Assembly: GCF_963576675.1 (NCBI RefSeq) | Contig: NC_088919.1 | Span: 40,632,501 to 40,696,500, forward strand | From: Euphorbia lathyris | Taxonomy: Eukaryota > Streptophyta > Magnoliopsida > Malpighiales > Euphorbiaceae | Direction of reading: 5' to 3' | DNA: 64,000 bases | Shown: positions 1-64,000 of the stretch, in pieces | Position numbering within the stretch: the stretch's first letter is position 1 | Layout: each line of letters opens with the position of its first letter | Translations under genes and position numbers: made by a program | Notes under the pieces: generated by a model | The model's input: the letters and a program-made list of their open reading frames with translations, nothing else | Told to the model about the DNA's origin: nothing | Databases searched by the model: none

Positions 1-2
1 TC

Positions 3-236
3 AAATGTGACAACAAAAGTGCAATTGATCTGTCCAAGAACCCAATACAACACAGCAGAATGAAGCATGTCAGCATCCGACATCACTTCATTAGAGACCA
101 TGTACTCAAGGGTGAGATTAAGCTGACCTTTGTCCCAACGGACGAACAGCTTGCGGATATCTTCACGAAGCCACTGGCACGTGAGCAGTTCAGCATACTG
201 AGAGAAGCAATTGGTATGTTTAATCCTCTTCAGTAA
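3..236 (+). CDS. Copia pol C-terminus (RNase H), partial
   Basis: This open frame enters from the left edge and stops at TAA 234-236. It encodes the last 77 residues of a Ty1/copia polyprotein. It includes the stretch [13 protein letters not shown], the [16 protein letters not shown] segment and the LADIFTKPL motif that close nearly every plant copia RNase H domain. The domain would degrade the RNA strand of the RNA/DNA hybrid during reverse transcription. No disruption is seen in the visible part. The start, RT and integrase are outside the window. Confidence 0.93.
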
Positions 237-717
237 ATTCCTGTGCTAAATGAATATTGAATGCTGAGTGAATTACATGCTGAATGATTTATTGTTTGCT
301 GAGTATCTCCTTGAAACTGACTGAATATACAATACTGAGTAAACTTGCACACTGAGTAAATTAATTTAGAACTTGAACTTAAAATCATCCTTAAATAATG
401 CACTAACCACTCAGAATATCAAACGCTTGACATTCTAAATACTGAGTGATTAATCTGTTAGCATAAATGCCAAGCACGCGTATAACCTAGGATGACGTAT
501 TCGCCGTAATGTGTCATAAATGCTAGGATCCTTGTCGGTACATGATCCCAAGGCAAAACTGACACATGGATTTGGTTAAGATCCACACCGTTCAACTTGT
601 CTATAAATTATGGGCATTTCCCCATTTTTTACTCTTTACGCTTAACAAATTCTTAAGGCTAAGAAATTACTCAAATTTCTCTCTCTCAAATACCTCTATT
701 CTCTCCATCTTAAAAGA
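237..717 (+). other. pol-env spacer with TATA-like box
   Basis: This 481-nt non-coding spacer separates pol from the env-like ORF of the Sirevirus-like element. It is rich in CTGAGT and CTGAATG repeats. TATAAATTA at 602-610 lies about 110 nt upstream of the next ATG. It is followed by a pyrimidine-rich, leader-like stretch up to 717. A separate internal promoter for the env-like ORF is possible but is only inferred from this arrangement. Splicing from the genomic RNA is the alternative. Confidence 0.45.
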
Positions 718-3543
718 ATGACTAAGCTATCCTTCAACGTCTCCGGTGCCGGCCACCAAAAGTCCAGCTCCGATGAACCTTCACGAAACCCCTCTACACC
801 GAGCAAGGGTAAAACTGGCCAAACCTCTGGCCAAGGGAAAGCTGTTAAGATCAGGACCTACTCAAAGGTCTTCGACAATGTACGTGAATGGAAGGTAGAA
901 CCCTCTAGATGGGTTTCAGAGCACTTTGTACAGAACGAACAGCCATTTGCTGAGTGGATTTCCAAGAATGAATGGACTGGGCTATTCTCGGTCAGGGATG
1001 AGACATATCCTGACCTAGTGAGGGAATTTTACCACAACCTCAAGGTTGCCAGTGACTCCGTCGACTACCTGAGCACTGAAGTAAAAGGGAAAACCATCTT
1101 CATCAACCCTCTGTACATAGGAAATCTCCTCCAGCTCAAAACTGAGGGAGTAAGGCTAAGAAAGTCAGGAGATCAGGACAAGACCGACTACGTCCATACC
1201 TTCTGCAAACCTGAGGGTCACTCAGGAGAGATCTCAGCATCTTCAATAGGACAGCATCAGAAGATGGCTCACTACCTGCTGAGCTATTTCATTTACCCAA
1301 AGATCAACTGCACTACATCAGCAACCAACTTTGAACAGTGCTTCATATGGCACATGCTGACGTACACCCCCATCAACATGCCAGTTTTCTTAGTTGCTGG
1401 GTTCCTACGCAGCACGGGTACAATGAGGTTGGGATCAATCATCACCAGGATCCTCATCGACCACAAGATTGACCTCGAAGGTGAGGAATCTTTTAGAGGA
1501 ACTGAAATCACAGCTGCCTCGCTGAGGGCACTTAAATTTGGACAGCCCTTGAAGAAAGGAAAAGCTGCTGCTGCTGCTGGCCAAGCTGATCAGACTAAGG
1601 AGACTATTGCTGAGCCTAAGAAAGGGCGAAGAACTAAGGCCCCAGTTTCTCGCAAGAGAAAATCTGATGAGGCACCTAATACTGTGTCTCCAGCAAAGAG
1701 GCAGAGGTCAGCTGGAAAGTCAGCTGAGAAGAGAAGCAGGCAAGATGAGCCTGACACTGAGGAAGCTGCTGAGCTATCTCAGAAGAAGCAGAAGTCTTCA
1801 ACACTGGCACCTCTCGACGTCATGCCGACAGATTTTATTGTACCAGGTGATTCTCATTTCACTCAATGCCAAGGTACTGATGCTGAGGAACCTGAGGTCC
1901 AGTTAGATGACCACTTCATCTCCCAAGTTGAGGAAGAACTTGATGGAGATAATACTGAAGAAGAAGAAGAAGACGATGAAACCAGCGGTCAGGATGACGC
2001 TGAGGAGTCTGAAGAGTATGACAGCGAAATTGAAGCTGAGGATGCTAACACTGGGTTAGCTGGTGGAGCTGTGCAGACTGACACTGATTTAGCTGCTGGA
2101 ATTGAGCAAGTGGATCAAGCTGACCAGACCCATAATGAGGAAAAAGAACCTACTCACTCAGAAGAACCTGCTCATCATACCTCTCCACCACGTAGAAGGC
2201 GAAAGCTGGTTAAGGCTAGTGAGAAAATGGTCAGTGAACCCCCTTTGCAATCACCATCTATTCCTGAACTTGTCCTCTCCAAGACAACAAAGGATCCTTC
2301 TACCGTCCAATTAAAATTTTTCAAACGGCCCTCAACTTCTTCTACTACAACGCCGTTAGAAAAACAAGCCTCTGTTTCTTCTCAACAGGAACATGCCGAG
2401 CATCATACTTCCAATACTTCAACCAGTCAGGTTGAACCGACCACTGCTCATGCTGTCTCCTCAATCATGGTGCTGACTCCCCATCCTTCTGCCGTCAGCA
2501 CAGACAGTGTTTGAGTTAACACCTCTACAACCAATCTCTCTGCCGATCACACAACAATTCCTCCATCTCAAGTGCAGATTGAGCAAACTCATCCTGTCAC
2601 TGACCAGGGTACTCCTCTCACACCCTTCTCTTCTGGTCATACGGATGTACATAGGGATGCCACTGAGTCCGGCAAGAAGCTCATCGACTCAGTGCAAGCT
2701 CTCATCCAAGATCTTCAACAGTCTGCTTCACCTGCTGCTGGATCCTCATTCCCAGAGACAACTCAGCTCTCCCAAGTCACTCTACTTCTCAACGAAGTCA
2801 AGGGACTCAAGGACCTGCTGAATGTCGTCTTATCATTTCAAGCCCAGTAAGCAAAGCAAGACTCACTTGCCAAGTTGGCAGAGATTCAACTGTCCACAAT
2901 TCAACATCTGAACTCGCTACATCAGCAAGTCCAGAGGTTATCTGCTGTGAACACTGACTACGCCACTTCCTCAGAACTGAAGATGCTTTTTGCTCAGCTG
3001 CATACTGAGCAACTTAAGACAAATGAGCAAATGGTGTCCTATAGTCAGTGCTCAGTTGAGCAAATCAGTGAGGCTGTCAGGCTACTTAACCTGAACAAGC
3101 AAGAAATGGATACTGACGCGTTGAAGCAGAATGAATTGCTGTCCCTCGCACAACAATCCTTCAACCATATCCGTCATAATAATATTCAACGACATCACTA
3201 TGACTCAGCACTTCTGAAGACATTCCACCAAGTCTTCGCTGGCCTCTCTGAAGCTCTCATCTGGCAAGCCAAAGCTCAAGCCTTCAGTGTAAATATGCTC
3301 AGTGCTGCTGATCTTCATATACCAGTAGAAGTCTCAGCTGATGGGGTTGCCATTTTTGATGGCGTGAACGAAAGTGCTGACAAACTAAAAGAGCTTTCAC
3401 AAGAACTTTCTCGTGCTGTCTTAACCGATGCGTTCAAGCTCCCTGAAGTTGACAAAACGGGGGAGAAAGCGCAAGCTGCCAGAGCTCAGCATGAGCGACG
3501 TCAGTACGAGCGAAGTCAGTCACAGGGCAAGAAAAAGAAATAG
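718..3543 (+). pseudogene. Sirevirus env-like ORF, two in-frame stops
   Basis: A single reading frame of about 941 codons starts at ATG 718 and ends at TAG 3541-3543. It is interrupted by TGA at 2512-2514 and TAA at 2848-2850. The N-terminal 260 residues resemble the plant-specific 'putative plant transposon protein' domain found in env-like ORFs of Sireviruses. They are followed by a basic Lys/Arg-rich segment (residues ~275-345), a very acidic segment with runs of Glu (~390-440), and a Ser/Thr-rich region. The part after the second stop is Gln/Leu-rich and looks coiled-coil, ending in a basic tail. I see no clear signal peptide or membrane span, so a true envelope function is not supported. 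The role of such ORFs is unknown. Confidence 0.7.
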
Positions 3544-4080
3544 ATAGACTAGCATGCTTAAGCCACATCTGTGTAACCCATTTTGTCTAGTTTACTTCTT
3601 TTGTCTATATACTTGCTGACTTCTCTCAATATATATATCATACTTTATTTCCTGATTTCAATACTGAGTTATGATATATGCTTTTATAGTACTGAGTTAC
3701 TTTGTATCTTCATCAGCCATACTTAACACTTATAATATTTATTGACTAAATGATATGCTGATAACATGTTTGACATCATATTATGATCTTATGAAACATT
3801 CTGATAAAGAACTCATTGAACAATAATTTGCTCAGCGCGCTCTGTATATCTAAAACTTCCGCTTAACACTGAGTAAATAGAATATGTAATATAGCTGACC
3901 TACACCTAAAAACTGACCTTAGACTCACTCATTTAAATTCTTAAATGATGCAATTAAAACTAAGTCAGTAGTGCAACCCTTACGGGGGAGTTTGCTGAAT
4001 GATATAAGGTCAACTATCATGGGGGAGCTCATACTGAATGCCTTGCTGAATAGTTTTGCCAACATCAAAATGGGGGAGTT
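3544..4080 (+). other. Sirevirus 3'UTR with three polypurine tracts
   Basis: This non-coding stretch separates the env-like ORF from the 3' LTR. GGGGGAG tracts lie at 3984-3990, 4021-4027 and 4072-4078. The last one abuts the LTR and is the natural plus-strand primer. Tandem copies of the polypurine tract are a described trait of Sireviruses. TACTGAGTT-type motifs recur many times here, as they do in the pol-env spacer. Confidence 0.72.
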
Positions 4081-5368
4081 TGTTGAAATACCTTTCCACA
4101 TAATTTTGATTTGACAAAATTGTTTAAATATAAATTATAACACATATCCTAAACACACTAAGTTTAAATGCTTTGATTTATTCTACTAATGTGTTTGTTC
4201 AATGTTGAGTATAAATGTTATAAGTCATAAGGATTGGAAGGCCCAAGCCCAATACGGAAACCAAGGCCCAAGTTAAACAACTCAGTACACTCGGCCCGCG
4301 AAGGATCTAGAAGACCTTCGGGAACAACTTCAAGATGAAGCTGCTGAGTAGTCTCGACAAAGCGTACAAGACAGCAGCTGGCAAAGGAAAACTTCCAGAT
4401 AAAGTGTTTCCTCTTTTGGCAAAGTTCAGACGACACAGTATGCTGTCCAGTTGACTTTACCATAAAAGGAGAGACCATCTGCTATGCTGACCGAGGACAG
4501 AAGATACACGATTATGATTGGCCGAGAGCTCTGTGCAAGTCAGGATGACAACGACATATAGCCGTTTCCCTCCAACGGTTATTTTGAAATTCGAAATGAC
4601 CGAATGACCAGACGTCTCTATAAATAGTGCCATCACAAGCTTCACAACACACAGAACTTGATCAAGCCATTACGCTGACCAAATCTCTACAAGTTCTGCA
4701 AGCAAGAAGCAAATCAAATTTCTTACACTACATTTTCATATTTGTGTAAAAGTCTAGAGTGATTGTAAATCGTCTAAAGTGTCTTAGCACATCTTTGTAT
4801 TAGGACAAAAACACTTATCATTTCTAGAAATAGAAAGGAGAGGCTGAGTACTCGGTTTTAAGTACTCAACGGAGAGATTAGGATTGAGTAGAAGTATAGA
4901 GGAAGGTACTCTTGTCATACTCAATTGCTGATATTGTAAAAGGTTTGAGGCTCTACCTTTAAAGAGCTCAATAGAGGATTCGAAATCTCGGAAGTGTTCC
5001 GGGGACAGGACGTAGGCTTAGAAGAAGCCGAACCTGGATAAATCTGCTGAGTGAAGTATTTCTAAACCTTAACTCCTAATTTATATTGCTTGCTTTAAAT
5101 AATCAAAACTGACTAAGTAAAGAGGTCAAGTTGAGTTGTGCGCGTTGAACGTCTGAGTTCAGGAATAGACTCCAAGTGCTATCTCCTGACTCAAGCTGAG
5201 GAACTGACCTAGTCACCTGTTGACTAAGCCAGTATCTTGCTGTTTACTCAGCGCCGCTGTTCAAACCTTTTTCTTTAGAAAAAGAAGTCTGCCTAAATTG
5301 CGAAAAAAGTTTAAATAGTTCCTAACCCCCCCTTGGAACTATACTTGCAACTAAACAAGGGACCAACA
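4081..5368 (+). repeat. Sirevirus 3' LTR
   Basis: It begins TGTTGAAATA directly after the last polypurine tract and ends CA at 5367-5368, giving 1288 bp. The right edge is inferred: LINE ORF1 coding sequence begins at 5369, and the partner LTR is outside the window, so it cannot be confirmed by comparison. A promoter-like TATAAATAG lies at 4619-4627. The C-rich run near 5326-5333 is typical of the end of Sirevirus LTRs. Confidence 0.7.
4619..4627 (+). promoter_or_regulatory. LTR TATA box
   Basis: TATAAATAG lies in the middle of the Sirevirus LTR and is the best TATA box there. It would start the element's genomic RNA. In this 3' LTR copy it would fire rightward into the LINE. Confidence 0.55.
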
Positions 5369-5370
5369 CT

Positions 5371-6354
5371 TGGGTCCCAAATTTTGATCCCCATGATTGC
5401 TCTGTTAACAGGATCCTTACTTGGGTTAGGTTCCCGGGCCTACCTCTTGAATACTACAGTGATAGGTTCCTGAACAAGATTGGTAGCCTTGCTGGGAAAG
5501 TCCACCATGTTGATAAGACTACCATTAGGGCATTGAGAGGCAAGTTTGCCAGGGTCTGTATCGATATTGATCTCGCTAAGCCTCTTCTTTCTCAGTTCTG
5601 TACTCAAAACAAGGTCTATCATATTGAATATGAAGGTATACACAACATCTGCTATGAATGTGGTATGTTTGGCCATACCCTTGAGGGTTGTCCTAAGAGG
5701 AGGAAGGACGTGGAGGAGTTGGTGCAACCTATCATAGGTGAAGCTGAGAAGAGTCAAGGGGAAGTAAGGAGCTTTGGCCCATGGATGCTTGCCAAGAGGC
5801 CAGTGAGAAGGAAGCCACAGGCTAATGTTAATGCTAATCATTCACCAGATATCAGTACGAAGATGACTACTCTCCAAATTGCTCCTGAGATCAAGGTCAG
5901 ACCCCCAGATATTAAGAAGGGGATTGAGACTGGAGTGGACTCAGCTTCGGGTTCCGGGTCAAGGTTCGGTGTTTTGTCTATGGAGGAAGATCAGGACTCG
6001 GATCCTTCTGATAAGCAGATTGATTTAAGCATGCCTGGTCTGGAGTCGGTAGAGCATGCCTCTAGTCTGGGTAATTCTATTAATCCTCTCTTTGTCTCTA
6101 ATGCTTCTGCTAAAGGCAAAGAGATTCCCCAGTCTATCCTGTCAGCTGGGAAGGGTTTGAGTAGGGAGGCGAGTACTCTACATCCTCCTGTTGATGCTCC
6201 TATTGGTAAGACTATAGGAGTGAGTAAGTTAAACATGAAGAATCCCAAAGGGAAACCTAAAAAGAACCTTCATGGTTTGAATTCTTTGGATAAAATGGGT
6301 CCTTCTAGGACCGCCTCTAGGCTCTCCGGAGCCCCGAACAAATACCTGATCTAG
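5371..6354 (+). pseudogene. LINE A ORF1, 5'-truncated (RNA-binding, CCHC)
   Basis: The open frame runs from the Sirevirus junction (TGG at 5371) to TAG 6352-6354, about 327 codons. It starts inside a DUF4283-type domain at a WVPNFDP motif. It then carries one zinc knuckle of CX2CX4HX4C type (CYECGMFGHTLEGC, first Cys at 5650) and a disordered Ser/Lys-rich tail. Plant L1 ORF1 proteins bind the element RNA in the ribonucleoprotein. No internal stop is seen, but the N-terminus is missing from the window. ORF2 follows after 33 nt. Confidence 0.8.
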
Positions 6355-6387
6355 GGTTTGGGCCTGCGTCTGTAGTCTCCCCCTCTG

Positions 6388-9300
6388 ATGGACTTCTTCG
6401 TTTGGAATGTTAGAGGTGCGGCGAGCAAGGCTACCCGCATTCATGTCAATGATCTCATTAAACAGTTTAACCCTTCCTGCTTTGTCCTTCTTGAGACCAA
6501 GGTTAGTGGAGCCAAAGCAGATGAGGTGGTTAGAAAGTTTAAGAATTGGAATTGCGTCAGGTCGGAGGCTACTGGCCGGGCAGGGGGGATTTGGCTCTTT
6601 TGGAAGCCAGGTCAAGTCAATATTGATATTGTTACTATGGACAGTCAATTCATCCATAGTAAGGTGTGTTACCCGGGTAATAAACCCTTCTTTATTACCT
6701 TCGTCTATGCTGATCCTGTTTCGACTAACCGAAGAAGGTTGTGGGAGATCCTTCATTCTTTTAGCTCTAACATGGTGGAGGCGTGGTTGGTTGCCGGGGA
6801 TTTTAATGACATTGCCCTCTTGAGTGATCAGAGAGGAGGGGGTAATCATTATGTGAACCGGTGTCTTAATCATAAGCAAAGTATGGATATGTGCGGGCTT
6901 TCGGACCTGGGTGCTGCTGGCCACAAATTTACCTGGAAAAGGAATAGTGTGTTTGTTAGGTTGGATAAGGTGTACGCTAATGTTGCAGCGATTTATAGGT
7001 TTCCTGAGGTCAAGGTACTTAATCTCCCTTTCCGTCACTCAGACCATTGCCCTATCCTCATTAATTTGGTCAAAGGAAATCGGCTGAAAGGTAATAGACC
7101 TTTTAGGTATCTGGTGGCTTGGGAGTCTCACCTCGAGTTTAAGGATTTCGTTAAAAGCAATTGGCATCCCCACTCTGATGTTCTCCTCGCTACTGAGGAA
7201 TTCAGGAGGAATGTGGCTGTTTGGAATAAAAATACTTTTGGTCATATTATCAGGAGGAAGAACAAACTCTTGAGGAGAATGGAAGGTGTTCAGCGTTGCT
7301 TGGAGGTTCGTTTTGATCATAGCCTGAATGGTCACCTAAGAGCTCTTCAGAACGAGTTGGAAGCTGTGCTTAGACAGGAAGAGCTTCTGTGGTTCCAGAA
7401 ATTTAGGAAGGCTTAGATTCAAGACGGGGACCGGAATACCAAGTTTTTCCACCTCTCAACGATCATTAGGAGACATCGAAATAGGATCGAGGCTATTAAA
7501 GACGCTAGTGGTGAGTGGATTTTTGAGGAGGAGGACATTCGGCGCCTTGCCCTTGATTTCTACAAGGACCTGTTCAGAGAGGAAGCTGTGGACCTAGAGA
7601 GTGCCCACTCTGGCATTTCCTTTCCTCGTTTGGGGGAGCATGCTATTAATAATGCTTTCCATCCCATTGAGCTTAAAGAGATTGATCTGGCCTTCTCCAG
7701 CATCGGTTCCACTAAGGCTCCTGGTATTGATGGTATCCCCGCTAGTTTCTATCATAAACACTGGGACACTGTTAAAGAGGGTATATACAGCTTTGTGTTA
7801 GGTGTCTTTGGTGGTTCGAACGATATCAGTTTGGTTAATAAAACCCTCCTTGTCTTGATTCCTAAGGTTGCCAAGCCTTCTTCCTTTCTCCAGATGAGAC
7901 CCATCAGTCTTTGTAATGTCTTGTATAAAGCTATTACTAAGATTGTGGCTAATAGAATCCGGAAGATCCTTCCGGATATTATCAGCCAAAATCAAGGGAG
8001 CTTTGTTCCTGGAAGACAATTGATGGATAACGTTGTTATTTCCCAGGAGGTTGTCCATTCTATGAAGATTAAGAAAGGCAAGAAAGGGATCGTGGCTCTC
8101 AAGCTGGATCTGGAGAAAGCCTATGATAGGTTGAACTGGAGCTTTCTTCTGGATAGTTTAGCCAAAGCTGGTATCCCGAAGAACTGGAGGAATTTGATTG
8201 GAAAGTGTATCTCCTCTCCTGTTTTCCAGGTTATGATCAATGGGGATATGTCGGATGAGTTCTCTCCGTCCAGGGGTATTCGTCAAGGGGATCCTATGAG
8301 CCCCTTCCTTTTTGTTATTGCCATGGAAAGATTGTCTCACCTGATCCAAGAGGCGGTGAGCAAAGGGACTCTCCACCCTGTTTCCATCAACAGACATTGC
8401 CCCCCTGTTACCCATTTACTCTTTGCTGATGATGTCATGCTTTTTGTGGAGGGTAATGAGGAACAAATTAAGGCTGTGATGGATATCCTCGACTGCTTTT
8501 GTGAGGCTTCTGGCCAGAAGATTAACATCCATAAATCCCGTATGCTTTGTTCCAAGAATATGGATAATAGCTTGTGTAGAAGACTGAGTGAGATGTCTGG
8601 CATTCCCCTGACTCAATCGTTTGGGAAATACCTTGGGGTCCCTCTTCATAGTGACAGGGTGTCCAAAGCCTCTTTTAAAGACATTTTGGACAAATCTAAC
8701 GGTTTGTGTGCTAGCTGGAAAGCTAATTCTCTTTCCCTTGCAGGTCGCCTTACTTTAATCCAGTCTATCAACTGCGCTGCTCCAAATCACATCATGCAAG
8801 CCTGTAAGCTCCCTGAGCCGGTCCTCAACGACATTGATAAAATTAATCGGCGTTTTCTATGGGGAGAGTCTGGGGATGGGAGGAAGATTCACCTGGTCCC
8901 TTGGAAGGAAGCCTGCCAGCCTAAGAGCAGGGGGGGGTCTTGGTATAAGGCAAGCTAAGGACAATAATAAAGTCCTGTTAATGAAGCTTCTTTGGAGAAT
9001 GTGGCAATCCCCCTCCTCCCTTTGGGTTCGTCTTTTGTGCGGCAAGTATAGGAAAGATAGAATCTTTGGTGGCCCGAAGGAGAGGGTTGTCAGCTGTTCC
9101 TTCCTCTGGAAAGGGCTTAGTGCTGTTTTTGCTGAGTTCTGTACGGGGATTGGCTTGGAGGTGGGTAATGGGAGATCCATTAGTTTCTGGTATGACACCT
9201 GGATTGGTGACAAACCGTTGATTGAGGTGTGCATCGCCCCTCCGCCGAATGATCTCCTCTCCTGGAGAATTGCTGATGTGGTGGACTCGGAGGGAGACTG

Positions 9301-10489
9301 GATCTGGTCTAAGTTCGAATCCTTTCTTAGCTTGGAGACCCTCCTTAATATTAGAGGTGTGAAGATTAGTAATCAGGAGGAGGATAAGGACAGACACTGC
9401 TGGACCTTGACTAATAATGGTTCTTATTCTTGCAAACCGGCCTATGAAGCTTTTACCCCTAATACGGCTGATCCTCCCTTGGAAATTTGGAAGTCCATTT
9501 GGGCCCTCAAATTCCCCTACCGCATTAGGAGTTTCTTATGGCTGGGAGTCAAAGACAGGCTCCTCACGAATGCAGATAGACACAGAAGGCACTTGGCTGT
9601 ATCTGGTGCCTGTAGCAGATGCATCGGCCATGTGGAAACCTTGTGCCATGCCTTGAGGGATTGTCCGAATAGTAGAAAGGTTTGGGAAGGGGTCCTTCCT
9701 CACCACATCCTTCCTTCCTTTATGGGGTTCTCTGATATTGACTGGTTCTCTGAAGGCGTTAATGGGAATTTATTGGCCAGTATGGAGCACGGGGCTATTC
9801 TCTTCGCTATTATTTGTCACCAAATGTGGAAATGGAGGAATGAAGAGTTATTTGCTGAGAAGACTGTCTTTATTCCTGACCTCCGGTTTTACTTCTCGAA
9901 AAAACTCTCTGTTATTACAAAGAGTTTTGAAGGAGAGCCCCTGGTTCACCCCTCCCCGGTTAAAGAGGTCCAGTTAGTTGGTTGGAGGAAGCCTAGGGAA
10001 GGGGTTGTCAAGTTGAATACGGATGGCTCCTGCCTTAGTAATGGCAGAATTGCTGCTGGTGGAGTTCTTCGGGATGCTGGTGGCGCCTGGCTGGCTGGGT
10101 TTACCCATAACTTAGGTACGGGCTCCTCCTTTACTGTGGAGCTCTGGGGGATCTTGTCTGGCATTAAACTCGCCATTCGCATGGGTGTTAAAAGACTTTC
10201 AGTGGAGTCTGACAATTTGGAGGCTATCAACAGGATTTCGGATAGACAGGCTGTTTGTCTTAAGAGTGAGAATCTCATTAAAGCCATCTTGAGGCTTCGT
10301 CCTGCCTTCGATTCTCTTACCTTCTCCCATATTTATAGGGAGCAAAACCGTGTGGCGGATCGCTTGGCAGCTGCTGGGCATGGGGGGATGTTAGGTGTTT
10401 CTACCCTTTCCGTTCCTCCTTCTTTTCTGTTACCTTCTCTTCTTGAGGATAGGATTGGGGTCAGTCTTCCTAGACTGATCCCGGGTTAG
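6388..10489 (+). pseudogene. LINE A ORF2: endonuclease-RT-RNase H, broken
   Basis: The ORF2 polyprotein starts at ATG 6388. The AP-type endonuclease fills the first ~220 codons, with WNVRG at the start, GDFND in the middle and SDHCP near the end. TAG at 7414-7416 replaces the Trp of the conserved W-x-x-x-GDRNTKFFH motif. The RT domain follows (KAPGIDGIPASF, FVPGRQ, GIRQGDPMSPFLF, FADD near 8422). The frame shifts by one in an eight-G run at 8930-8937. The next frame holds the C-terminal zinc-binding region and an RNase H domain starting at NTDGS (about 10018), ending at TAG 10487-10489. One nonsense plus one frameshift makes it non-functional. Confidence 0.88.
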
Positions 10490-10532
10490 GTTTTTGTTTG
10501 TTTTTTTTTTTTTCTTCCCTTCTTACAAAAAA

Positions 10533-11498
10533 AATGAGATTAAATTCATTAATTGATTTTGATTAAATTAAATTGATATTTCTAACAAAATATGATATCT
10601 TAACAAAATTATAATAAGAAAAGTTTATAAATTAAACAATAATAATAAAACAAAATTCGTCATTAATTAGCATAAAATTTGAAATTGTACAACCAATCAT
10701 AAAAAGCATTTAACAACTTATAAAATGCACTAGCTAGTTATAGCCATAGTGTGTCAAAAAAATTACATCAAATTCATCTTAATATGTTAAGATAATTACA
10801 AAATATCAATGTATCCATAAATATTAACTTTGAACTGAAAACCTAAAAAAAAATAAAAATAATAGCAAATCAAATAAGAGAAACACTTATTATTTAAGCA
10901 AACTAGAGTCTTGTTTTTTCATGCATTATTATTAACTATTCTTTTTGCAAAGAAAACTATTCAAGTTTTCTAATGAAATGCAATCATGATTCAAAAGCCA
11001 ATTCATAGAATTACATAAAAGATATTTTACTTATATTGTTAAGCCTTGTGCAGTATCAATATATAATGTGCCTATACACTTTCTTTAGTGATGTCTAAAG
11101 TATATATCAATTTTATTCGTAACAAGATCTCATCAGCCTCTTATTAACACCAAAATTTACCTTTTATGAGTTGGCCTTCGTCAACAAGGTCAAACACATA
11201 AACTAGTAATTTCTGATAAAGTCTAATGTTCATGTGATAGCTATAAGTCCAATAATTGGTTTCACATTAGATGCCAAATTGCCTAAGAAATTATGATAAA
11301 TTCATAGCAACTTGTCTAATAGATGCTAGAACTGCAATACACTAAGGCGTCATTATAGTATCCTACTCCAGCATCCAGAAATTCACACATGAAAGGGTGC
11401 AGATGTTTTAGCCGATTGTTAGTTACTAGTCACGAAACAGGGCTTACATTCTTCAATTTATGCCCTGTGATATATAACAGCAAAACAGGGCTTACATT
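10533..11498. repeat. 966-bp block duplicated at 43433-44398
   Basis: This AT-rich block matches 43433-44398 base for base with a constant offset of 32900. I count six substitutions and no gaps (about 99.4% identity). It starts right after the LINE A tail, so the LINE seems to have landed at its left edge. The other copy keeps the uninterrupted left flank. It codes for nothing recognisable. Near its right end it contains a short internal repeat (AACAGGGCTTACATT at 11440s and 11480s). The nature of the unit is unknown; it may be part of a larger transposon such as the CACTA element that flanks the other copy. Confidence 0.85.
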
Positions 11499-12575
11499 CT
11501 TCAATTTGTAAGCTTCACATACTATATTGGCTTAAGGTTCAATTTGCACCCTATTCTATATATTAGAAGTCAATTAGATACACATTCTTTTAAAATCAAC
11601 AAATCAGTCTCCAACCTATATCAAAGCCACCAAATAGTAAAAACCAAAAAAAAGAAGCATAATTAGGTGGAATATAAATAAGATATACCAACTCAAAATC
11701 GGCCATTTGCGAGGAAGTTATTGAAGTTTTAGGATTCCTCCTTGGCAAAGTGACTGGTTATGAACTGAATGAAGGAAAAATATTGTTAATGAACATATAT
11801 GAGAAGGTTCTATGGTAGATAAGTTTAAGCATATGAATTACCAAAATCTGAAATTGAAACAATACCAAAAACTACAAAAGAACAAAGTAGGTTGCTCAAA
11901 GTCTGATGCCCTCTTAATTGATTGAGGATGAATAAAGCCGAAATCGGTAATATTAGGATCAAGAGAGAAGAATCTCATATTGAAAATTACTTTAGTCAAT
12001 TGCATATTAAATTTGTCTGGCTAACTTTGTGGCGTCTTATGTTTCACGAAGATTCCGACTCATTGAAAATGTAAATTATGGCATCTAAAAAGTTTATTTT
12101 GATAATATAATTTAAAAAAGGAAACGAAGAACTATGCTTTTCTTTTCCAAAATCTACTGAAAACTCCAAGTGTGTAGCATGATGAATAAACTATAGTTTC
12201 TCAGAAGGTATAGTTACAAAAATTGTAGGATATTATAGTAAAAATCCAACATCAAGATGAATTTACAACAAACTCTATCAAACCACTCAGAATTGATGCT
12301 TATACCGTTCTAGACAAACAAATAACTAAATTTAATCAAAGGTATCAGTAAGACAGGACAGACAAACCATAATTCGCACTAGGAAACTACACATTAAATT
12401 ATCCCGTGATTAAAACAATTCGATATTTGACAAAACAACCAAAGCATATGCAATTCCAAGTACCAAGAACCTCGACAGATTATTTCAAAGTGTTCTTTTG
12501 AAAACAGAGATAGAAAACGTGGTTACCTTAGAAGACAGTTTACAATTTCTTGTTTTTTTGTTCATAAGCTAATGC
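11499..12575. other. AT-rich stretch, no gene seen
   Basis: I see no coding frame, LTR or clear inverted repeat. It may be intronic or 3' flanking sequence of the minus-strand gene fragments to the right. Confidence 0.4.
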
Positions 12576-12579
12576 CTAC

Positions 12580-12840
12580 TATCCAATCAACTTTGAGCAT
12601 TCTCATTGAACACTATGCCGCAGACAGAAGATATGGATATCTCAATGATGTTGTAAAATTCCCTGAAATAAAAACAATATTAGTCATATAAAATCAACTT
12701 ATTTTGAGTGGAAGAAACGAGAAACCTGCATTTGTTATTGCTGGAGGATTCAGATTAAACTGTTCTCCAACATGAGGCAAAAAAGAAGTTCCCAGATAGA
12801 GAGAAATGGGGTTGTTATCATTATTAGAAACATGAACGAG
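12580..12840 (-). pseudogene. unrecognised two-exon fragment
   Basis: On the minus strand a ~35-codon open stretch with a protein-like composition (NNPISLYLGTSFLPHVGEQF and following) ends at a GT donor. About 60 nt later, after TTTATTTCAG, a second short frame can be joined that ends in YPYLLSAA and a stop. The two join in phase. I do not recognise the family. It lies on the same strand as the B3 and UPL-like fragments further right, so it could be the last exons of one of them or another captured piece. Support is composition and splice sites only. Confidence 0.3.
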
Positions 12841-13608
12841 CCAGGGCAATCAACACAATAATTTGTAAAAAACAGTATGACAACTAATGAGCATTTTCAT
12901 CAACAGAGAGAAAATCATGTACATCCACAAAAGCTCTGAAGTGAGAGCTGACTGAGACAGTTACCAGAGTGACATTTTAGTGTTAAATATTTGCACGAAA
13001 AGTAAAATTCTGGAGTTAAATATATCTCCCATCCTAATCTAGTAATTGAGCACTTTGTTGACCAGAATAAGATAGACAAAATAAAAAAACTTTTAACTCC
13101 ACCAAACCTGCCAGTAACCTTTTTCCGCTAGAGGGACATATGTTTGGTAAGTTGGTCATCCTTGAAGAGTCTCCAGTCAAAACCTCCAATTACAACCTAA
13201 TCCTGGTGTTGCTCGATTTAACCAAATGGATCTAGTTTGGACATCCATTAACTATAACATCAATCCAAACAGTAGCAAAAAGCAGACAAAAACAATTGTT
13301 GGAAACATTCATTTCGCTATATTTTGGAGGAACTCATTCAATTTCTAATGAAATTTAAGAAATAAAGAACGAAACCTTACGCAATGAAAAGGAAGCTCCT
13401 GCAACATGAATTGTGATATCGCTGGGGTTTCTGTGAGAAAATCGTGCAAAAGTTTAAAAAAAAGGACAAATTAAAAGATAGAAAGGAAGAGAAGCATAAG
13501 AATTAAGAAACTATTGACTTCTCATCAACATTAGTTAAACTTATGAATTTTCTACCTAATAAACAGAGCTAACCAATCAATGGGGGTAACGTAGAGTACC
13601 TTTTAACT
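12841..13608. other. no gene seen
   Basis: AT-rich sequence between the unknown exon pair and the B3 fragment. No coding frame or repeat structure stands out. Confidence 0.35.
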
Positions 13609-14330
13609 TTAGATTCTATTCTCATACGTACCATCTTCAGATGCACGAAATATTGAAACTTTCACAACCCCTCTATTTTTTAGCAGCTCAAGAACACAAA
13701 CATCTCCTTTTTCTAGATTATTGTCCATAGAAAATGCACTCCATCCTTGTCCAATATCGCAAAAGTTAAACCCTCTTTTATAGAGATGAATTTCCCACTC
13801 CCTTCCATCAGCAACTTGAAGTTTCATATGCCTACGAGCTTCATTTAGATACCCGGAAAAACTAATCAGCAGAAAATGCAATACAATGTAGGGTGAGCTA
13901 CAGCTATATCTTTTTTTTTTTGAAATTGCTACAACAATATATTATTTCAATCCAAAAACTGAAAGGCTTCATTCATTGACATCTCATATAAAGGCTTACC
14001 AATATGGTATTATGAAAATTATATGGACGCCACGAAACCATAAAAGAAGGATTTTTAGGCATGTACTTCCTAGCAACAGTCATTGCCCTCTCACTTTTTG
14101 GGGTAGCGTCGGCATATTTGAACTTTCTACTCTTAATAATTTCTATTTCTTTTTCTTCACATTCAGCAAATCATGTTTCACCTGAACTTGATAAATTCAC
14201 TATTAGAAAAGAAATAAATACAAGAGAGAAGGGTTTTGAGAGCATCATTTTATGGAAAGAGAATCCAAATGCTGCAAAGATCTTACCGGATCCACATTTA
14301 ACTCCATCATTTCGATGTTCCTTGTTCTAA
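13609..14330 (-). pseudogene. REM/VRN1-type B3 domain fragment
   Basis: Two exons on the minus strand encode one B3 DNA-binding domain. The upstream exon (14181 to 14000) carries SERAMTVARKYMPKNPSFMV and ends at donor GTAAGC. The downstream exon (13861 to 13609) carries GYLNEARRHMKL, GWSAFSMDNNLEKGDVCVLEL and a KVSIFR end, the classic second half of REM B3 domains. Three defects are seen or inferred. TGA at 14171-14173 is in frame. The acceptor-to-frame spacing is off by one at a five-T run (13857-13861). No N-terminal B3 domain is found. A possible further exon ends at donor 14286. It is likely a decayed or captured copy, distinct from the VRN1-type gene at 32-40 kb. Confidence 0.72.
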
Positions 14331-14394
14331 CTCTGAAATTCTGTGTTTGCCCAATCCGTAGCCAACAGTTGTTCTAACTCTGAAATTCTTTGTT

Positions 14395-14735
14395 TGCCCA
14401 ATTTCTCTCGTGCAACATTTAAGTTCCACATAATGATTTGCTCCTCTTGTTATTCATCACCTTCCAGCCGCCAGATTCTCATCAACACTAGAAGAGTTAA
14501 GTGAGTTGAGTGCCTGTAGCACCTGAAGTCGAGCAGTACCAGCAATGGATCCAGAACTGAGACCCAACATGTGTGTATTCCTCAAGGTGACAAGTTCACT
14601 GACAGTTAAATTGCTTAAACTATGAGCTAATACTGAAAGTTCAGATGTAAAGAACTTCCAATGTGATGTTGCCACTTAAGCCAACTTCTTCAGCACTTCT
14701 CCAATTAGCATATAAACTTTATCGGACTGCCTAAA
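14395..14735 (-). pseudogene. UPL1/UPL2-type HECT E3 ligase fragment
   Basis: The minus strand encodes segments that match the long middle region of plant UPL1/UPL2 ubiquitin ligases: KVYMLIGEVLKKLA, then KFFTSELSVLAHSLSNLTVS, NTHMLGLSSGSIAGTA and LQVLQALNSLNSS, then EEQIIMWNLNVARE. An intron acceptor (TTATTTAG) precedes the first segment at 14731. Several in-frame stops separate the parts, so no protein can be made. Only ~110 residues of a protein of several thousand residues are present, with no HECT domain. It lies head-to-tail with the B3 fragment, and even in the same frame, which suggests fragment shuffling rather than two neighbouring genes. Identification is from memory of the family. 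Confidence 0.55.
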
Positions 14736-16001
14736 TAAGTTAACATAAAATATTAGTTCTCATTTTCAACTACATTGCATTGTCAACGAAAACAAAATTG
14801 GAGAAAACAGGGCAGGAAAAGAGAAAATACAAAAACAGATGACTGGTGCATTGCTCATCATCACAACTTATATAAGAAAAACAAGATAGAATATTCAAAT
14901 ATAAGAAGCAGTTTGAACAGTACCCTTCAGGACGTGCAAAAACAAGAAAATTCTCAAGATGCTCTGCCTCATTGCAAAACTTTTAGCACCATATGTTGCC
15001 ATTGATTAAAATTGACGTGTAGTGCAGTATAAAAAATGTTGGCAGCCAACTAATAAATCGCTCAAGTTTATCTATGTGGTATACCACATTGAAACTTTAA
15101 ACATAAAATACAAAATACCAAATAACCATTTTGAAACTTTAAATAAAAAAAATGCCAACTAAGCTACAAGTTTACAACAGATTCATGAACAACGACAAAC
15201 AAATTAAAAGATAGCTGCTCCAAACCATGGCATCATCCTTCAATTACAGAAAATGAGTAAACTTACTACTATGTAATTGCTTCTATAGTCAATTATGAGA
15301 GGCTTTTCAAGATTTAAAACAACATTGTTTCAATGAACATTATATACTACAAGTTATCTAATCAATGGTAGGTGGATTTTTAAATTAGCAATCTAGTGCC
15401 TTTTCACTGTCTTGAATAGTTGCATTCAGTCATTTAAGGCTATCGATCTACCAAGCATTCAAAGTTTCGAACTTCAAGGGACAGGGTTAGTGTATTGACA
15501 GAACTGAAAAATGTGATTTCCTTTCGGGTTAGAGACTGATTGTAGAGTAGAGGAAGACACAAATCAAAGTTACATCAAATGTTTCTTAGGCATATGTTTA
15601 CTCAATCATCCAGAATTCCATATTTCATGTCAAAATCTCATTTCAATTCCATAAAATTAGGATTCACACTTACATAAGTGGAATTGACCCGGTTATCTTA
15701 ACGGAGAGAGGATGGGTCGTGCTTCAAATGGCTAATGGCTTCAATAAAGGCCGATGAGTGACTACCATTGTGATTGCGTTCCGTGAAGCTTCAAAAATAG
15801 CAAAAGGAGAGGGGGCTAGCCAACAAGGAGGAGGGAGCTGATGAACGGAAGTGGCGGTGACGATGGTGTAGCCGAGGCAGGTGGGTCATCTGAGAAGAGA
15901 ATATGAATGGGGATTTTAGGGTTTTGTTGGACAAATTGAAACGCAGAGGAGAGGGCAAGTAGAAAGGGGGAAGGTATAAACTCAAGCGGGAAATGAAAAG
16001 T
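14736..16001. other. non-coding; possible minus-strand gene leader at right end
   Basis: Most of this stretch has no readable gene. Near 15890-15990 the minus strand looks like a plant 5' leader, with pyrimidine-rich sequence followed by AAAACCCTAAAATCCCC and a TTCTCTTCTCAG before an ATG. The frame from that ATG is short (about 35 codons). It may be the leader of the broken minus-strand gene or genes to the left. The MULE at 16002 begins just upstream of it. Confidence 0.3.
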
Positions 16002-16140
16002 GGGTTACTAAACCCACCCCTAAATTCACACTTCCAGCCTCGGAAAAAGATGTAACCGCCCTTTTCCCAAAAACTAAAAATTCCCAATCCCTCCCAAACT
16101 CTCTCAAAGTCTCCCAAATACATTTTGATCCGAATCAAAG

Positions 16141-17895
16141 ATGACACGTTTGATGGAAGACAATCCGTTATCACCGGGAAGAGACGAGAGTGATGCTGTG
16201 TCTGAAGTCGAGGTATTTTTCGGATTGAACTTCCTTTGATTTCTGTACTCTGATTTTCAAAAAATTTTGCTGGTTCGACACGCGGGCGTATGAACATCAC
16301 GCCTCACCACGTGGTGGGGCGTATGAGTATCACGCCGCACCTTGTGGTGAGGTGTGATAGCCATACGCCCCACCACGTGGTGAGGCGTGATGTTCATAGG
16401 CCCCACCACAAGGTGGGGCGTGATGCTCACACGCCCGAGTGTGTTTGTGGCTGTTTTTCGGGGTTAGACACCGAAACGCTGTAGAAATGTCACGTTTTTT
16501 AATGTAATGTTCGTTATTTATCATTTACAGGATGTTTCGTGGGAAGAATTTCACGGAAACGGCATAGATTACAGTTCGCAGTTTTTTCCCAAACAAACAT
16601 TTCAAACATATCATGAAGCTATTAACTGGGCAAAACAGACGGCAATTGGGATCGGGTTCGAGTTAACCACAGCGTTGCACAAGACGGGGGGCAAGTCAAA
16701 GTGGATATTGGTTAAATGTGCTCGTGGTGTTAAGAATTATAAAAGGAAAAAGGATATGGATATGGATGTTGTACTACGGAAGAATATAAAAACAAAGTAC
16801 TGTGGTTGCAAATTCCAGATAAAGGTTGTGGAAATGGCTGAATTGGGCGGTTGGGTGGTGAACGAGATTACTGGAGATAGAGGACATCACTGTCATCAGC
16901 AGGCTGTATATCATCAGGGCTGAGGATCATCGATTTTTTCAATCTCTTGTGGAAAAGGTTGAAAAATTAGATCCTTCAATGGTTCGTAGCATATCGATGT
17001 ACATTCATGATCAGATAAACCCGGAACAGAGTGGCTTCAAAGAACCTGAGGTCAGAGACACTGTTAGGGGTAGACCAAAGGGAAATTCATCAACGAAACG
17101 AAATCTGAGTGCATGGGAGTACAGTCAACGAGGTCGAGCACGGTCATCAGGTTCGAGGAGTAGTCGTAGTCGAGGCCATTCCTCATCCTCATCTGTGCAT
17201 AACAGCCAGATGCCTGGTATATTTTATTTTATTAATATATATGTTGAAGTTAAAGTAAATATATTTTTGTTGATTAATTTCATATATTAATATTTTCAGT
17301 CGGATTTTATGCGGATATCGCCGGTTACCAGCATTTACATTGGGTTCAAGGTCTCATCGTACCATTTATTACTGGATTCCATGATGTTGTAGCAGATGGT
17401 AACTGTGGATTTCATGTTTTAGCCAATGTCATCACCTATAACCAAGATGAGTGAAAGTTGATGAGAGTGCTCATAGAGATTGAGATGTGGGCAAACCGTG
17501 ATTTGTATGCGCCAGTATACGGGAACGAATTTGATGCTGCCCTCACACGTATTAAATGGGCAGGAGCGAGTTGTGGTGAGTCCCACTGGATGGTGAGTCC
17601 GGATGACTTATATGCTGCTGCATCTGTATTGAACGCAGTAATATTCCTCTTTACTACACAACAGTTAGGATGTTTCACTATACTGCCGATGCGTTCGGAC
17701 GATGGAAGACCACCAGAGCGAGAGATTGTGATTTGTCATTTGGGGAGTTATCATCACTACATACGTCTTCATTTACATCCTACGTTTCCAGTGCCTCCCA
17801 TTGCCACTCAATGGCGTTTATTTCGTCATCCGAGTGTTCATCACTTGGAGAATCTATACGCTGAAAGGAGAGAGAATTGGACTAGATTATATTAG
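16141..17895 (+). pseudogene. FAR1-type DNA-binding plus OTU-like protease gene of the MULE
   Basis: The inferred exons are 16141-16212, 16531-17216 and 17300-17895, joined at GT-AG introns in compatible phases. Exon 2 encodes a FAR1/WRKY-GCM1-like zinc module (YCGCKF then GHHCHQ). It is followed by a Ser/Arg-rich linker after a one-base frameshift near 16915. Exon 3 encodes an OTU-like cysteine protease domain with VVADGNCGF (Cys codon 17404-17406) and a downstream HHYIRL containing the likely His. TGA at 17452-17454 replaces a probable Trp. OTU domains cleave ubiquitin-like conjugates in other proteins, but activity here is not supported given two lesions. Plant transposons of several types carry such protease genes. 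Confidence 0.68.
16283..16440. repeat. GC-rich palindromic array in MULE intron
   Basis: About five units alternate in orientation around CACGTGGTG or CAAGGTGGGG cores, joined by GGCGTGAT / ATCACGCC arms. Neighbouring units can fold on each other, so the array can form long hairpins. It lies in the first intron of the OTU gene and contrasts sharply with the AT-rich surroundings. The same kind of array is at 18056-18236, 42425-42595 and 42845-42920. Confidence 0.75.
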
Positions 17896-18055
17896 TTTTA
17901 TATGTTGTGATTAATAATATTTATTAATTAACTTATATTATTTTTACTGATTTTAGGACTAAATTGTATCGCTTTTTTAGGTTTTAAGTACAATTCTGTA
18001 GTTACGGGTTTAACGGCCTATTTGCGGGGGGAGGGGAAGCTATTGTTTTTGCTCT

Positions 18056-18236
18056 CCCGACACGCGGGCATGTGGTTATCACGTTCGACCACGTGATCGG
18101 ACGTGATAGCCCCACGCCCCACTGCAAGGTCGGGCAGTTGGCTATCACGCCCGACCAGGCGGTGAGGCGTGTGTCTATCACGACCGACCACGTGGTGAGG
18201 CGTGATAGCCACACGCCCGTGTGTCGGGAGAGAAAA
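18056..18236. repeat. GC-rich palindromic array near right MULE end
   Basis: The outer arms CTCTCCCGACAC...GGTTATCACG and CGTGATAGCC...GTGTCGGGAGAG pair over about 30 bases. Internal GACCACGTGGT-type palindromes lie between them. It is the same sequence family as the intron array. Confidence 0.75.
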
Positions 18237-18331
18237 AAATAGCTTTTCCCCCACCCAAAACCCATGAAAGGGCATTTTCGTCCTTTCACAGGGCTAGAGG
18301 TGGGAATTTGGGACTGGGTTTAACAACACCC

Positions 18332-18650
18332 AATGAAAATGGAAAGAAAAACAAGCGGTAAAAAGAACACGGGAGAGAAAAGGAGAAATGTATTTAACAT
18401 TGAAATATTAAGTTATTTTTTATTTTTTTATGAAATTTTATTTTTATATTACACTAAAAAAAATTACATTTTAATGCATTTACATTTTTGTTTTTTGATG
18501 AAATACATTTTATTTTTAAAACAAGCTAAAATTTTGATAAAAGAAGCGCAGGTGTAAATGTTAAATATGATTCAACTATTTTTTATTAACATTGTTTTTA
18601 ATTATAAAATAATTTATACTTTTTTTTTTGGGGATAAGGTATACACTTAT
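18332..18650. other. AT-rich flank, left part of a GGATAAG-type MITE
   Basis: No gene. At 18630 the sequence GGGATAAGGTATAC resembles the terminal repeat of the MITE family seen at 26624. The element is interrupted by LINE B, whose target-site duplication GGTATACACTTAT lies at 18638-18650. Confidence 0.45.
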
Positions 18651-18655
18651 CCACC

Positions 18656-19984
18656 ATGGATTATCTAGATAACTACCTCGGTATAGAGGTTCTCTTTAAT
18701 CCAAAGGCCCCTTTTCATAATTCGCAATCGCGTATCCCGCAACCACAGATTGCTTCGATTTCACAGGATCCTTTGAGAAAGCCTAATTTGGCGGTGCAGG
18801 GCAGGTCATTTGCGAAGGTCCTTGCTGGGAATCTGGATCCGACTCCTTGCTCGTCTGCTGTGATTTCTGATATTGGCGGTCTTCGGTCGGTTAGAATTTC
18901 TCAATCTGCCTATGATAGGCGTGCGGCCTTTTGCTCCTCATCTCTCATTGGCAGGTTAATCTTAAACAAAGGAGATGCCCCATGGAAGGTTCTTTCTCTT
19001 AAGGAAACTTTAACAAAGGTTTGGGGTTTGAAGGATTCTTGGCGACTGATATCTATCGGGAGAGGCTTTTTTCATGTGGTTTTGGGATCCCAGGAGATCA
19101 AGAATCAATTGCTAGCGCAGGGCATTATCAATACTAAGCCAGGTACTTTTCGTTTGCAACCATGGGTTCCGGACTTTGACCCCTATGCTGAGAAGTCTAC
19201 AAATGCTCAGGTTTGGGTTAGATTATATTCTCTTCCATGGGAGTATTGGGATCCTCATATTCTTTCAGATATTTCAAAGGGTATTGGAGGGCTTATACGA
19301 TTTGATAATACCACTCTTGAAGGTGAGTTTGGTCATTATGATAGAATGTTAATTGATGTGGATTTGATGAATGAGCTTCCTATTAAAATGGGCATTGAGA
19401 AAGAAGGAAAACAAATTTGGATTGATGTGGTGTATGAGAGATTACCAAGCTTCTGTAAAGTTTGTTCAAACATTGGCCACATGGCTTATGACTGCAGGAA
19501 AAATAAAAAACCATTGGAAAAGGTTCTAGAGGCTCCGGTTATTGAAAAAAAACGTACAATGGTTTCACAGGAGAGGAAGTTTGTGAAAAAGCCTAATGCA
19601 ATTCAGACCGAGGTGCCTGTTCAACATGCCACTTCACGGATTGTTTTTGAGCTTAGGCCTCCTGCTGATACTGGTTGTGTGGTGGAGGTTGTTCTACCTA
19701 GCAGCCCGCAACTTAGGAAGGAGGATGAATTCAGTTGTGATAAAACTGATAGGCCGGATTCACCTGGAATGGACAATATTCTCACTAGATATGAGGGAGC
19801 TGATTCAGCATCTGAATCATCATCCCGTACTAAATCCTGGGCTGATATGGCAGAGGAGGATGACAATAGCTGGAACACAGTTAACACTAAGAAAGTAAGG
19901 CGGAGGGAAAAAATTATGACAACAACGGAGAATTTGCCAGCTCGAAACAAACGAGCCAGTAAACCTCCGGTCCGTTTTAAATGA
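18656..19984 (+). CDS. LINE B ORF1: DUF4283 and CCHC RNA-binding protein
   Basis: This is an intact 442-codon ORF. An N-terminal linker is followed by a DUF4283-like region (about residues 85-215, with RLQPWVPDFDPYAE and WVRLYSLPWEYW). A CCHC zinc knuckle (CKVCSNIGHMAYDC, about residues 266-279) and an acidic then basic tail complete it. Proteins of this kind coat LINE RNA and act as chaperones in target-primed reverse transcription. The ATG sits in a strong plant initiation context. The stop TGA at 19982-19984 overlaps the ORF2 ATG, suggesting termination-reinitiation for ORF2. It could still make protein although its ORF2 is broken. Confidence 0.88.
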   Translation: MDYLDNYLGIEVLFNPKAPFHNSQSRIPQPQIASISQDPLRKPNLAVQGRSFAKVLAGNLDPTPCSSAVISDIGGLRSVRISQSAYDRRAAFCSSSLIGRLILNKGDAPWKVLSLKETLTKVWGLKDSWRLISIGRGFFHVVLGSQEIKNQLLAQGIINTKPGTFRLQPWVPDFDPYAEKSTNAQVWVRLYSLPWEYWDPHILSDISKGIGGLIRFDNTTLEGEFGHYDRMLIDVDLMNELPIKMGIEKEGKQIWIDVVYERLPSFCKVCSNIGHMAYDCRKNKKPLEKVLEAPVIEKKRTMVSQERKFVKKPNAIQTEVPVQHATSRIVFELRPPADTGCVVEVVLPSSPQLRKEDEFSCDKTDRPDSPGMDNILTRYEGADSASESSSRTKSWADMAEEDDNSWNTVNTKKVRRREKIMTTTENLPARNKRASKPPVRFK

Positions 19985-22900
19985 TCTTTCTTTACTGGAA
20001 TTGTAGGGGTATTCTTAATAGGGATACTCAGGGTTACTTGCATCATTTGTGTTCTCTTCATAAACCGGATTTTCTTTGTTTAGCTGAGCCTATGGTGCAG
20101 TTCAGTTCTGTTAATGAGGCCTTCTGGAGAAGGCTTGGTTTGTCTTTAATTGCTATAAACAATAAGGAGCTTCCAACTCTATGGGTTTTTGCAAAGATTA
20201 ATTCTTCCATGGTTACCAATATTTGTTTCAGACATGAACAATTTGTTATTCTGAGTTTGTCTAATTTAAATACTTTTGTCTGCTTTGTTTACGGGAGCAT
20301 TTGGGCAAATAGACGTGTCACTATGTTTGATGATATTTTGGCTCATCAAAATAGGTTGAATGGGCATTGGGTGCTTCTTGGAGATTTTAATTCTGTCCTT
20401 GGATCTCATGAGAAATCGGGACGGGCTCCTGCTTTGCGTCCTTGTAGGGAGTTTCGTGATTTTATTGATTCTGGTTCTTTTGTTGATGGTCCTACTCATG
20501 GGGCCTTCTTTACTTGGTCTAATGGTAGGTCTGGCTCTGCGCGGGTTGAATGTCGGCTGGATAGAGTTTTATTATCTGCTTTATTCTCGGACTTCTGGGA
20601 ATCGATTTGCAGTTTGGCTTTGCCGCGACATCACTCTGACCATTGCCCTTTGATGTTTAGCTGCTCCAAGGGGAATCGCCCTATCTCTAGATTCAGATTT
20701 CAGTCTATGTGGATTCTGCATCCGGGGGATTAGGGAGGTGATTGCTGATTTTTGGAATGGAATGCATCCTAGCTTACCTCCTATGCAAGCTTTATGCGAT
20801 AAACTCAGGCGACTTCGGCCGGTGCTCCGTCACTGGAATAAAGTGGTTTTTGGTAACATTGATATGTGTCTCACTGATGCTGAGACGGATCTGGCCCGTG
20901 TGCAGGCAGAAATCTCTGAGAATGGGTTTACTCCTGAACTACATCATGAGGAGATGAATGCTCATGCACACTTGGATAATATTTTGCATAGAAAGGAGGT
21001 TTTTTTGCGTGACAATAGCAGAGTTAGATGGCTTAAGGAGGGAGATCAAAATACCAGCTTCTTCCATCGTATGGCATCTATTCGAGCTGCTGCCTCTGGG
21101 ATTTCGGTGCTTCAAATTGAGGATGAGCTGGTCTTTAATCCGAATCAAATTGGGACACATATTGCTGAATTTTATTCAAGTCTTTTTAAAAATGACGAGG
21201 TCTTACCGCAGAATTATGATCTAGTTTATGAGGTTGTTCCACATCTTGTCTCTGACTTGGATAATGATTTGCTTACTCATTGTCCGGATATGAATGAAGT
21301 TCGTATGGCAGTCTTTGCAATGGATAACAGTAGTTCTCCTGGACCTGATGGGTTTTCTGGGGTCTTTTTTCAGTCTTTTTGGGATATTGTTGGTGCTGAT
21401 GTGTTTGCTGTTGTCAAAAGCTTCTTTATGAGTGGCATGATACATCCTGGCCTGTGCTCCAGTATTATGGTCCTTATCCCGAAGGTGGAGGGTGCGATAT
21501 CTCTTTATCAGTATAGGCCTATTGCAATGAGCAACTTTAGTTATAAAATAATTGCAAAAATTTTGGCTGATAGACTCGCTTCTATTGCATCTCGCATTGT
21601 TTCTCAAAATCAATTTGGATTTATTCCTGGACGAAGTATTCACCAATGCATTTCGCTTGCTTCTGAAGGCACTAATATGCTTCGTAAAAAGTGTTTTGGA
21701 GGGAACTTATCCTTGAAGGTTGACATCAGGAAAGCTTTTGACACTTTAAATTGGAATTTTTTACTTGCCGTGATGGACGCTTTTGGTTTCTCTATTCAAT
21801 TCAGAGACTGGATTCTGAATGTTTTATCTGCATCTCGGATTTCAATTTTGAACAATGGAGCCATTAGGGGATATTTCAGATGTTCAAGAGGAGTTCGACA
21901 AGGCGATCCGCTGTCTCCTATATTGTTTGGTATTGCCGAGGACTTTCTTAGTCGTTGGTTGCTTCACCTCATGGATACTGGGCGACTTGCTCCAATGCAA
22001 TATACTTCTGCAAAGGTGTTTCCGACTCATTTATTTTATGCTGATGACATTCTTCTCTTCTGCAGGGCCTCTTCGGGTAATCTAGCTGTTATTAAAGGTG
22101 TATTTGAGTTGTATGGATCTATCTCGGGTCAGTGTGTTAGTTGGAACAAATCTGAATTATTTCTGGGCTCCTTTGTTTCTTCTGGACGTGGTAATCGTCT
22201 TGCTGATATTATTGGTATTCGTCAAGGGTCTGTTCCATTTCGCTATCTTGGAGTCCCTTTGTTTTTTGGTTTACCAAAGACACGACATCTGACTAGTTTG
22301 ATGGATAGGGTGCCTGCTCACTTTGCTAAATGGAAAGGGCATTGTTTGTCTATGGCTGGGAGAGTGGCTCTGGTAAATTCTGTAATTACTGGTAGCTTCA
22401 TTTACTCTTTTAGCATTTATAAGTGGCCCTCTGCGCTGCTTACACGTATGACTAGGCATATGAGGAATTTTATTTGGTCTGGGTCCATTAATTGCAAGAA
22501 GCTTGTCACTGTCCCTTGGAAAATTTGTTGTCAAAACTTCAAGGATGGAGGTCTTGGAATCAAGAATCTATATATTCTAAACAAAGCGTTGAATGGAAAG
22601 ATGGCTTGGGGTCTTCTTCAAGAAAAGTCTCTCTGCTTTAACTTACTTAGAACTCGTTTTCTCAATAAAGCACGACATTATATCATGAATTCTTCTATTT
22701 GGGGCTCGATAAAATCCATTTATTCTGAAGTTGAGCATCACTGTTTTTGGTGGATTGGTCAGCACTCTGAACTTAATTTTTGGAATGGGGCCTGGATGCG
22801 TCATTCACTGGCTGCACAGGTTGGCCTATCTGCTAGTCAACAGCGTCGTTGTTTTGATTTGGTGGAGGATTATTTGGATGGTAATAATTGGCACAATCTG

Positions 22901-24099
22901 CCCGTGTTACCTGCGGATGTGGAGAATAGATTGCGGAATATTAGGCGGGGTAGGGACGATGTTGATATTTGTGTTTGGAAGCCTGCTACGAGTGGGGTTT
23001 TAACTGTTAAGCTCTTGTACGCTTGGTTTAGATCTCCTCCTACTCAACAGCCTTGGAGTCGTTTTTTAAGGTGTCAGAGGGTTCCTCCTGCACACTCGCT
23101 TATTGGATGGCGGGCTTATCTTGGGTATTTGCCAACACATGATCAGCTTCAGTTGCGCGGCTGTCAAGTTGTTTCTCGTTGCAGTTTGTGCTTGTTAGAT
23201 TCTGAAACGTTGGACCACCTTTTTGTCTCCTGTCGGTTTTCCAAATTTATTTGGCATGGTGTTAGCTCATTGTTTGGAAGATGAATTAACACAGACTCGA
23301 CTCTTAAGAATCTAGTTGATCATGCTGTTATTCAACGTTTCAGTACTCAAATCGCTGATTTATGGGCGGCTGCAATTGTTAATACAATTTGGGCTCTATG
23401 GCTTGCTCGTAATAGGTCCATTTTTGAGGATGAGAGGGTTGATACTTCCATCACGCTGAGACGGATTTGGGGAGCTGTTCGTGAATCTGCTCACACTGGA
23501 CGGGGCTCCGTTTGGAATTCGAAAGTTGAACTTCAAATCTTAGGTGAGCTCGGGATTGAAAAGCGCCTTGCTAAGGCTCCACACATTACTCCGATTTTTT
23601 GGCAACCACCTCCGAGGGATTGGATTAAGATCAATACTGATGCGTCTGTCATGGGTGCTCCTGGTCCTGCGGGTTGCGGAGGTATTTATCGCTCGCATAA
23701 TGGCATGTGCCTTGGTGCGTTTGCCTTTCCGATTGAAAGTTCCTTTGCTTATCTTGCTGAACTATCTGCTGCTATTTACGCCATTGACATGGCTATCAAC
23801 AAAGGTTGGCAGAAAATTTGGCTTGAAAGCGACTCAATGTATGTTGTGCAGATGTTCAAATCTAAATCTTGTTCAGTCCTTGGTTGCTTAGACAAAAATG
23901 GTTCAATTGTTTAAATCAGATCGATTCTGTGGCTTTTGTGGTGTCTCATATTTTTCGTGAAGGAAATCATGTTACGGATTCGCTTGCAAATTATGAACGG
24001 ACGGCAACAGCTTCGACTTGGTGGGATGTTGTCCCAGATTTTTGTGGATCAGTCTTTTTTCATGATCGTGTAGGATGTTGCGTTTATCGCTTTTCCTAA
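19981..24099 (+). pseudogene. LINE B ORF2: endonuclease-RT-RNase H, broken
   Basis: The first 250 codons are an AP-type endonuclease (YWNCRG at the start, LLGDFNSVLG, RHHSDHCPLMF). An extra G in a five-G run near 20725-20729 shifts the frame and exposes TAG 20731. The RT continues in the next frame with SSPGPDGFSG, FIPGRS, GVRQGDPLSPILF and YADDILLF (22037-22060). A Cys/His motif follows near 23190. TGA at 23282-23284, then a one-base loss near 23880, splits the C-terminal RNase H domain (INTDAS near 23630, IFREGNHVTDSLA near 23955). The frame ends at 24099. The three lesions abolish function. Confidence 0.88.
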
Positions 24100-24263
24100 T
24101 TCTTTAGCTTCATTTTATTCTTTTTTCTTTTTGTATTATGACATTTATTTACTCTTTTAATAAATTTGGTTCGGGGCTTTTTTGGGTCTGTGGTGGCGGT
24201 GCCAGCATAGCTGGGATGTCTGCCGCTTACCATTCCTCGCTAACCAATCTTTAATCAAAAAAA

Positions 24264-26030
24264 GGTATACACTTATGAGAAATTTTAGTCATAACGTCTA
24301 AAATTGTGCAATTTTATCCATAATGTTGATAAGTTGGATCAACTTCAAATGTTATTAAAAGAATATTTTTTTTAATCATTAAAAGAATATTTTTACTGTT
24401 AACTAATTATTAAATTAAATTAAATAGTTCGCAAAATTTGAAATTATTAATAAAATTAAAATTATAAATAATTCTGTAATTTCAAATCATATATATAATA
24501 AAATTAATTATTGTAAATTTGGGTATAACTCTTAAAATAAATTATAGTAAAATATTTATTTTTTAAATTTCTATCTATATATAATATTTTAATATAATAA
24601 TAATATTTACTAATTATTTTAAATTCATAATAATAATATAGTAAACAGTCATTCTTATAAAAAAAGATATTAATTAAGATAAGTATTTTTTTAATGGGGA
24701 ATTTTTAAACTCCCCACTACATCTTATATTTTTGTGGAGAATTTCTATTCTCCCCACTAAAGCCATCTCCAACCCATTACGCTATTTTTATCTCTATTTT
24801 CTATTTTCTATACATCAAATCCTATTTTTTCTCCAATCCACTACACCATTTATTACATCAAAAAGAATATTCTCTACTTTATTCCATTCTACCTAACACT
24901 TTTATTAATATTTTATTATTATTTACCCCTAAAGTTTGTAGCCACGAGCAATTTTATCTCTAAAGTTTGTAGCCACGACCAATTTTACACATAACGTTGA
25001 TGATTTTGGTCAATTTGAGAAATAATTTAGTCCCAAATTATTGACGTTAGGGGTAAAATTGCTCTTGGCTACAAACATTAGGGATAAAATTGTAACATTT
25101 TAAACATTAGGGGTAAAATTACTCATGACCCAATCAAATTGTTTTTACGTTAGGAGTATTTTTGTACCTTAACCCTACAATTTTTAATAACATTTAACTA
25201 AAAAAATTGAAAAATTAACCTAAATTAACAATTGAGAAAAACAAAATAATACTAATTTTGATCAAAACATAAAAATTACATATTCAACAAAAAAAATAAT
25301 AAAATAGTTGTTCCACACCATTTGGTGGAACATCCAACTTCAACCAAAAATGGTGAGGGCTGGAATTTCCCTAATGTATTATATTTTTAGAGGCGAACTT
25401 TGAATTTCTCCATAAATATTTTACACATTTTTTTTTGTGATTAATTTATGTATAACAGACTTAGCTTTTTTATACTTTAGCAAATTGTTTATAGTATAAT
25501 GAAATATTGTAGGTATTAGTTAAAAAAAATATTGTAGATATAATTTATATTTAGAAGGTTAGATGTGAAGGTTAAACAATAGTCTGTAATATCCCCGCCT
25601 TTTATTATACATTTAAAATAAAATACAAATTAGACTTTAAATAACTAGTTATTGTAAGACAAATAAAAAGAGAACGGTTATCATTGCAGCATCTTCGGTG
25701 GAGTATAATGAACCACATTATATTCCTTCATTCAAATCTTTTTTATCGTAGTGAATTTAATATATTGAGCATTTATCAACCTGTTGAATAATTTATTAAA
25801 CTTTTAACTATTTTTATAATATATTTTTAATTTTCAAAATAATTTGATAGAGTTTAATTAATGGATGGATCTCTTGTGATTGGTAGATCCCTTATGATTA
25901 TAGAGTTTAACATTGGAGTTAATAGTTTAATAAAATGCACTTTATTAAAATAATAAAAAAAATTCGTATAATGATGTATCATATATATTAAGTGGTTGCA
26001 AGTATGAACCATTATAGATGCTCATTATTA
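24264..26030. other. AT-rich intergenic DNA with decayed repeats
   Basis: No gene. The first part continues the repeat into which LINE B inserted. Around 24920-25170 there are imperfectly mirrored phrases of the type AGGGGTAAAATTG / CAATTTTACCCCT, typical of decayed MITEs. A ~170-bp stretch at 25486-25660 recurs in diverged form at 27802-27972 in the same orientation. Confidence 0.45.
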
Positions 26031-26506
26031 GAGATAAGATGCAAAAATATGCATAACGTTTACAGTTAGGAGCAATTTTACCCTAATATCCGCATCCAAT
26101 AGCAATTTTACCTCTAATATTTGCAAATTGGATCAATTTCAAATGTTATTAAAACACATAAGAAAATTAAATTCGGCGAAATATTTGAATTTTTTTGTCC
26201 AACTCGTACGAAAGACAGTATCTTTCTTATTTATTTTAAAAAAATCAATTTCACGTCTAATCATATGTTTGTGATCTGTTATTAATGAGTTATAAAATGA
26301 CGTACATGTGAAACGTAGTTGACAAGATTCATGACCGAGAAGATAGTTTGATGAATAATTTTTCAAATTGACCAAACTTGTGAACGTTAAAGATAAAATT
26401 ACTATTAACTAATGTTATAGATAAAATTGCATTATTTTAGATGTTAAAGATAAAATTGTCTCTGATCATAAACATAACGTATTTTTGCACCTTATCTCTT
26501 ATTGTC
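26031..26506. mobile_element. MITE, GAGATAAG termini
   Basis: The left end AGATAAGATGCAAAAATA and the complement of the right end TATTTTTGCACCTTATCT pair as terminal inverted repeats. The subterminal phrases about AACGTTTACAG also match in inverse. There is no coding capacity. The target duplication is unclear (TTA at both sides at best). It is related to the element at 26624. Confidence 0.6.
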
Positions 26507-26623
26507 ATTATTTATGTTTTCAAATGGAATGGTTGAAATTAGGTTGTGGAATATGAGTGGATATTAATGGAGATAAAAAAGCATACTTATTATGACATAC
26601 AATTACATGATTTATATATTTAT

Positions 26624-27168
26624 GGATAAGGTGTAAAAATACCCCTAACGTTTACAGTCAATAGTAGTTTTTTATTCCTAACATTTGAAATTGTGCAATT
26701 TTACCTCTAACGTTGGTTGGCGGACAATAGCAATTTTACTATTAACGTTGGCATGTTGGGTCAATTTCAGACATTCTTATAAAAAAAATAGATATTTTAT
26801 TTCTTATTATTATTATGTACCAATTGCATATCAGTTGGTTCTTAAAAAAGTTTTCATATTTTTTATGATTTAATAATAGAATTGGAGAATAATATTTATA
26901 AATTCGGCAAAATATTTTAATTTTTTTTCCCAAATTGTATAAAAGACGGTATATTCACATCTAATCATATGTTTGTGATCTACTACTAATGAGTAACAAA
27001 TTAATGTACATGTGAAGTGTAGACGATAAAATTCATGACAGTTTGATGAATTATTTCTCAAATCGACCCAACTTGTCAACATTAGGGTTAAAATTGCGCT
27101 TGACTACCAACAATGGGAGTAAAACTACTGTTGGTTGTAAACGTTAGATATATTTTTACATCTTATCC
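26624..27168. mobile_element. MITE, 545 bp, 9-bp target duplication
   Basis: Terminal inverted repeats begin GGATAAGGTGTAAAAATA on the left and end TATTTTTACATCTTATCC on the right. The perfect 9-bp duplication TATATTTAT lies at 26615-26623 and 27169-27177. A 9-bp duplication points to the Mutator superfamily. It has no coding capacity. Confidence 0.8.
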
Positions 27169-27177
27169 TATATTTAT

Positions 27178-27955
27178 GGATTGCTCGAACCTTGAAGAAA
27201 AAACTACCTTTCTTATTCAGTCAGTTATCCCTTTCCAAAAGAAAGTCTACTTGTTGTTCTTAAACTTCGTGATCAAATTCGAACATCGACTTTGAAAGTG
27301 ACCGCTTTCCATCCTAGAGGATAGTGATCGAGTCTTTGTTTAACAAAGTAGTCGCTTGGATTGAGTTCGGATTACAAGTCTAATATTTTTGTGCTCCTAA
27401 CTCAGCAGAATGCTACTAAATTATAGAAAAATAGTGAATCGAGTCATTTTATTTGCCAAAATCAATATTTTAACCTTCAAATACTATTCAATTTTTTTCA
27501 TAATATTTATCTTTCAAGGTTAAGGTACAAGAATTAAGGAATATAATTAATATTAACTAAAAGATTATTCCATTCTTGTATTAATTGCATCCATTAATTA
27601 ATTTGTATCTATTTCTAAAATAAAAAAACAACTTAAATTGGAATATATTTGATAAAAAATTAATTAATGTACGTAAACGTCAAATATTATGGAACAAAAA
27701 AAATTATTTAGACTTTTAAAAGAAAATTTCTAAATAAAAGATAAATATTATCGAGTATTACTTTTGGTATAAATTTCATTGATTGCTTATAAATGGGACG
27801 AGTTGTTTATAATATAATGAAATATTATATGTATTGATTTGAGAAAAATATTGTAGATATAATTTATGTTTATAAGGTTGGATGTAAGGGTTAAATAATA
27901 ATCCAAAATATCCCGAACTTTTATTATACATTTGAAATAAAATATAAATTAGATT
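27178..27955. other. AT-rich, diverged copy of the 25.5-kb repeat
   Basis: No gene. The segment 27802-27972 is a diverged direct repeat of 25486-25660. It ends exactly where the LINE fragment at 27956 begins. Confidence 0.4.
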
Positions 27956-28764
27956 TTAAATAACTAGTTGAATCACTCTATCATATTCCTTTGATGCGAT
28001 TCTGTATTGTTCAACCCCATACCGATCCCTACTACCCCGATACCATTCCATTTGACGTCGCCATCTGTCAATCTCAGTTCGGAAATTCAGTGCCAGTTTT
28101 TGACTCCATGTTTGTAGCGCTTCCTGACAGGCGTTGATTTTGGTCTGTAATTCAGCAGTTCCATGGCCAGTCTTTCCCATGTCGATTTAATTACCTCGCC
28201 ACAATGCTCCTCACGTAACCAACCGTTTTCAAAATGAAAACGTTTAGTTCCTTTGATTGGTATCCATGTACGTATTTCAATAAATAGAGCTGAATGATCT
28301 GATGCTACTGTTATCAGATTGTGTAATTTTGAATCTGCAAATCGTTCCTTCCAAGCCGGATTAACTAAAGCCCGATCAAGTCGCTCCTCAATCCAGCGAT
28401 TCGTGTTTCTCCCTACTTCCCACGTATATGGGTGGCCATGCATATTCAAACTTGATAGCTGACAATCCGCAACAGCATTGCGAAATCCTTCAAATAACCA
28501 ATTCGGATGCCGATTACCTCCACGTTTGTCATCAAGTGAGAGAAGATCGTTAAAATCTCCAATACAGCACCATACTTGATTCTGATTGGAATTTAAAGAT
28601 CTCAATAAATCCCATGATTCTCGCCTTCTGTTTCTTTCAGGGAAACCATAAAAACCAGTCAACCTCCATGATTGCAATTGAGGTGTGGAGACCAATGTAT
28701 CAATATAATTCTGTGTAGAGGATAAAATCTGCAGAGGTTGGAATTGCTTGTGCAGAGGCGGCAC
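27956..28764 (-). pseudogene. L1 LINE ORF2 endonuclease fragment
   Basis: The minus strand encodes the second half of an AP-type endonuclease: GFYGFPERNRRRESW, then CCIGDFNDLLS, then DHSALFIEI, then the linker toward RT. A frameshift near 28165 moves the C-terminal part (QEALQTWSQKLALNF and following) into another frame. Both ends are cut: there is no N-terminal catalytic half and no RT. It is unrelated in detail to LINEs A and B, so it represents a third L1 lineage. Confidence 0.78.
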
Positions 28765-28850
28765 TCACGTCTTGTCTCACCGAGAAGAAAGTTGTCTTGG
28801 CGAGACAGGGGGTTGTCTCGGCGAGACAGCATGCGGCCAGGTCACAACTC
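28765..28850. repeat. three GTCTC...GAGAC hairpin units
   Basis: Three close units follow the pattern GTCTC-NNN-GAGA(C): GTCTCACCGAGA, GTCTTGGCGAGAC and GTCTCGGCGAGAC. They lie at the cut end of the LINE fragment. Each can form a small hairpin with a 3-base loop. The origin is unknown. Confidence 0.6.
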
Positions 28851-29190
28851 TCCGAATTCAGCTCCCCGTTCGCACGATTGATGCCCGGATGTTCTTTGAT
28901 GCCCCAAACTGCTCCAAGGAGGTCCAAAAAGTCCTGAAAAACAACTAATCATGTCATAAGGTAGAGAAAACATGAAACTGACCTAAAGCACGAAAATCAT
29001 AATCGAAAACAGCTGAAAACAACTAAGAACTTAAAAGAAAATACCCCTAAACATCTATGAAATATGGAAATATCACCAACTACGTTAAATTAAGAAACAA
29101 TGGATTAAAAAAAATAAATATTATATAATTAGAATTTCCTTATTAGTATAATTTTTAATTATTTATAAAGACCTATGTAGTGCTCGTTTC

Positions 29191-29301
29191 ACATTTCACC
29201 CTAAAAATATCATCTTCTTGTATCCGCCGCCGCTGCCATACTCTCTTTGTTCACCGTACGTACCATTCGCTTTTTTTTTGTTCATTCCGGCCGACCGACA
29301 A
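29191..29301 (+). promoter_or_regulatory. probable 5'UTR exon of the VRN1-type gene
   Basis: A pyrimidine-rich, CCGCCGCCGC-containing leader ends at CCGACCGACAAG followed by donor GTAAATGG at 29302. The matching acceptor would be CAAAACAG at 32357-32364, one base before the ATG at 32366. This would put the whole Copia element inside a 5'UTR intron. This is inference from splice-site context; no transcript data are available. Confidence 0.45.
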
Positions 29302-29347
29302 GGTAAATGGTTATTATTATCATTTTATTTTTGTTATTTAATGAAAT

Positions 29348-29783
29348 TGTTAGATATTAGTCTTTAATATTGGTGTTGTGGAAATTCCACATGAAAAGAA
29401 TAAGAAGGAAATCTGTATTTTATTTTGTCTAAGAGACATCTGTATTGTCTAGAGACATCTGTATGTCTGGAGACATCTGTATGTCTGGAGACATCTGAAT
29501 GTCTGGAGACATCTGTATTATCTGGAGACATCTGTATTTTGACAACCAGTTTTTTGGCTATAAATATCTTCAATCCTTCATACCTTTTCACTGACTGTTT
29601 TAATTATTCAAATACGTTCATAGGGAAATTAGTGAAATTGCTATCATTAATTTTATGTTAGGGAAATCCTAGAGGAAACTTAGTCAGAAACCCAATAGCA
29701 ATTGATAGTGGGGGCTAATATTTCCTTAAGGACAGTGATTAATCACGTCCCTATTTTATGTTTGTGATCCCATATTTCTATCA
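29348..29783 (+). repeat. Copia 5' LTR, 436 bp
   Basis: It contains about six tandem units around AGACATCTGTATGTCTGG. Each unit carries the small inverted repeat AGACAT/ATGTCT. A TATA box (TATAAATAT) lies at 29559-29567, downstream of the array. Confidence 0.88.
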
Positions 29784-29868
29784 ATCTTAAGGAAATAGAA
29801 ATGGGGTTACTAATAAAATACCAATTGTACTTACTGTAGAAGATGATCCCAAAACTTTTCAAGAAGCA

Positions 29869-31380
29869 ATGACTTCTAGAAATTCAGCTTTTTGGAAAGA
29901 GGCAATCAATGATGAAATGGATTCATTGATATCAAACAATACTTGGTATATTACGGACTTGCCTCCAGGGTCCAAAACTGTTGGATGCAAATGGGTATTC
30001 AGGATTAAGTATAATACAGATGGATCTATAAATTCTTTCAAAGCTAGATTGGTTGCACAAGGCTTTACTCAAAAAGAAGGGGTAGATTATTTTGACACTT
30101 ATGCACATGTAGCTAGAATTTCATCCATTAGAGTACTTATGGCTTTAGCTTCTATTTTTGGTCTATGTGTACATCAAATGGATGTGAAGACGGCTTTTCT
30201 AAATGGGGATTTAGAAGAAGTGTACATGAAACAACCTGAGGGTTTTGTGCTCCCTGGAAATGAAAATAAAGTTTGCAAATTGGTTAAATCCTTGTATGGA
30301 TTAAAACAAGCGTCTAAACAATGGCACGAAAAATTTGATTCTGTTATTTTATCAAATGGTTTTACTTATAACTCAGCAGATAGGTGCATTTACTCTAAGT
30401 TTACAAAAGATTATGGTGTCATCATATGTTTATATGTTGATGACATGTTAATCTTTGGAACCAATATGAAAGGAATTGATGAGACAAAGACCTATTTGAG
30501 TTCATGTTTTAAAATGAAAGATTTAAATGAAGTTGATACTATCTTAGGTATCAAGGCTATAAAACATAGTGGGGGTTTTGCGTTGAGACAATCTCATTAT
30601 ATTGAAAAAGTGCTTAATAAATTTGAGCACTTAAAGTTTAAAGAGGCTAATTCCCCTTATGATTCATCTTGTAAACTTAGTAAAAATGAGGGAAGAGGTG
30701 TTGCTCAACTTGAGTATGCTAGTGCAATAGGAAGTATGATGTATGCATCACATAGTACTAGACCAGATATTGCATTTGCTGTCTGTAAACTTTCTAGATT
30801 TACGAGTAATCCGAGTCGTGAACATTGGAAAGCGATTGGTAGGGTTTTAGGTTACTTAAAAAGAACCAAAAACCTTGGATTATATTATAATAAATTTCCA
30901 GCAGTTCTTGAGGGTTATTCAGATGCTAGTTGGATAAATACTATCGGTGATAGTAAGTCCACAAGTGGTTGGATTTTTATGCTTGGTGGAGGAGTTGTTT
31001 CTTGGGCTTCAAAGAAACAAACTTGTATTACTCATTCCACAATGGAGGCTGAATTTTTGGCCTTAGCAGCAGCAGGAAAAGAAGCTGAATGGCTGAGGAA
31101 TATGTTATTAGATATTAAGTTGTGGCCACAACCGATGTCAGCCATTTCTTTGAACTGCGATAGTGAAGCTACTTTGTCTAAAGCTTATAACAAGATATAT
31201 AATGGAAAGTATAGACATATTAGCTTAAGACATTCATATGTACGACAATTAATATCAGACGGGATTATAACTGTTGTATATGTTAAGTCTTGTAATAATT
31301 TGGCAGATCCTTTCACAAAAGGACTTCCAAGGGACATAGTATATAAAATGTCCAAAGAGATTGGTTTAAGACCTATATGA
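29869..31380 (+). CDS. Copia reverse transcriptase-RNase H, open
   Basis: The 503-codon frame is also open upstream to near 29800. It begins at the N-terminus of the copia RT domain ([52 protein letters not shown] near 30434). It continues through RNase H ([27 protein letters not shown]). The catalytic YVDD is present. Without gag, protease and integrase this protein cannot mobilise the element. The lack of stops suggests that the deletion is recent. Confidence 0.9.
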
Positions 31381-31885
31381 TTACATCAGCAACAACAGAA
31401 ACCCAACCTATGTATAGTATTATCACTATGTAAAGGTTCAATGTGGTAAAAACAAGTTGTTGATAACTGATTGATATACTAACTATAATAATAAATTATA
31501 TAGTATATGATTATTAGGGTGAGTCTTAGACTCTTAATGAAGCTTCATATGTTGTATTTGAACTTCACCTATATGGACAGAAGGAGTGGTGCCGCTCCTA
31601 ATGAAAGTGTGGTCTACTTTTATAATTGTCCATGAAGTCTAGGATGAGCGCATGGCCATAATAGTGCTACCATTTCTATGAACGTACGTTTATATAGAAG
31701 TTATGTGTGTGATACTTCCGGTATAACAAAAGGGATTATGGCTCAAAAGCGGCAAGCCGCCATTAATTTCGTTTTTCCTTGAAGTGTTACACTAAGTGGA
31801 GGTCCAAATCGCAAGATACCGACATTTATGCATAACTCTAATGAGATTTATTTAAACACCAATACATAAAGCCTAAGTGGGGGAT

Positions 31886-32284
31886 TGTTAGATATTAGTC
31901 TTTAATATTGGTGTTGTGGAAATTCCACATGAAAAGAATAAGAAGGAAATCTGTATTTTATTTTGTCTAAGAGACATCTGTATTGTCTAGAGACATCTGT
32001 ATGTCTAGAGACATCTGTATGTCTGGAGACATCTGTATTTTGACAACCAGTTTTTTGGCTATAAATATCTTCAATCCTTCATACCTTTTCACTTACTGTT
32101 TTAATTATTCAAATACGTTCATAGGGAAATTAGTGAAATTCCTATCATTAATTTTATGTTAGGGAAATCCTAGAGGAAACTTAGTCAGAAACCCAATAGT
32201 AATTGATAGTGGGGGCTAATATTTCCTTAAGGACAGTGATTAATCACGTCCCTATTTTATGTTTGTGATCCCATATTTCTATCA
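31886..32284 (+). repeat. Copia 3' LTR, 399 bp
   Basis: It matches the 5' LTR except for two fewer tandem units and a few substitutions. Its TATAAATAT at 32060-32068 lies about 300 bp upstream of the VRN1-type gene ATG and points toward it. Confidence 0.88.
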
Positions 32285-33223
32285 GAAATGGGATTCGAAA
32301 AATTAGTTGTGTACAGTTTAAAACTTTGTAAAAACTAAGATAACATATAATGAAGTCAAAACAGAATGTCAAATGGAGCAGGACCAGACGCCTCAAATTC
32401 TTCTGCACCTATTACAATTTGCATGTTCTACAGGCTGATGGTTTCCTCCCTTCTCCAAGAAAACAAAGTGGTACTCTTCTCCCCATTTCACCAGCTTTTT
32501 TGTTTTTTTCTTAACTTGTTTGGTTACTGAGAAAATTGAATTCATCAGTTCCATAACTTCAGTTGTTTTTAGCTAGAAATCCCTTTTTTTACTAGTATGA
32601 CCATAGATTTTCGCTGGGTGATCAGCCAAATTGCTTGTCTGTGTCTGTCTGTAAGATAAATGCAAATGTGTTTGGTTGCTGGGAAAAAAATTGGGAGAAT
32701 TTTTCTGTACGGTTACAATTGCATTTCCCTCACTAGTTTAATATCTTTCTATTGATTCTTTTCCCTTTTGTGCATATGATCATGACATTCACATTTTCTT
32801 TCGGCACCACAAGGCTTAAAATTTTGTTTGGTTGCTGTGAAAATCTAGAATTCTATACGAAATTGGAATGTGCAAAGGAAATTATTGCATCTAGCTAATT
32901 TTCAAGTGTTGATCCTCTGTTTTGAGGATCTTCGGGCTGACATTTTTTTTTCTTCTTCAATTTGTTCTTGTCTTTTAGCTAGTGAAATGTTGTTCTGTTT
33001 TCATCAATTTATTTTTTGACCAAATCTTCCTTCCCCATTCACTGTTTGATAGGATTTTTCTTTGTTACATTTGAATGATTATCTCCTTGGAACAGACACA
33101 GATAGCATCAATTGTGTAGAACTCTCAATTATTGATGAAAACTGTTGGTCTATCATGATATGAGCTGACTTGATTTTTGGCCTACAGAAAATCCCAACAA
33201 AGTTTGTGAAGTTATATGGGAAA

Positions 33224-33723
33224 TGATACGGATTGAAAGCGATAAATGGAGGTTTTAGTCGTAAACCAACAAAGATGTTCTTCTCAAGCTTAACTTGAAG
33301 GAGTGAATCCCGATAACAAGGTATAAACCTTAATTCTCAAAGAGAAATGATATTTGATTGATCAAAAAGTTGTTCCATTCTTACAAAATGAGGGTATAAA
33401 TACATCCCCTAATGACCGACGCTACCCTTATTAAGGTTACAAAAAGGCATAAGACAAAGGGCAAAATGGATAGTCTGCTCAGACAAGGAGTACGACGGCG
33501 CAGGTACGGAATGTCAGACTGTCTGTTGGTCGACTTCCTGAGGAAGTAATCTTGGCGATCCGCCCATGCTCATATGTGGATACGCCTTCTGGCGTACTCC
33601 TAGATCCGCCTTGCTCGCATGTCTTGGGGATCCGCCCTTCCAGGTGCATCCTTTGTGAGCTTGATTCTTGAAGACCCGCTAGAGTCTGCGCGATCAGTGT
33701 GGCCAGTTCGGATGTCCGCATCA
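33224..33723 (-). repeat. gypsy 3' LTR
   Basis: 500 bp. On the minus strand this is the downstream LTR, and the gag-pol frame runs 124 nt into it. The polypurine tract (complement of 33724-33737) lies directly inside. Confidence 0.93.
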
Positions 33724-36700
33724 TTCTCTCCTTCTTTAAAAGAGTCCGGCACTAATTCATTTTTGTTGAGCTCTAAAGGACCATCCGATTTCCATGGGCT
33801 AAGGTCACGGATGTTGAACGCTGGTGAGACTTTGCCAAGCCATTTTGGCAATGCTATATGATAGGCATTGGCGTTGATCTTTTTGGTGATTTTATATGGC
33901 CCATACCTCCTAGGCCGAAGTTTGCTGCTTGCGGTGTTGGCGAGCCTCTCCTTGCCCAAATATACCATGACCTCATCTCCAACTTCAAACTGTAGGTCCC
34001 TGCGGTGCTCATCCGCCTTAGCCTTTAACTTCTGATTTCTATCCTCAAGAGTCTCCCTTACCTCTTGGTGCATCTGCATATAGTCCTGGGCCAGCTGGTT
34101 GGCAGTCACATTTCCCTTTGGAAGGTATGCTATATCAAGGGCATGGTTTGGGGTCTTTGTGTATACTACCTCAAATGGTGATCTCCCGGTTCCCGAATGT
34201 ACAGAACTGTTGTAGGCGAACTCAGCTTGGGCTAGAACCACATCCCACATCCGGGGCTTATCCTTGCACTTGCTACGCAGTAAGTTTCCCAGAGTTCTAT
34301 TGACCGCTTCTGTCTGTCCGTCTATCTGAGGGTGGGCAGTGGTACTAAACTTCAGAGAAGTATCAAAAAGAGCCCACAAGGTCCGCCAGAAGTGACTCAG
34401 AAACTTCGTGTCACGATCTGAGACAATAATCTTTGGTACTCCATGTAGTCTGACGACCTCCTTGAAGAATAATTTAGCAGTTGCCGATGCATCATTGGTT
34501 TTTCGGCATGGTATGAAGTGTGCCATTTTTGAGAATCGGTCAACAACCACAAAGATGGAATCCATGCCCCTCTGAGTTCTGGGTAACCCTAGGACAAAAT
34601 CCATGGACAGATCCTCCCATATAGTTTCTGGTACAGGTAGTGGTAGTTGCAAACCAGCATTAGTGGGGTGTCCCTTGGCGGTCTGGCAGATATATCATCG
34701 TTCTACTAGGTACGCCACATCTCTCCTCATCTTGGGCCAGAAATAACGGGAACTTACTGCTTCATAGGTCTTGTTTCGCCCAAAATGTCCCCCTAGGGAT
34801 CCGCCATGCAGATCGCGGATAACCTTTTCGCGGATGGAAGTGCAAGGTAAACAAAGTTGGTTACCCCTCATTAGATACTCATCCGTGATGTGATACGCTC
34901 CATCTCCATGCTGGGTTTTACATTTCTCCCAAATGCTACCGAAATCGGGATCCGCCAGGTACTCTCCTCTGATATGTTCGAAGCAGTCGGTCTCCAGATT
35001 GACAGTTTTTATTAGTGCAACCCTCCGACTCAAGGCGTCCGGCACTACGTTTTGTTTTCCCGCCTTATGGATAAGCTTATAGGGGAACTTATCTATGAAG
35101 GCGGACCATCGGGCATGCATGGAGCTTCGAAGTTGCTTCTGACTTCCTAGATACTTGAGGGCCTGATGGTCAGTGTAGAGAATGAATTCTTTCCCCACTA
35201 AGTAATGCTCCCATACTTTCAATGCCCTCACTATGGCATAAAATTCTTGATCATACGTTGCCCACTTTTGCCGTGCGTCACATAGCTTCTCACTGAAGTA
35301 CGCAATGGGCCTTTTCTCTTGCATCAAAACACCACCAATCCCAATTCCACTGGCATCACACTCAACTTCAAACAGTTTATCAAAATCAGGATACGCCAGC
35401 ACTGGCGCTGTACTCAGTTTTTCCTTGATCAAGGCGAAGCTCTCTTCTTGGGCGTCCGCCCACTCGAACCCCTTTCCTTTCTTCAAACATTCTGTCAATG
35501 GGGCCACTATGGAACTGAAGTTCTTAATGAATCTTCGATAAAATGTTGCTAGCCCATGAAAACTCCTGATGTCCCCCACATTCCTCGGAGTCGGCCATTC
35601 TCGGATGGCTCTCACATTCTCTCCATCCACTTGGACACCATCGCCACTAACCACGAATCCAAGGAAAACCAAACTTTCCATGACAAAGTCACACTTCTTG
35701 GTGTTGGCGAATAGCTGGTGTTTCCTAAACAGATCAAATACTATCTGCAAGTGCTTCTCATGATCTGCCAAGGTCTGGCTATGAATCAAAATATCATCAA
35801 AATACACAACTACGAACTTCCCAATCACCGGGCGAAACACCTGATTCATTAGCCTCATAAAAGTACTAGGGGCATTGGTCATCCCAAATGGCATCACTAA
35901 CCACTCATACAATCCATCCCTAGTCTTGAAAGCAGTCTTCCATTCATCCCCAGCTCGAATACGTATCTGGTGATAACCGCTCCTAAGATCAATCTTGGAG
36001 AAGACTTTAGATCCGCCAAGCTGGTCCAGCATATCATCCAACCTTGGAATGGGGAATTTGTACTTGATGGTGATCTTGTTGATGGCCCTACTATCAACAC
36101 ACATCCGCCAAGACCCATCCTTCTTCGGCGTAAGTAAAGCTGGAACGGCGCAAGGACTCATACTCTCCCTAACGTATCCCATCTCGATGAGTTCCTCCAC
36201 TTTCTGTCTCATGATGTCGTTCTCCTTCGGACTCACTCGATAGTGTGGGAGGCTTGGTAAGCTAGCCCCAGGCACAAGATCGATATGATGTTGGATGTCC
36301 CTCAAAGGTGGTAACCCACTGGGTAGCTCTTCCGGGAACAGATCTTGATACTCGCCAAGTAGGCGGATCACTTCATTTGGCATTTCCTTCTTGCTCCTTT
36401 GTGCTGATTCGTGATTCGCCTTTATCATGACCACATATACCATCTGACTCTCTTCGCATTCGTTGATGAATGACTTATGTGTGGGACAGACTACCAAGGT
36501 GGACTTCTCATCGGCCTTTGATTCCCTCATCATGGGTGTGAGTACGAACTTCACCCCATCCTTTATAAATCTGTAAGTATTCCTTCTTCCGACGTGGATG
36601 GCGTCATTATCAAACTGCCAGGGTCTGCCCAATAGTAGGTGGCAGGCATCCATATCGACCACGTCACAACAGACTTCATCCTTATATTCGCCGATTTCAA

Positions 36701-38249
36701 TAGGTACCTTACATCTCTGGCTTACTCTGAGTTCACCCACATCCTTGATCCATCCAACCCTGTAGGGGTCAGGATGTGCCTCCGCCAGCAATCCAAACTT
36801 CCGAACGGCGCTGCTACTCACAATGTTCTCCTGACTACCACTATCAATAATTACGTTGCATCACCCTTTGTTCACAAGGCAACGAGTCCGGAATAGTTGA
36901 TGCCTCTGATCGCCCTCTAGTCGGCTGGAGACTAATAAGCGTCTAACCACATGAATGGCGTATCTCCCTTCATCCGCCTCATCATCATCCTCTCCCAAGG
37001 GTTCACAATATACTTCATCCCCTTCTTCATAGTCTTCTTCACATCTTTCCACCATGTTAGCACTCTTCCTCCTAGGACACTCGTTGGATCTATGGCCTGG
37101 TTCATTGCACCTGAAACATTTAAAAGGCGCGGGCCTCGCATATGGATTGTTGCTCTTAGGTGGTGTAGGTACCTCCTTGTATGGCCTAGTATCTCCAATA
37201 GATCCTCTTCCCACACTGTTAACCCTGACTCCACTGGCACTCGCCACTTGCTTGCCTTTGTCATAAGACTTCACGTTATCCCTTCCTCCAGGCGTATACT
37301 CGGTAGCGGTGGATCTCAGGGCCAAATTCCTGGCATCTTGCACTCGAACCACCATCTGTGTGCCAATACGATCCTGGATGTTGTATCTCAACCCTTCTAG
37401 GTACCTAGAGGTCTTTTGGCTTTCAGTTTCAGACAAGTTGGCCCTAGCCGATAGCCTTAAGAATTATGAGGTATACTCATGGACACTTCGGGCACCTTGA
37501 GAGCATCCTCTGTAAGAGCTGTAGATATACTGCTCATAGTCCGGCGGTAAGAACCGCTCCCTCAACATCGCCTTCATTCGTAGCCAAGATCTAATCGGAT
37601 CTCAGCCCCCTCTTCTTCTTTCTTCCCTCATCTGATCCCACCAAACTGATGCGCCACCCTTCAGGCGATACGCCACCAGCCTTACTTTCCCCTCATCAGG
37701 AATCCCAGCATATTCAAAGAAGCGCTCAACTTTCGATAACCAATCTAAGAACCCCTCTATATCCAGTTCACCACCAAAAGACGGTAAGTCTATTTTTAAC
37801 TTAAAGGCATCATCCCTGTCAAAGTTTCCTAGATCTGGTTCTGCCCTAGCCATACCCACACGTCTGTTATCATTCGGGCCAACACTCCTCATATTTCTAA
37901 AGGCACCATTATCCCCAATATCCTCAAAATCATCACTATCGCTATCAGCGTTATGCACAAGGACAAAGTCAGGCCTTCTTACCTCAGGATCCCTAGGACC
38001 CATTTGTAGACGTGGTTGTTCAAGGGCTCCTTCCTTTCTCTGAGTTGATCCTCCTGCTGCGGATTGGATTAAGGACCGAACCTCCAGTTTGAAGTTTTCC
38101 AGAGAGGTGGTTAACTCCAGGAACTTTTGATCGGTCTGTCTCTGCCGCTCATGGCTGGCCTGAATCTGTTCCGCGAGGTGCTCCCTTAGCTCCTCATACC
38201 TCCGGTCACTGGTTTCCATGGAATCTTGCGGTTGTCGGGGTTGAACCAT
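33600..38249 (-). pseudogene. gypsy gag-pol, single frame with four stops
   Basis: One frame of about 1550 codons starts at ATG 38249. The order is gag core (VRLVAYRLKGGASVWW), zinc knuckle CFRCNEPGHRSNEC, aspartic protease IIDSGSQENIVS, RT with YFDDILIHS, RNase H with DASGIGIGG, and integrase with the HHCC finger and MDFVLGLP onward. Stops lie at 37602-37604 (gag), 37464-37466 (gag), 36861-36863 (just before protease) and 34695-34697 (where the first Cys of the integrase CXXC pair is expected). The C-terminus lacks a recognisable chromodomain and extends into the 3' LTR, a feature described for CRM elements. This copy cannot make its own proteins. Confidence 0.9.
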
Positions 38250-38280
38250 TGCCAAAAGAAGTTTCGGGTCAGGAAACGAT

Positions 38281-38294
38281 TGGCTCTGATACCA
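38281..38294 (-). other. gypsy primer-binding site (tRNA-iMet)
   Basis: The minus strand reads TGGTATCAGAGCCA, two bases inside the LTR at 38297. It matches the initiator Met tRNA 3' end used by many plant LTR elements. Confidence 0.9.
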
Positions 38295-38296
38295 AC

Positions 38297-38796
38297 TGAT
38301 ACGGATTGAAAGCGATAAATGGAGGTTTTAGTCGTAAACCAACAAAGATGTTCTTCTCAAGCTTAACTTGAAGGAGTGAATCCCGATAACAAGGTATAAA
38401 CCTTAATTCTCAAAGAGAAATGATATTTGATTGATCAAAAAGTTGTTCCATTCTTACAAAATGAGGGTATAAATACATCCTCTAATGACCGACGCTACCC
38501 TTATTAGGGTTACAAAAAGGCATAAGACAAAGGGCAAAATGGATAGTCTGCTCAGACAAGGAGTACGACGGCGCAGGTACGGAATGTCAGACTGTCTGTT
38601 GGTCGACTTCCTGAGGAAGTAATCTTGGCAATCCGCCCATGCTCATATGTGGATACGCCTTCTGGCGTACTCCTAGATCCGCCTTGCTCGCATGTCTTGG
38701 GGATCCGCCCTTCCAGGTGCATCCTCTGTGAGCTTGATTCTTGAAGACCCGCTAGAGTCCGCGCGATCAGTGTGGCCAGTTCGGATGTCCGCATCA
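38297..38796 (-). repeat. gypsy 5' LTR
   Basis: 500 bp, with five substitutions against the copy at 33224-33723. The boundary with the B3 exon is exact at GGAAA 38797-38801. Confidence 0.93.
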
Positions 38797-40044
38797 GGAA
38801 AGAACTCTCTTCTGCTGCTACACTTACCGGACCCAATGGCCGTAAATGGGCAGTGGAACTCGAAAATATTGACGGCAAGTTATGGTTTCATAATGGTTGG
38901 CATGAATTTGTAGACTACTACTCTATTCGTGCTGGACATCTCCTTGTTTTCGAATATGAAGGGGAGTCGAACTTTTATGTCCGTGTATTTGATTTGAGAG
39001 TTAGCGAGGTAAGCTATCCATGTCATTCATCCGGGAGTTTGCAAAAACCATGTCTTGATAACCAAGTGCAATTCAATGAGAGCGAGCTTACAACTCCTCC
39101 TTGTGAAGTTGTTTTGCCTATATTAGGAGAAGCAGGACCGGTAACCAGAAGAAGAAAACAGAGAACTGATTCTAGTAAGCTCTACAATCTCACATGGTCT
39201 TTTGTTTCTTTTTCTTCATTTGTACATGTTTCACTTAATCTGCTAGTATATTCAAGATGTAGATGAACCTAAGCAAAAAACCAGACAGAGATTCGACAAA
39301 GTATCTTGTCCGAGAATTGCTTCAGAAACTTGTACAAGGAGATGGAGAAGTGTGACAAAAGAAGAAAAAGAGGGAGCAATTCGTGTTGCTGAAATGTACA
39401 AGCCTGATAATCCCTTTTTCAAGGTCATCTTGCGACCTTCTTATGTATATAGGGGATTCCTTCTGGTGAGAACTTTAACTGGATGATTTAATGCTCTCAA
39501 TTTTGCTTTATGATCTCAATAGATTCCTGGTTCTTTTCTTGCAGCACATCCCTACAATCTTTGCTCGGAAATATTTGTCGTCATTCTCAGAAATCATCAC
39601 ACTTGAGGTTTCTAAAGGAAAAAAGTGGCCGGTCAGGTGTGTTTCTGAGAATGGGAAAGCTAAATTGTCCAAGGGGTGGACCGAATTTTTATGGGGGAAC
39701 AGATTGGAGGAAGGAGATGTCTGTGTGTTTGAGCTGATTAATATGAAGGATGCTATGAAAGTAACCATATTTCGGGTACTTGTAGTTATATCCTTTATTT
39801 TCTTTTTTTAGTGTGCCATTATAGTCCCAGCCAAAAGGTAGAGTCTTGTGTTGTGCAAATGACTGATTTCAGAGAATTTTTTTGTGCCATTCATCTTATT
39901 AAGTTGAATACAGCTCCTTTCTTTAATTATTCCTTCATTTGGTACTACAACAAGTTTATGGATTTTGATTATTTTTCAATCTAGTAAACAGCAAACCAAA
40001 AACAAACAATGCAAATATACTAAATAACAAATGTTAAATCTTGC

Positions 40045-41331
40045 TTAGTTTTTGTTCCCATTTAGAGTGGAAGAAATATGCGAGAGAAGCTGGTTATCGG
40101 TCTCGAATTTAGCCATATCTTCGTCCGTCATCGTGATCCATGCCTCTATGCATTTCCCTTCTTTCGTGTCCATGAAAGTAATAAAAACATTGTCGAGAAT
40201 TGTCGCAGTCATCACTACCCATCCGGGGTTTCCCCAACCAAAATCAATTTCATATATGGGAAAATTGCACAAACTACTTATTCCGTACTTATCCACGCCT
40301 CCTTTTGCAACTTGTGCAAATGTTTCCTTCAAAAAATTCCACTGATCATCATCACTCTGAAGTTTCTTTACTGTGTCAACATTCACACTTTTAATGGAAT
40401 CTTTTATTCTCCTTCCAATTTCATAACAATATTCATCTTCTTTAGCCATACCCGCAGGATTAGGATTATCAATCAGTGCTGCTCCCATCCATACGAAATT
40501 CCCAAATGACTGCTTTGAAATTGGCGGATCCACGAATGGCCGCAAGTTTATTGCATTAACCACCAACATCCTGTTCTTTTTACCAGATTCTTTCGCCTGA
40601 GAAATCGTGGCAGTCATCCGACTCAATAAGAAAACAGATAAAGCCTGCATTCGCGACAACTTCTCACCATCGCCGCTATATTTATCTTTAAGATATGATA
40701 AGGTAAAACCATCAAACACAAACGATTTAGTAATATAGTTTTCCTTAAGGTTCAATTGGCGGAAAGATGGAAGCTGAACCGATGGGAGGAAGTTCACTAA
40801 GCGTATCCCCTCGGGCAATCGCGGCCCAATTTTTTAAAAATATTAACCCCGATAAACCATCTCCAAGCATATGTGGCATGGCGACTGAAAGAGCTAATCC
40901 GCCACAGTTGAAGTAAGTAATCTGACACACAGATCCATATTGATATATACCTCTGTGAGGTTGCAGAGGACAGAACTTATATGGGTGGTTATGATATTGG
41001 TTTCGGTTTTGGAGAATATGGGAGAGTTGACAATTAGCTTTTGCCTCAATGAAGAGAGCGCCTTCGTCGTTGCAATCAGCGGAGAGTAGTTGCTAATGCG
41101 GCCGGCGAGAGGGTAGAATATGGTTAAAGCTTTTGATAATGATCTCTTCAACAAGGTGCATCTTTCTACATTGGTGAGTAAGTTGGATTTATGATAGAAG
41201 AAACTGAAAGGAGGCGAAACTGGATATTGAAATTGATCAAGAAATGAGAATTGGAGTTTGGAGAGATGATGAGGTGTTGGAGAAGATGGTTTGATTAATT
41301 CTTTTGAAATCAATTCTACTTCAATCCCCAT
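40045..41331 (-). pseudogene. BAHD acyltransferase pseudogene (vinorine synthase-like clade)
   Basis: Intron-free coding sequence on the minus strand starts at ATG 41331 (MGIEVELISKELIKPSSPTP) and ends in IEAWITMTDEDMAKFE and a stop at 40045. The BAHD signatures are present: HMLGD (HXXXD catalytic motif, near 40870) and DFGWG (structural motif, near 40240). Enzymes of the family move acyl groups from CoA to alcohols or amines in the cytosol. Two frameshifts break it, one near 41085 just after LAGRISNY, and one near 40750 after SIFPP. No tidy intron explains them. The total length (~430 codons) is normal for the family, so the gene was complete until recently. Its substrate cannot be told. Confidence 0.82.
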
Positions 41332-41412
41332 TTTCTTCTTCTTCAAATAAGGTGAAGATTAATTGGTAGATAATTGTATTTATATACACATTAAGTGTTT
41401 TTATTTATTTAT

Positions 41413-41830
41413 GGGTTAATTTCAAGTAAAACCATATGGTTTTATATCTTTTGTAGGTTGGTATTTGTCGTTGATAAATTTTCATTTTTTTAAATTTGAC
41501 CGATATAACGACCTGAAAATGAAAATTTTCAAGAATTAAACGATATTTTAAGCAATATTAATTCTTGAACATTTTAAGTTTGAAGTCATTTAGGTGTTGT
41601 TTTTTTAGGAGAAAGAAAGATAATGTTTAGTTGGAAAACTCCAAAAATGATGATTTTGAAATATAAAAAATATGATTCCATAGTAAAAATGATACTAAAC
41701 AAGTTTAATTCTTTAAAATTTTCATTTTGAGGTCGTTATCGGTTAAATTTGAAAAAATCAAAATTTTGCCAAATATAAATACCAATCTGTTAAAAATATG
41801 AAACCAAGAGATTTTATTTAAAATTAACCC
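41413..41830. mobile_element. MITE, 418 bp, 9-bp target duplication
   Basis: It starts GGGTTAATTTCAAGTAAAA and ends TTTAAAATTAACCC, with inverted-repeat ends of ~50 bp. The 9-bp duplication TTTATTTAT is at 41404-41412 and 41831-41839. There is no coding capacity. A diverged relative of its inner sequence lies near 45760-45930. Confidence 0.75.
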
Positions 41831-42424
41831 TTTATTTATTTCTAGTGGTAGGCAGTAGTCATCATTTTTCAATTAATTTTTTAATGGAAAAACGTGAGAT
41901 TTGTTTTTATCGTTTTTTTAAGAAGTATAAATGAATTGGTTGTTCACTACAAGAAATCGTTCATTTTGTAGGGAAATATTTCGCCACCAAATGCTATCTT
42001 TTCGCCACTAAAGCCTTTAGTGGCGAACTTAGAGTTCGTCCTCGGTTCGCCATCCTATAGGCGCCACAGTAGGTACTTATGGCGAATTGCACTTTCGCCA
42101 CAATTGGATATCATATTGTGGCGAAATATATATCCCCACTCATCTCATTTTGTTTCCCCACTGATATTGTGGATTACTAAACCCAGCCATGAATTCCCAC
42201 CCCTAGTCCCGTAAAAAGACCGAACTACCCTTATCCAAAATTTGAAAAAACACAAAACCTCTCAAACACCCTACACACTCTTTGATCAAATCCAGACTAA
42301 TTTGTGAACCAAAACATGGAACGTAACAACAACCGTAAAGGGAAAACGAAAATGATAAGATTTACCGTTTTTGTTTTTTGATTTAAGCTTAAAAATGGAA
42401 TCTGTAGGTGATTTTTAAAAAACG

Positions 42425-42595
42425 CCGGAATCCCAGTCGGGCGTATGAACATCATTCCCGACCTACGGTTCCGGCGTATCAATATCACGCCCGGACCATA
42501 GGTCGGGTGTGATATTCATGCGCCGGAACCGTAGGTCGGGCGTCATGTTCATACGCCCGACCTATGGTTCGGGCGTGATGTTCATACGCTCGAGG
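42425..42595. repeat. GC-rich palindromic array (copy 3)
   Basis: Alternating units combine CCGACCTACGG / CCGTAGGTCGG cores with GGGCGT(G/C)ATGTTCATACGCC arms. The spacing and logic are the same as in the 16-kb MULE, but the core sequence differs (CCTACGG instead of CACGTGG). Confidence 0.7.
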
Positions 42596-42844
42596 GGTTT
42601 TTGAATTTTTTTTCAAAACAGAAATTATATTTACATTTTAATTAAATGTTTAAATTAATTTGGGGTTTAATTTAACTAAATCTTTATTTTGTTAAATTTT
42701 TATTGTGTTAATAAAGGTATTTACGAGTTTAATTCAATAGTGGACTAATTTTTTTACGGGTTTAATTCAACAGCGGACTAATTTTTTTTTTACGTAACAA
42801 GTATTTACGGGTTTAATTCAATAGCGGACTATTTTTTTTGCCCT

Positions 42845-42920
42845 TTCGACACGTGGGCGTGTGGTTATCACGCCCAACCATGAGGTCGGGCGTGATAGCC
42901 ACACGCCCGAGTGTCGAGAG
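42845..42920. repeat. 76-nt hairpin at right MULE end
   Basis: The arms TCGACACGTGGGCGTGTGG and CCACACGCCCGAGTGTCGA, with inner GTTATCACGCCC / GGGCGTGATAGC, pair almost throughout around a short loop. The fold is comparable in size to a plant small-RNA precursor. Confidence 0.7.
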
Positions 42921-43432
42921 AGCAAAAAAATATAGCTTTTTCCTTCCCAAAACCTATGAAAGTGCATTTTCATCCTTTCACGGGGCTAGGGCTGGGAATT
43001 TGGGGCTGGGTTTAACAACACCCTAAGTATTTCATTCGGTTTAATATTTAGTTTTGTGGGAAACAAATTCGCCTCTAAAAACTCAAATTTTGTGGGGAAC
43101 ATAATATATCGCCACTAATAAGTGACAATGTGTGACGAAATATTTGACATATAATTGATATATATATTATGAGAAATAACTATTTCGCCACTAATAAGTG
43201 ACATTGTGTGACGAAATATTCATCACAATTGATATATATGTTATGTGGAATATATGTTTCGCCACTGATGAGTTACATTGTGTCGAAAATTTCCCCATAA
43301 TTGATCTATATTTTATAGGGAATATTATAAATTCGCCACAATAAAAATGTGTAACTATGTATAAAAATCGCCACAAAACATACAAGTCATTTTATAAAAA
43401 TAAAATTCCCATAAAATATAAAAATATATATT

Positions 43433-44398
43433 AATGAGATTATATTCATTAATTGATTTTGATTAAATTAAATTGATATTTCTAACAAAATATGATATCT
43501 TAACAAAATTATAATAAAAAAAGTTTATAAATTAAACAATAATAATAAAACAAAATTCGTCATTAATTAGCATAAAATTTGAAATTGTACAACCAATCAT
43601 AAAAAGCATTTAACAACTTATAAAATGCACTAGCTAGTTATAGCCATAGTGTGTCAAAAAAATTACATCAAATTCATCTTAATATGTTAAGATAATTACA
43701 AAATATCAATGTGTCCATAAATATTAACTTTGAACTGAAAACCTAAAAAAAAATAAAAATAATAGCAAATCAAATAAGAGAAACACTTATTATTTAAGCA
43801 AACTAGAGTCTTGTTTTTTCATGCATTATTATTAACTATTCTTTTTGCAAAGAAAACTATTCAAGTTTTCTAATGAAATGCAATCATGATTCAAAAGCCA
43901 ATTCATAGAATTACATAAAAGATATTTTACTTATATTGTTAAGCCTTGTGCAGTATCAGTATATAATGTGCCTATACACTTTCTTTAGTGATGTCTAAAG
44001 TATATATCAATTTTATTCGTAACAAGATCTCATCAGCCTCTTATTAAGACCAAAATTTACCTTTTATGAGTTGGCCTTCGTCAACAAGGTCAAACACATA
44101 AACTAGTAATTTCTGATAAAGTCTAATGTTCATGTGATAGCTATAAGTCCAATAATTGGTTTCACATTAGATGCCAAATTGCCTAAGAAATTATGATAAA
44201 TTCATAGCAACTTGTCTAATAGATGCTAGAACTGCAATACACTAAGGCGTCATTATAGTATCCTACTCCAGCATCCAGAAATTCACACATGAAAGGGTAC
44301 AGATGTTTTAGCCGATTGTTAGTTACTAGTCACGAAACAGGGCTTACATTCTTCAATTTATGCCCTGTGATATATAACAGCAAAACAGGGCTTACATT
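43433..44398. repeat. 966-bp block, second copy of 10533-11498
   Basis: The match is gap-free at offset 32900 with six substitutions. Here the left flank is CACTA-like sequence with no LINE, so this copy shows the uninterrupted arrangement. The right flank (GGATTGAACTTCGGGG) differs from the first copy. Confidence 0.85.
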
Positions 44399-45540
44399 TT
44401 GGATTGAACTTCGGGGATTCCTAAAAACGAATCTCCAGGATTGGATTGAAAAATTTCGGTCCAGTCCAATTCGGAGATTCGGGGATTCGGTTCCGGTCCA
44501 ATATTTGACGAGTTAAATAATAAAATACCTATAGTTTTACCAAAAATAAATTAAAAACATAATTTATAAGATAATAAATATATAAAATTCTTAATAAAAA
44601 ATAAATAACATGTGTTTACAATACTAAATATTAATTTCAACCTAAATAAAGTAATTGGTGAACCGAATTGCTAAAGAACAAAAGGGTAACTTAGTTTCAA
44701 GATTAACAATTTTAATATCTTAACACGCGCAAATCTTAAGAAATGCATAACTTTAGCTAAACAACAACAAATTAAAGAACAATAAATTAAAGTACAATAG
44801 CAGAAAAAACTTGATCAGATTCTAACGAGTTAAAACTCAATTACAGAAATCAAAATTTGACTAAAGTCAAACACTACCAAATTAATTGATCTATTTTGAT
44901 TGTCATATGTACACAAATTTTAGGATTTAACCAACAACCAATAGAAATAGTAGGAGAAACAATGCCTAGAATTGAAATTGCAAACAATTAGATTTCATGA
45001 ACGAGGATTTTAGAATAGGAACAAAAAAGAATGAGAATAGAGAGAATAGAGACAAGAATATAGAAGAAAAAAATTCATTAACCAATTGCATAATCAATTA
45101 GTCCAGTTGATTCTCTTAAATAGAAAACGGGACAAGACTAGTACAGTTGGCCTAACAAATCATCGTCCTAATAATTCTAACATAATAGGAAATATAACAT
45201 ACCTTAAATAAGAATAGGAAATACAACCTACCTTAAATAAAAATAGGAAATATAACGCTTCACTAAATAGGAAAAAATAATACCTCATATAAAATATAAA
45301 TTTAATATGATAAATCTTTAGTTCTTTCAATTCAGTTCGGTCCAGTATAATCCAATTCGATTATCGGTCTAGTTCTGGATAATTTCGGTCTAGTTCGGTC
45401 CAATTTTTTTGACAATAGTCCAGTTCGGTCCAATTCTTTGAAAAAAGTCAACAGTTCGGTTCAATTTTGAATCTTTTTACTCGGATATTCGGTCAAATCC
45501 AGTTTCTCCAAGATCCGTTAGAGGTAACCCTTCATCTGTA
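44399..45540. repeat. unclassified repeat rich in TTCGGTCCA motifs
   Basis: Both ends are dense in TTCGGTCCAGT / CCAATTCGG phrases. The middle is AT-rich and non-coding. It could be a non-autonomous DNA transposon with complex subterminal repeats. No exact termini or target duplication could be fixed. Confidence 0.4.
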
Positions 45541-46114
45541 GAGTTTTTATTTTTATTATGGCAAATGAACTTCAAAGTATGACATTATGCCTCCTAAACT
45601 TTGCACTTTATTAACATAATAGCTTATGAACTTTACACTTTCCTAACATAATATTTTTTTTTTCCATTGATCAAGATGATCACTCTAATAGCAAGGCAAC
45701 TCTTCATATACATAGTTGAAAGAAATTATATTCTAATCAACTTTAGTTATTGAACTTTTTGATTTTAATGTCATTTAGATGTTGTTTTGTTAAGAGAGAA
45801 AGTAGTTGTTTATAGAGAGAAAACACCGAAAATGGCGATTTGAAAAAATAAAAAATAATAACTCCATAGGAAATATGATTTTAGACAACTTTGATTCTTT
45901 TACTTTTCTATTTTGAGATCGTCATCGATCATTTTAACTTAGTCAACAGTAAAAATGGTAAGCGTATTAGTGAAATACAAAATTCAAAGACCATAGTATT
46001 CAATTTTAACATTCAGGGGTCATAATAAAAATAAATGCTAAATTCAGGTGCTATGAGTGTAATTTAACCCATTTAATTCAATGTAACTATCAGTAAATTT
46101 CATTGTAATTGTCT
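45541..46114. other. non-coding; relative of the 41.4-kb MITE interior
   Basis: No gene. The part near 45760-45930 resembles 41565-41770. The AAAGT at 46115-46119 is the left target duplication of the next element. Confidence 0.4.
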
Positions 46115-46119
46115 AAAGT

Positions 46120-46863
46120 TGATAACACGGGGAAAAATCCTTGATCAGAGCACGTCCCTGTGAGGCGCCGTTGGGATCGGTCGGGGACACTCCGATGCCA
46201 AAGTCAGTAAGGAAGATCAAGAGAGCAAACTGAATTGACAAGGAATAAGTGAATGTGTGTACCTTGATAGCCTAGGGATGTAGGCTATATATAGTTGGGG
46301 AATTCGTAACCTCTAGGTAACTAGAAAGTCTCCATTAATGCTCATTTAATGGCGGTTACAAGTTACTCTTAACCTGGTGGTTTAAGACTATTAATGATTC
46401 ATTTAATGATCTTTATGGCCGAGTTGGCGGTTAGCCGTTACTGTGATGAATCAGGTGAAAGAGGAGATTCGCCTCATAGGTTCGCCAGCGGATCTTACTG
46501 AGCTGAACCGTGGAGATCCGCCATCTGGTTCTTCTTGCGGCGTTCTCAAGGTGAATATCCCTTTTTGCTCCTTGGGATAATATTCTTTGATCCGTCAAGG
46601 CATATGTACGCTCTCCTTGAGAGATATGGCGGGTCTCTGCTACTTGCTCTCATTGGGCGTATCTCGCCATGGTCCACGTGGCGTGGCATAGTGCTAGAAA
46701 CTCCTTCTTTTTCCTCATTATTTGCATATTCTCCCCTGCATTAATTATCATTAATGCCACATTAATCATGTATAAATATCTCTTTTAGAAGGAATAATGG
46801 TTTGCCATTATTTCTATTAATTTTCCCTTATTCTTTATTCAAGAATAATTTGGTTTGTTATCA
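46120..46863 (-). repeat. Tat-like 3' LTR, 744 bp
   Basis: It pairs with 50800-51541. The two differ by about five substitutions and 2 bp in length. Confidence 0.88.
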
Positions 46864-47734
46864 GAAGCCCCCCCTAAAGGTATAAAAAGCTCTTTAGGGC
46901 TGTCTAATCGTATTCCATGCTATTGATCTTTTAAGTGTTCAAACTTGTCATGAATTTTCCGAAGGTGTCAATCTTGTTATGAATTTTCCGAAGGTTTCAA
47001 ACTTGTTATGTCTCGAGGTAGGTGGCCAACCATATCCCTAGAAGCTTATGATAAGCTTCATGGATTTCTTTCCCTAGGATCCAATATATGGAGATTTTTA
47101 CGTTGTCTGTGAACTCTGACCGTTTATAAGGAGATTCGCCTTAGAGATCCGCCCGTGGATCTCATATGGCTTAGTCTTGATGATCAACTTGCTACCTATC
47201 TTTGAGTGATCTGTACAAGGCAACTTAGAGTAGGTGGCCAGCCATACCCTTGTATGAAAACCTTTGTGAAGGCTTGAACCTTGGTGAAGGTTTGTGTGCT
47301 TGGTATTCCTTTTGAGGGAATCAAGCTACCGTAAGCGTTTGATCTGCTTCCTCTCTTTGAGGTGGATCAATCTGCCATAGGTGTAGAAAACTCCTCTTTT
47401 TGAGAGGAGTTTTGAAGGATGTAAAGATCTCACGTCTGAGAAATGTTTTAATCCTGGCGGTGATCAGGGCTTGATCCGCCGTGTTTTATTTTTCTATCTT
47501 GGAGGAAAGTGGACCCGCCCTAGATGGGGCCATTTGTTCCTACCGCATAGGATTATGATTCGCCTTAGGGACTTCTTTTCTTCAGTTCTGCCATATTGAG
47601 GAGAATGACCCGCCCTTAGGGATCAGTAAGAATGATCAGCCATTTAGGGACCTTTGTGCATTTTGTGAAGGCGAGACTTTGTTATTTCTATGATGAAGAT
47701 GCGGATTCATTAATTTGATGAAAACGAGACTTCA

Positions 47735-47880
47735 TTAATTGGATAAAGACGAGGCTTTATGAATTGGATGAAGACGAGGCTTCATTACTTGGAGATGAAG
47801 ACGAGGCTTCATTACTTGGAGATGAAGACGAGGCTTCATTACTTGGAGATGAAGACGAGGCTTCATTATTTGGAGATGAA
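47735..47880. repeat. 27-bp tandem repeat, four to five units
   Basis: Units of GATGAAGACGAGGCTTCATT plus TACTTGGA are nearly identical. The 27-bp length keeps a reading frame on the minus strand (repeats of LQVMKPRLH), but this is likely incidental. It lies in the 3' region of the Tat-like element. Confidence 0.8.
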
Positions 47881-48186
47881 TCCCTTTGCTTTCCAGAACT
47901 ATTTTTACTAATGCATTATATCTTTTAGCAAGTAATTTTCTAGAATCTGGTTTACGATTTCTCCGATTGTTTAGGGTAGGTGGCCAGCCGTACCCCAATG
48001 TGTGAACCTTTGTGAAGGTTTAGAAGCTGTTCTATTCCTTCTAGAGGAAGTAAAGCTGCCCAGGGGATTAACTTGCTACCTATCTTTGAGGTGAAGCGAT
48101 CCGCCCGTAGGACTTGTGAACCCTTCTTTGGGAAGGGAGTGAAAGAGTGTAAAGTCCTTGCGTCCAAGGAATGTTTTAACTCGTTT

Positions 48187-48235
48187 ATGGTGTCCGACCG
48201 AATGGTGTCCGACCGAATGGTGTCCGACCGAATGG
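48187..48235. repeat. 15-bp tandem repeat, three units
   Basis: Three copies of GTGTCCGACCGAATG in the same 3' region. Confidence 0.85.
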
Positions 48236-48644
48236 TGATCATCTAAAGATGGATCCGCCCATGAGAGTGTTCTCCTATCTTTGAGGAGAAAGTTGAGGGT
48301 GTAATGATCTCATGTTTGAGACGATTTTAACCCGCTTTTGATGGTGGTCAATCCTTTTCCTGTCTTTGAGGAGAGAGTTGAGCTTATTTGAAAGCTCCTG
48401 AGGGTCTGTGCTTCTTACCTTTATGGAAAGGGGATCCGCCCGTGATGGGATCAATTGTCCTATCTTTGAGGTAATTGATCCACCTGTGGAACTTATGATT
48501 CGCCAGCCACCGGACGTATATCAGCACTAAAAGCTAGGCAAGTGAATATAAGAAGTATGGCGAGAAAGAATAAATTATAAAATATAGGATACTATAACAG
48601 TTTAATGCACATATAAGAATATGTAAAAATACTGATTTTAGGCC

Positions 48645-48999
48645 CATGGTTCCGTCTTTTCTGAGCAACTAGAACCACATCCTTAATGATGTTTAACTTA
48701 TGAGTGATCATATCTGGGCTTATTCCTGTACGGATCTCATTCTCCTATGCAAATAGGCTTTCAGACTCAATGATGTTTAATCCTTTGGCGATTCGTACCC
48801 GCTTTCCACCAGCAATAAGGAGCGTTTCTGTGTCGCCCAAAGCTGTAGTGACAAGTTTATATTTCTCACATTCGTCCTCTTTAGATTGTGGGCGAATTGA
48901 TAGTGACGCTGAGTAGGTCTCTTGAACCGTCTTTTGGTTCCCGCTAATCATTACTCCTCCTTTGTTGGTGAGAATGTACCTATGGTGATGATATTGCAA
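48645..48999 (-). pseudogene. Tat-like pol remnant (protease-RT linker)
   Basis: The minus-strand frame contains NQKTVQETYSASLS and, after a stop, GISPDMITHKLNI and QKRRNHGP. These are the conserved lead-in to the RT domain in Tat/Athila-type elements. The RT itself is deleted to the left. Confidence 0.55.
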
Positions 49000-49364
49000 G
49001 AACTGCCCGTGTCTACCATTACCCGCCTCATTTCATCTTCCATCCTTCAATTGTCAACGCATCTGTATGTGGAGAGATTACTGGACCTGTTTCTGCAAAA
49101 GGAGCAATGGAGGGATGCTTTATCTAGAGCGGATATTTTTTGCTTTTTCCACGGGTGGCTGATACCCTGGTCCATCCGCCATGACATTAATGACACTTTT
49201 GAATTTATTTTTGGGATCTGTCTTCTGCTTGTCATCTTGTTATTTGTTATTCTGGACAAAGCTATCTAGTTTGCCAGCTCCCAGCAAGCTTCAGTGTGGT
49301 GGCCAACCAAAGGGTGGTAATAATCTTAGATTGGGTACCCCCTCAAATTTGACCACTGGAATAT

Positions 49365-49850
49365 TTATATTACTTGTACTAAAGTCCTGTTTATGGAGGA
49401 AGAACCCCGATTTTTGTCTTTCTCACGATCTCGATTGTTAGATTCGCCTTTGGTTTTATGTGATGGAGATAACGATTCGCGGCGTATGTCATCTACCTCC
49501 CTGAATGCTTTGCATCGTTCAATTAGATTCGCCATATTGCGGGGTTTTCTCCGGATCAGATCCTCCTGTAAGCTTTTACATGTTGTATTTTTGGCCAATG
49601 CTTCTGCAGCTGATCCACCGCCGCCTGAACCGCCTATATGTAATCGGTCATGACCTCCTTGGTTTCCTACGGGGACATGACCAATGTCTCCTGGTCGGGA
49701 GGATGATGGTGGTGGGCCGGTACTCCGGGGTGTATCAATAGGCCTCTTACTACGTCAGCGTATTGGAGAGGGAGGTGACCTACCTCTGCGAGAAGAGCCC
49801 TGTCTTCGTGGCGAAGATGTTTTACGATGCTTCTCATTCGAAACTGACAT
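49365..49850 (-). pseudogene. Tat-like gag remnant
   Basis: The frame starts at ATG 49850 (MSVSNEKHRK). It is Arg/Ser/Pro/Gly-rich and has one in-frame TGA after PPSPIR. It then jumps to a gag C-terminal region (KSLQEDLIRRKPRNMANLIE, a pattern seen after the gag core) ending at 49365. The gag core domain is absent, and the deletion seems to join N- and C-terminal parts in frame. Confidence 0.6.
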
Positions 49851-50799
49851 TTGCACAGTTTTGTAGTTAGCTCAAGACATGAAAGTTTTGTTTATCCAAT
49901 TTGGCAATTCATCAACTCATAATGGCCTTAATAGTTAGGGACAGTTACATGATGATCACAAATTGATTTAATATGTTCAATTCTCTTACGTCGGTAAAAG
50001 AAATTCTAATAATGTCAGATAAACAGTTTTTATATGAATAAACATCCTTGTAAAAAAGGGAATGAAATAACCGTTTGACAAAACAATATTCAAAAATATG
50101 AATTTTTGACATTAAAAGTACTAAATAGGAGAAAAGCCATATATAGATGGTGAATTGTACAAGGAAAACCAAATATGATTTTTTGCAATTTCTTCTAATA
50201 GTTATATGCATGTTCACCCAAAAGACCGACTAGATCTAAATCCTTTGCAATTACATGAGCAATTTTATGATATTTTAATATCAAATGACAAAATCACATT
50301 GAATGGATGATTTTTCCTTTTGTAAATCCCAAGATCACGGGTCTTATACATGCGTTTGTACTGGTTCAATGATAATATCATATTACACTTGTCATGCATA
50401 AGAATATGAGGGCATAGTAAGCATGCAAGGTTTAATGAAAGATTTGCGTCTATGACTTCACCTTTTACAATTTATTAGATTTATCATAATAACATGTAAC
50501 TATATTCATAGCACTTTATAAGAGTGAGGGATCTCAATTTTCATTAATAAAAAATGGAATAAGAAATGGGAGGAAACTTATCTTTTTCATCATAAAATTC
50601 CAGATTTAATGTAGAAAACTCTTTCCCACCAATATATGGAGAACCGTATCTTTGGATAGATTTGTTGTACTGATTGAGCCAAAGTTGGAGATTGTGATTT
50701 CTATTCTGTTGACTCCATTGTTTTGTTCTTTGTGAAACTCTATACAATCAAGATTTTGTGATCTTCTGTTTGTTAGAGATCCACGATCACCGCACCAAT

Positions 50800-51541
50800 T
50801 GATAACACGGGGAAAAATCCTTGATCAGAGCACGTCCCTGTGAGGCGCCGTTGGGATCGGCCGGGGACACTCCGATGCCAAAGTCAGTAAGGAAGATCAA
50901 GAGAGCAAACTGAATTGACAAGGAATAAGTGAATGTGTGTACCTTGATAGCCTAGGGATGTAGGCTATATATAGTTGGGGAATTCGTAACCTCTAGGTAA
51001 CTAGAAAGTCTCCATTAATGCTCATTTAATGGCGGTTACAAGTTACTCTTAACCTGGTGGTTTAAAACTATTAATGATTCATTTAATGATCTTTATAGCC
51101 GAGTTGGCGGTTAGCCGTTACTGTGATGAATCAGGTGAAAGAGGAGATTCGCCTCATAGGTTCGCCAGCGGATCTCACTGAGCTGAACCGTGGAGATCCG
51201 CCATCTGGTTCTTCTTGCGGCGTTCTCAAGGTGAATATCCTTTTGGTCCTTGGGATAATATTCTTTGATCCGTCAAGGCATATGTACGCTCTCCTTGAGA
51301 GATATGGCGGGTCTCTGCTACTTGCTCTCATTGGGCGTATCTCGCCATGGTCCACGTGGCGTGGCATAGTGCTAGAAACTCCTTCTTTTTCCTCATTATT
51401 TGCATATTCTCCCCTGCATTAATTATCATTAATGCCACATTAATCATGTATAAATATCTCTTTTAGAAGGAATAATGGTTTGCCATTATTTCTATTAATT
51501 TTCCCTTATTCTTTATTCAAGAATAATTTGGTTTGTTATCA
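50800..51541 (-). repeat. Tat-like 5' LTR, 742 bp
   Basis: It pairs with 46120-46863. Just inside its left edge the minus strand reads TTGGTGCGGTGATCGTGG, a candidate primer-binding site that does not fit initiator Met tRNA; I cannot assign the tRNA. Confidence 0.88.
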
Positions 51542-51546
51542 AAAGT

Positions 51547-52750
51547 AAAGAATGAAAACCCCTTCAGGTTTTACTAAATGTACCATGTGTAAATCCTTAT
51601 TATATGCATCTCATCTGGATTTTACTGTAAAATCATTTCATCAGCAATATATACACTTAAAAGGGTAAAGTAAGAAGTAAAAAATAAGAAAATGTTGGCG
51701 GTTTTATCGATTTGTGAACATAGTTTAAAATCTTTTGGGCTTGGTCTCTTTTTTATTCTAACATAACCCCGTTCAATAAAAAGCAAAGAAAAGTACATCG
51801 TTAATCGTTAATGAAAGGATGGGAGTGACCACCCACACAAAATGATGGTCAGAATGAGAGTCGAACACGAACAATAAAAATAGCTATACAGTTCGCTGAC
51901 CGTCTATAAAAAAAAACACTTAATAGTATCGAAAATAAACTAACAAAGATCTATATCAGATCTTTGAATCGATAAAGAGCCTCTTGATCCTGACCTTTGA
52001 AAATAAACCACTGCACGCTCAAAACTAGCCAAGGTCATTCCTAGATTGAAATGTTAGACAAAACATTTAATATTAAAATTACATTTTAACGAAAGATTGG
52101 ATGGAAACGGCCAAAAGCGGAGCGGTGGTAATAAAGAAGCTGGAAAAATGAAAACATGATTATTGTTGTTGATGAGGTTAGGGTCTGTATTTTCCTCTTT
52201 CCCTTTCAATTTCCTCCAATCTACTACATTCCAGACTTCGACATACCTAGTCATGCCCGGAGTTGTTCTTCAAGTCTTTAAAATCCTTAGACCTTCCCCC
52301 GTATTAAGGTTGTTAGATCTGCCCGCACCATGAAAATCGACATCCAAATTATAAAATTCTAAATCTGAAAAGACGAAAATGAAAAAAAGAGAGATCGGAA
52401 AAAACTGACGGAGTACACCTGAACCGTAAGAAACCCACCTTGAAGGACACTAATGGAGAGAAAATAGAGCCTCTCTCACTAAAAGACTTTTCTTACAACC
52501 ATCCGTACACACACAAACTTAGGTGTATGGTTTGTATAGTTACAAATTAACTAAATCACAAGTATTTATTTGTATTTTTTAAACCAATAGATTAAAAAAT
52601 CACAAATCACAAATCCACAAACCCGAGTTTGCAAACTTCTAAACCACAGATTTGCGTTGTGGATGAAGGTTGATGGGTGATTAATTTCATCTGTCCTTAT
52701 TCCCAAAAATTATAATGGAAATTCTATTGAAGATTACTATAGAGCAAATT
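51547..52750. other. intergenic; 3' flank of CNX6
   Basis: No gene or clear transposon. The right end (about 52600-52760) should hold the 3'UTR of CNX6 on the minus strand. AT-rich sequence is present but no single polyadenylation signal stands out. Confidence 0.4.
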
Positions 52751-52760
52751 CTGCATTCAT

Positions 52761-53339
52761 TCAATTCTCTTGCTCAGTTTCTTTGGTAATTGCAGCTACT
52801 TCACTCACTTTGACCTTAGCTCCACAGCAGCCCTTTTTACCATGTCTCTCAACTTCAACTGTTCTTGATGATGTCTTCCCTATCTCTTCCCTCCTCTCCA
52901 GAAATTCTGTATTCTCCTTCCAAACTTCTCCATTAGAATAAACCTCTTTTTTCCATATTGGTACAGATGCCTTCAGCTCATCAATAAGAAATTTACAAGC
53001 ATCAAGAGCATCTCCCCGGTGAACAGCTGAAACTGCCACGAATACGCTAGTTTCTCCAACTGGTACGCAGCCTAGGCGGTGTGCAACAGCAATTGAGTGA
53101 ATGTTCCAAGATAATCTAGCAGAAGAGCATATGGATTTGAGCTCACGTATTGCCATTGGTATATATGCTTCGTATCTTAGCTCTATCACTGTCTTACCCT
53201 CAAACGTGTCTCTCGTAGTGCCTGAAAATGTTGCTACTGCACCTGCCTGTGGAGCACTAACATAGTTTATGAATCGAGCAAGATCAATAGGGTTATTTTC
53301 CTCTAAGATTTCAACCAGAGATTTTTCTTCATCCGCCAT
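52761..53339 (-). CDS. CNX6: molybdopterin synthase catalytic (large) subunit, CNX6/MoaE
   Basis: This is an intact single-exon gene of 192 codons from ATG 53339. It is the MoaE-family subunit that, with the small CNX7/MoaD subunit carrying a C-terminal thiocarboxylate, puts two sulfurs on precursor Z to make molybdopterin in the cytosol. Nitrate reductase, xanthine dehydrogenase and aldehyde oxidase depend on it. Conserved segments in order are YVSAPQAGAVATFSGTTRD (residues ~26-44), ELRYEAYIPMA, VAHRLGCVPVGE (~85-96), and AVHRGDALDACKFLIDELK then PIWKKE (~105-130), which holds the catalytic lysines. The length is close to Arabidopsis CNX6 (198). A plant-type Cys-containing tail (GCCGAKVKV) follows. 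It is the only clearly functional host gene in the window. Confidence 0.96.
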   Translation of the reverse strand: MADEEKSLVEILEENNPIDLARFINYVSAPQAGAVATFSGTTRDTFEGKTVIELRYEAYIPMAIRELKSICSSARLSWNIHSIAVAHRLGCVPVGETSVFVAVSAVHRGDALDACKFLIDELKASVPIWKKEVYSNGEVWKENTEFLERREEIGKTSSRTVEVERHGKKGCCGAKVKVSEVAAITKETEQEN

Positions 53340-53735
53340 CTTTGTTCAGATACCTTCCTCACAAACTTGAGTTATGTTTAAATAGTCCTCTGTGACTGCC
53401 TTTACTTAGGGCAGATACTATGCTATACACCACAATTTTGTATATTTGCGATTGTTAATCTGTCCAAAAAACATACCTATATCATGATATGTTTCAAAAA
53501 GAAAAAAACATTCATATAAATGTTTCCACGGATCTAATTGGATACTTGATTCTTATGGAATAAAAGGGGGATCCTTTTTTACCTACAAATGCCTAATGTG
53601 AATAATATCAATGGCATAGTTCATCCAATAGAAAGAAATTAGAAAAATTGAAGACAGATAGCAAACCAATCAATAGCTATGAAACAAAACAGATAGCAAA
53701 AACAATCAATAGAGAATAGAAGATAAAACCAACAT
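53340..53735. other. CNX6 upstream region
   Basis: No gene. It is either the CNX6 promoter or the 3' part of a 5'UTR intron. It ends at the TATTC target duplication of the LTR element, 397 bp from the CNX6 start codon. Confidence 0.45.
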
Positions 53736-53740
53736 TATTC

Positions 53741-54107
53741 TGTCACGATTATTAGAGTAATTAAGGGGAGTACTTTAGGTATTATTTAGGTTGTTAATTA
53801 TCTTGTTAATTAGTGTTTGATTGCTCAAATAGTTGTTATTTTAGAATGGTTTTACAGCTGTAAAAGCTGTACTATTCCAGCTGTAGGGATTTGTAACTGC
53901 TGCCACATCAGCAGTGGTTATTCCTATATAGGGTCATCCTTTTGTTATGTACGGCATTATCAGAAAATTATCAATGAAGTTTATCTTCCTTCCTTCTTTC
54001 TCTCTTCTTCTTCCCTAATTCTCTGTTCTACCTTATTTTCTATTCTTCTGCTTCCTTAAACCCTATTTCTTCTCTAATCTCTACAGTCAGAAATTCTAAT
54101 CCTGACA
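53741..54107 (+). repeat. 5' LTR, 367 bp
   Basis: TGTCA and TGACA at the ends form a perfect terminal inverted repeat. A TATATA lies at 53935-53940. It looks identical to 57951-58317, including the incidental 80-codon frame in each. Confidence 0.93.
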
Positions 54108-54108
54108 T

Positions 54109-54120
54109 TGGTATCAGAGA
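54109..54120 (+). other. primer-binding site (tRNA-iMet type)
   Basis: TGGTATCAGAGA starts one base after the 5' LTR. It matches initiator Met tRNA except for the last base. Confidence 0.85.
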
Positions 54121-54136
54121 AAGCTTTCCTCCGCCC

Positions 54137-54416
54137 ATGGAAGACTTTGAACATCAAATAGAACGTTACCGCTTGGAGTTTCACGAGCGGCAACAACGGT
54201 TTGATGAACAATGGGAACTGCTTCGCAAGAAGCAACAAGAGAAAGATGAACAAGTCTGCAAATCATTATCAAACTTGGTTCAATCGATTCGAGAATTTCG
54301 AAGAGTTACAGATCCTTCTTCAGTTGCCCCCCAACTGTTTGATGAAATTCCTGAGAGGAAATTGGAGCTGGCAGATTCCTATTTGCAAGATAAAACAGAT
54401 GCACCCCAACTGTTTG
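54137..54416 (+). CDS. gag-like leader ORF of the Pack element, cut by RTE fragment
   Basis: The frame starts at ATG 54137, 16 nt after the primer-binding site. It encodes a Gln/Glu/Arg-rich coiled-coil-like segment ([20 protein letters not shown]) followed by two APQLFD motifs. It is in the position of gag but I do not recognise a gag domain. At ~54414 it runs into antisense RTE sequence. The frame is probably continued in concept after 55553, where a [11 protein letters not shown] motif echoes the earlier APQLFD/ADSY pattern. Confidence 0.5.
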
Positions 54417-55553
54417 ATTCTCTCATTTTATTCTCAATAGATGTGACCCCTACTTTTGTCCTAATTATTTCATTACGCACCCGGTCCTTTCTCGTGTGAC
54501 CACACATCCATCTCAACATACGCATCTCCGCCACCGACATCTTATGGATGTGGCAGTGTTTCACTGCCCAACACTCCGTACCATATAACAATGCTGGTCT
54601 AATTGCCGTCCGGTAGAATTTTCCCTTCAATCTATTAGGCATGCCGGGATCACAAAGGAAACCCGTAGCACTCTTCCACTTCGACCAACCAGCTTTAATC
54701 CTATGAGCAACATCTCCATCTACTTCTCCATCCGTTTGGATAATAGATCCTAAATACCGGAAGCAATCCGAGGCCTGAACAACTCTCCCATCTAGGATGA
54801 TTGTCCCTGCCTCCCTACTCCTACGGCCGCTAAACTTACACTCCAAATATTCTGTCTTACTTCGACTCAACTTAAAGCCTCTAGATTCTAGAGTTTGCCT
54901 CCATAGTTCCAACTTCATCTCCACTCCTTCTTTCGTCTCCTCAACCAACACAATATCATCTGCAAACAGCATGCACCATGGTATACCATCTTGAAGTGAA
55001 CTTGTTAGTTCATCCATAACGATGGCAAAAAGAAATGGGCTTAGTGCGGAACCTTGATGCACTCCAATCGTAATAGGAAACTCTTCAATCTTCCCAACAC
55101 TAGTACGTACACTCGTGCATACTCCCTCATACATGTCCTTTATGATGTCAATATATTTCCGCGAAATGCCTTTCCTTATCAAGGCCCACCAAAGTACTTC
55201 CCTTGGTACCTTATCATATGCTTTCTCCAAGTCAATGAAAACCATATGCAAGTCTTTCTTCTTATTTCGATAGTGCTCCATTAATTGTCTCATTAGATGG
55301 ATGGCTTCCATAGTTGATCTTCCCGGCATAAAGCCAAACTGGTTTTCCGAGATCTTCACCGTCCTCCTTAGCCTTTGTTCAATCACTCGCTCCCAAAGTT
55401 TCATAGTGTGACTCATTAATTTGATTCCCCGATAGTTGGCACAATCTTGGACATCGCCTTTGTTCTTATACAAAGGGATTAAGGTACTTTTCCTCCATTG
55501 TGATGGCATCTTATTGTTTCTCCAAATTTTGTTGAAGAACGTCGTCAACCATT
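54414..55553 (-). pseudogene. RTE-clade LINE reverse transcriptase fragment, antisense
   Basis: About 380 codons on the minus strand form an open RTE-type [68 protein letters not shown] and [10 protein letters not shown], then the thumb region to [15 protein letters not shown]. The fragment begins inside the RT domain (LTTFFNKIW) and stops before the usual C-terminus and 3' tail. Thus neither a LINE 5' nor 3' end is present, which does not fit ordinary LINE insertion. There is no internal stop. It lies opposite to the carrier element. Confidence 0.88.
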
Positions 55554-56330
55554 AACCAGTGGAAATAGTGGAGCACACTACTATAGGTCAGTTTGACAAT
55601 CTTACTGACTCTTATTTCATTAACCAGTGGAAACCTAAAAACCGATATGAATCAAGATTATATCAAACCATAGATTTCTATAAGCCTGCTACGTTTCAGA
55701 ACATTCATCTCAAGGATGTGAGTGAGGCTCCTAAGCCCAATCCTACATTCATATCTCCCCTGGTTCCAAAGCAATGGCCCCAAACTAACCATTCCTACCA
55801 CAAAACCTCAACCCAAAAGACCCCAAACAACCTAGAACCTCACCCCAGTTTCATATCACCAATCATCACTTCACCTTGGTCCCAAAACACCCCAAACAAT
55901 CTGAAACCTAACCAAATCCTTAGAAATCCAATGACTACATATTCCTCAACTGTTTCTGGCATGAATTCAGCAATAAATGGTGTTATTCATGAAAAAAATC
56001 GACGTCTGCCAACAGAGAAGTATCGCAAAAGAAATCAAGCTATTCCATCCCGTGTAAAGGGTGCTATTGTGATTGGGAGGTATGAGTTTCAGCCCCAACA
56101 AATTAAGACAAGAGAGCCGCAACAACAGCTACAAATGCAGCAGTTGCAACGAAGGGACCCTAACCATCCACCTCTTACCGGGTCTATCAATACAAGAGAT
56201 CCTAAGGACATCAAAAGGAAGACCAACTTGGACCCATCTCAGAAGAGTTCACATATGGATTCTTCATGCATCTATGCACAATCAATTTTACATTCCAAGT
56301 CTGGATTATGTGACATCCCAGTTAATTGTT

Positions 56331-56366
56331 ACATTCTTGGGGACAAGAATGGCTTAAAGGGGGGAG
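56331..56366 (+). repeat. internal copy of the PPT-adjacent sequence
   Basis: ACATTCTTGGGGACAAGAAT followed by GGCTTAAAGGGGGGAG repeats, with few changes, the sequence at 57912-57947 that leads into the 3' LTR. The UFSP2/PCS cargo lies between the two copies. Confidence 0.85.
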
Positions 56367-56428
56367 CAATTCCATTGGTGAAGCTAATGGATGAGGTCTC
56401 AGGAGCCGTTAGCATCTTAGTGATTCCA

Positions 56429-56692
56429 TGGTTCATACTTCAACACTATATCTTTATTGAAGTTTCTTTTCACAGGGAAATACATCAAGCACTAATGGAG
56501 TTAGGGGATAAAGACCCTTATTTTGTTGGTTTGACTTCCAAGATCATAAATGCAAGATTAGGAGCTGAGCTTTCTAAAAAATGTAGAGAGCTGGCCATGC
56601 ACTTTGAGAATCAAGTGATTAGTGGTGGTGTGCTTGCATATACCCTTTTGGGCGTTGATTATGGTGAAGGTAGTGGAGGTTGTGCACTCCTA
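56429..56692 (+). pseudogene. UFM1-specific protease (UFSP2-like) exon fragment
   Basis: The translation contains [36 protein letters not shown] and [15 protein letters not shown]. These are hallmark stretches of plant UFSP2, which matures UFM1 and removes it from targets. The usual segment after FVG (an exon including GAIELSFVLDKLLGVSC) is missing, as is the GTP triplet before the Gly-Gly motif. The catalytic Cys region and the DPHYTG motif are absent, so it has no protease activity. No introns interrupt it. Family assignment is from memory of the conserved motifs. Confidence 0.7.
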
Positions 56693-56888
56693 AAAGTTGA
56701 GCTGCGTCGACGATGGAATGGTGCAATGCTTCCTTATTGGGTTTTTGACATGACAATGAGGAGTGTTGGAAATGCTCTTCGGGAACCTTTTGCTGATCCG
56801 TTGTATCTCCAATACATATGGAGTCTTGATTATATCGTTGCCTTGCTCGTTGCACTTAATGGCTCTTCAATGGATAGGACTTACTTAG

Positions 56889-57726
56889 GTATCACCATTG
56901 GGAAGCTTGTTTGTTTAACTCACTGTGCTGGAGCATTCCCAACAGATCAGAGCACTATTGATGATTTCTGTCAACATGTCCTTAAATGTTCTACATCTGA
57001 TGACTGTCATTTGTTGTCATTTTATCACGGAGGGACATTAAAACAAACAGGATTGAGTCATTTTTCACCTATTAGTGGTTACCATGCTGGAAGAGACATG
57101 ACATTGACTTTGAATGTTGCACGGTTCAAGTACCCTCCACATTGTGTTCTTGTACAACTTTTTTGGCAAGCTATGCATAAAGTTGATGAGGCAACTATGC
57201 AACACAGAGGACTTATGCTTATATCAAGACCTCACGTTGAGTCGGGGCTGCTTAATACCATGAGCTGCGGACATGAGAGTTGGGCTAGTGTTGCAAAGTA
57301 TTTAGTGGATGAGGGTCCTCTTCTCTTAAAGTTAGGAGACGTGAAAGACATCTCCAACTTGTTCTAAGTAGTTTTTACATCTCTCCCATCATATTTTGGA
57401 GAATTTATTACGAGGGTTGCAGAAGTTCGGAGACAAGAAGATAGTGGTATAAGTGTAAGCCAAGAGGAAAGGGGAAAGCTTGCTATCAAGGAACAAATGT
57501 TAAAACAGGTGCAAGAAGCTAGACTTTTTAAACATGCAGCTGGATTTCTGTCTTCAGCAAATTCATGTTGCAGTGACATGCCAATTCTGAGTCAAGAAGA
57601 TGATCTTCCTCCTATTGTTGCTAGCGTCTGTTGTCAAGGGGCAAAGATTTTGGCAGGGAAGTCTGGCTCTTCAAGTCACTGCTGTAGTAAAACGTGCAAG
57701 AGATGCATAACGACCAATGGAGACAA
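56889..57726 (+). pseudogene. phytochelatin synthase fragment (inactive)
   Basis: It corresponds roughly to the second half of the catalytic domain and part of the Cys-rich C-terminal domain of plant PCS, the enzyme that makes metal-binding phytochelatins from glutathione. Key segments are [64 protein letters not shown] and CCQGAKIL. The catalytic His (family H162) is kept at 57059-57061. The catalytic Asp (family D180), exactly 18 residues later, is Asn (57113-57115). The region with the catalytic Cys56 is not included. TAA at 57365 splits it. No introns remain, so it was taken from spliced RNA. Confidence 0.9.
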
Positions 57727-57937
57727 ACACGTTCCTTTGCTTGGGTTTCATACTACTTGTTTTGGGCTCTTTCTCATCTCACAGATCATTATATGGCTCT
57801 CCTATGGGAAGAAGATTTATAACAAATCATCATGGTTGTTATGGAAATCCTGCCTTTGTTGGTGTGTCGAATCCTCGATGTCACTTGGAAGGACTGGTCT
57901 CCAAACTTTCTACATTCTTGGGGACAAGAATGTTCTT

Positions 57938-57950
57938 AAGGAGGGGGTAT
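57938..57950 (+). other. polypurine tract
   Basis: AAGGAGGGGGTAT lies immediately left of the 3' LTR and is the plus-strand primer site. Confidence 0.85.
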
Positions 57951-58317
57951 TGTCACGATTATTAGAGTAATTAAGGGGAGTACTTTAGGTATTATTTAGG
58001 TTGTTAATTATCTTGTTAATTAGTGTTTGATTGCTCAAATAGTTGTTATTTTAGAATGGTTTTACAGCTGTAAAAGCTGTACTATTCCAGCTGTAGGGAT
58101 TTGTAACTGCTGCCACATCAGCAGTGGTTATTCCTATATAGGGTCATCCTTTTGTTATGTACGGCATTATCAGAAAATTATCAATGAAGTTTATCTTCCT
58201 TCCTTCTTTCTCTCTTCTTCTTCCCTAATTCTCTGTTCTACCTTATTTTCTATTCTTCTGCTTCCTTAAACCCTATTTCTTCTCTAATCTCTACAGTCAG
58301 AAATTCTAATCCTGACA
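57951..58317 (+). repeat. 3' LTR, 367 bp
   Basis: It looks identical to 53741-54107. Confidence 0.93.
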
Positions 58318-58322
58318 TATTC

Positions 58323-59988
58323 AGAGATTTAGATTAGGAGAATTTCATTTTTCTGATTCAAAGGTCTACAAACAAGAGTCGAAAACAGAACGGAAAACAA
58401 ACAAGAATGAAAATTATATCCTATTCAGCCCTTAGGTTAGGAGATTTTTACAAAAAAACTGATGGATTCTCGATCTCTATTGTATCTGTCTCTCAATGCA
58501 TTTACAATAATAAAAATAAGCTTATAGTCAGAGAGTAGAAAACCAACCTATTAAGGAGTGGAGAGGGTATTATAGCATTGAATATGACGTTGCCGTCCAT
58601 CTGAGCTGTGTTTAGAAGCGATGGTAGGTCCAGAAATATGCAAGGTAAAGGAGCAGCAGATCTAACAACTTTTTTATCAATTATTATTAACTAGATAGAT
58701 TCTATTAATTCGTTGGATGTTGTTTCACATCTTTTTAACGACTTTCTTTCCAATTAAACTTTTACTATAACAAATGTAAGTTCCAGAACTCTAACTTAAC
58801 AACTTTATTCTTATCACTCAAATCAACTTAAACCAACTTTAATTGTTGTTTTTTTAATCTCAATATCAAACCATGCCAAATTACATAGAAACAAAACAAA
58901 ATAACATAATAATACATTTACTGGTGACGGATCCACGATTCACAGGGAGTGCTCGAGCTCCCTTCCAATTCCCTTAGATCCGACCTTGATCAAGCATGTC
59001 AGATGATGACATCTGACACTAAATTAGGTAATATTTGGAGCAGGTATTTTGAACATCGGTTTTGTACGCCTCTGATCATCTCTTGCGCAATATCAATCAA
59101 ATTTAAATGTCTGTTTGACCTTTCTTCATCTTTCGAGGGAAATAAGCAAGAATCGGCCTAGGAAATAGAGATTCGACTTCCTTAGATAGATCAAGTTTCT
59201 TATTAATTTCTAATCATCAACTTGGGATATTCCTATTCTAATACATAAGTTCTAATACTATGTAGAAATTAGAAGTTTATCCCAAATAAGAATGCAAATT
59301 CAGATTTTGATTCTAAATCCTAACAACACATAAAGTTCAGACCCAAACCGAAGTACTAGCTTGATGAATGAGAAAAATAAAACTAAATATGCCAACTTAG
59401 TTCCAAAACGTATAGAAGTTGCAAGACTTCTCTGAGCTATTATAATTCCTAGTATGTTATATGGGATAATTCCTACAACAAACTACCTTTTTGTTTGTAT
59501 TACGGATAAATTGCTTAAGAACAAGTATCATAGAAGTAAGCAGATGTAATTTACCTCATACAAACAAAAAGTGGTCCAAATCTAACAATTATTTTTTCTC
59601 AATCACTTAATTCTTGAAGAAATCAGTCTCAAGTTTCAAATTAAAAGTGATGAAATTCAACACAAAATGACAAGCCATTATTAGCCTAAAATTGTGATAA
59701 ATGACAAAAATCGAAAATAGTTTACAGAGTTACAGGAAGCAATTGATTATTTTCAATTTAAAATAGTTTGCAGAGTTGCATCTTTTTCAATTTATCCATA
59801 TTGGCAATTGAAAATAGTTTATAGAGTTACAGGGAGCAAATAGAGTCTAAAAGGAAGCAACAAAAATTGAAAATAGCAATTGGCAATTGAAATTAGCCAT
59901 GGTAACAACCATTATGATCAACAAATTAACAAATTAATAAATTAGAAATTGAAAATACCTTTACGGATAGCGTTTGCATACCTGATAC
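58323..59988. other. non-coding stretch, possibly intronic
   Basis: No coding frame of note. Near 59720-59850 the phrase AAATAGTTTACAGAGTTACAGG recurs two to three times. It could be part of a long 5'UTR intron of CNX6, together with the inserted LTR element, if the leader at 59989-60245 belongs to that gene. Confidence 0.35.
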
Positions 59989-60245
59989 CTTGAAAGTTGA
60001 AATTGGGAAGCGAAATTATTAGAATTTCTCTAAAGTTGATTGTTGAAATTGGTTCTACTAGACACGAAGAACTTGTCCTGGCCGGCGACGGAGTGACGGA
60101 TTCCTCTGTGTGAAGGCGTGAAGCATAAACGAAATTTGGTTAAGTGAAGGCGTGAAGCAGGGAGGAAATTGGGGATTGGGTCTGAGGGATTTCTCTGCCT
60201 TTGTTTCTATAAGTTACCAAATCAAGTTGAGGTCTAAATTGGTAC
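59989..60245 (-). promoter_or_regulatory. 5'UTR-like leader on minus strand, candidate CNX6 first exon
   Basis: The minus strand is pyrimidine-rich. It contains two copies of GCTTCACGCCTTCAC and ends CAACTTTCAAG before a GTATCAGG donor at 59988-59981. The next minus-strand coding sequence is CNX6 at 53339. If they are joined, the CNX6 transcript would have a ~6.6-kb 5'UTR intron that now contains the Pack-type LTR element. This is inference only. Confidence 0.3.
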
Positions 60246-60406
60246 CCATTTTTAAACATTAACTCTACATTAGTGCTATTTTATATATAGAAAGTAAATT
60301 GATATTTTCCTAAAAACCTTTAACTTATTTTAGTATATTATCCATTCTTTGATCCGATTAAAGTTTTACTTTATTATTATTATCAAAAGATCAACTTAAA
60401 TATAAT

Positions 60407-60892
60407 TGGCTTAATACATCATTTGCTCCCTAAAGTTATCCAAAAACTTTGATTGTTCCTAAACTTTTAAAGTGTCTCCATAGCTTTCTGAACTTGCATA
60501 AAATATTCAGTTAACTCCCTGAATTTGTATAAAATGTAATCATTTAATCACCCAGTTACAAAAAAAAAAAGTTAAATACAACATGTATTGCACATGTTTT
60601 AAAAAAGTAAATATGACCAATATCGGGTATGCGATTCTAATATTAGAGAAAATACAATTGAGCAAGTAAGGACTTCATTTTAAATATATTATGTGGATTA
60701 AATATGTATGTACACATCTTCCGCATGCAGTATATTTTGTTGCAATTGATTCATTAATTATATTTTACGCAAGTTCAAGGGGTTAATTAGGTATATTATA
60801 TAAGTTTAGAAGGCTATCGGGTCACTTTAAAAGTTCAGATGACCAATCAAGTTTTTTTTGGACAAATTCAGTGCCAAATAATATATTAAGCA
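60407..60892. mobile_element. MITE, ~486 bp, GGCTTAATA termini
   Basis: The left TGGCTTAATACATCATTTG and the complement of the right end (CAAATAATATATTAAGCA) begin inverted repeats that extend about 100 bp with mismatches. Matching subterminal phrases are CTAAACTTTTAAAGTG and CACTTTAAAAGTTCAGA. The flanks AATATAATT / AATATAACT suggest a 9-bp duplication with one mismatch. There is no coding capacity. Confidence 0.6.
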
Positions 60893-60940
60893 AATATAAC
60901 TATTCATTTTAATGGTTCTCCTACTAATATTGTTGATGTT

Positions 60941-61564
60941 TGTCAGGTTAGTGGCCCGAAGAGTGATGAATTTGAGAGTAGAAGGAGATGAGAGAAAGAA
61001 AGAGAGAGAAAGGAATAGAAAATAGAAAGAAATAATTTGATAATTCATTGATTGTTTGACCATGGCCATGTGCTCAGTGTAAGGGGGGATTATCTTTGTA
61101 ATCAAACTATGTAACAATGGGGAGAGACTTACTCTATTGTGTTATATGGAGCTTTGTAATAGCCATTGTCAGTAGGACTCAAGTTGGTATAAGAAACACT
61201 ATAGGAGGGAGTGACCTGTCATACTGGACAGTCACTCGGTTGTTGGTAGTCTACCATCTCTAGTAGTTGCCCCCCTACTACTATGAGATGGGACCCGTGG
61301 TGTAACATTGTTGCTTATCTATGAATAACATCATCCGCGTATTGTTCCTTCTTGAGTGTCCTATATGTTATCCATGTGTGTGCCTGATTGAGATGCTTGT
61401 CCTTATGTTGCTATCGTATGTATGCTATTATATTCACTACATGTGGTTCCTATCTAACCCTTGCATGTGATCTTTGCAGCTAGAGTGATCTAGTTCCCTT
61501 GGCTGGCTTACTTCGGGGGAGACAAGTAAGCGCCGCACGGGTCCGGACGGTAGGCCCCGTGACA
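60941..61564 (+). repeat. gypsy 5' LTR, 624 bp
   Basis: The right end is fixed by the primer-binding site two bases later. The left end is set by TGTCA, which forms an inverted repeat with the terminal TGACA. The partner LTR is outside the window, so the left edge is tentative. Confidence 0.7.
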
Positions 61565-61566
61565 TT

Positions 61567-61580
61567 TGGTATCAGAGCCC
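61567..61580 (+). other. primer-binding site (tRNA-iMet)
   Basis: TGGTATCAGAGCCC lies two bases after the LTR end. Confidence 0.9.
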
Positions 61581-61605
61581 AGGTTTGACGATACTTGGAG
61601 GAACC

Positions 61606-64000
61606 ATGACGATTGCAAACGCCAAACGCATGGATGCCATAGAAAAGCGAATTGAGGATCTCGATCTTGATAATCTTTCTATAGCAGTGATAGAAAATTG
61701 CAGGCAGATCGAGCGTATGGAAGAAGCCATTATAAGACTCCAAGATGAAAATGGAGGAGGCCTGGGGGCCAATACAAATGAAATTTTTCTACGCATTGAT
61801 AGCCTTGAAGAGGCAATGTCGAAACTCCAGGGCGGAGATGAAAATAAAAATCCGGCAGGGGCCGAGGCCGTGATGGCTAATATAAATCCGGCAAGAGCTG
61901 AGGCCTTGAGGGCTAATGAAAATCCTGCAGGGGCCGAGGCCTGGAGGGCTAATATAAATCCGGCAGGGGCCGAGGCCTTGATGGCTAATATTGAACTGTT
62001 CCAAGCCGTGGTGGCTAATGCTGATATCTTTAGGGCAATGATTGCCCGAACAGAAATTTTTGAGTTCGTGATGACGAATGCAAAGGCTATTAGAGATGTA
62101 ATAGCGAAAAACAATCCCCTTCCCGGTTAACCACCTGGGAGTGGTGTGGCTCGAGGAAAAGGGACAAACAGAATTAATGAGAATGCTCATTTTGCAGGTG
62201 AAGAAGAGATAGACAGGCTGAGAATAGCCATGAACCATGTCGAAGCAGATCAAAGAAGATTATTCGAGGGTATAGAGAAAACTCAAAATCAAACAGGAGA
62301 TGGGTTTGATGCCCTCAAACAGGAGCTGGATGAACTACAGAGGAAGGTGGAATCTCTGTCCCTAAATGGGGGAAGTCATCAAGGAGCCGTAAAAATCAAA
62401 ATTCGAGATCCAAAACCTTTTGTAGGAACTCGGGACTCCAAGGAAGTGGACAACTTCTTGTTCGATGTGGAGAGTTATTTTACAGCTACAAAGACAAGCC
62501 TCGATGCGGATCGACTAGCAGTCATACCGATGTACTTAGAGGGGGATGCCAAGCTATGGTGGAGACACCAGACCAGTTCAGGGTCAGTAAACACATGGGA
62601 AGACTTCAAACGAGAGCTGAAGTCTCAATTCTCTCCTGTAAATGCGTAGTTCTCAGCCAGAAATAGGCTAAGCGAACTACGTCAGACTGGCGATATCCGA
62701 GAATATGTTCGAAGCTTCCAAGCCATTACCTTAGAAATTCCGGACATGCAAAAGGATGAAAAGTTCTTTGGCTTTTTGAAGGGGTTGAAACCTTGGGTTC
62801 ATAGTGAGGTGATCAGAAGGGGAGCCACAGATCATCTCTCAGCAATTGCAGCAGCTGAAAGCATAGCTGATTTTAGTAGCACCATGAAGAGAAAGTTTCC
62901 GGTCGGAGCAGACTCAGACTCCAGGACTAACAAATGGAGCAGGCCATGGAATGGCCGAGGTGATCGAAATTACTCCTCGTCCGGAAGCGAAAGACGGCCG
63001 TGGAACGCCAACAACTCTGAACGTCGACCCTACCTGGGGAACTACTCAGAAAGGAGGAATCCTCCACCTAGGACAACAAGTCCCTACTCACAGACCCAAG
63101 GAAGCCTTCCACAAAGGAACCAGTCATATACACCGAGGCCGATGTCATGCTTGCTCTGCACAGGATCGCACAAGGCAGCAGATTGCCCAAAGAGATCATC
63201 TCTGGCCTCACTACTTACGACCCAGGAAGAAGGGAGCATCGTAAGGGAAAGGCAACGGGAACCTTCTGAACCCTCGGTAATGGGATCCCTTCGATTCATG
63301 GGAGCTCTGGCAAAAAAAATAAAGGAGACAGGAGACAATTCAGAGAAGGGACTCATGTATGTAGAGATGATAATCAATGGCAAGAACACGAGAGCCATGA
63401 TCGACACCGGAGCGACAGACAACTTCATAACAGACTCCAAAGCCTCCCGCTTAGGACTCCATGTGTTGAGGGAGACAGGAATGATTAAGGCTGTGAACTC
63501 ACCTGCTCAGTCGATTAGCGGAACAGCCCAACATGTACCTTGCAAGTTGGGACCCTGGACAGGGACGATCGGGTTCACAATAGCACCCATGGATGACTTT
63601 GATGTCGTATTGGGGTTGGAGTTTCTGAAACAGAGTTTCGCAGTACCCATGGCGTCAGCAGGTTGTCTTTTGTTCTTGAACCAGGATCCGTGCATGGTCC
63701 CGATAACGTTAAGCATAGTCCGAGGGAAGAAATGCATTTCAGCAATACAGTTCAAGAAAGGTATAAAGAGGGGGGAACAATCATATATAGTTGTCCCTAA
63801 AGGTGACGACTCAGAAGGTAGTGTCATCGTCCCTCGGATATTGGAAGGGGTGATGAGGGAGTTCCAAGATGTTATGCCAGAGACATTGCCACAGACATTA
63901 CCTCCACAACGAGATGTTGACCATGCTATTGATCTGCTGCCAGGCACGAAGGCCCCAGTAAAAGCACCATATCGAATGGCTCCCCCTGAGTTGGCAGAGT
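61606..64000 (+). pseudogene. gypsy gag-pol, partial, two stops in gag
   Basis: The first ATG after the primer-binding site is 61606. The N-terminus is helical, with a four-unit NPAGAEA-type repeat (about 61845-61990). TAA at 62128-62130 and TAG at 62647-62649 interrupt the frame. Between and after them lie the gag core (FLFDVESYFTATKTSLDADR, YLEGDAKLWW, REYVRSFQAIT), a short zinc knuckle CLLCTGSHKAADC (CX2CX3HX4C, one residue shorter than usual), the aspartic protease (AMIDTGATDNFI near 63395) and the RT lead-in (DHAIDLLPGT, then APYRMAP) at the window edge. The stops disable this copy unless suppressed. Confidence 0.85.

Follow-up and report, generated by a model that had tools for sequence, protein, structure and literature searches.

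Known systems of gene capture

Pack-MULEs and gene-carrying Helitrons capture host sequence at the DNA level, and the members of one family hold different host-gene pieces. TRIM elements have very short LTRs and a total length of about 1 kb. Pack-MULEs also carry introns (PMC4717578). The soybean TRIM GmaRetroS15 has 5-bp target-site duplications (TSDs) and combines fragments from three host genes, all exon-only; gene-bearing TRIMs measure 1,172-1,449 bp (PMC4717578). In maize, the LTR element Bs1 holds segments of three host genes in a hybrid frame (PMC13317346). A maize survey found 425 LTR elements with gene fragments, none of which, under its conditions, combined fragments from two or more standard nuclear genes (PMC2774510). 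As far as the cited accounts extend, Bs1 and GmaRetroS15, with three genes each, are the only documented cases in which a single LTR element took up several host mRNAs, and genome-wide sets of LTR-captured genes are given as totals, not as families with several multi-gene cargos.

The element described here lies in a 64,000-nucleotide stretch of Euphorbia lathyris DNA (the window). Like the maize gene-carrying LTR elements in the survey, it holds host-gene fragments within an LTR element and, as is described for Bs1, these are fused in a hybrid frame. Unlike Bs1 as described, it carries pieces of four host genes and a LINE piece, exists in older copies as well as eight near-identical ones, and has relatives with other multi-gene cargos. 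It shares with GmaRetroS15, as reported, an LTR structure, exon-only fragments and 5-bp TSDs, but with 367-bp LTRs, copies of about 3.5 kb and a long leader-cargo frame it is no TRIM and exceeds the sizes published for gene-bearing TRIMs. As in Pack-MULEs and Helitrons, family members differ in their host-gene pieces. However, where those have terminal inverted repeats or rolling-circle ends and take up DNA, this element has LTRs, 5-bp TSDs and spliced cargo. Exon-only pieces from at least two host genes within one element, judged from three checked introns, place it with transducing elements of the Bs1 type. Relative to the cited accounts, four host genes in one element and one family with several multi-gene cargos are new.

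Structure of the element

A complete LTR element spans positions 53741-58317 of the window. Its 5' LTR (53741-54107) and 3' LTR (57951-58317), both on the plus strand and 367 bp long, begin with TG, end with CA and match at 367 of 367 bases. The TSD TATTC is found at 53736-53740 on the left and 58318-58322 on the right. The primer binding site (PBS) and polypurine tract (PPT) sit at the inner LTR borders. The PBS is TGGTATCAGAG (54109-54119, plus strand), which by its motif we take to be of the tRNA-Met type. The pre-PPT region and the G-rich PPT occupy 57911-57950 (plus strand), 57950 being the last base of the PPT. The target duplication, LTRs, primer site and polypurine tract listed in the earlier note could all be read directly, and the identity that it ascribed to the LTRs holds in the alignment. 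It was also right about replication proteins: neither the open reading frames nor the Pfam matches include gag-pol of the element's own, and the sole replication-type match is an antisense LINE reverse transcriptase. The element is thus a non-autonomous LTR retrotransposon without its own replication proteins. A leader ORF (MEDFEHQ..., 54137-54418, plus strand) is common to the other cargo groups, and in the sister copies L009 and L014 the leader frame continues into the cargo.

Composition of the cargo

At least four unrelated host genes contributed to the cargo, which holds pieces of LEUNIG_HOMOLOG, UFSP2, Pumilio and phytochelatin synthase (PCS). All are internal gene fragments on one strand (plus) and in one frame.

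LEUNIG_HOMOLOG: This piece (56091-56310) has two blocks with an internal deletion between them. Its end is approximate, as it was set by protein alignment.

UFSP2: Four stretches of donor exon are joined at 56423-56700, with a match to PDB 3oqc (E 4e-12).

Pumilio: The piece at 56767-56891 belongs to the NABP domain (PF07990, E 3e-5). As a protein query, the UFSP2-Pumilio stretch matched only the window's own protein.

PCS: The largest piece (56888-57739) shares GGTA with the end of the Pumilio piece, a 4-bp overlap. A TAA lies inside it at 57365-57367, with a match to PF05023 upstream (E 1e-28) and to PF09328 downstream (E 1e-46).

The UFSP2 and PCS fragments had been named in the earlier note and are borne out by these matches. 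Its count of two host genes fell short, as LEUNIG_HOMOLOG and Pumilio had been overlooked. The LINE piece, the sister copies and the relatives with different cargos had escaped it too. The single, almost open frame that it described runs from 55556 to 57367 (plus strand, 603 codons), ends in the TAA and stays open for 200 further codons beyond it. Between the LEUNIG_HOMOLOG and UFSP2 pieces, a second copy of the pre-PPT/PPT region forms an internal scar (56330-56364, plus strand; 86% identity with 57911-57945). Downstream of the scar is what we take to be an armadillo-like fragment, which was left out of the host-gene count.

Donor genes

For the group A cargo, donor loci exist in the genome on C5, C1, C6 and C5, and the cargo is 7-19% diverged from them. 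Three introns were checked in this group: two of PCS and one of UFSP2, bounded by GT...AG in the donor, are missing from the cargo. This agrees with the earlier claim of intron-free fragments of unrelated genes. Because the donors lie on different contigs and have introns that the cargo lacks, and are neither intronless nor adjacent, none of the findings named beforehand as counting against that reading, clearly differing LTRs among them, was obtained.

The pieces could have arrived as separate LINE-made processed pseudogenes that landed inside the element, and the genome does contain a very young, abundant LINE. We consider this route very unlikely. The surroundings of the pieces showed neither poly-A nor target duplications, and the pieces are internal fragments sharing strand and frame; Pumilio and PCS meet with just the 4-bp overlap, and several cargo groups share one leader-PPT zone.

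Sister copies and age of the capture

Among 40 scored genome matches, the chimera was found at seven sites besides the window copy, one of them with a large deletion. The eight sites lie on five contigs and differ in flanks and TSDs; the 5-bp TSD is exact at 7/8 of them and has one mismatch in L009. The sister copies are about 3.5 kb long. An assembly artefact might be suspected where one copy combines identical LTRs with a complex interior, but eight sites with different flanks and TSDs on five contigs make this explanation practically negligible.

The LTRs are identical in three of the eight near-identical copies. Private changes of the window copy amount to three substitutions, a 58-bp gap and a 12-bp gap, including sites missing in L012. 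The very recent transposition proposed earlier is supported by the identical LTRs. The further proposal, that capture may still be active, does not follow from them, because the same cargo is present in two older copies (L016 and L025, 10-11% diverged) and the pieces are 7-19% off their donors. Judged from these divergences, the capture is old, and the young event is the last jump only. L017 was considered as a PCS-less ancestor and rejected, because a 5' flank common to L016 and L017 makes the two look like duplicates of one insertion.

Related elements and proposed origin

Related elements that share these ends and this leader hold other host genes, for example, pyruvate decarboxylase, DGDG synthase with H+-pyrophosphatase, mRNA-capping enzyme with RCC1, or P450. 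Several cargo groups occupy one zone, from the leader to the pre-PPT/PPT. Part of the cargo in groups B, F and G is presumably insulinase-like, and PDB searches with it gave no match. An internal pre-PPT copy is present in 6/6 group A copies checked and also in L038 and L040. It was not seen in L018, L020, L021, L027, L034 or L036 and, hence, is no general mark of capture.

We regard it as highly probable that the element is trans-mobilised and was built by repeated RNA-level capture of spliced host mRNAs. Proteins for mobility would be supplied by a helper element, and spliced host mRNAs would be packaged with the element RNA in one particle. Reverse transcriptase would then switch from element RNA to host mRNA and return, so that cDNA pieces end up flanked by two constant modules: LTR, PBS and leader ORF on the 5' side, and PPT and LTR on the 3' side. 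The PPT scar would mark a point of re-entry into the element RNA. The LEUNIG_HOMOLOG-UFSP2-Pumilio-PCS chimera would predate the split from the older L016 and L025 and would since have multiplied as a passenger, most recently giving rise to the eight near-identical copies. A late template switch or break repair would have added the LINE piece to the window copy.

No helper was found among the loci retrieved. L039, whose gypsy genes seem to derive from a nested insertion, was rejected as the autonomous partner, and the gypsy element at 33221-38593 of the window shows no pre-PPT motif.

More tentatively, and with somewhat greater doubt than belief, we propose a lineage specialised in capture: a single LTR family would repeatedly take several spliced host mRNAs into a fixed leader-PPT zone, could leave PPT scars at re-entry, would swap cargo modules among subfamilies, hold the reading frame from leader to cargo, and still acquire sequence such as the LINE piece. 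Such a lineage would be the counterpart of Pack-MULEs at the RNA level. A multi-gene-cargo family, old and young copies of at least one cargo, and the donor genes are combined in one genome, so that one can measure in what order and how fast RNA-level exon shuffling proceeds, which rules its junctions follow and what becomes of it. Small RNAs against the donor genes might also arise from the copies.

Selection on the chimeric frame

The hybrid-frame protein of Bs1 has reportedly been proposed to matter to the element or the host. Likewise, the chimeric ORF could be a selected or domesticated gene with a product useful to either. The frame is retained in L009 (864 codons) and L014 (866 codons), and 62 substitutions and one in-frame 12-bp deletion fall on the stem of the eight-copy clade without creating a stop. 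Comparison of the two young clades (L014 vs L009) gives a dN/dS of 0.68, and the pooled pN/pS of the leader is 0.78. However, differences are spread evenly over codon positions (89/88/79 vs L016; 98/109/78 vs L025), dN/dS against these older copies is 1.06 and 0.83, respectively, and the missing stop in the stem is not significant on its own (2.1 expected, P 0.11). In the alignment, the PCS piece lacks Cys56 and has Asn in place of Asp180, both of which we take to be PCS catalytic residues, and the window copy's frame is interrupted by the stop and the LINE piece. Domestication is thus unlikely, being unsupported by codon positions or dN/dS although two copies keep the frame open; no clear amino-acid selection on the chimeric frame is seen in these comparisons.

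The LINE piece of the window copy

An antisense LINE reverse-transcriptase piece (RVT_1, E 2e-36) lies at 54419-55549 on the minus strand. It is private to the window copy as far as the sister copies allow a judgement, and its source is the very young, abundant LINE. It is followed by a 16-bp filler, CATTAACCAGTGGAAA (55550-55565, plus strand), which recurs 68 bp downstream at 55618-55633. The LINE piece is the sole fresh acquisition and may stem from DNA repair. For this piece alone, we give an even chance to double-strand break repair with filler DNA in an already inserted copy, as opposed to a template switch before insertion. The antisense position suits repair; simple minus-strand switching onto LINE mRNA does not yield an antisense piece. 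The 58 missing bp and the neighbouring 12-bp deletion, unique to this copy, the local filler and joins overlapping by 1-4 bp point the same way, but template switching would leave equal signs. Nor does LTR identity favour either route, because it dates the gain of the piece as very late by both.

Structure, cargo and sister copies

The element at 53741-58317 (plus strand) is complete, and its LTRs, which the earlier note had called apparently identical, run for 367 bases without a difference. The target-site duplication (TSD), primer binding site and polypurine tract (PPT) are all visible directly in the sequence. Pfam and PDB searches bear out UFSP2 and phytochelatin synthase (PCS) as cargo and add a Pumilio NABP piece. 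A protein search that used residues 1-272 of the main frame (the chimeric open frame 55556-57367) as query matched 40 proteins, namely the window's own and 39 others; where the latter bear a name, it is that of a LEUNIG-type corepressor, an unspecified transcriptional corepressor, or a hypothetical or unnamed protein. The main frame aligns in two blocks with P0125, the LEUNIG_HOMOLOG of Jatropha.

The earlier note had read the identical LTRs as recent transposition of the chimera itself, and sister copies do exist. In a search with the LTR and leader, the best 40 of 262 candidates were scored, the two LTRs of one element counting separately, and among these are seven more insertions with the same cargo at separate sites. 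With the window copy included, seven of the eight have an exact 5-bp duplication, and that of L009 has one mismatch. The two LTRs do not diverge at all in L010, L013 and the window copy, and by 0.8% or less in the remaining young copies, small gaps aside. The eight fall into two clades about 2% apart; one of them, L012, has lost element positions 671-2352. The same chimera is found in older copies: L016 and L017, which look like a single insertion duplicated later, and L025, with an LTR divergence of 9.6% (291 aligned bases). Together these elements form group A. Another fragment of the PCS end is present in L039.

LINE piece

An antisense LINE reverse-transcriptase piece fills the whole of 54419-55549. 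Private to the window copy are three substitutions, a 12-bp deletion and this piece, which replaces 58 bp; six of the sisters could be judged and none has it, and L012 is deleted at that place. The left join has a one-base overlap, and the right join a CATT overlap followed by a 16-bp filler that is repeated 68 bp downstream. Break repair of the inserted copy and late template switching seem about equally likely origins. When the genome was searched with the piece, the best 40 of 1256 first-look candidates were scored, the window's own among them, and all 40 match at about 100% over the entire 1131 bases; two genomic copies extend past both ends. The underlying LINE looks very young and abundant genome-wide.

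Donor genes and splicing

A genome search with 56060-57730 gave 44 matches, which include element copies and donor loci. PCS donor exons lie on contig C5 and UFSP2 donor exons on C1, Pumilio and LEUNIG_HOMOLOG donor matches on C6 and C5, respectively, and weaker donor candidates on C4, C8 and C1. Against short donor pieces, the window copy is 83-89% identical in PCS, 81-93% in UFSP2, 81% in Pumilio and 87-92% in LEUNIG_HOMOLOG.

The cargo had been described as intron-free. In the comparison with the donors, which covers group A cargo, it is indeed continuous across the PCS introns a/b and c/d (a to d being successive PCS donor pieces) and the first UFSP2 intron, all three with GT...AG ends in the donor; 37 cargo bases between PCS pieces b and c fall outside the donor stretches compared. 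Later UFSP2 pieces are separated by small gaps, which means that there are internal skips. At the Pumilio-PCS junction the two pieces overlap by GGTA.

A second, internal copy of the pre-PPT/PPT region lies at 56330-56364. All six group A copies that were checked have it, L011 in a shortened form, and so do L038 and L040; no such copy was seen in L018, L020, L021, L027, L034 or L036. From its position and similarity, we propose that this scar may mark where the enzyme would have re-entered the element RNA after copying host mRNA. Matches to the pre-PPT region in L028 and L035 were rejected as scars, being the true 3' ends of these elements.

A family with other cargos

Other elements have the leader and pre-PPT region in common with group A and carry different cargo.

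Group B: L018, L020 and L021 (the latter two assigned from ORF listings) carry pyruvate decarboxylase, tested in L018, and a piece that we take to be insulinase-like; PDB searches with this piece gave no match.

Group C: L024, L028 and L035 (the last assigned from ORF listings) carry DGDG synthase (L024, L028), H+-pyrophosphatase and a PTPase-domain piece (L028). L028 and L035 have common flanks.

Group D: L027, L034 (assigned from ORF listings) and L036 carry mRNA-capping enzyme and RCC1 (L027, L036) and a LepA-like piece (L027), with a weak AAA_12 match under its cut-off.

Group E: L040 (331-3332 in element orientation, 3.0 kb) has LTRs 99.75% identical, the TSD GAAAC and a single frame of 773 codons that spans leader and RCC1 repeats. 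Next to the window copy it is another young capture element and merits separate study.

Groups F and G: L038 (F) carries a P450 and pieces in common with A and B, and L037 (G) a piece in common with B and F.

Modules recur as a mosaic: A and F have the LEUNIG-scar stretch in common, B, F and G the insulinase-like one, and D and E RCC1 stretches. Ten other places in the genome are 79-84% identical to the part of the cargo that surrounds the LEUNIG-scar stretch, and we take these to be probable further family members.

Bs1 is credited with three host genes in a 2026 review (PMC13317346), and GmaRetroS15 with pieces of three genes in a TRIM survey (PMC4717578). A maize survey counts 425 gene-carrying elements, none of which, under that survey's conditions, holds pieces of two or more standard nuclear genes (PMC2774510). 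Among titles and abstract openings in the open-licence literature, no description of the present family was found.

Age and selection

The chimeric frame of L014, from the young clade, differs by 9.7% from L016 and by 11.2% from L025, and the chimera therefore predates what the identical LTRs suggest. With L009 as reference, differences are spread evenly over the codon positions (89/88/79 against L016, 98/109/78 against L025). dN/dS is 1.06 against L016, 0.83 against L025 and 0.68 for L014 against L009. Among single modules, the lowest value is 0.44 (Pumilio) and the highest 1.68 (PCS), each against L016, if the leader is set aside, which gives 1.85 against L025 in a partial alignment. We read the cargo as a passenger.

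The frame is open over 864 codons in L009 and 866 in L014; it is interrupted in L016 (nine stops) and L025 (six), with several frameshifts in both. On the stem of the eight-copy clade, we count 62 substitutions (20/21/21 by codon position), an in-frame 12-bp deletion and zero stops; a 1-bp indel near codons 847-855, past the PCS piece, has no assignable position on the tree. The absence of stops on the stem alone is not significant (2.1 expected, P 0.11), and frame keeping is at most suggestive.

Neighbourhood in the window

A MoaE-type ORF at 52761-53345 on the minus strand (PF02391, E 6e-40) likely encodes a molybdopterin synthase subunit. A distance of 402 bp separates its first ATG (53339) from the element, which is upstream of this ORF on the opposite strand and could affect the promoter of the ORF. 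At 46119-51540, direct repeats 99-100% identical and about 4.68 kb apart are consistent with another young LTR element beside 53741-58317. A gypsy-type element at 33221-38593 (minus strand) has end repeats 99% identical and RT, RNase H and integrase zinc-finger domains. The 300-nt direct copies at 10533-10832 and 43433-43732 are 99% identical and 32.9 kb apart, and 38745-41358 holds two B3-domain ORFs and a transferase-family (PF02458) gene divided between two ORFs.
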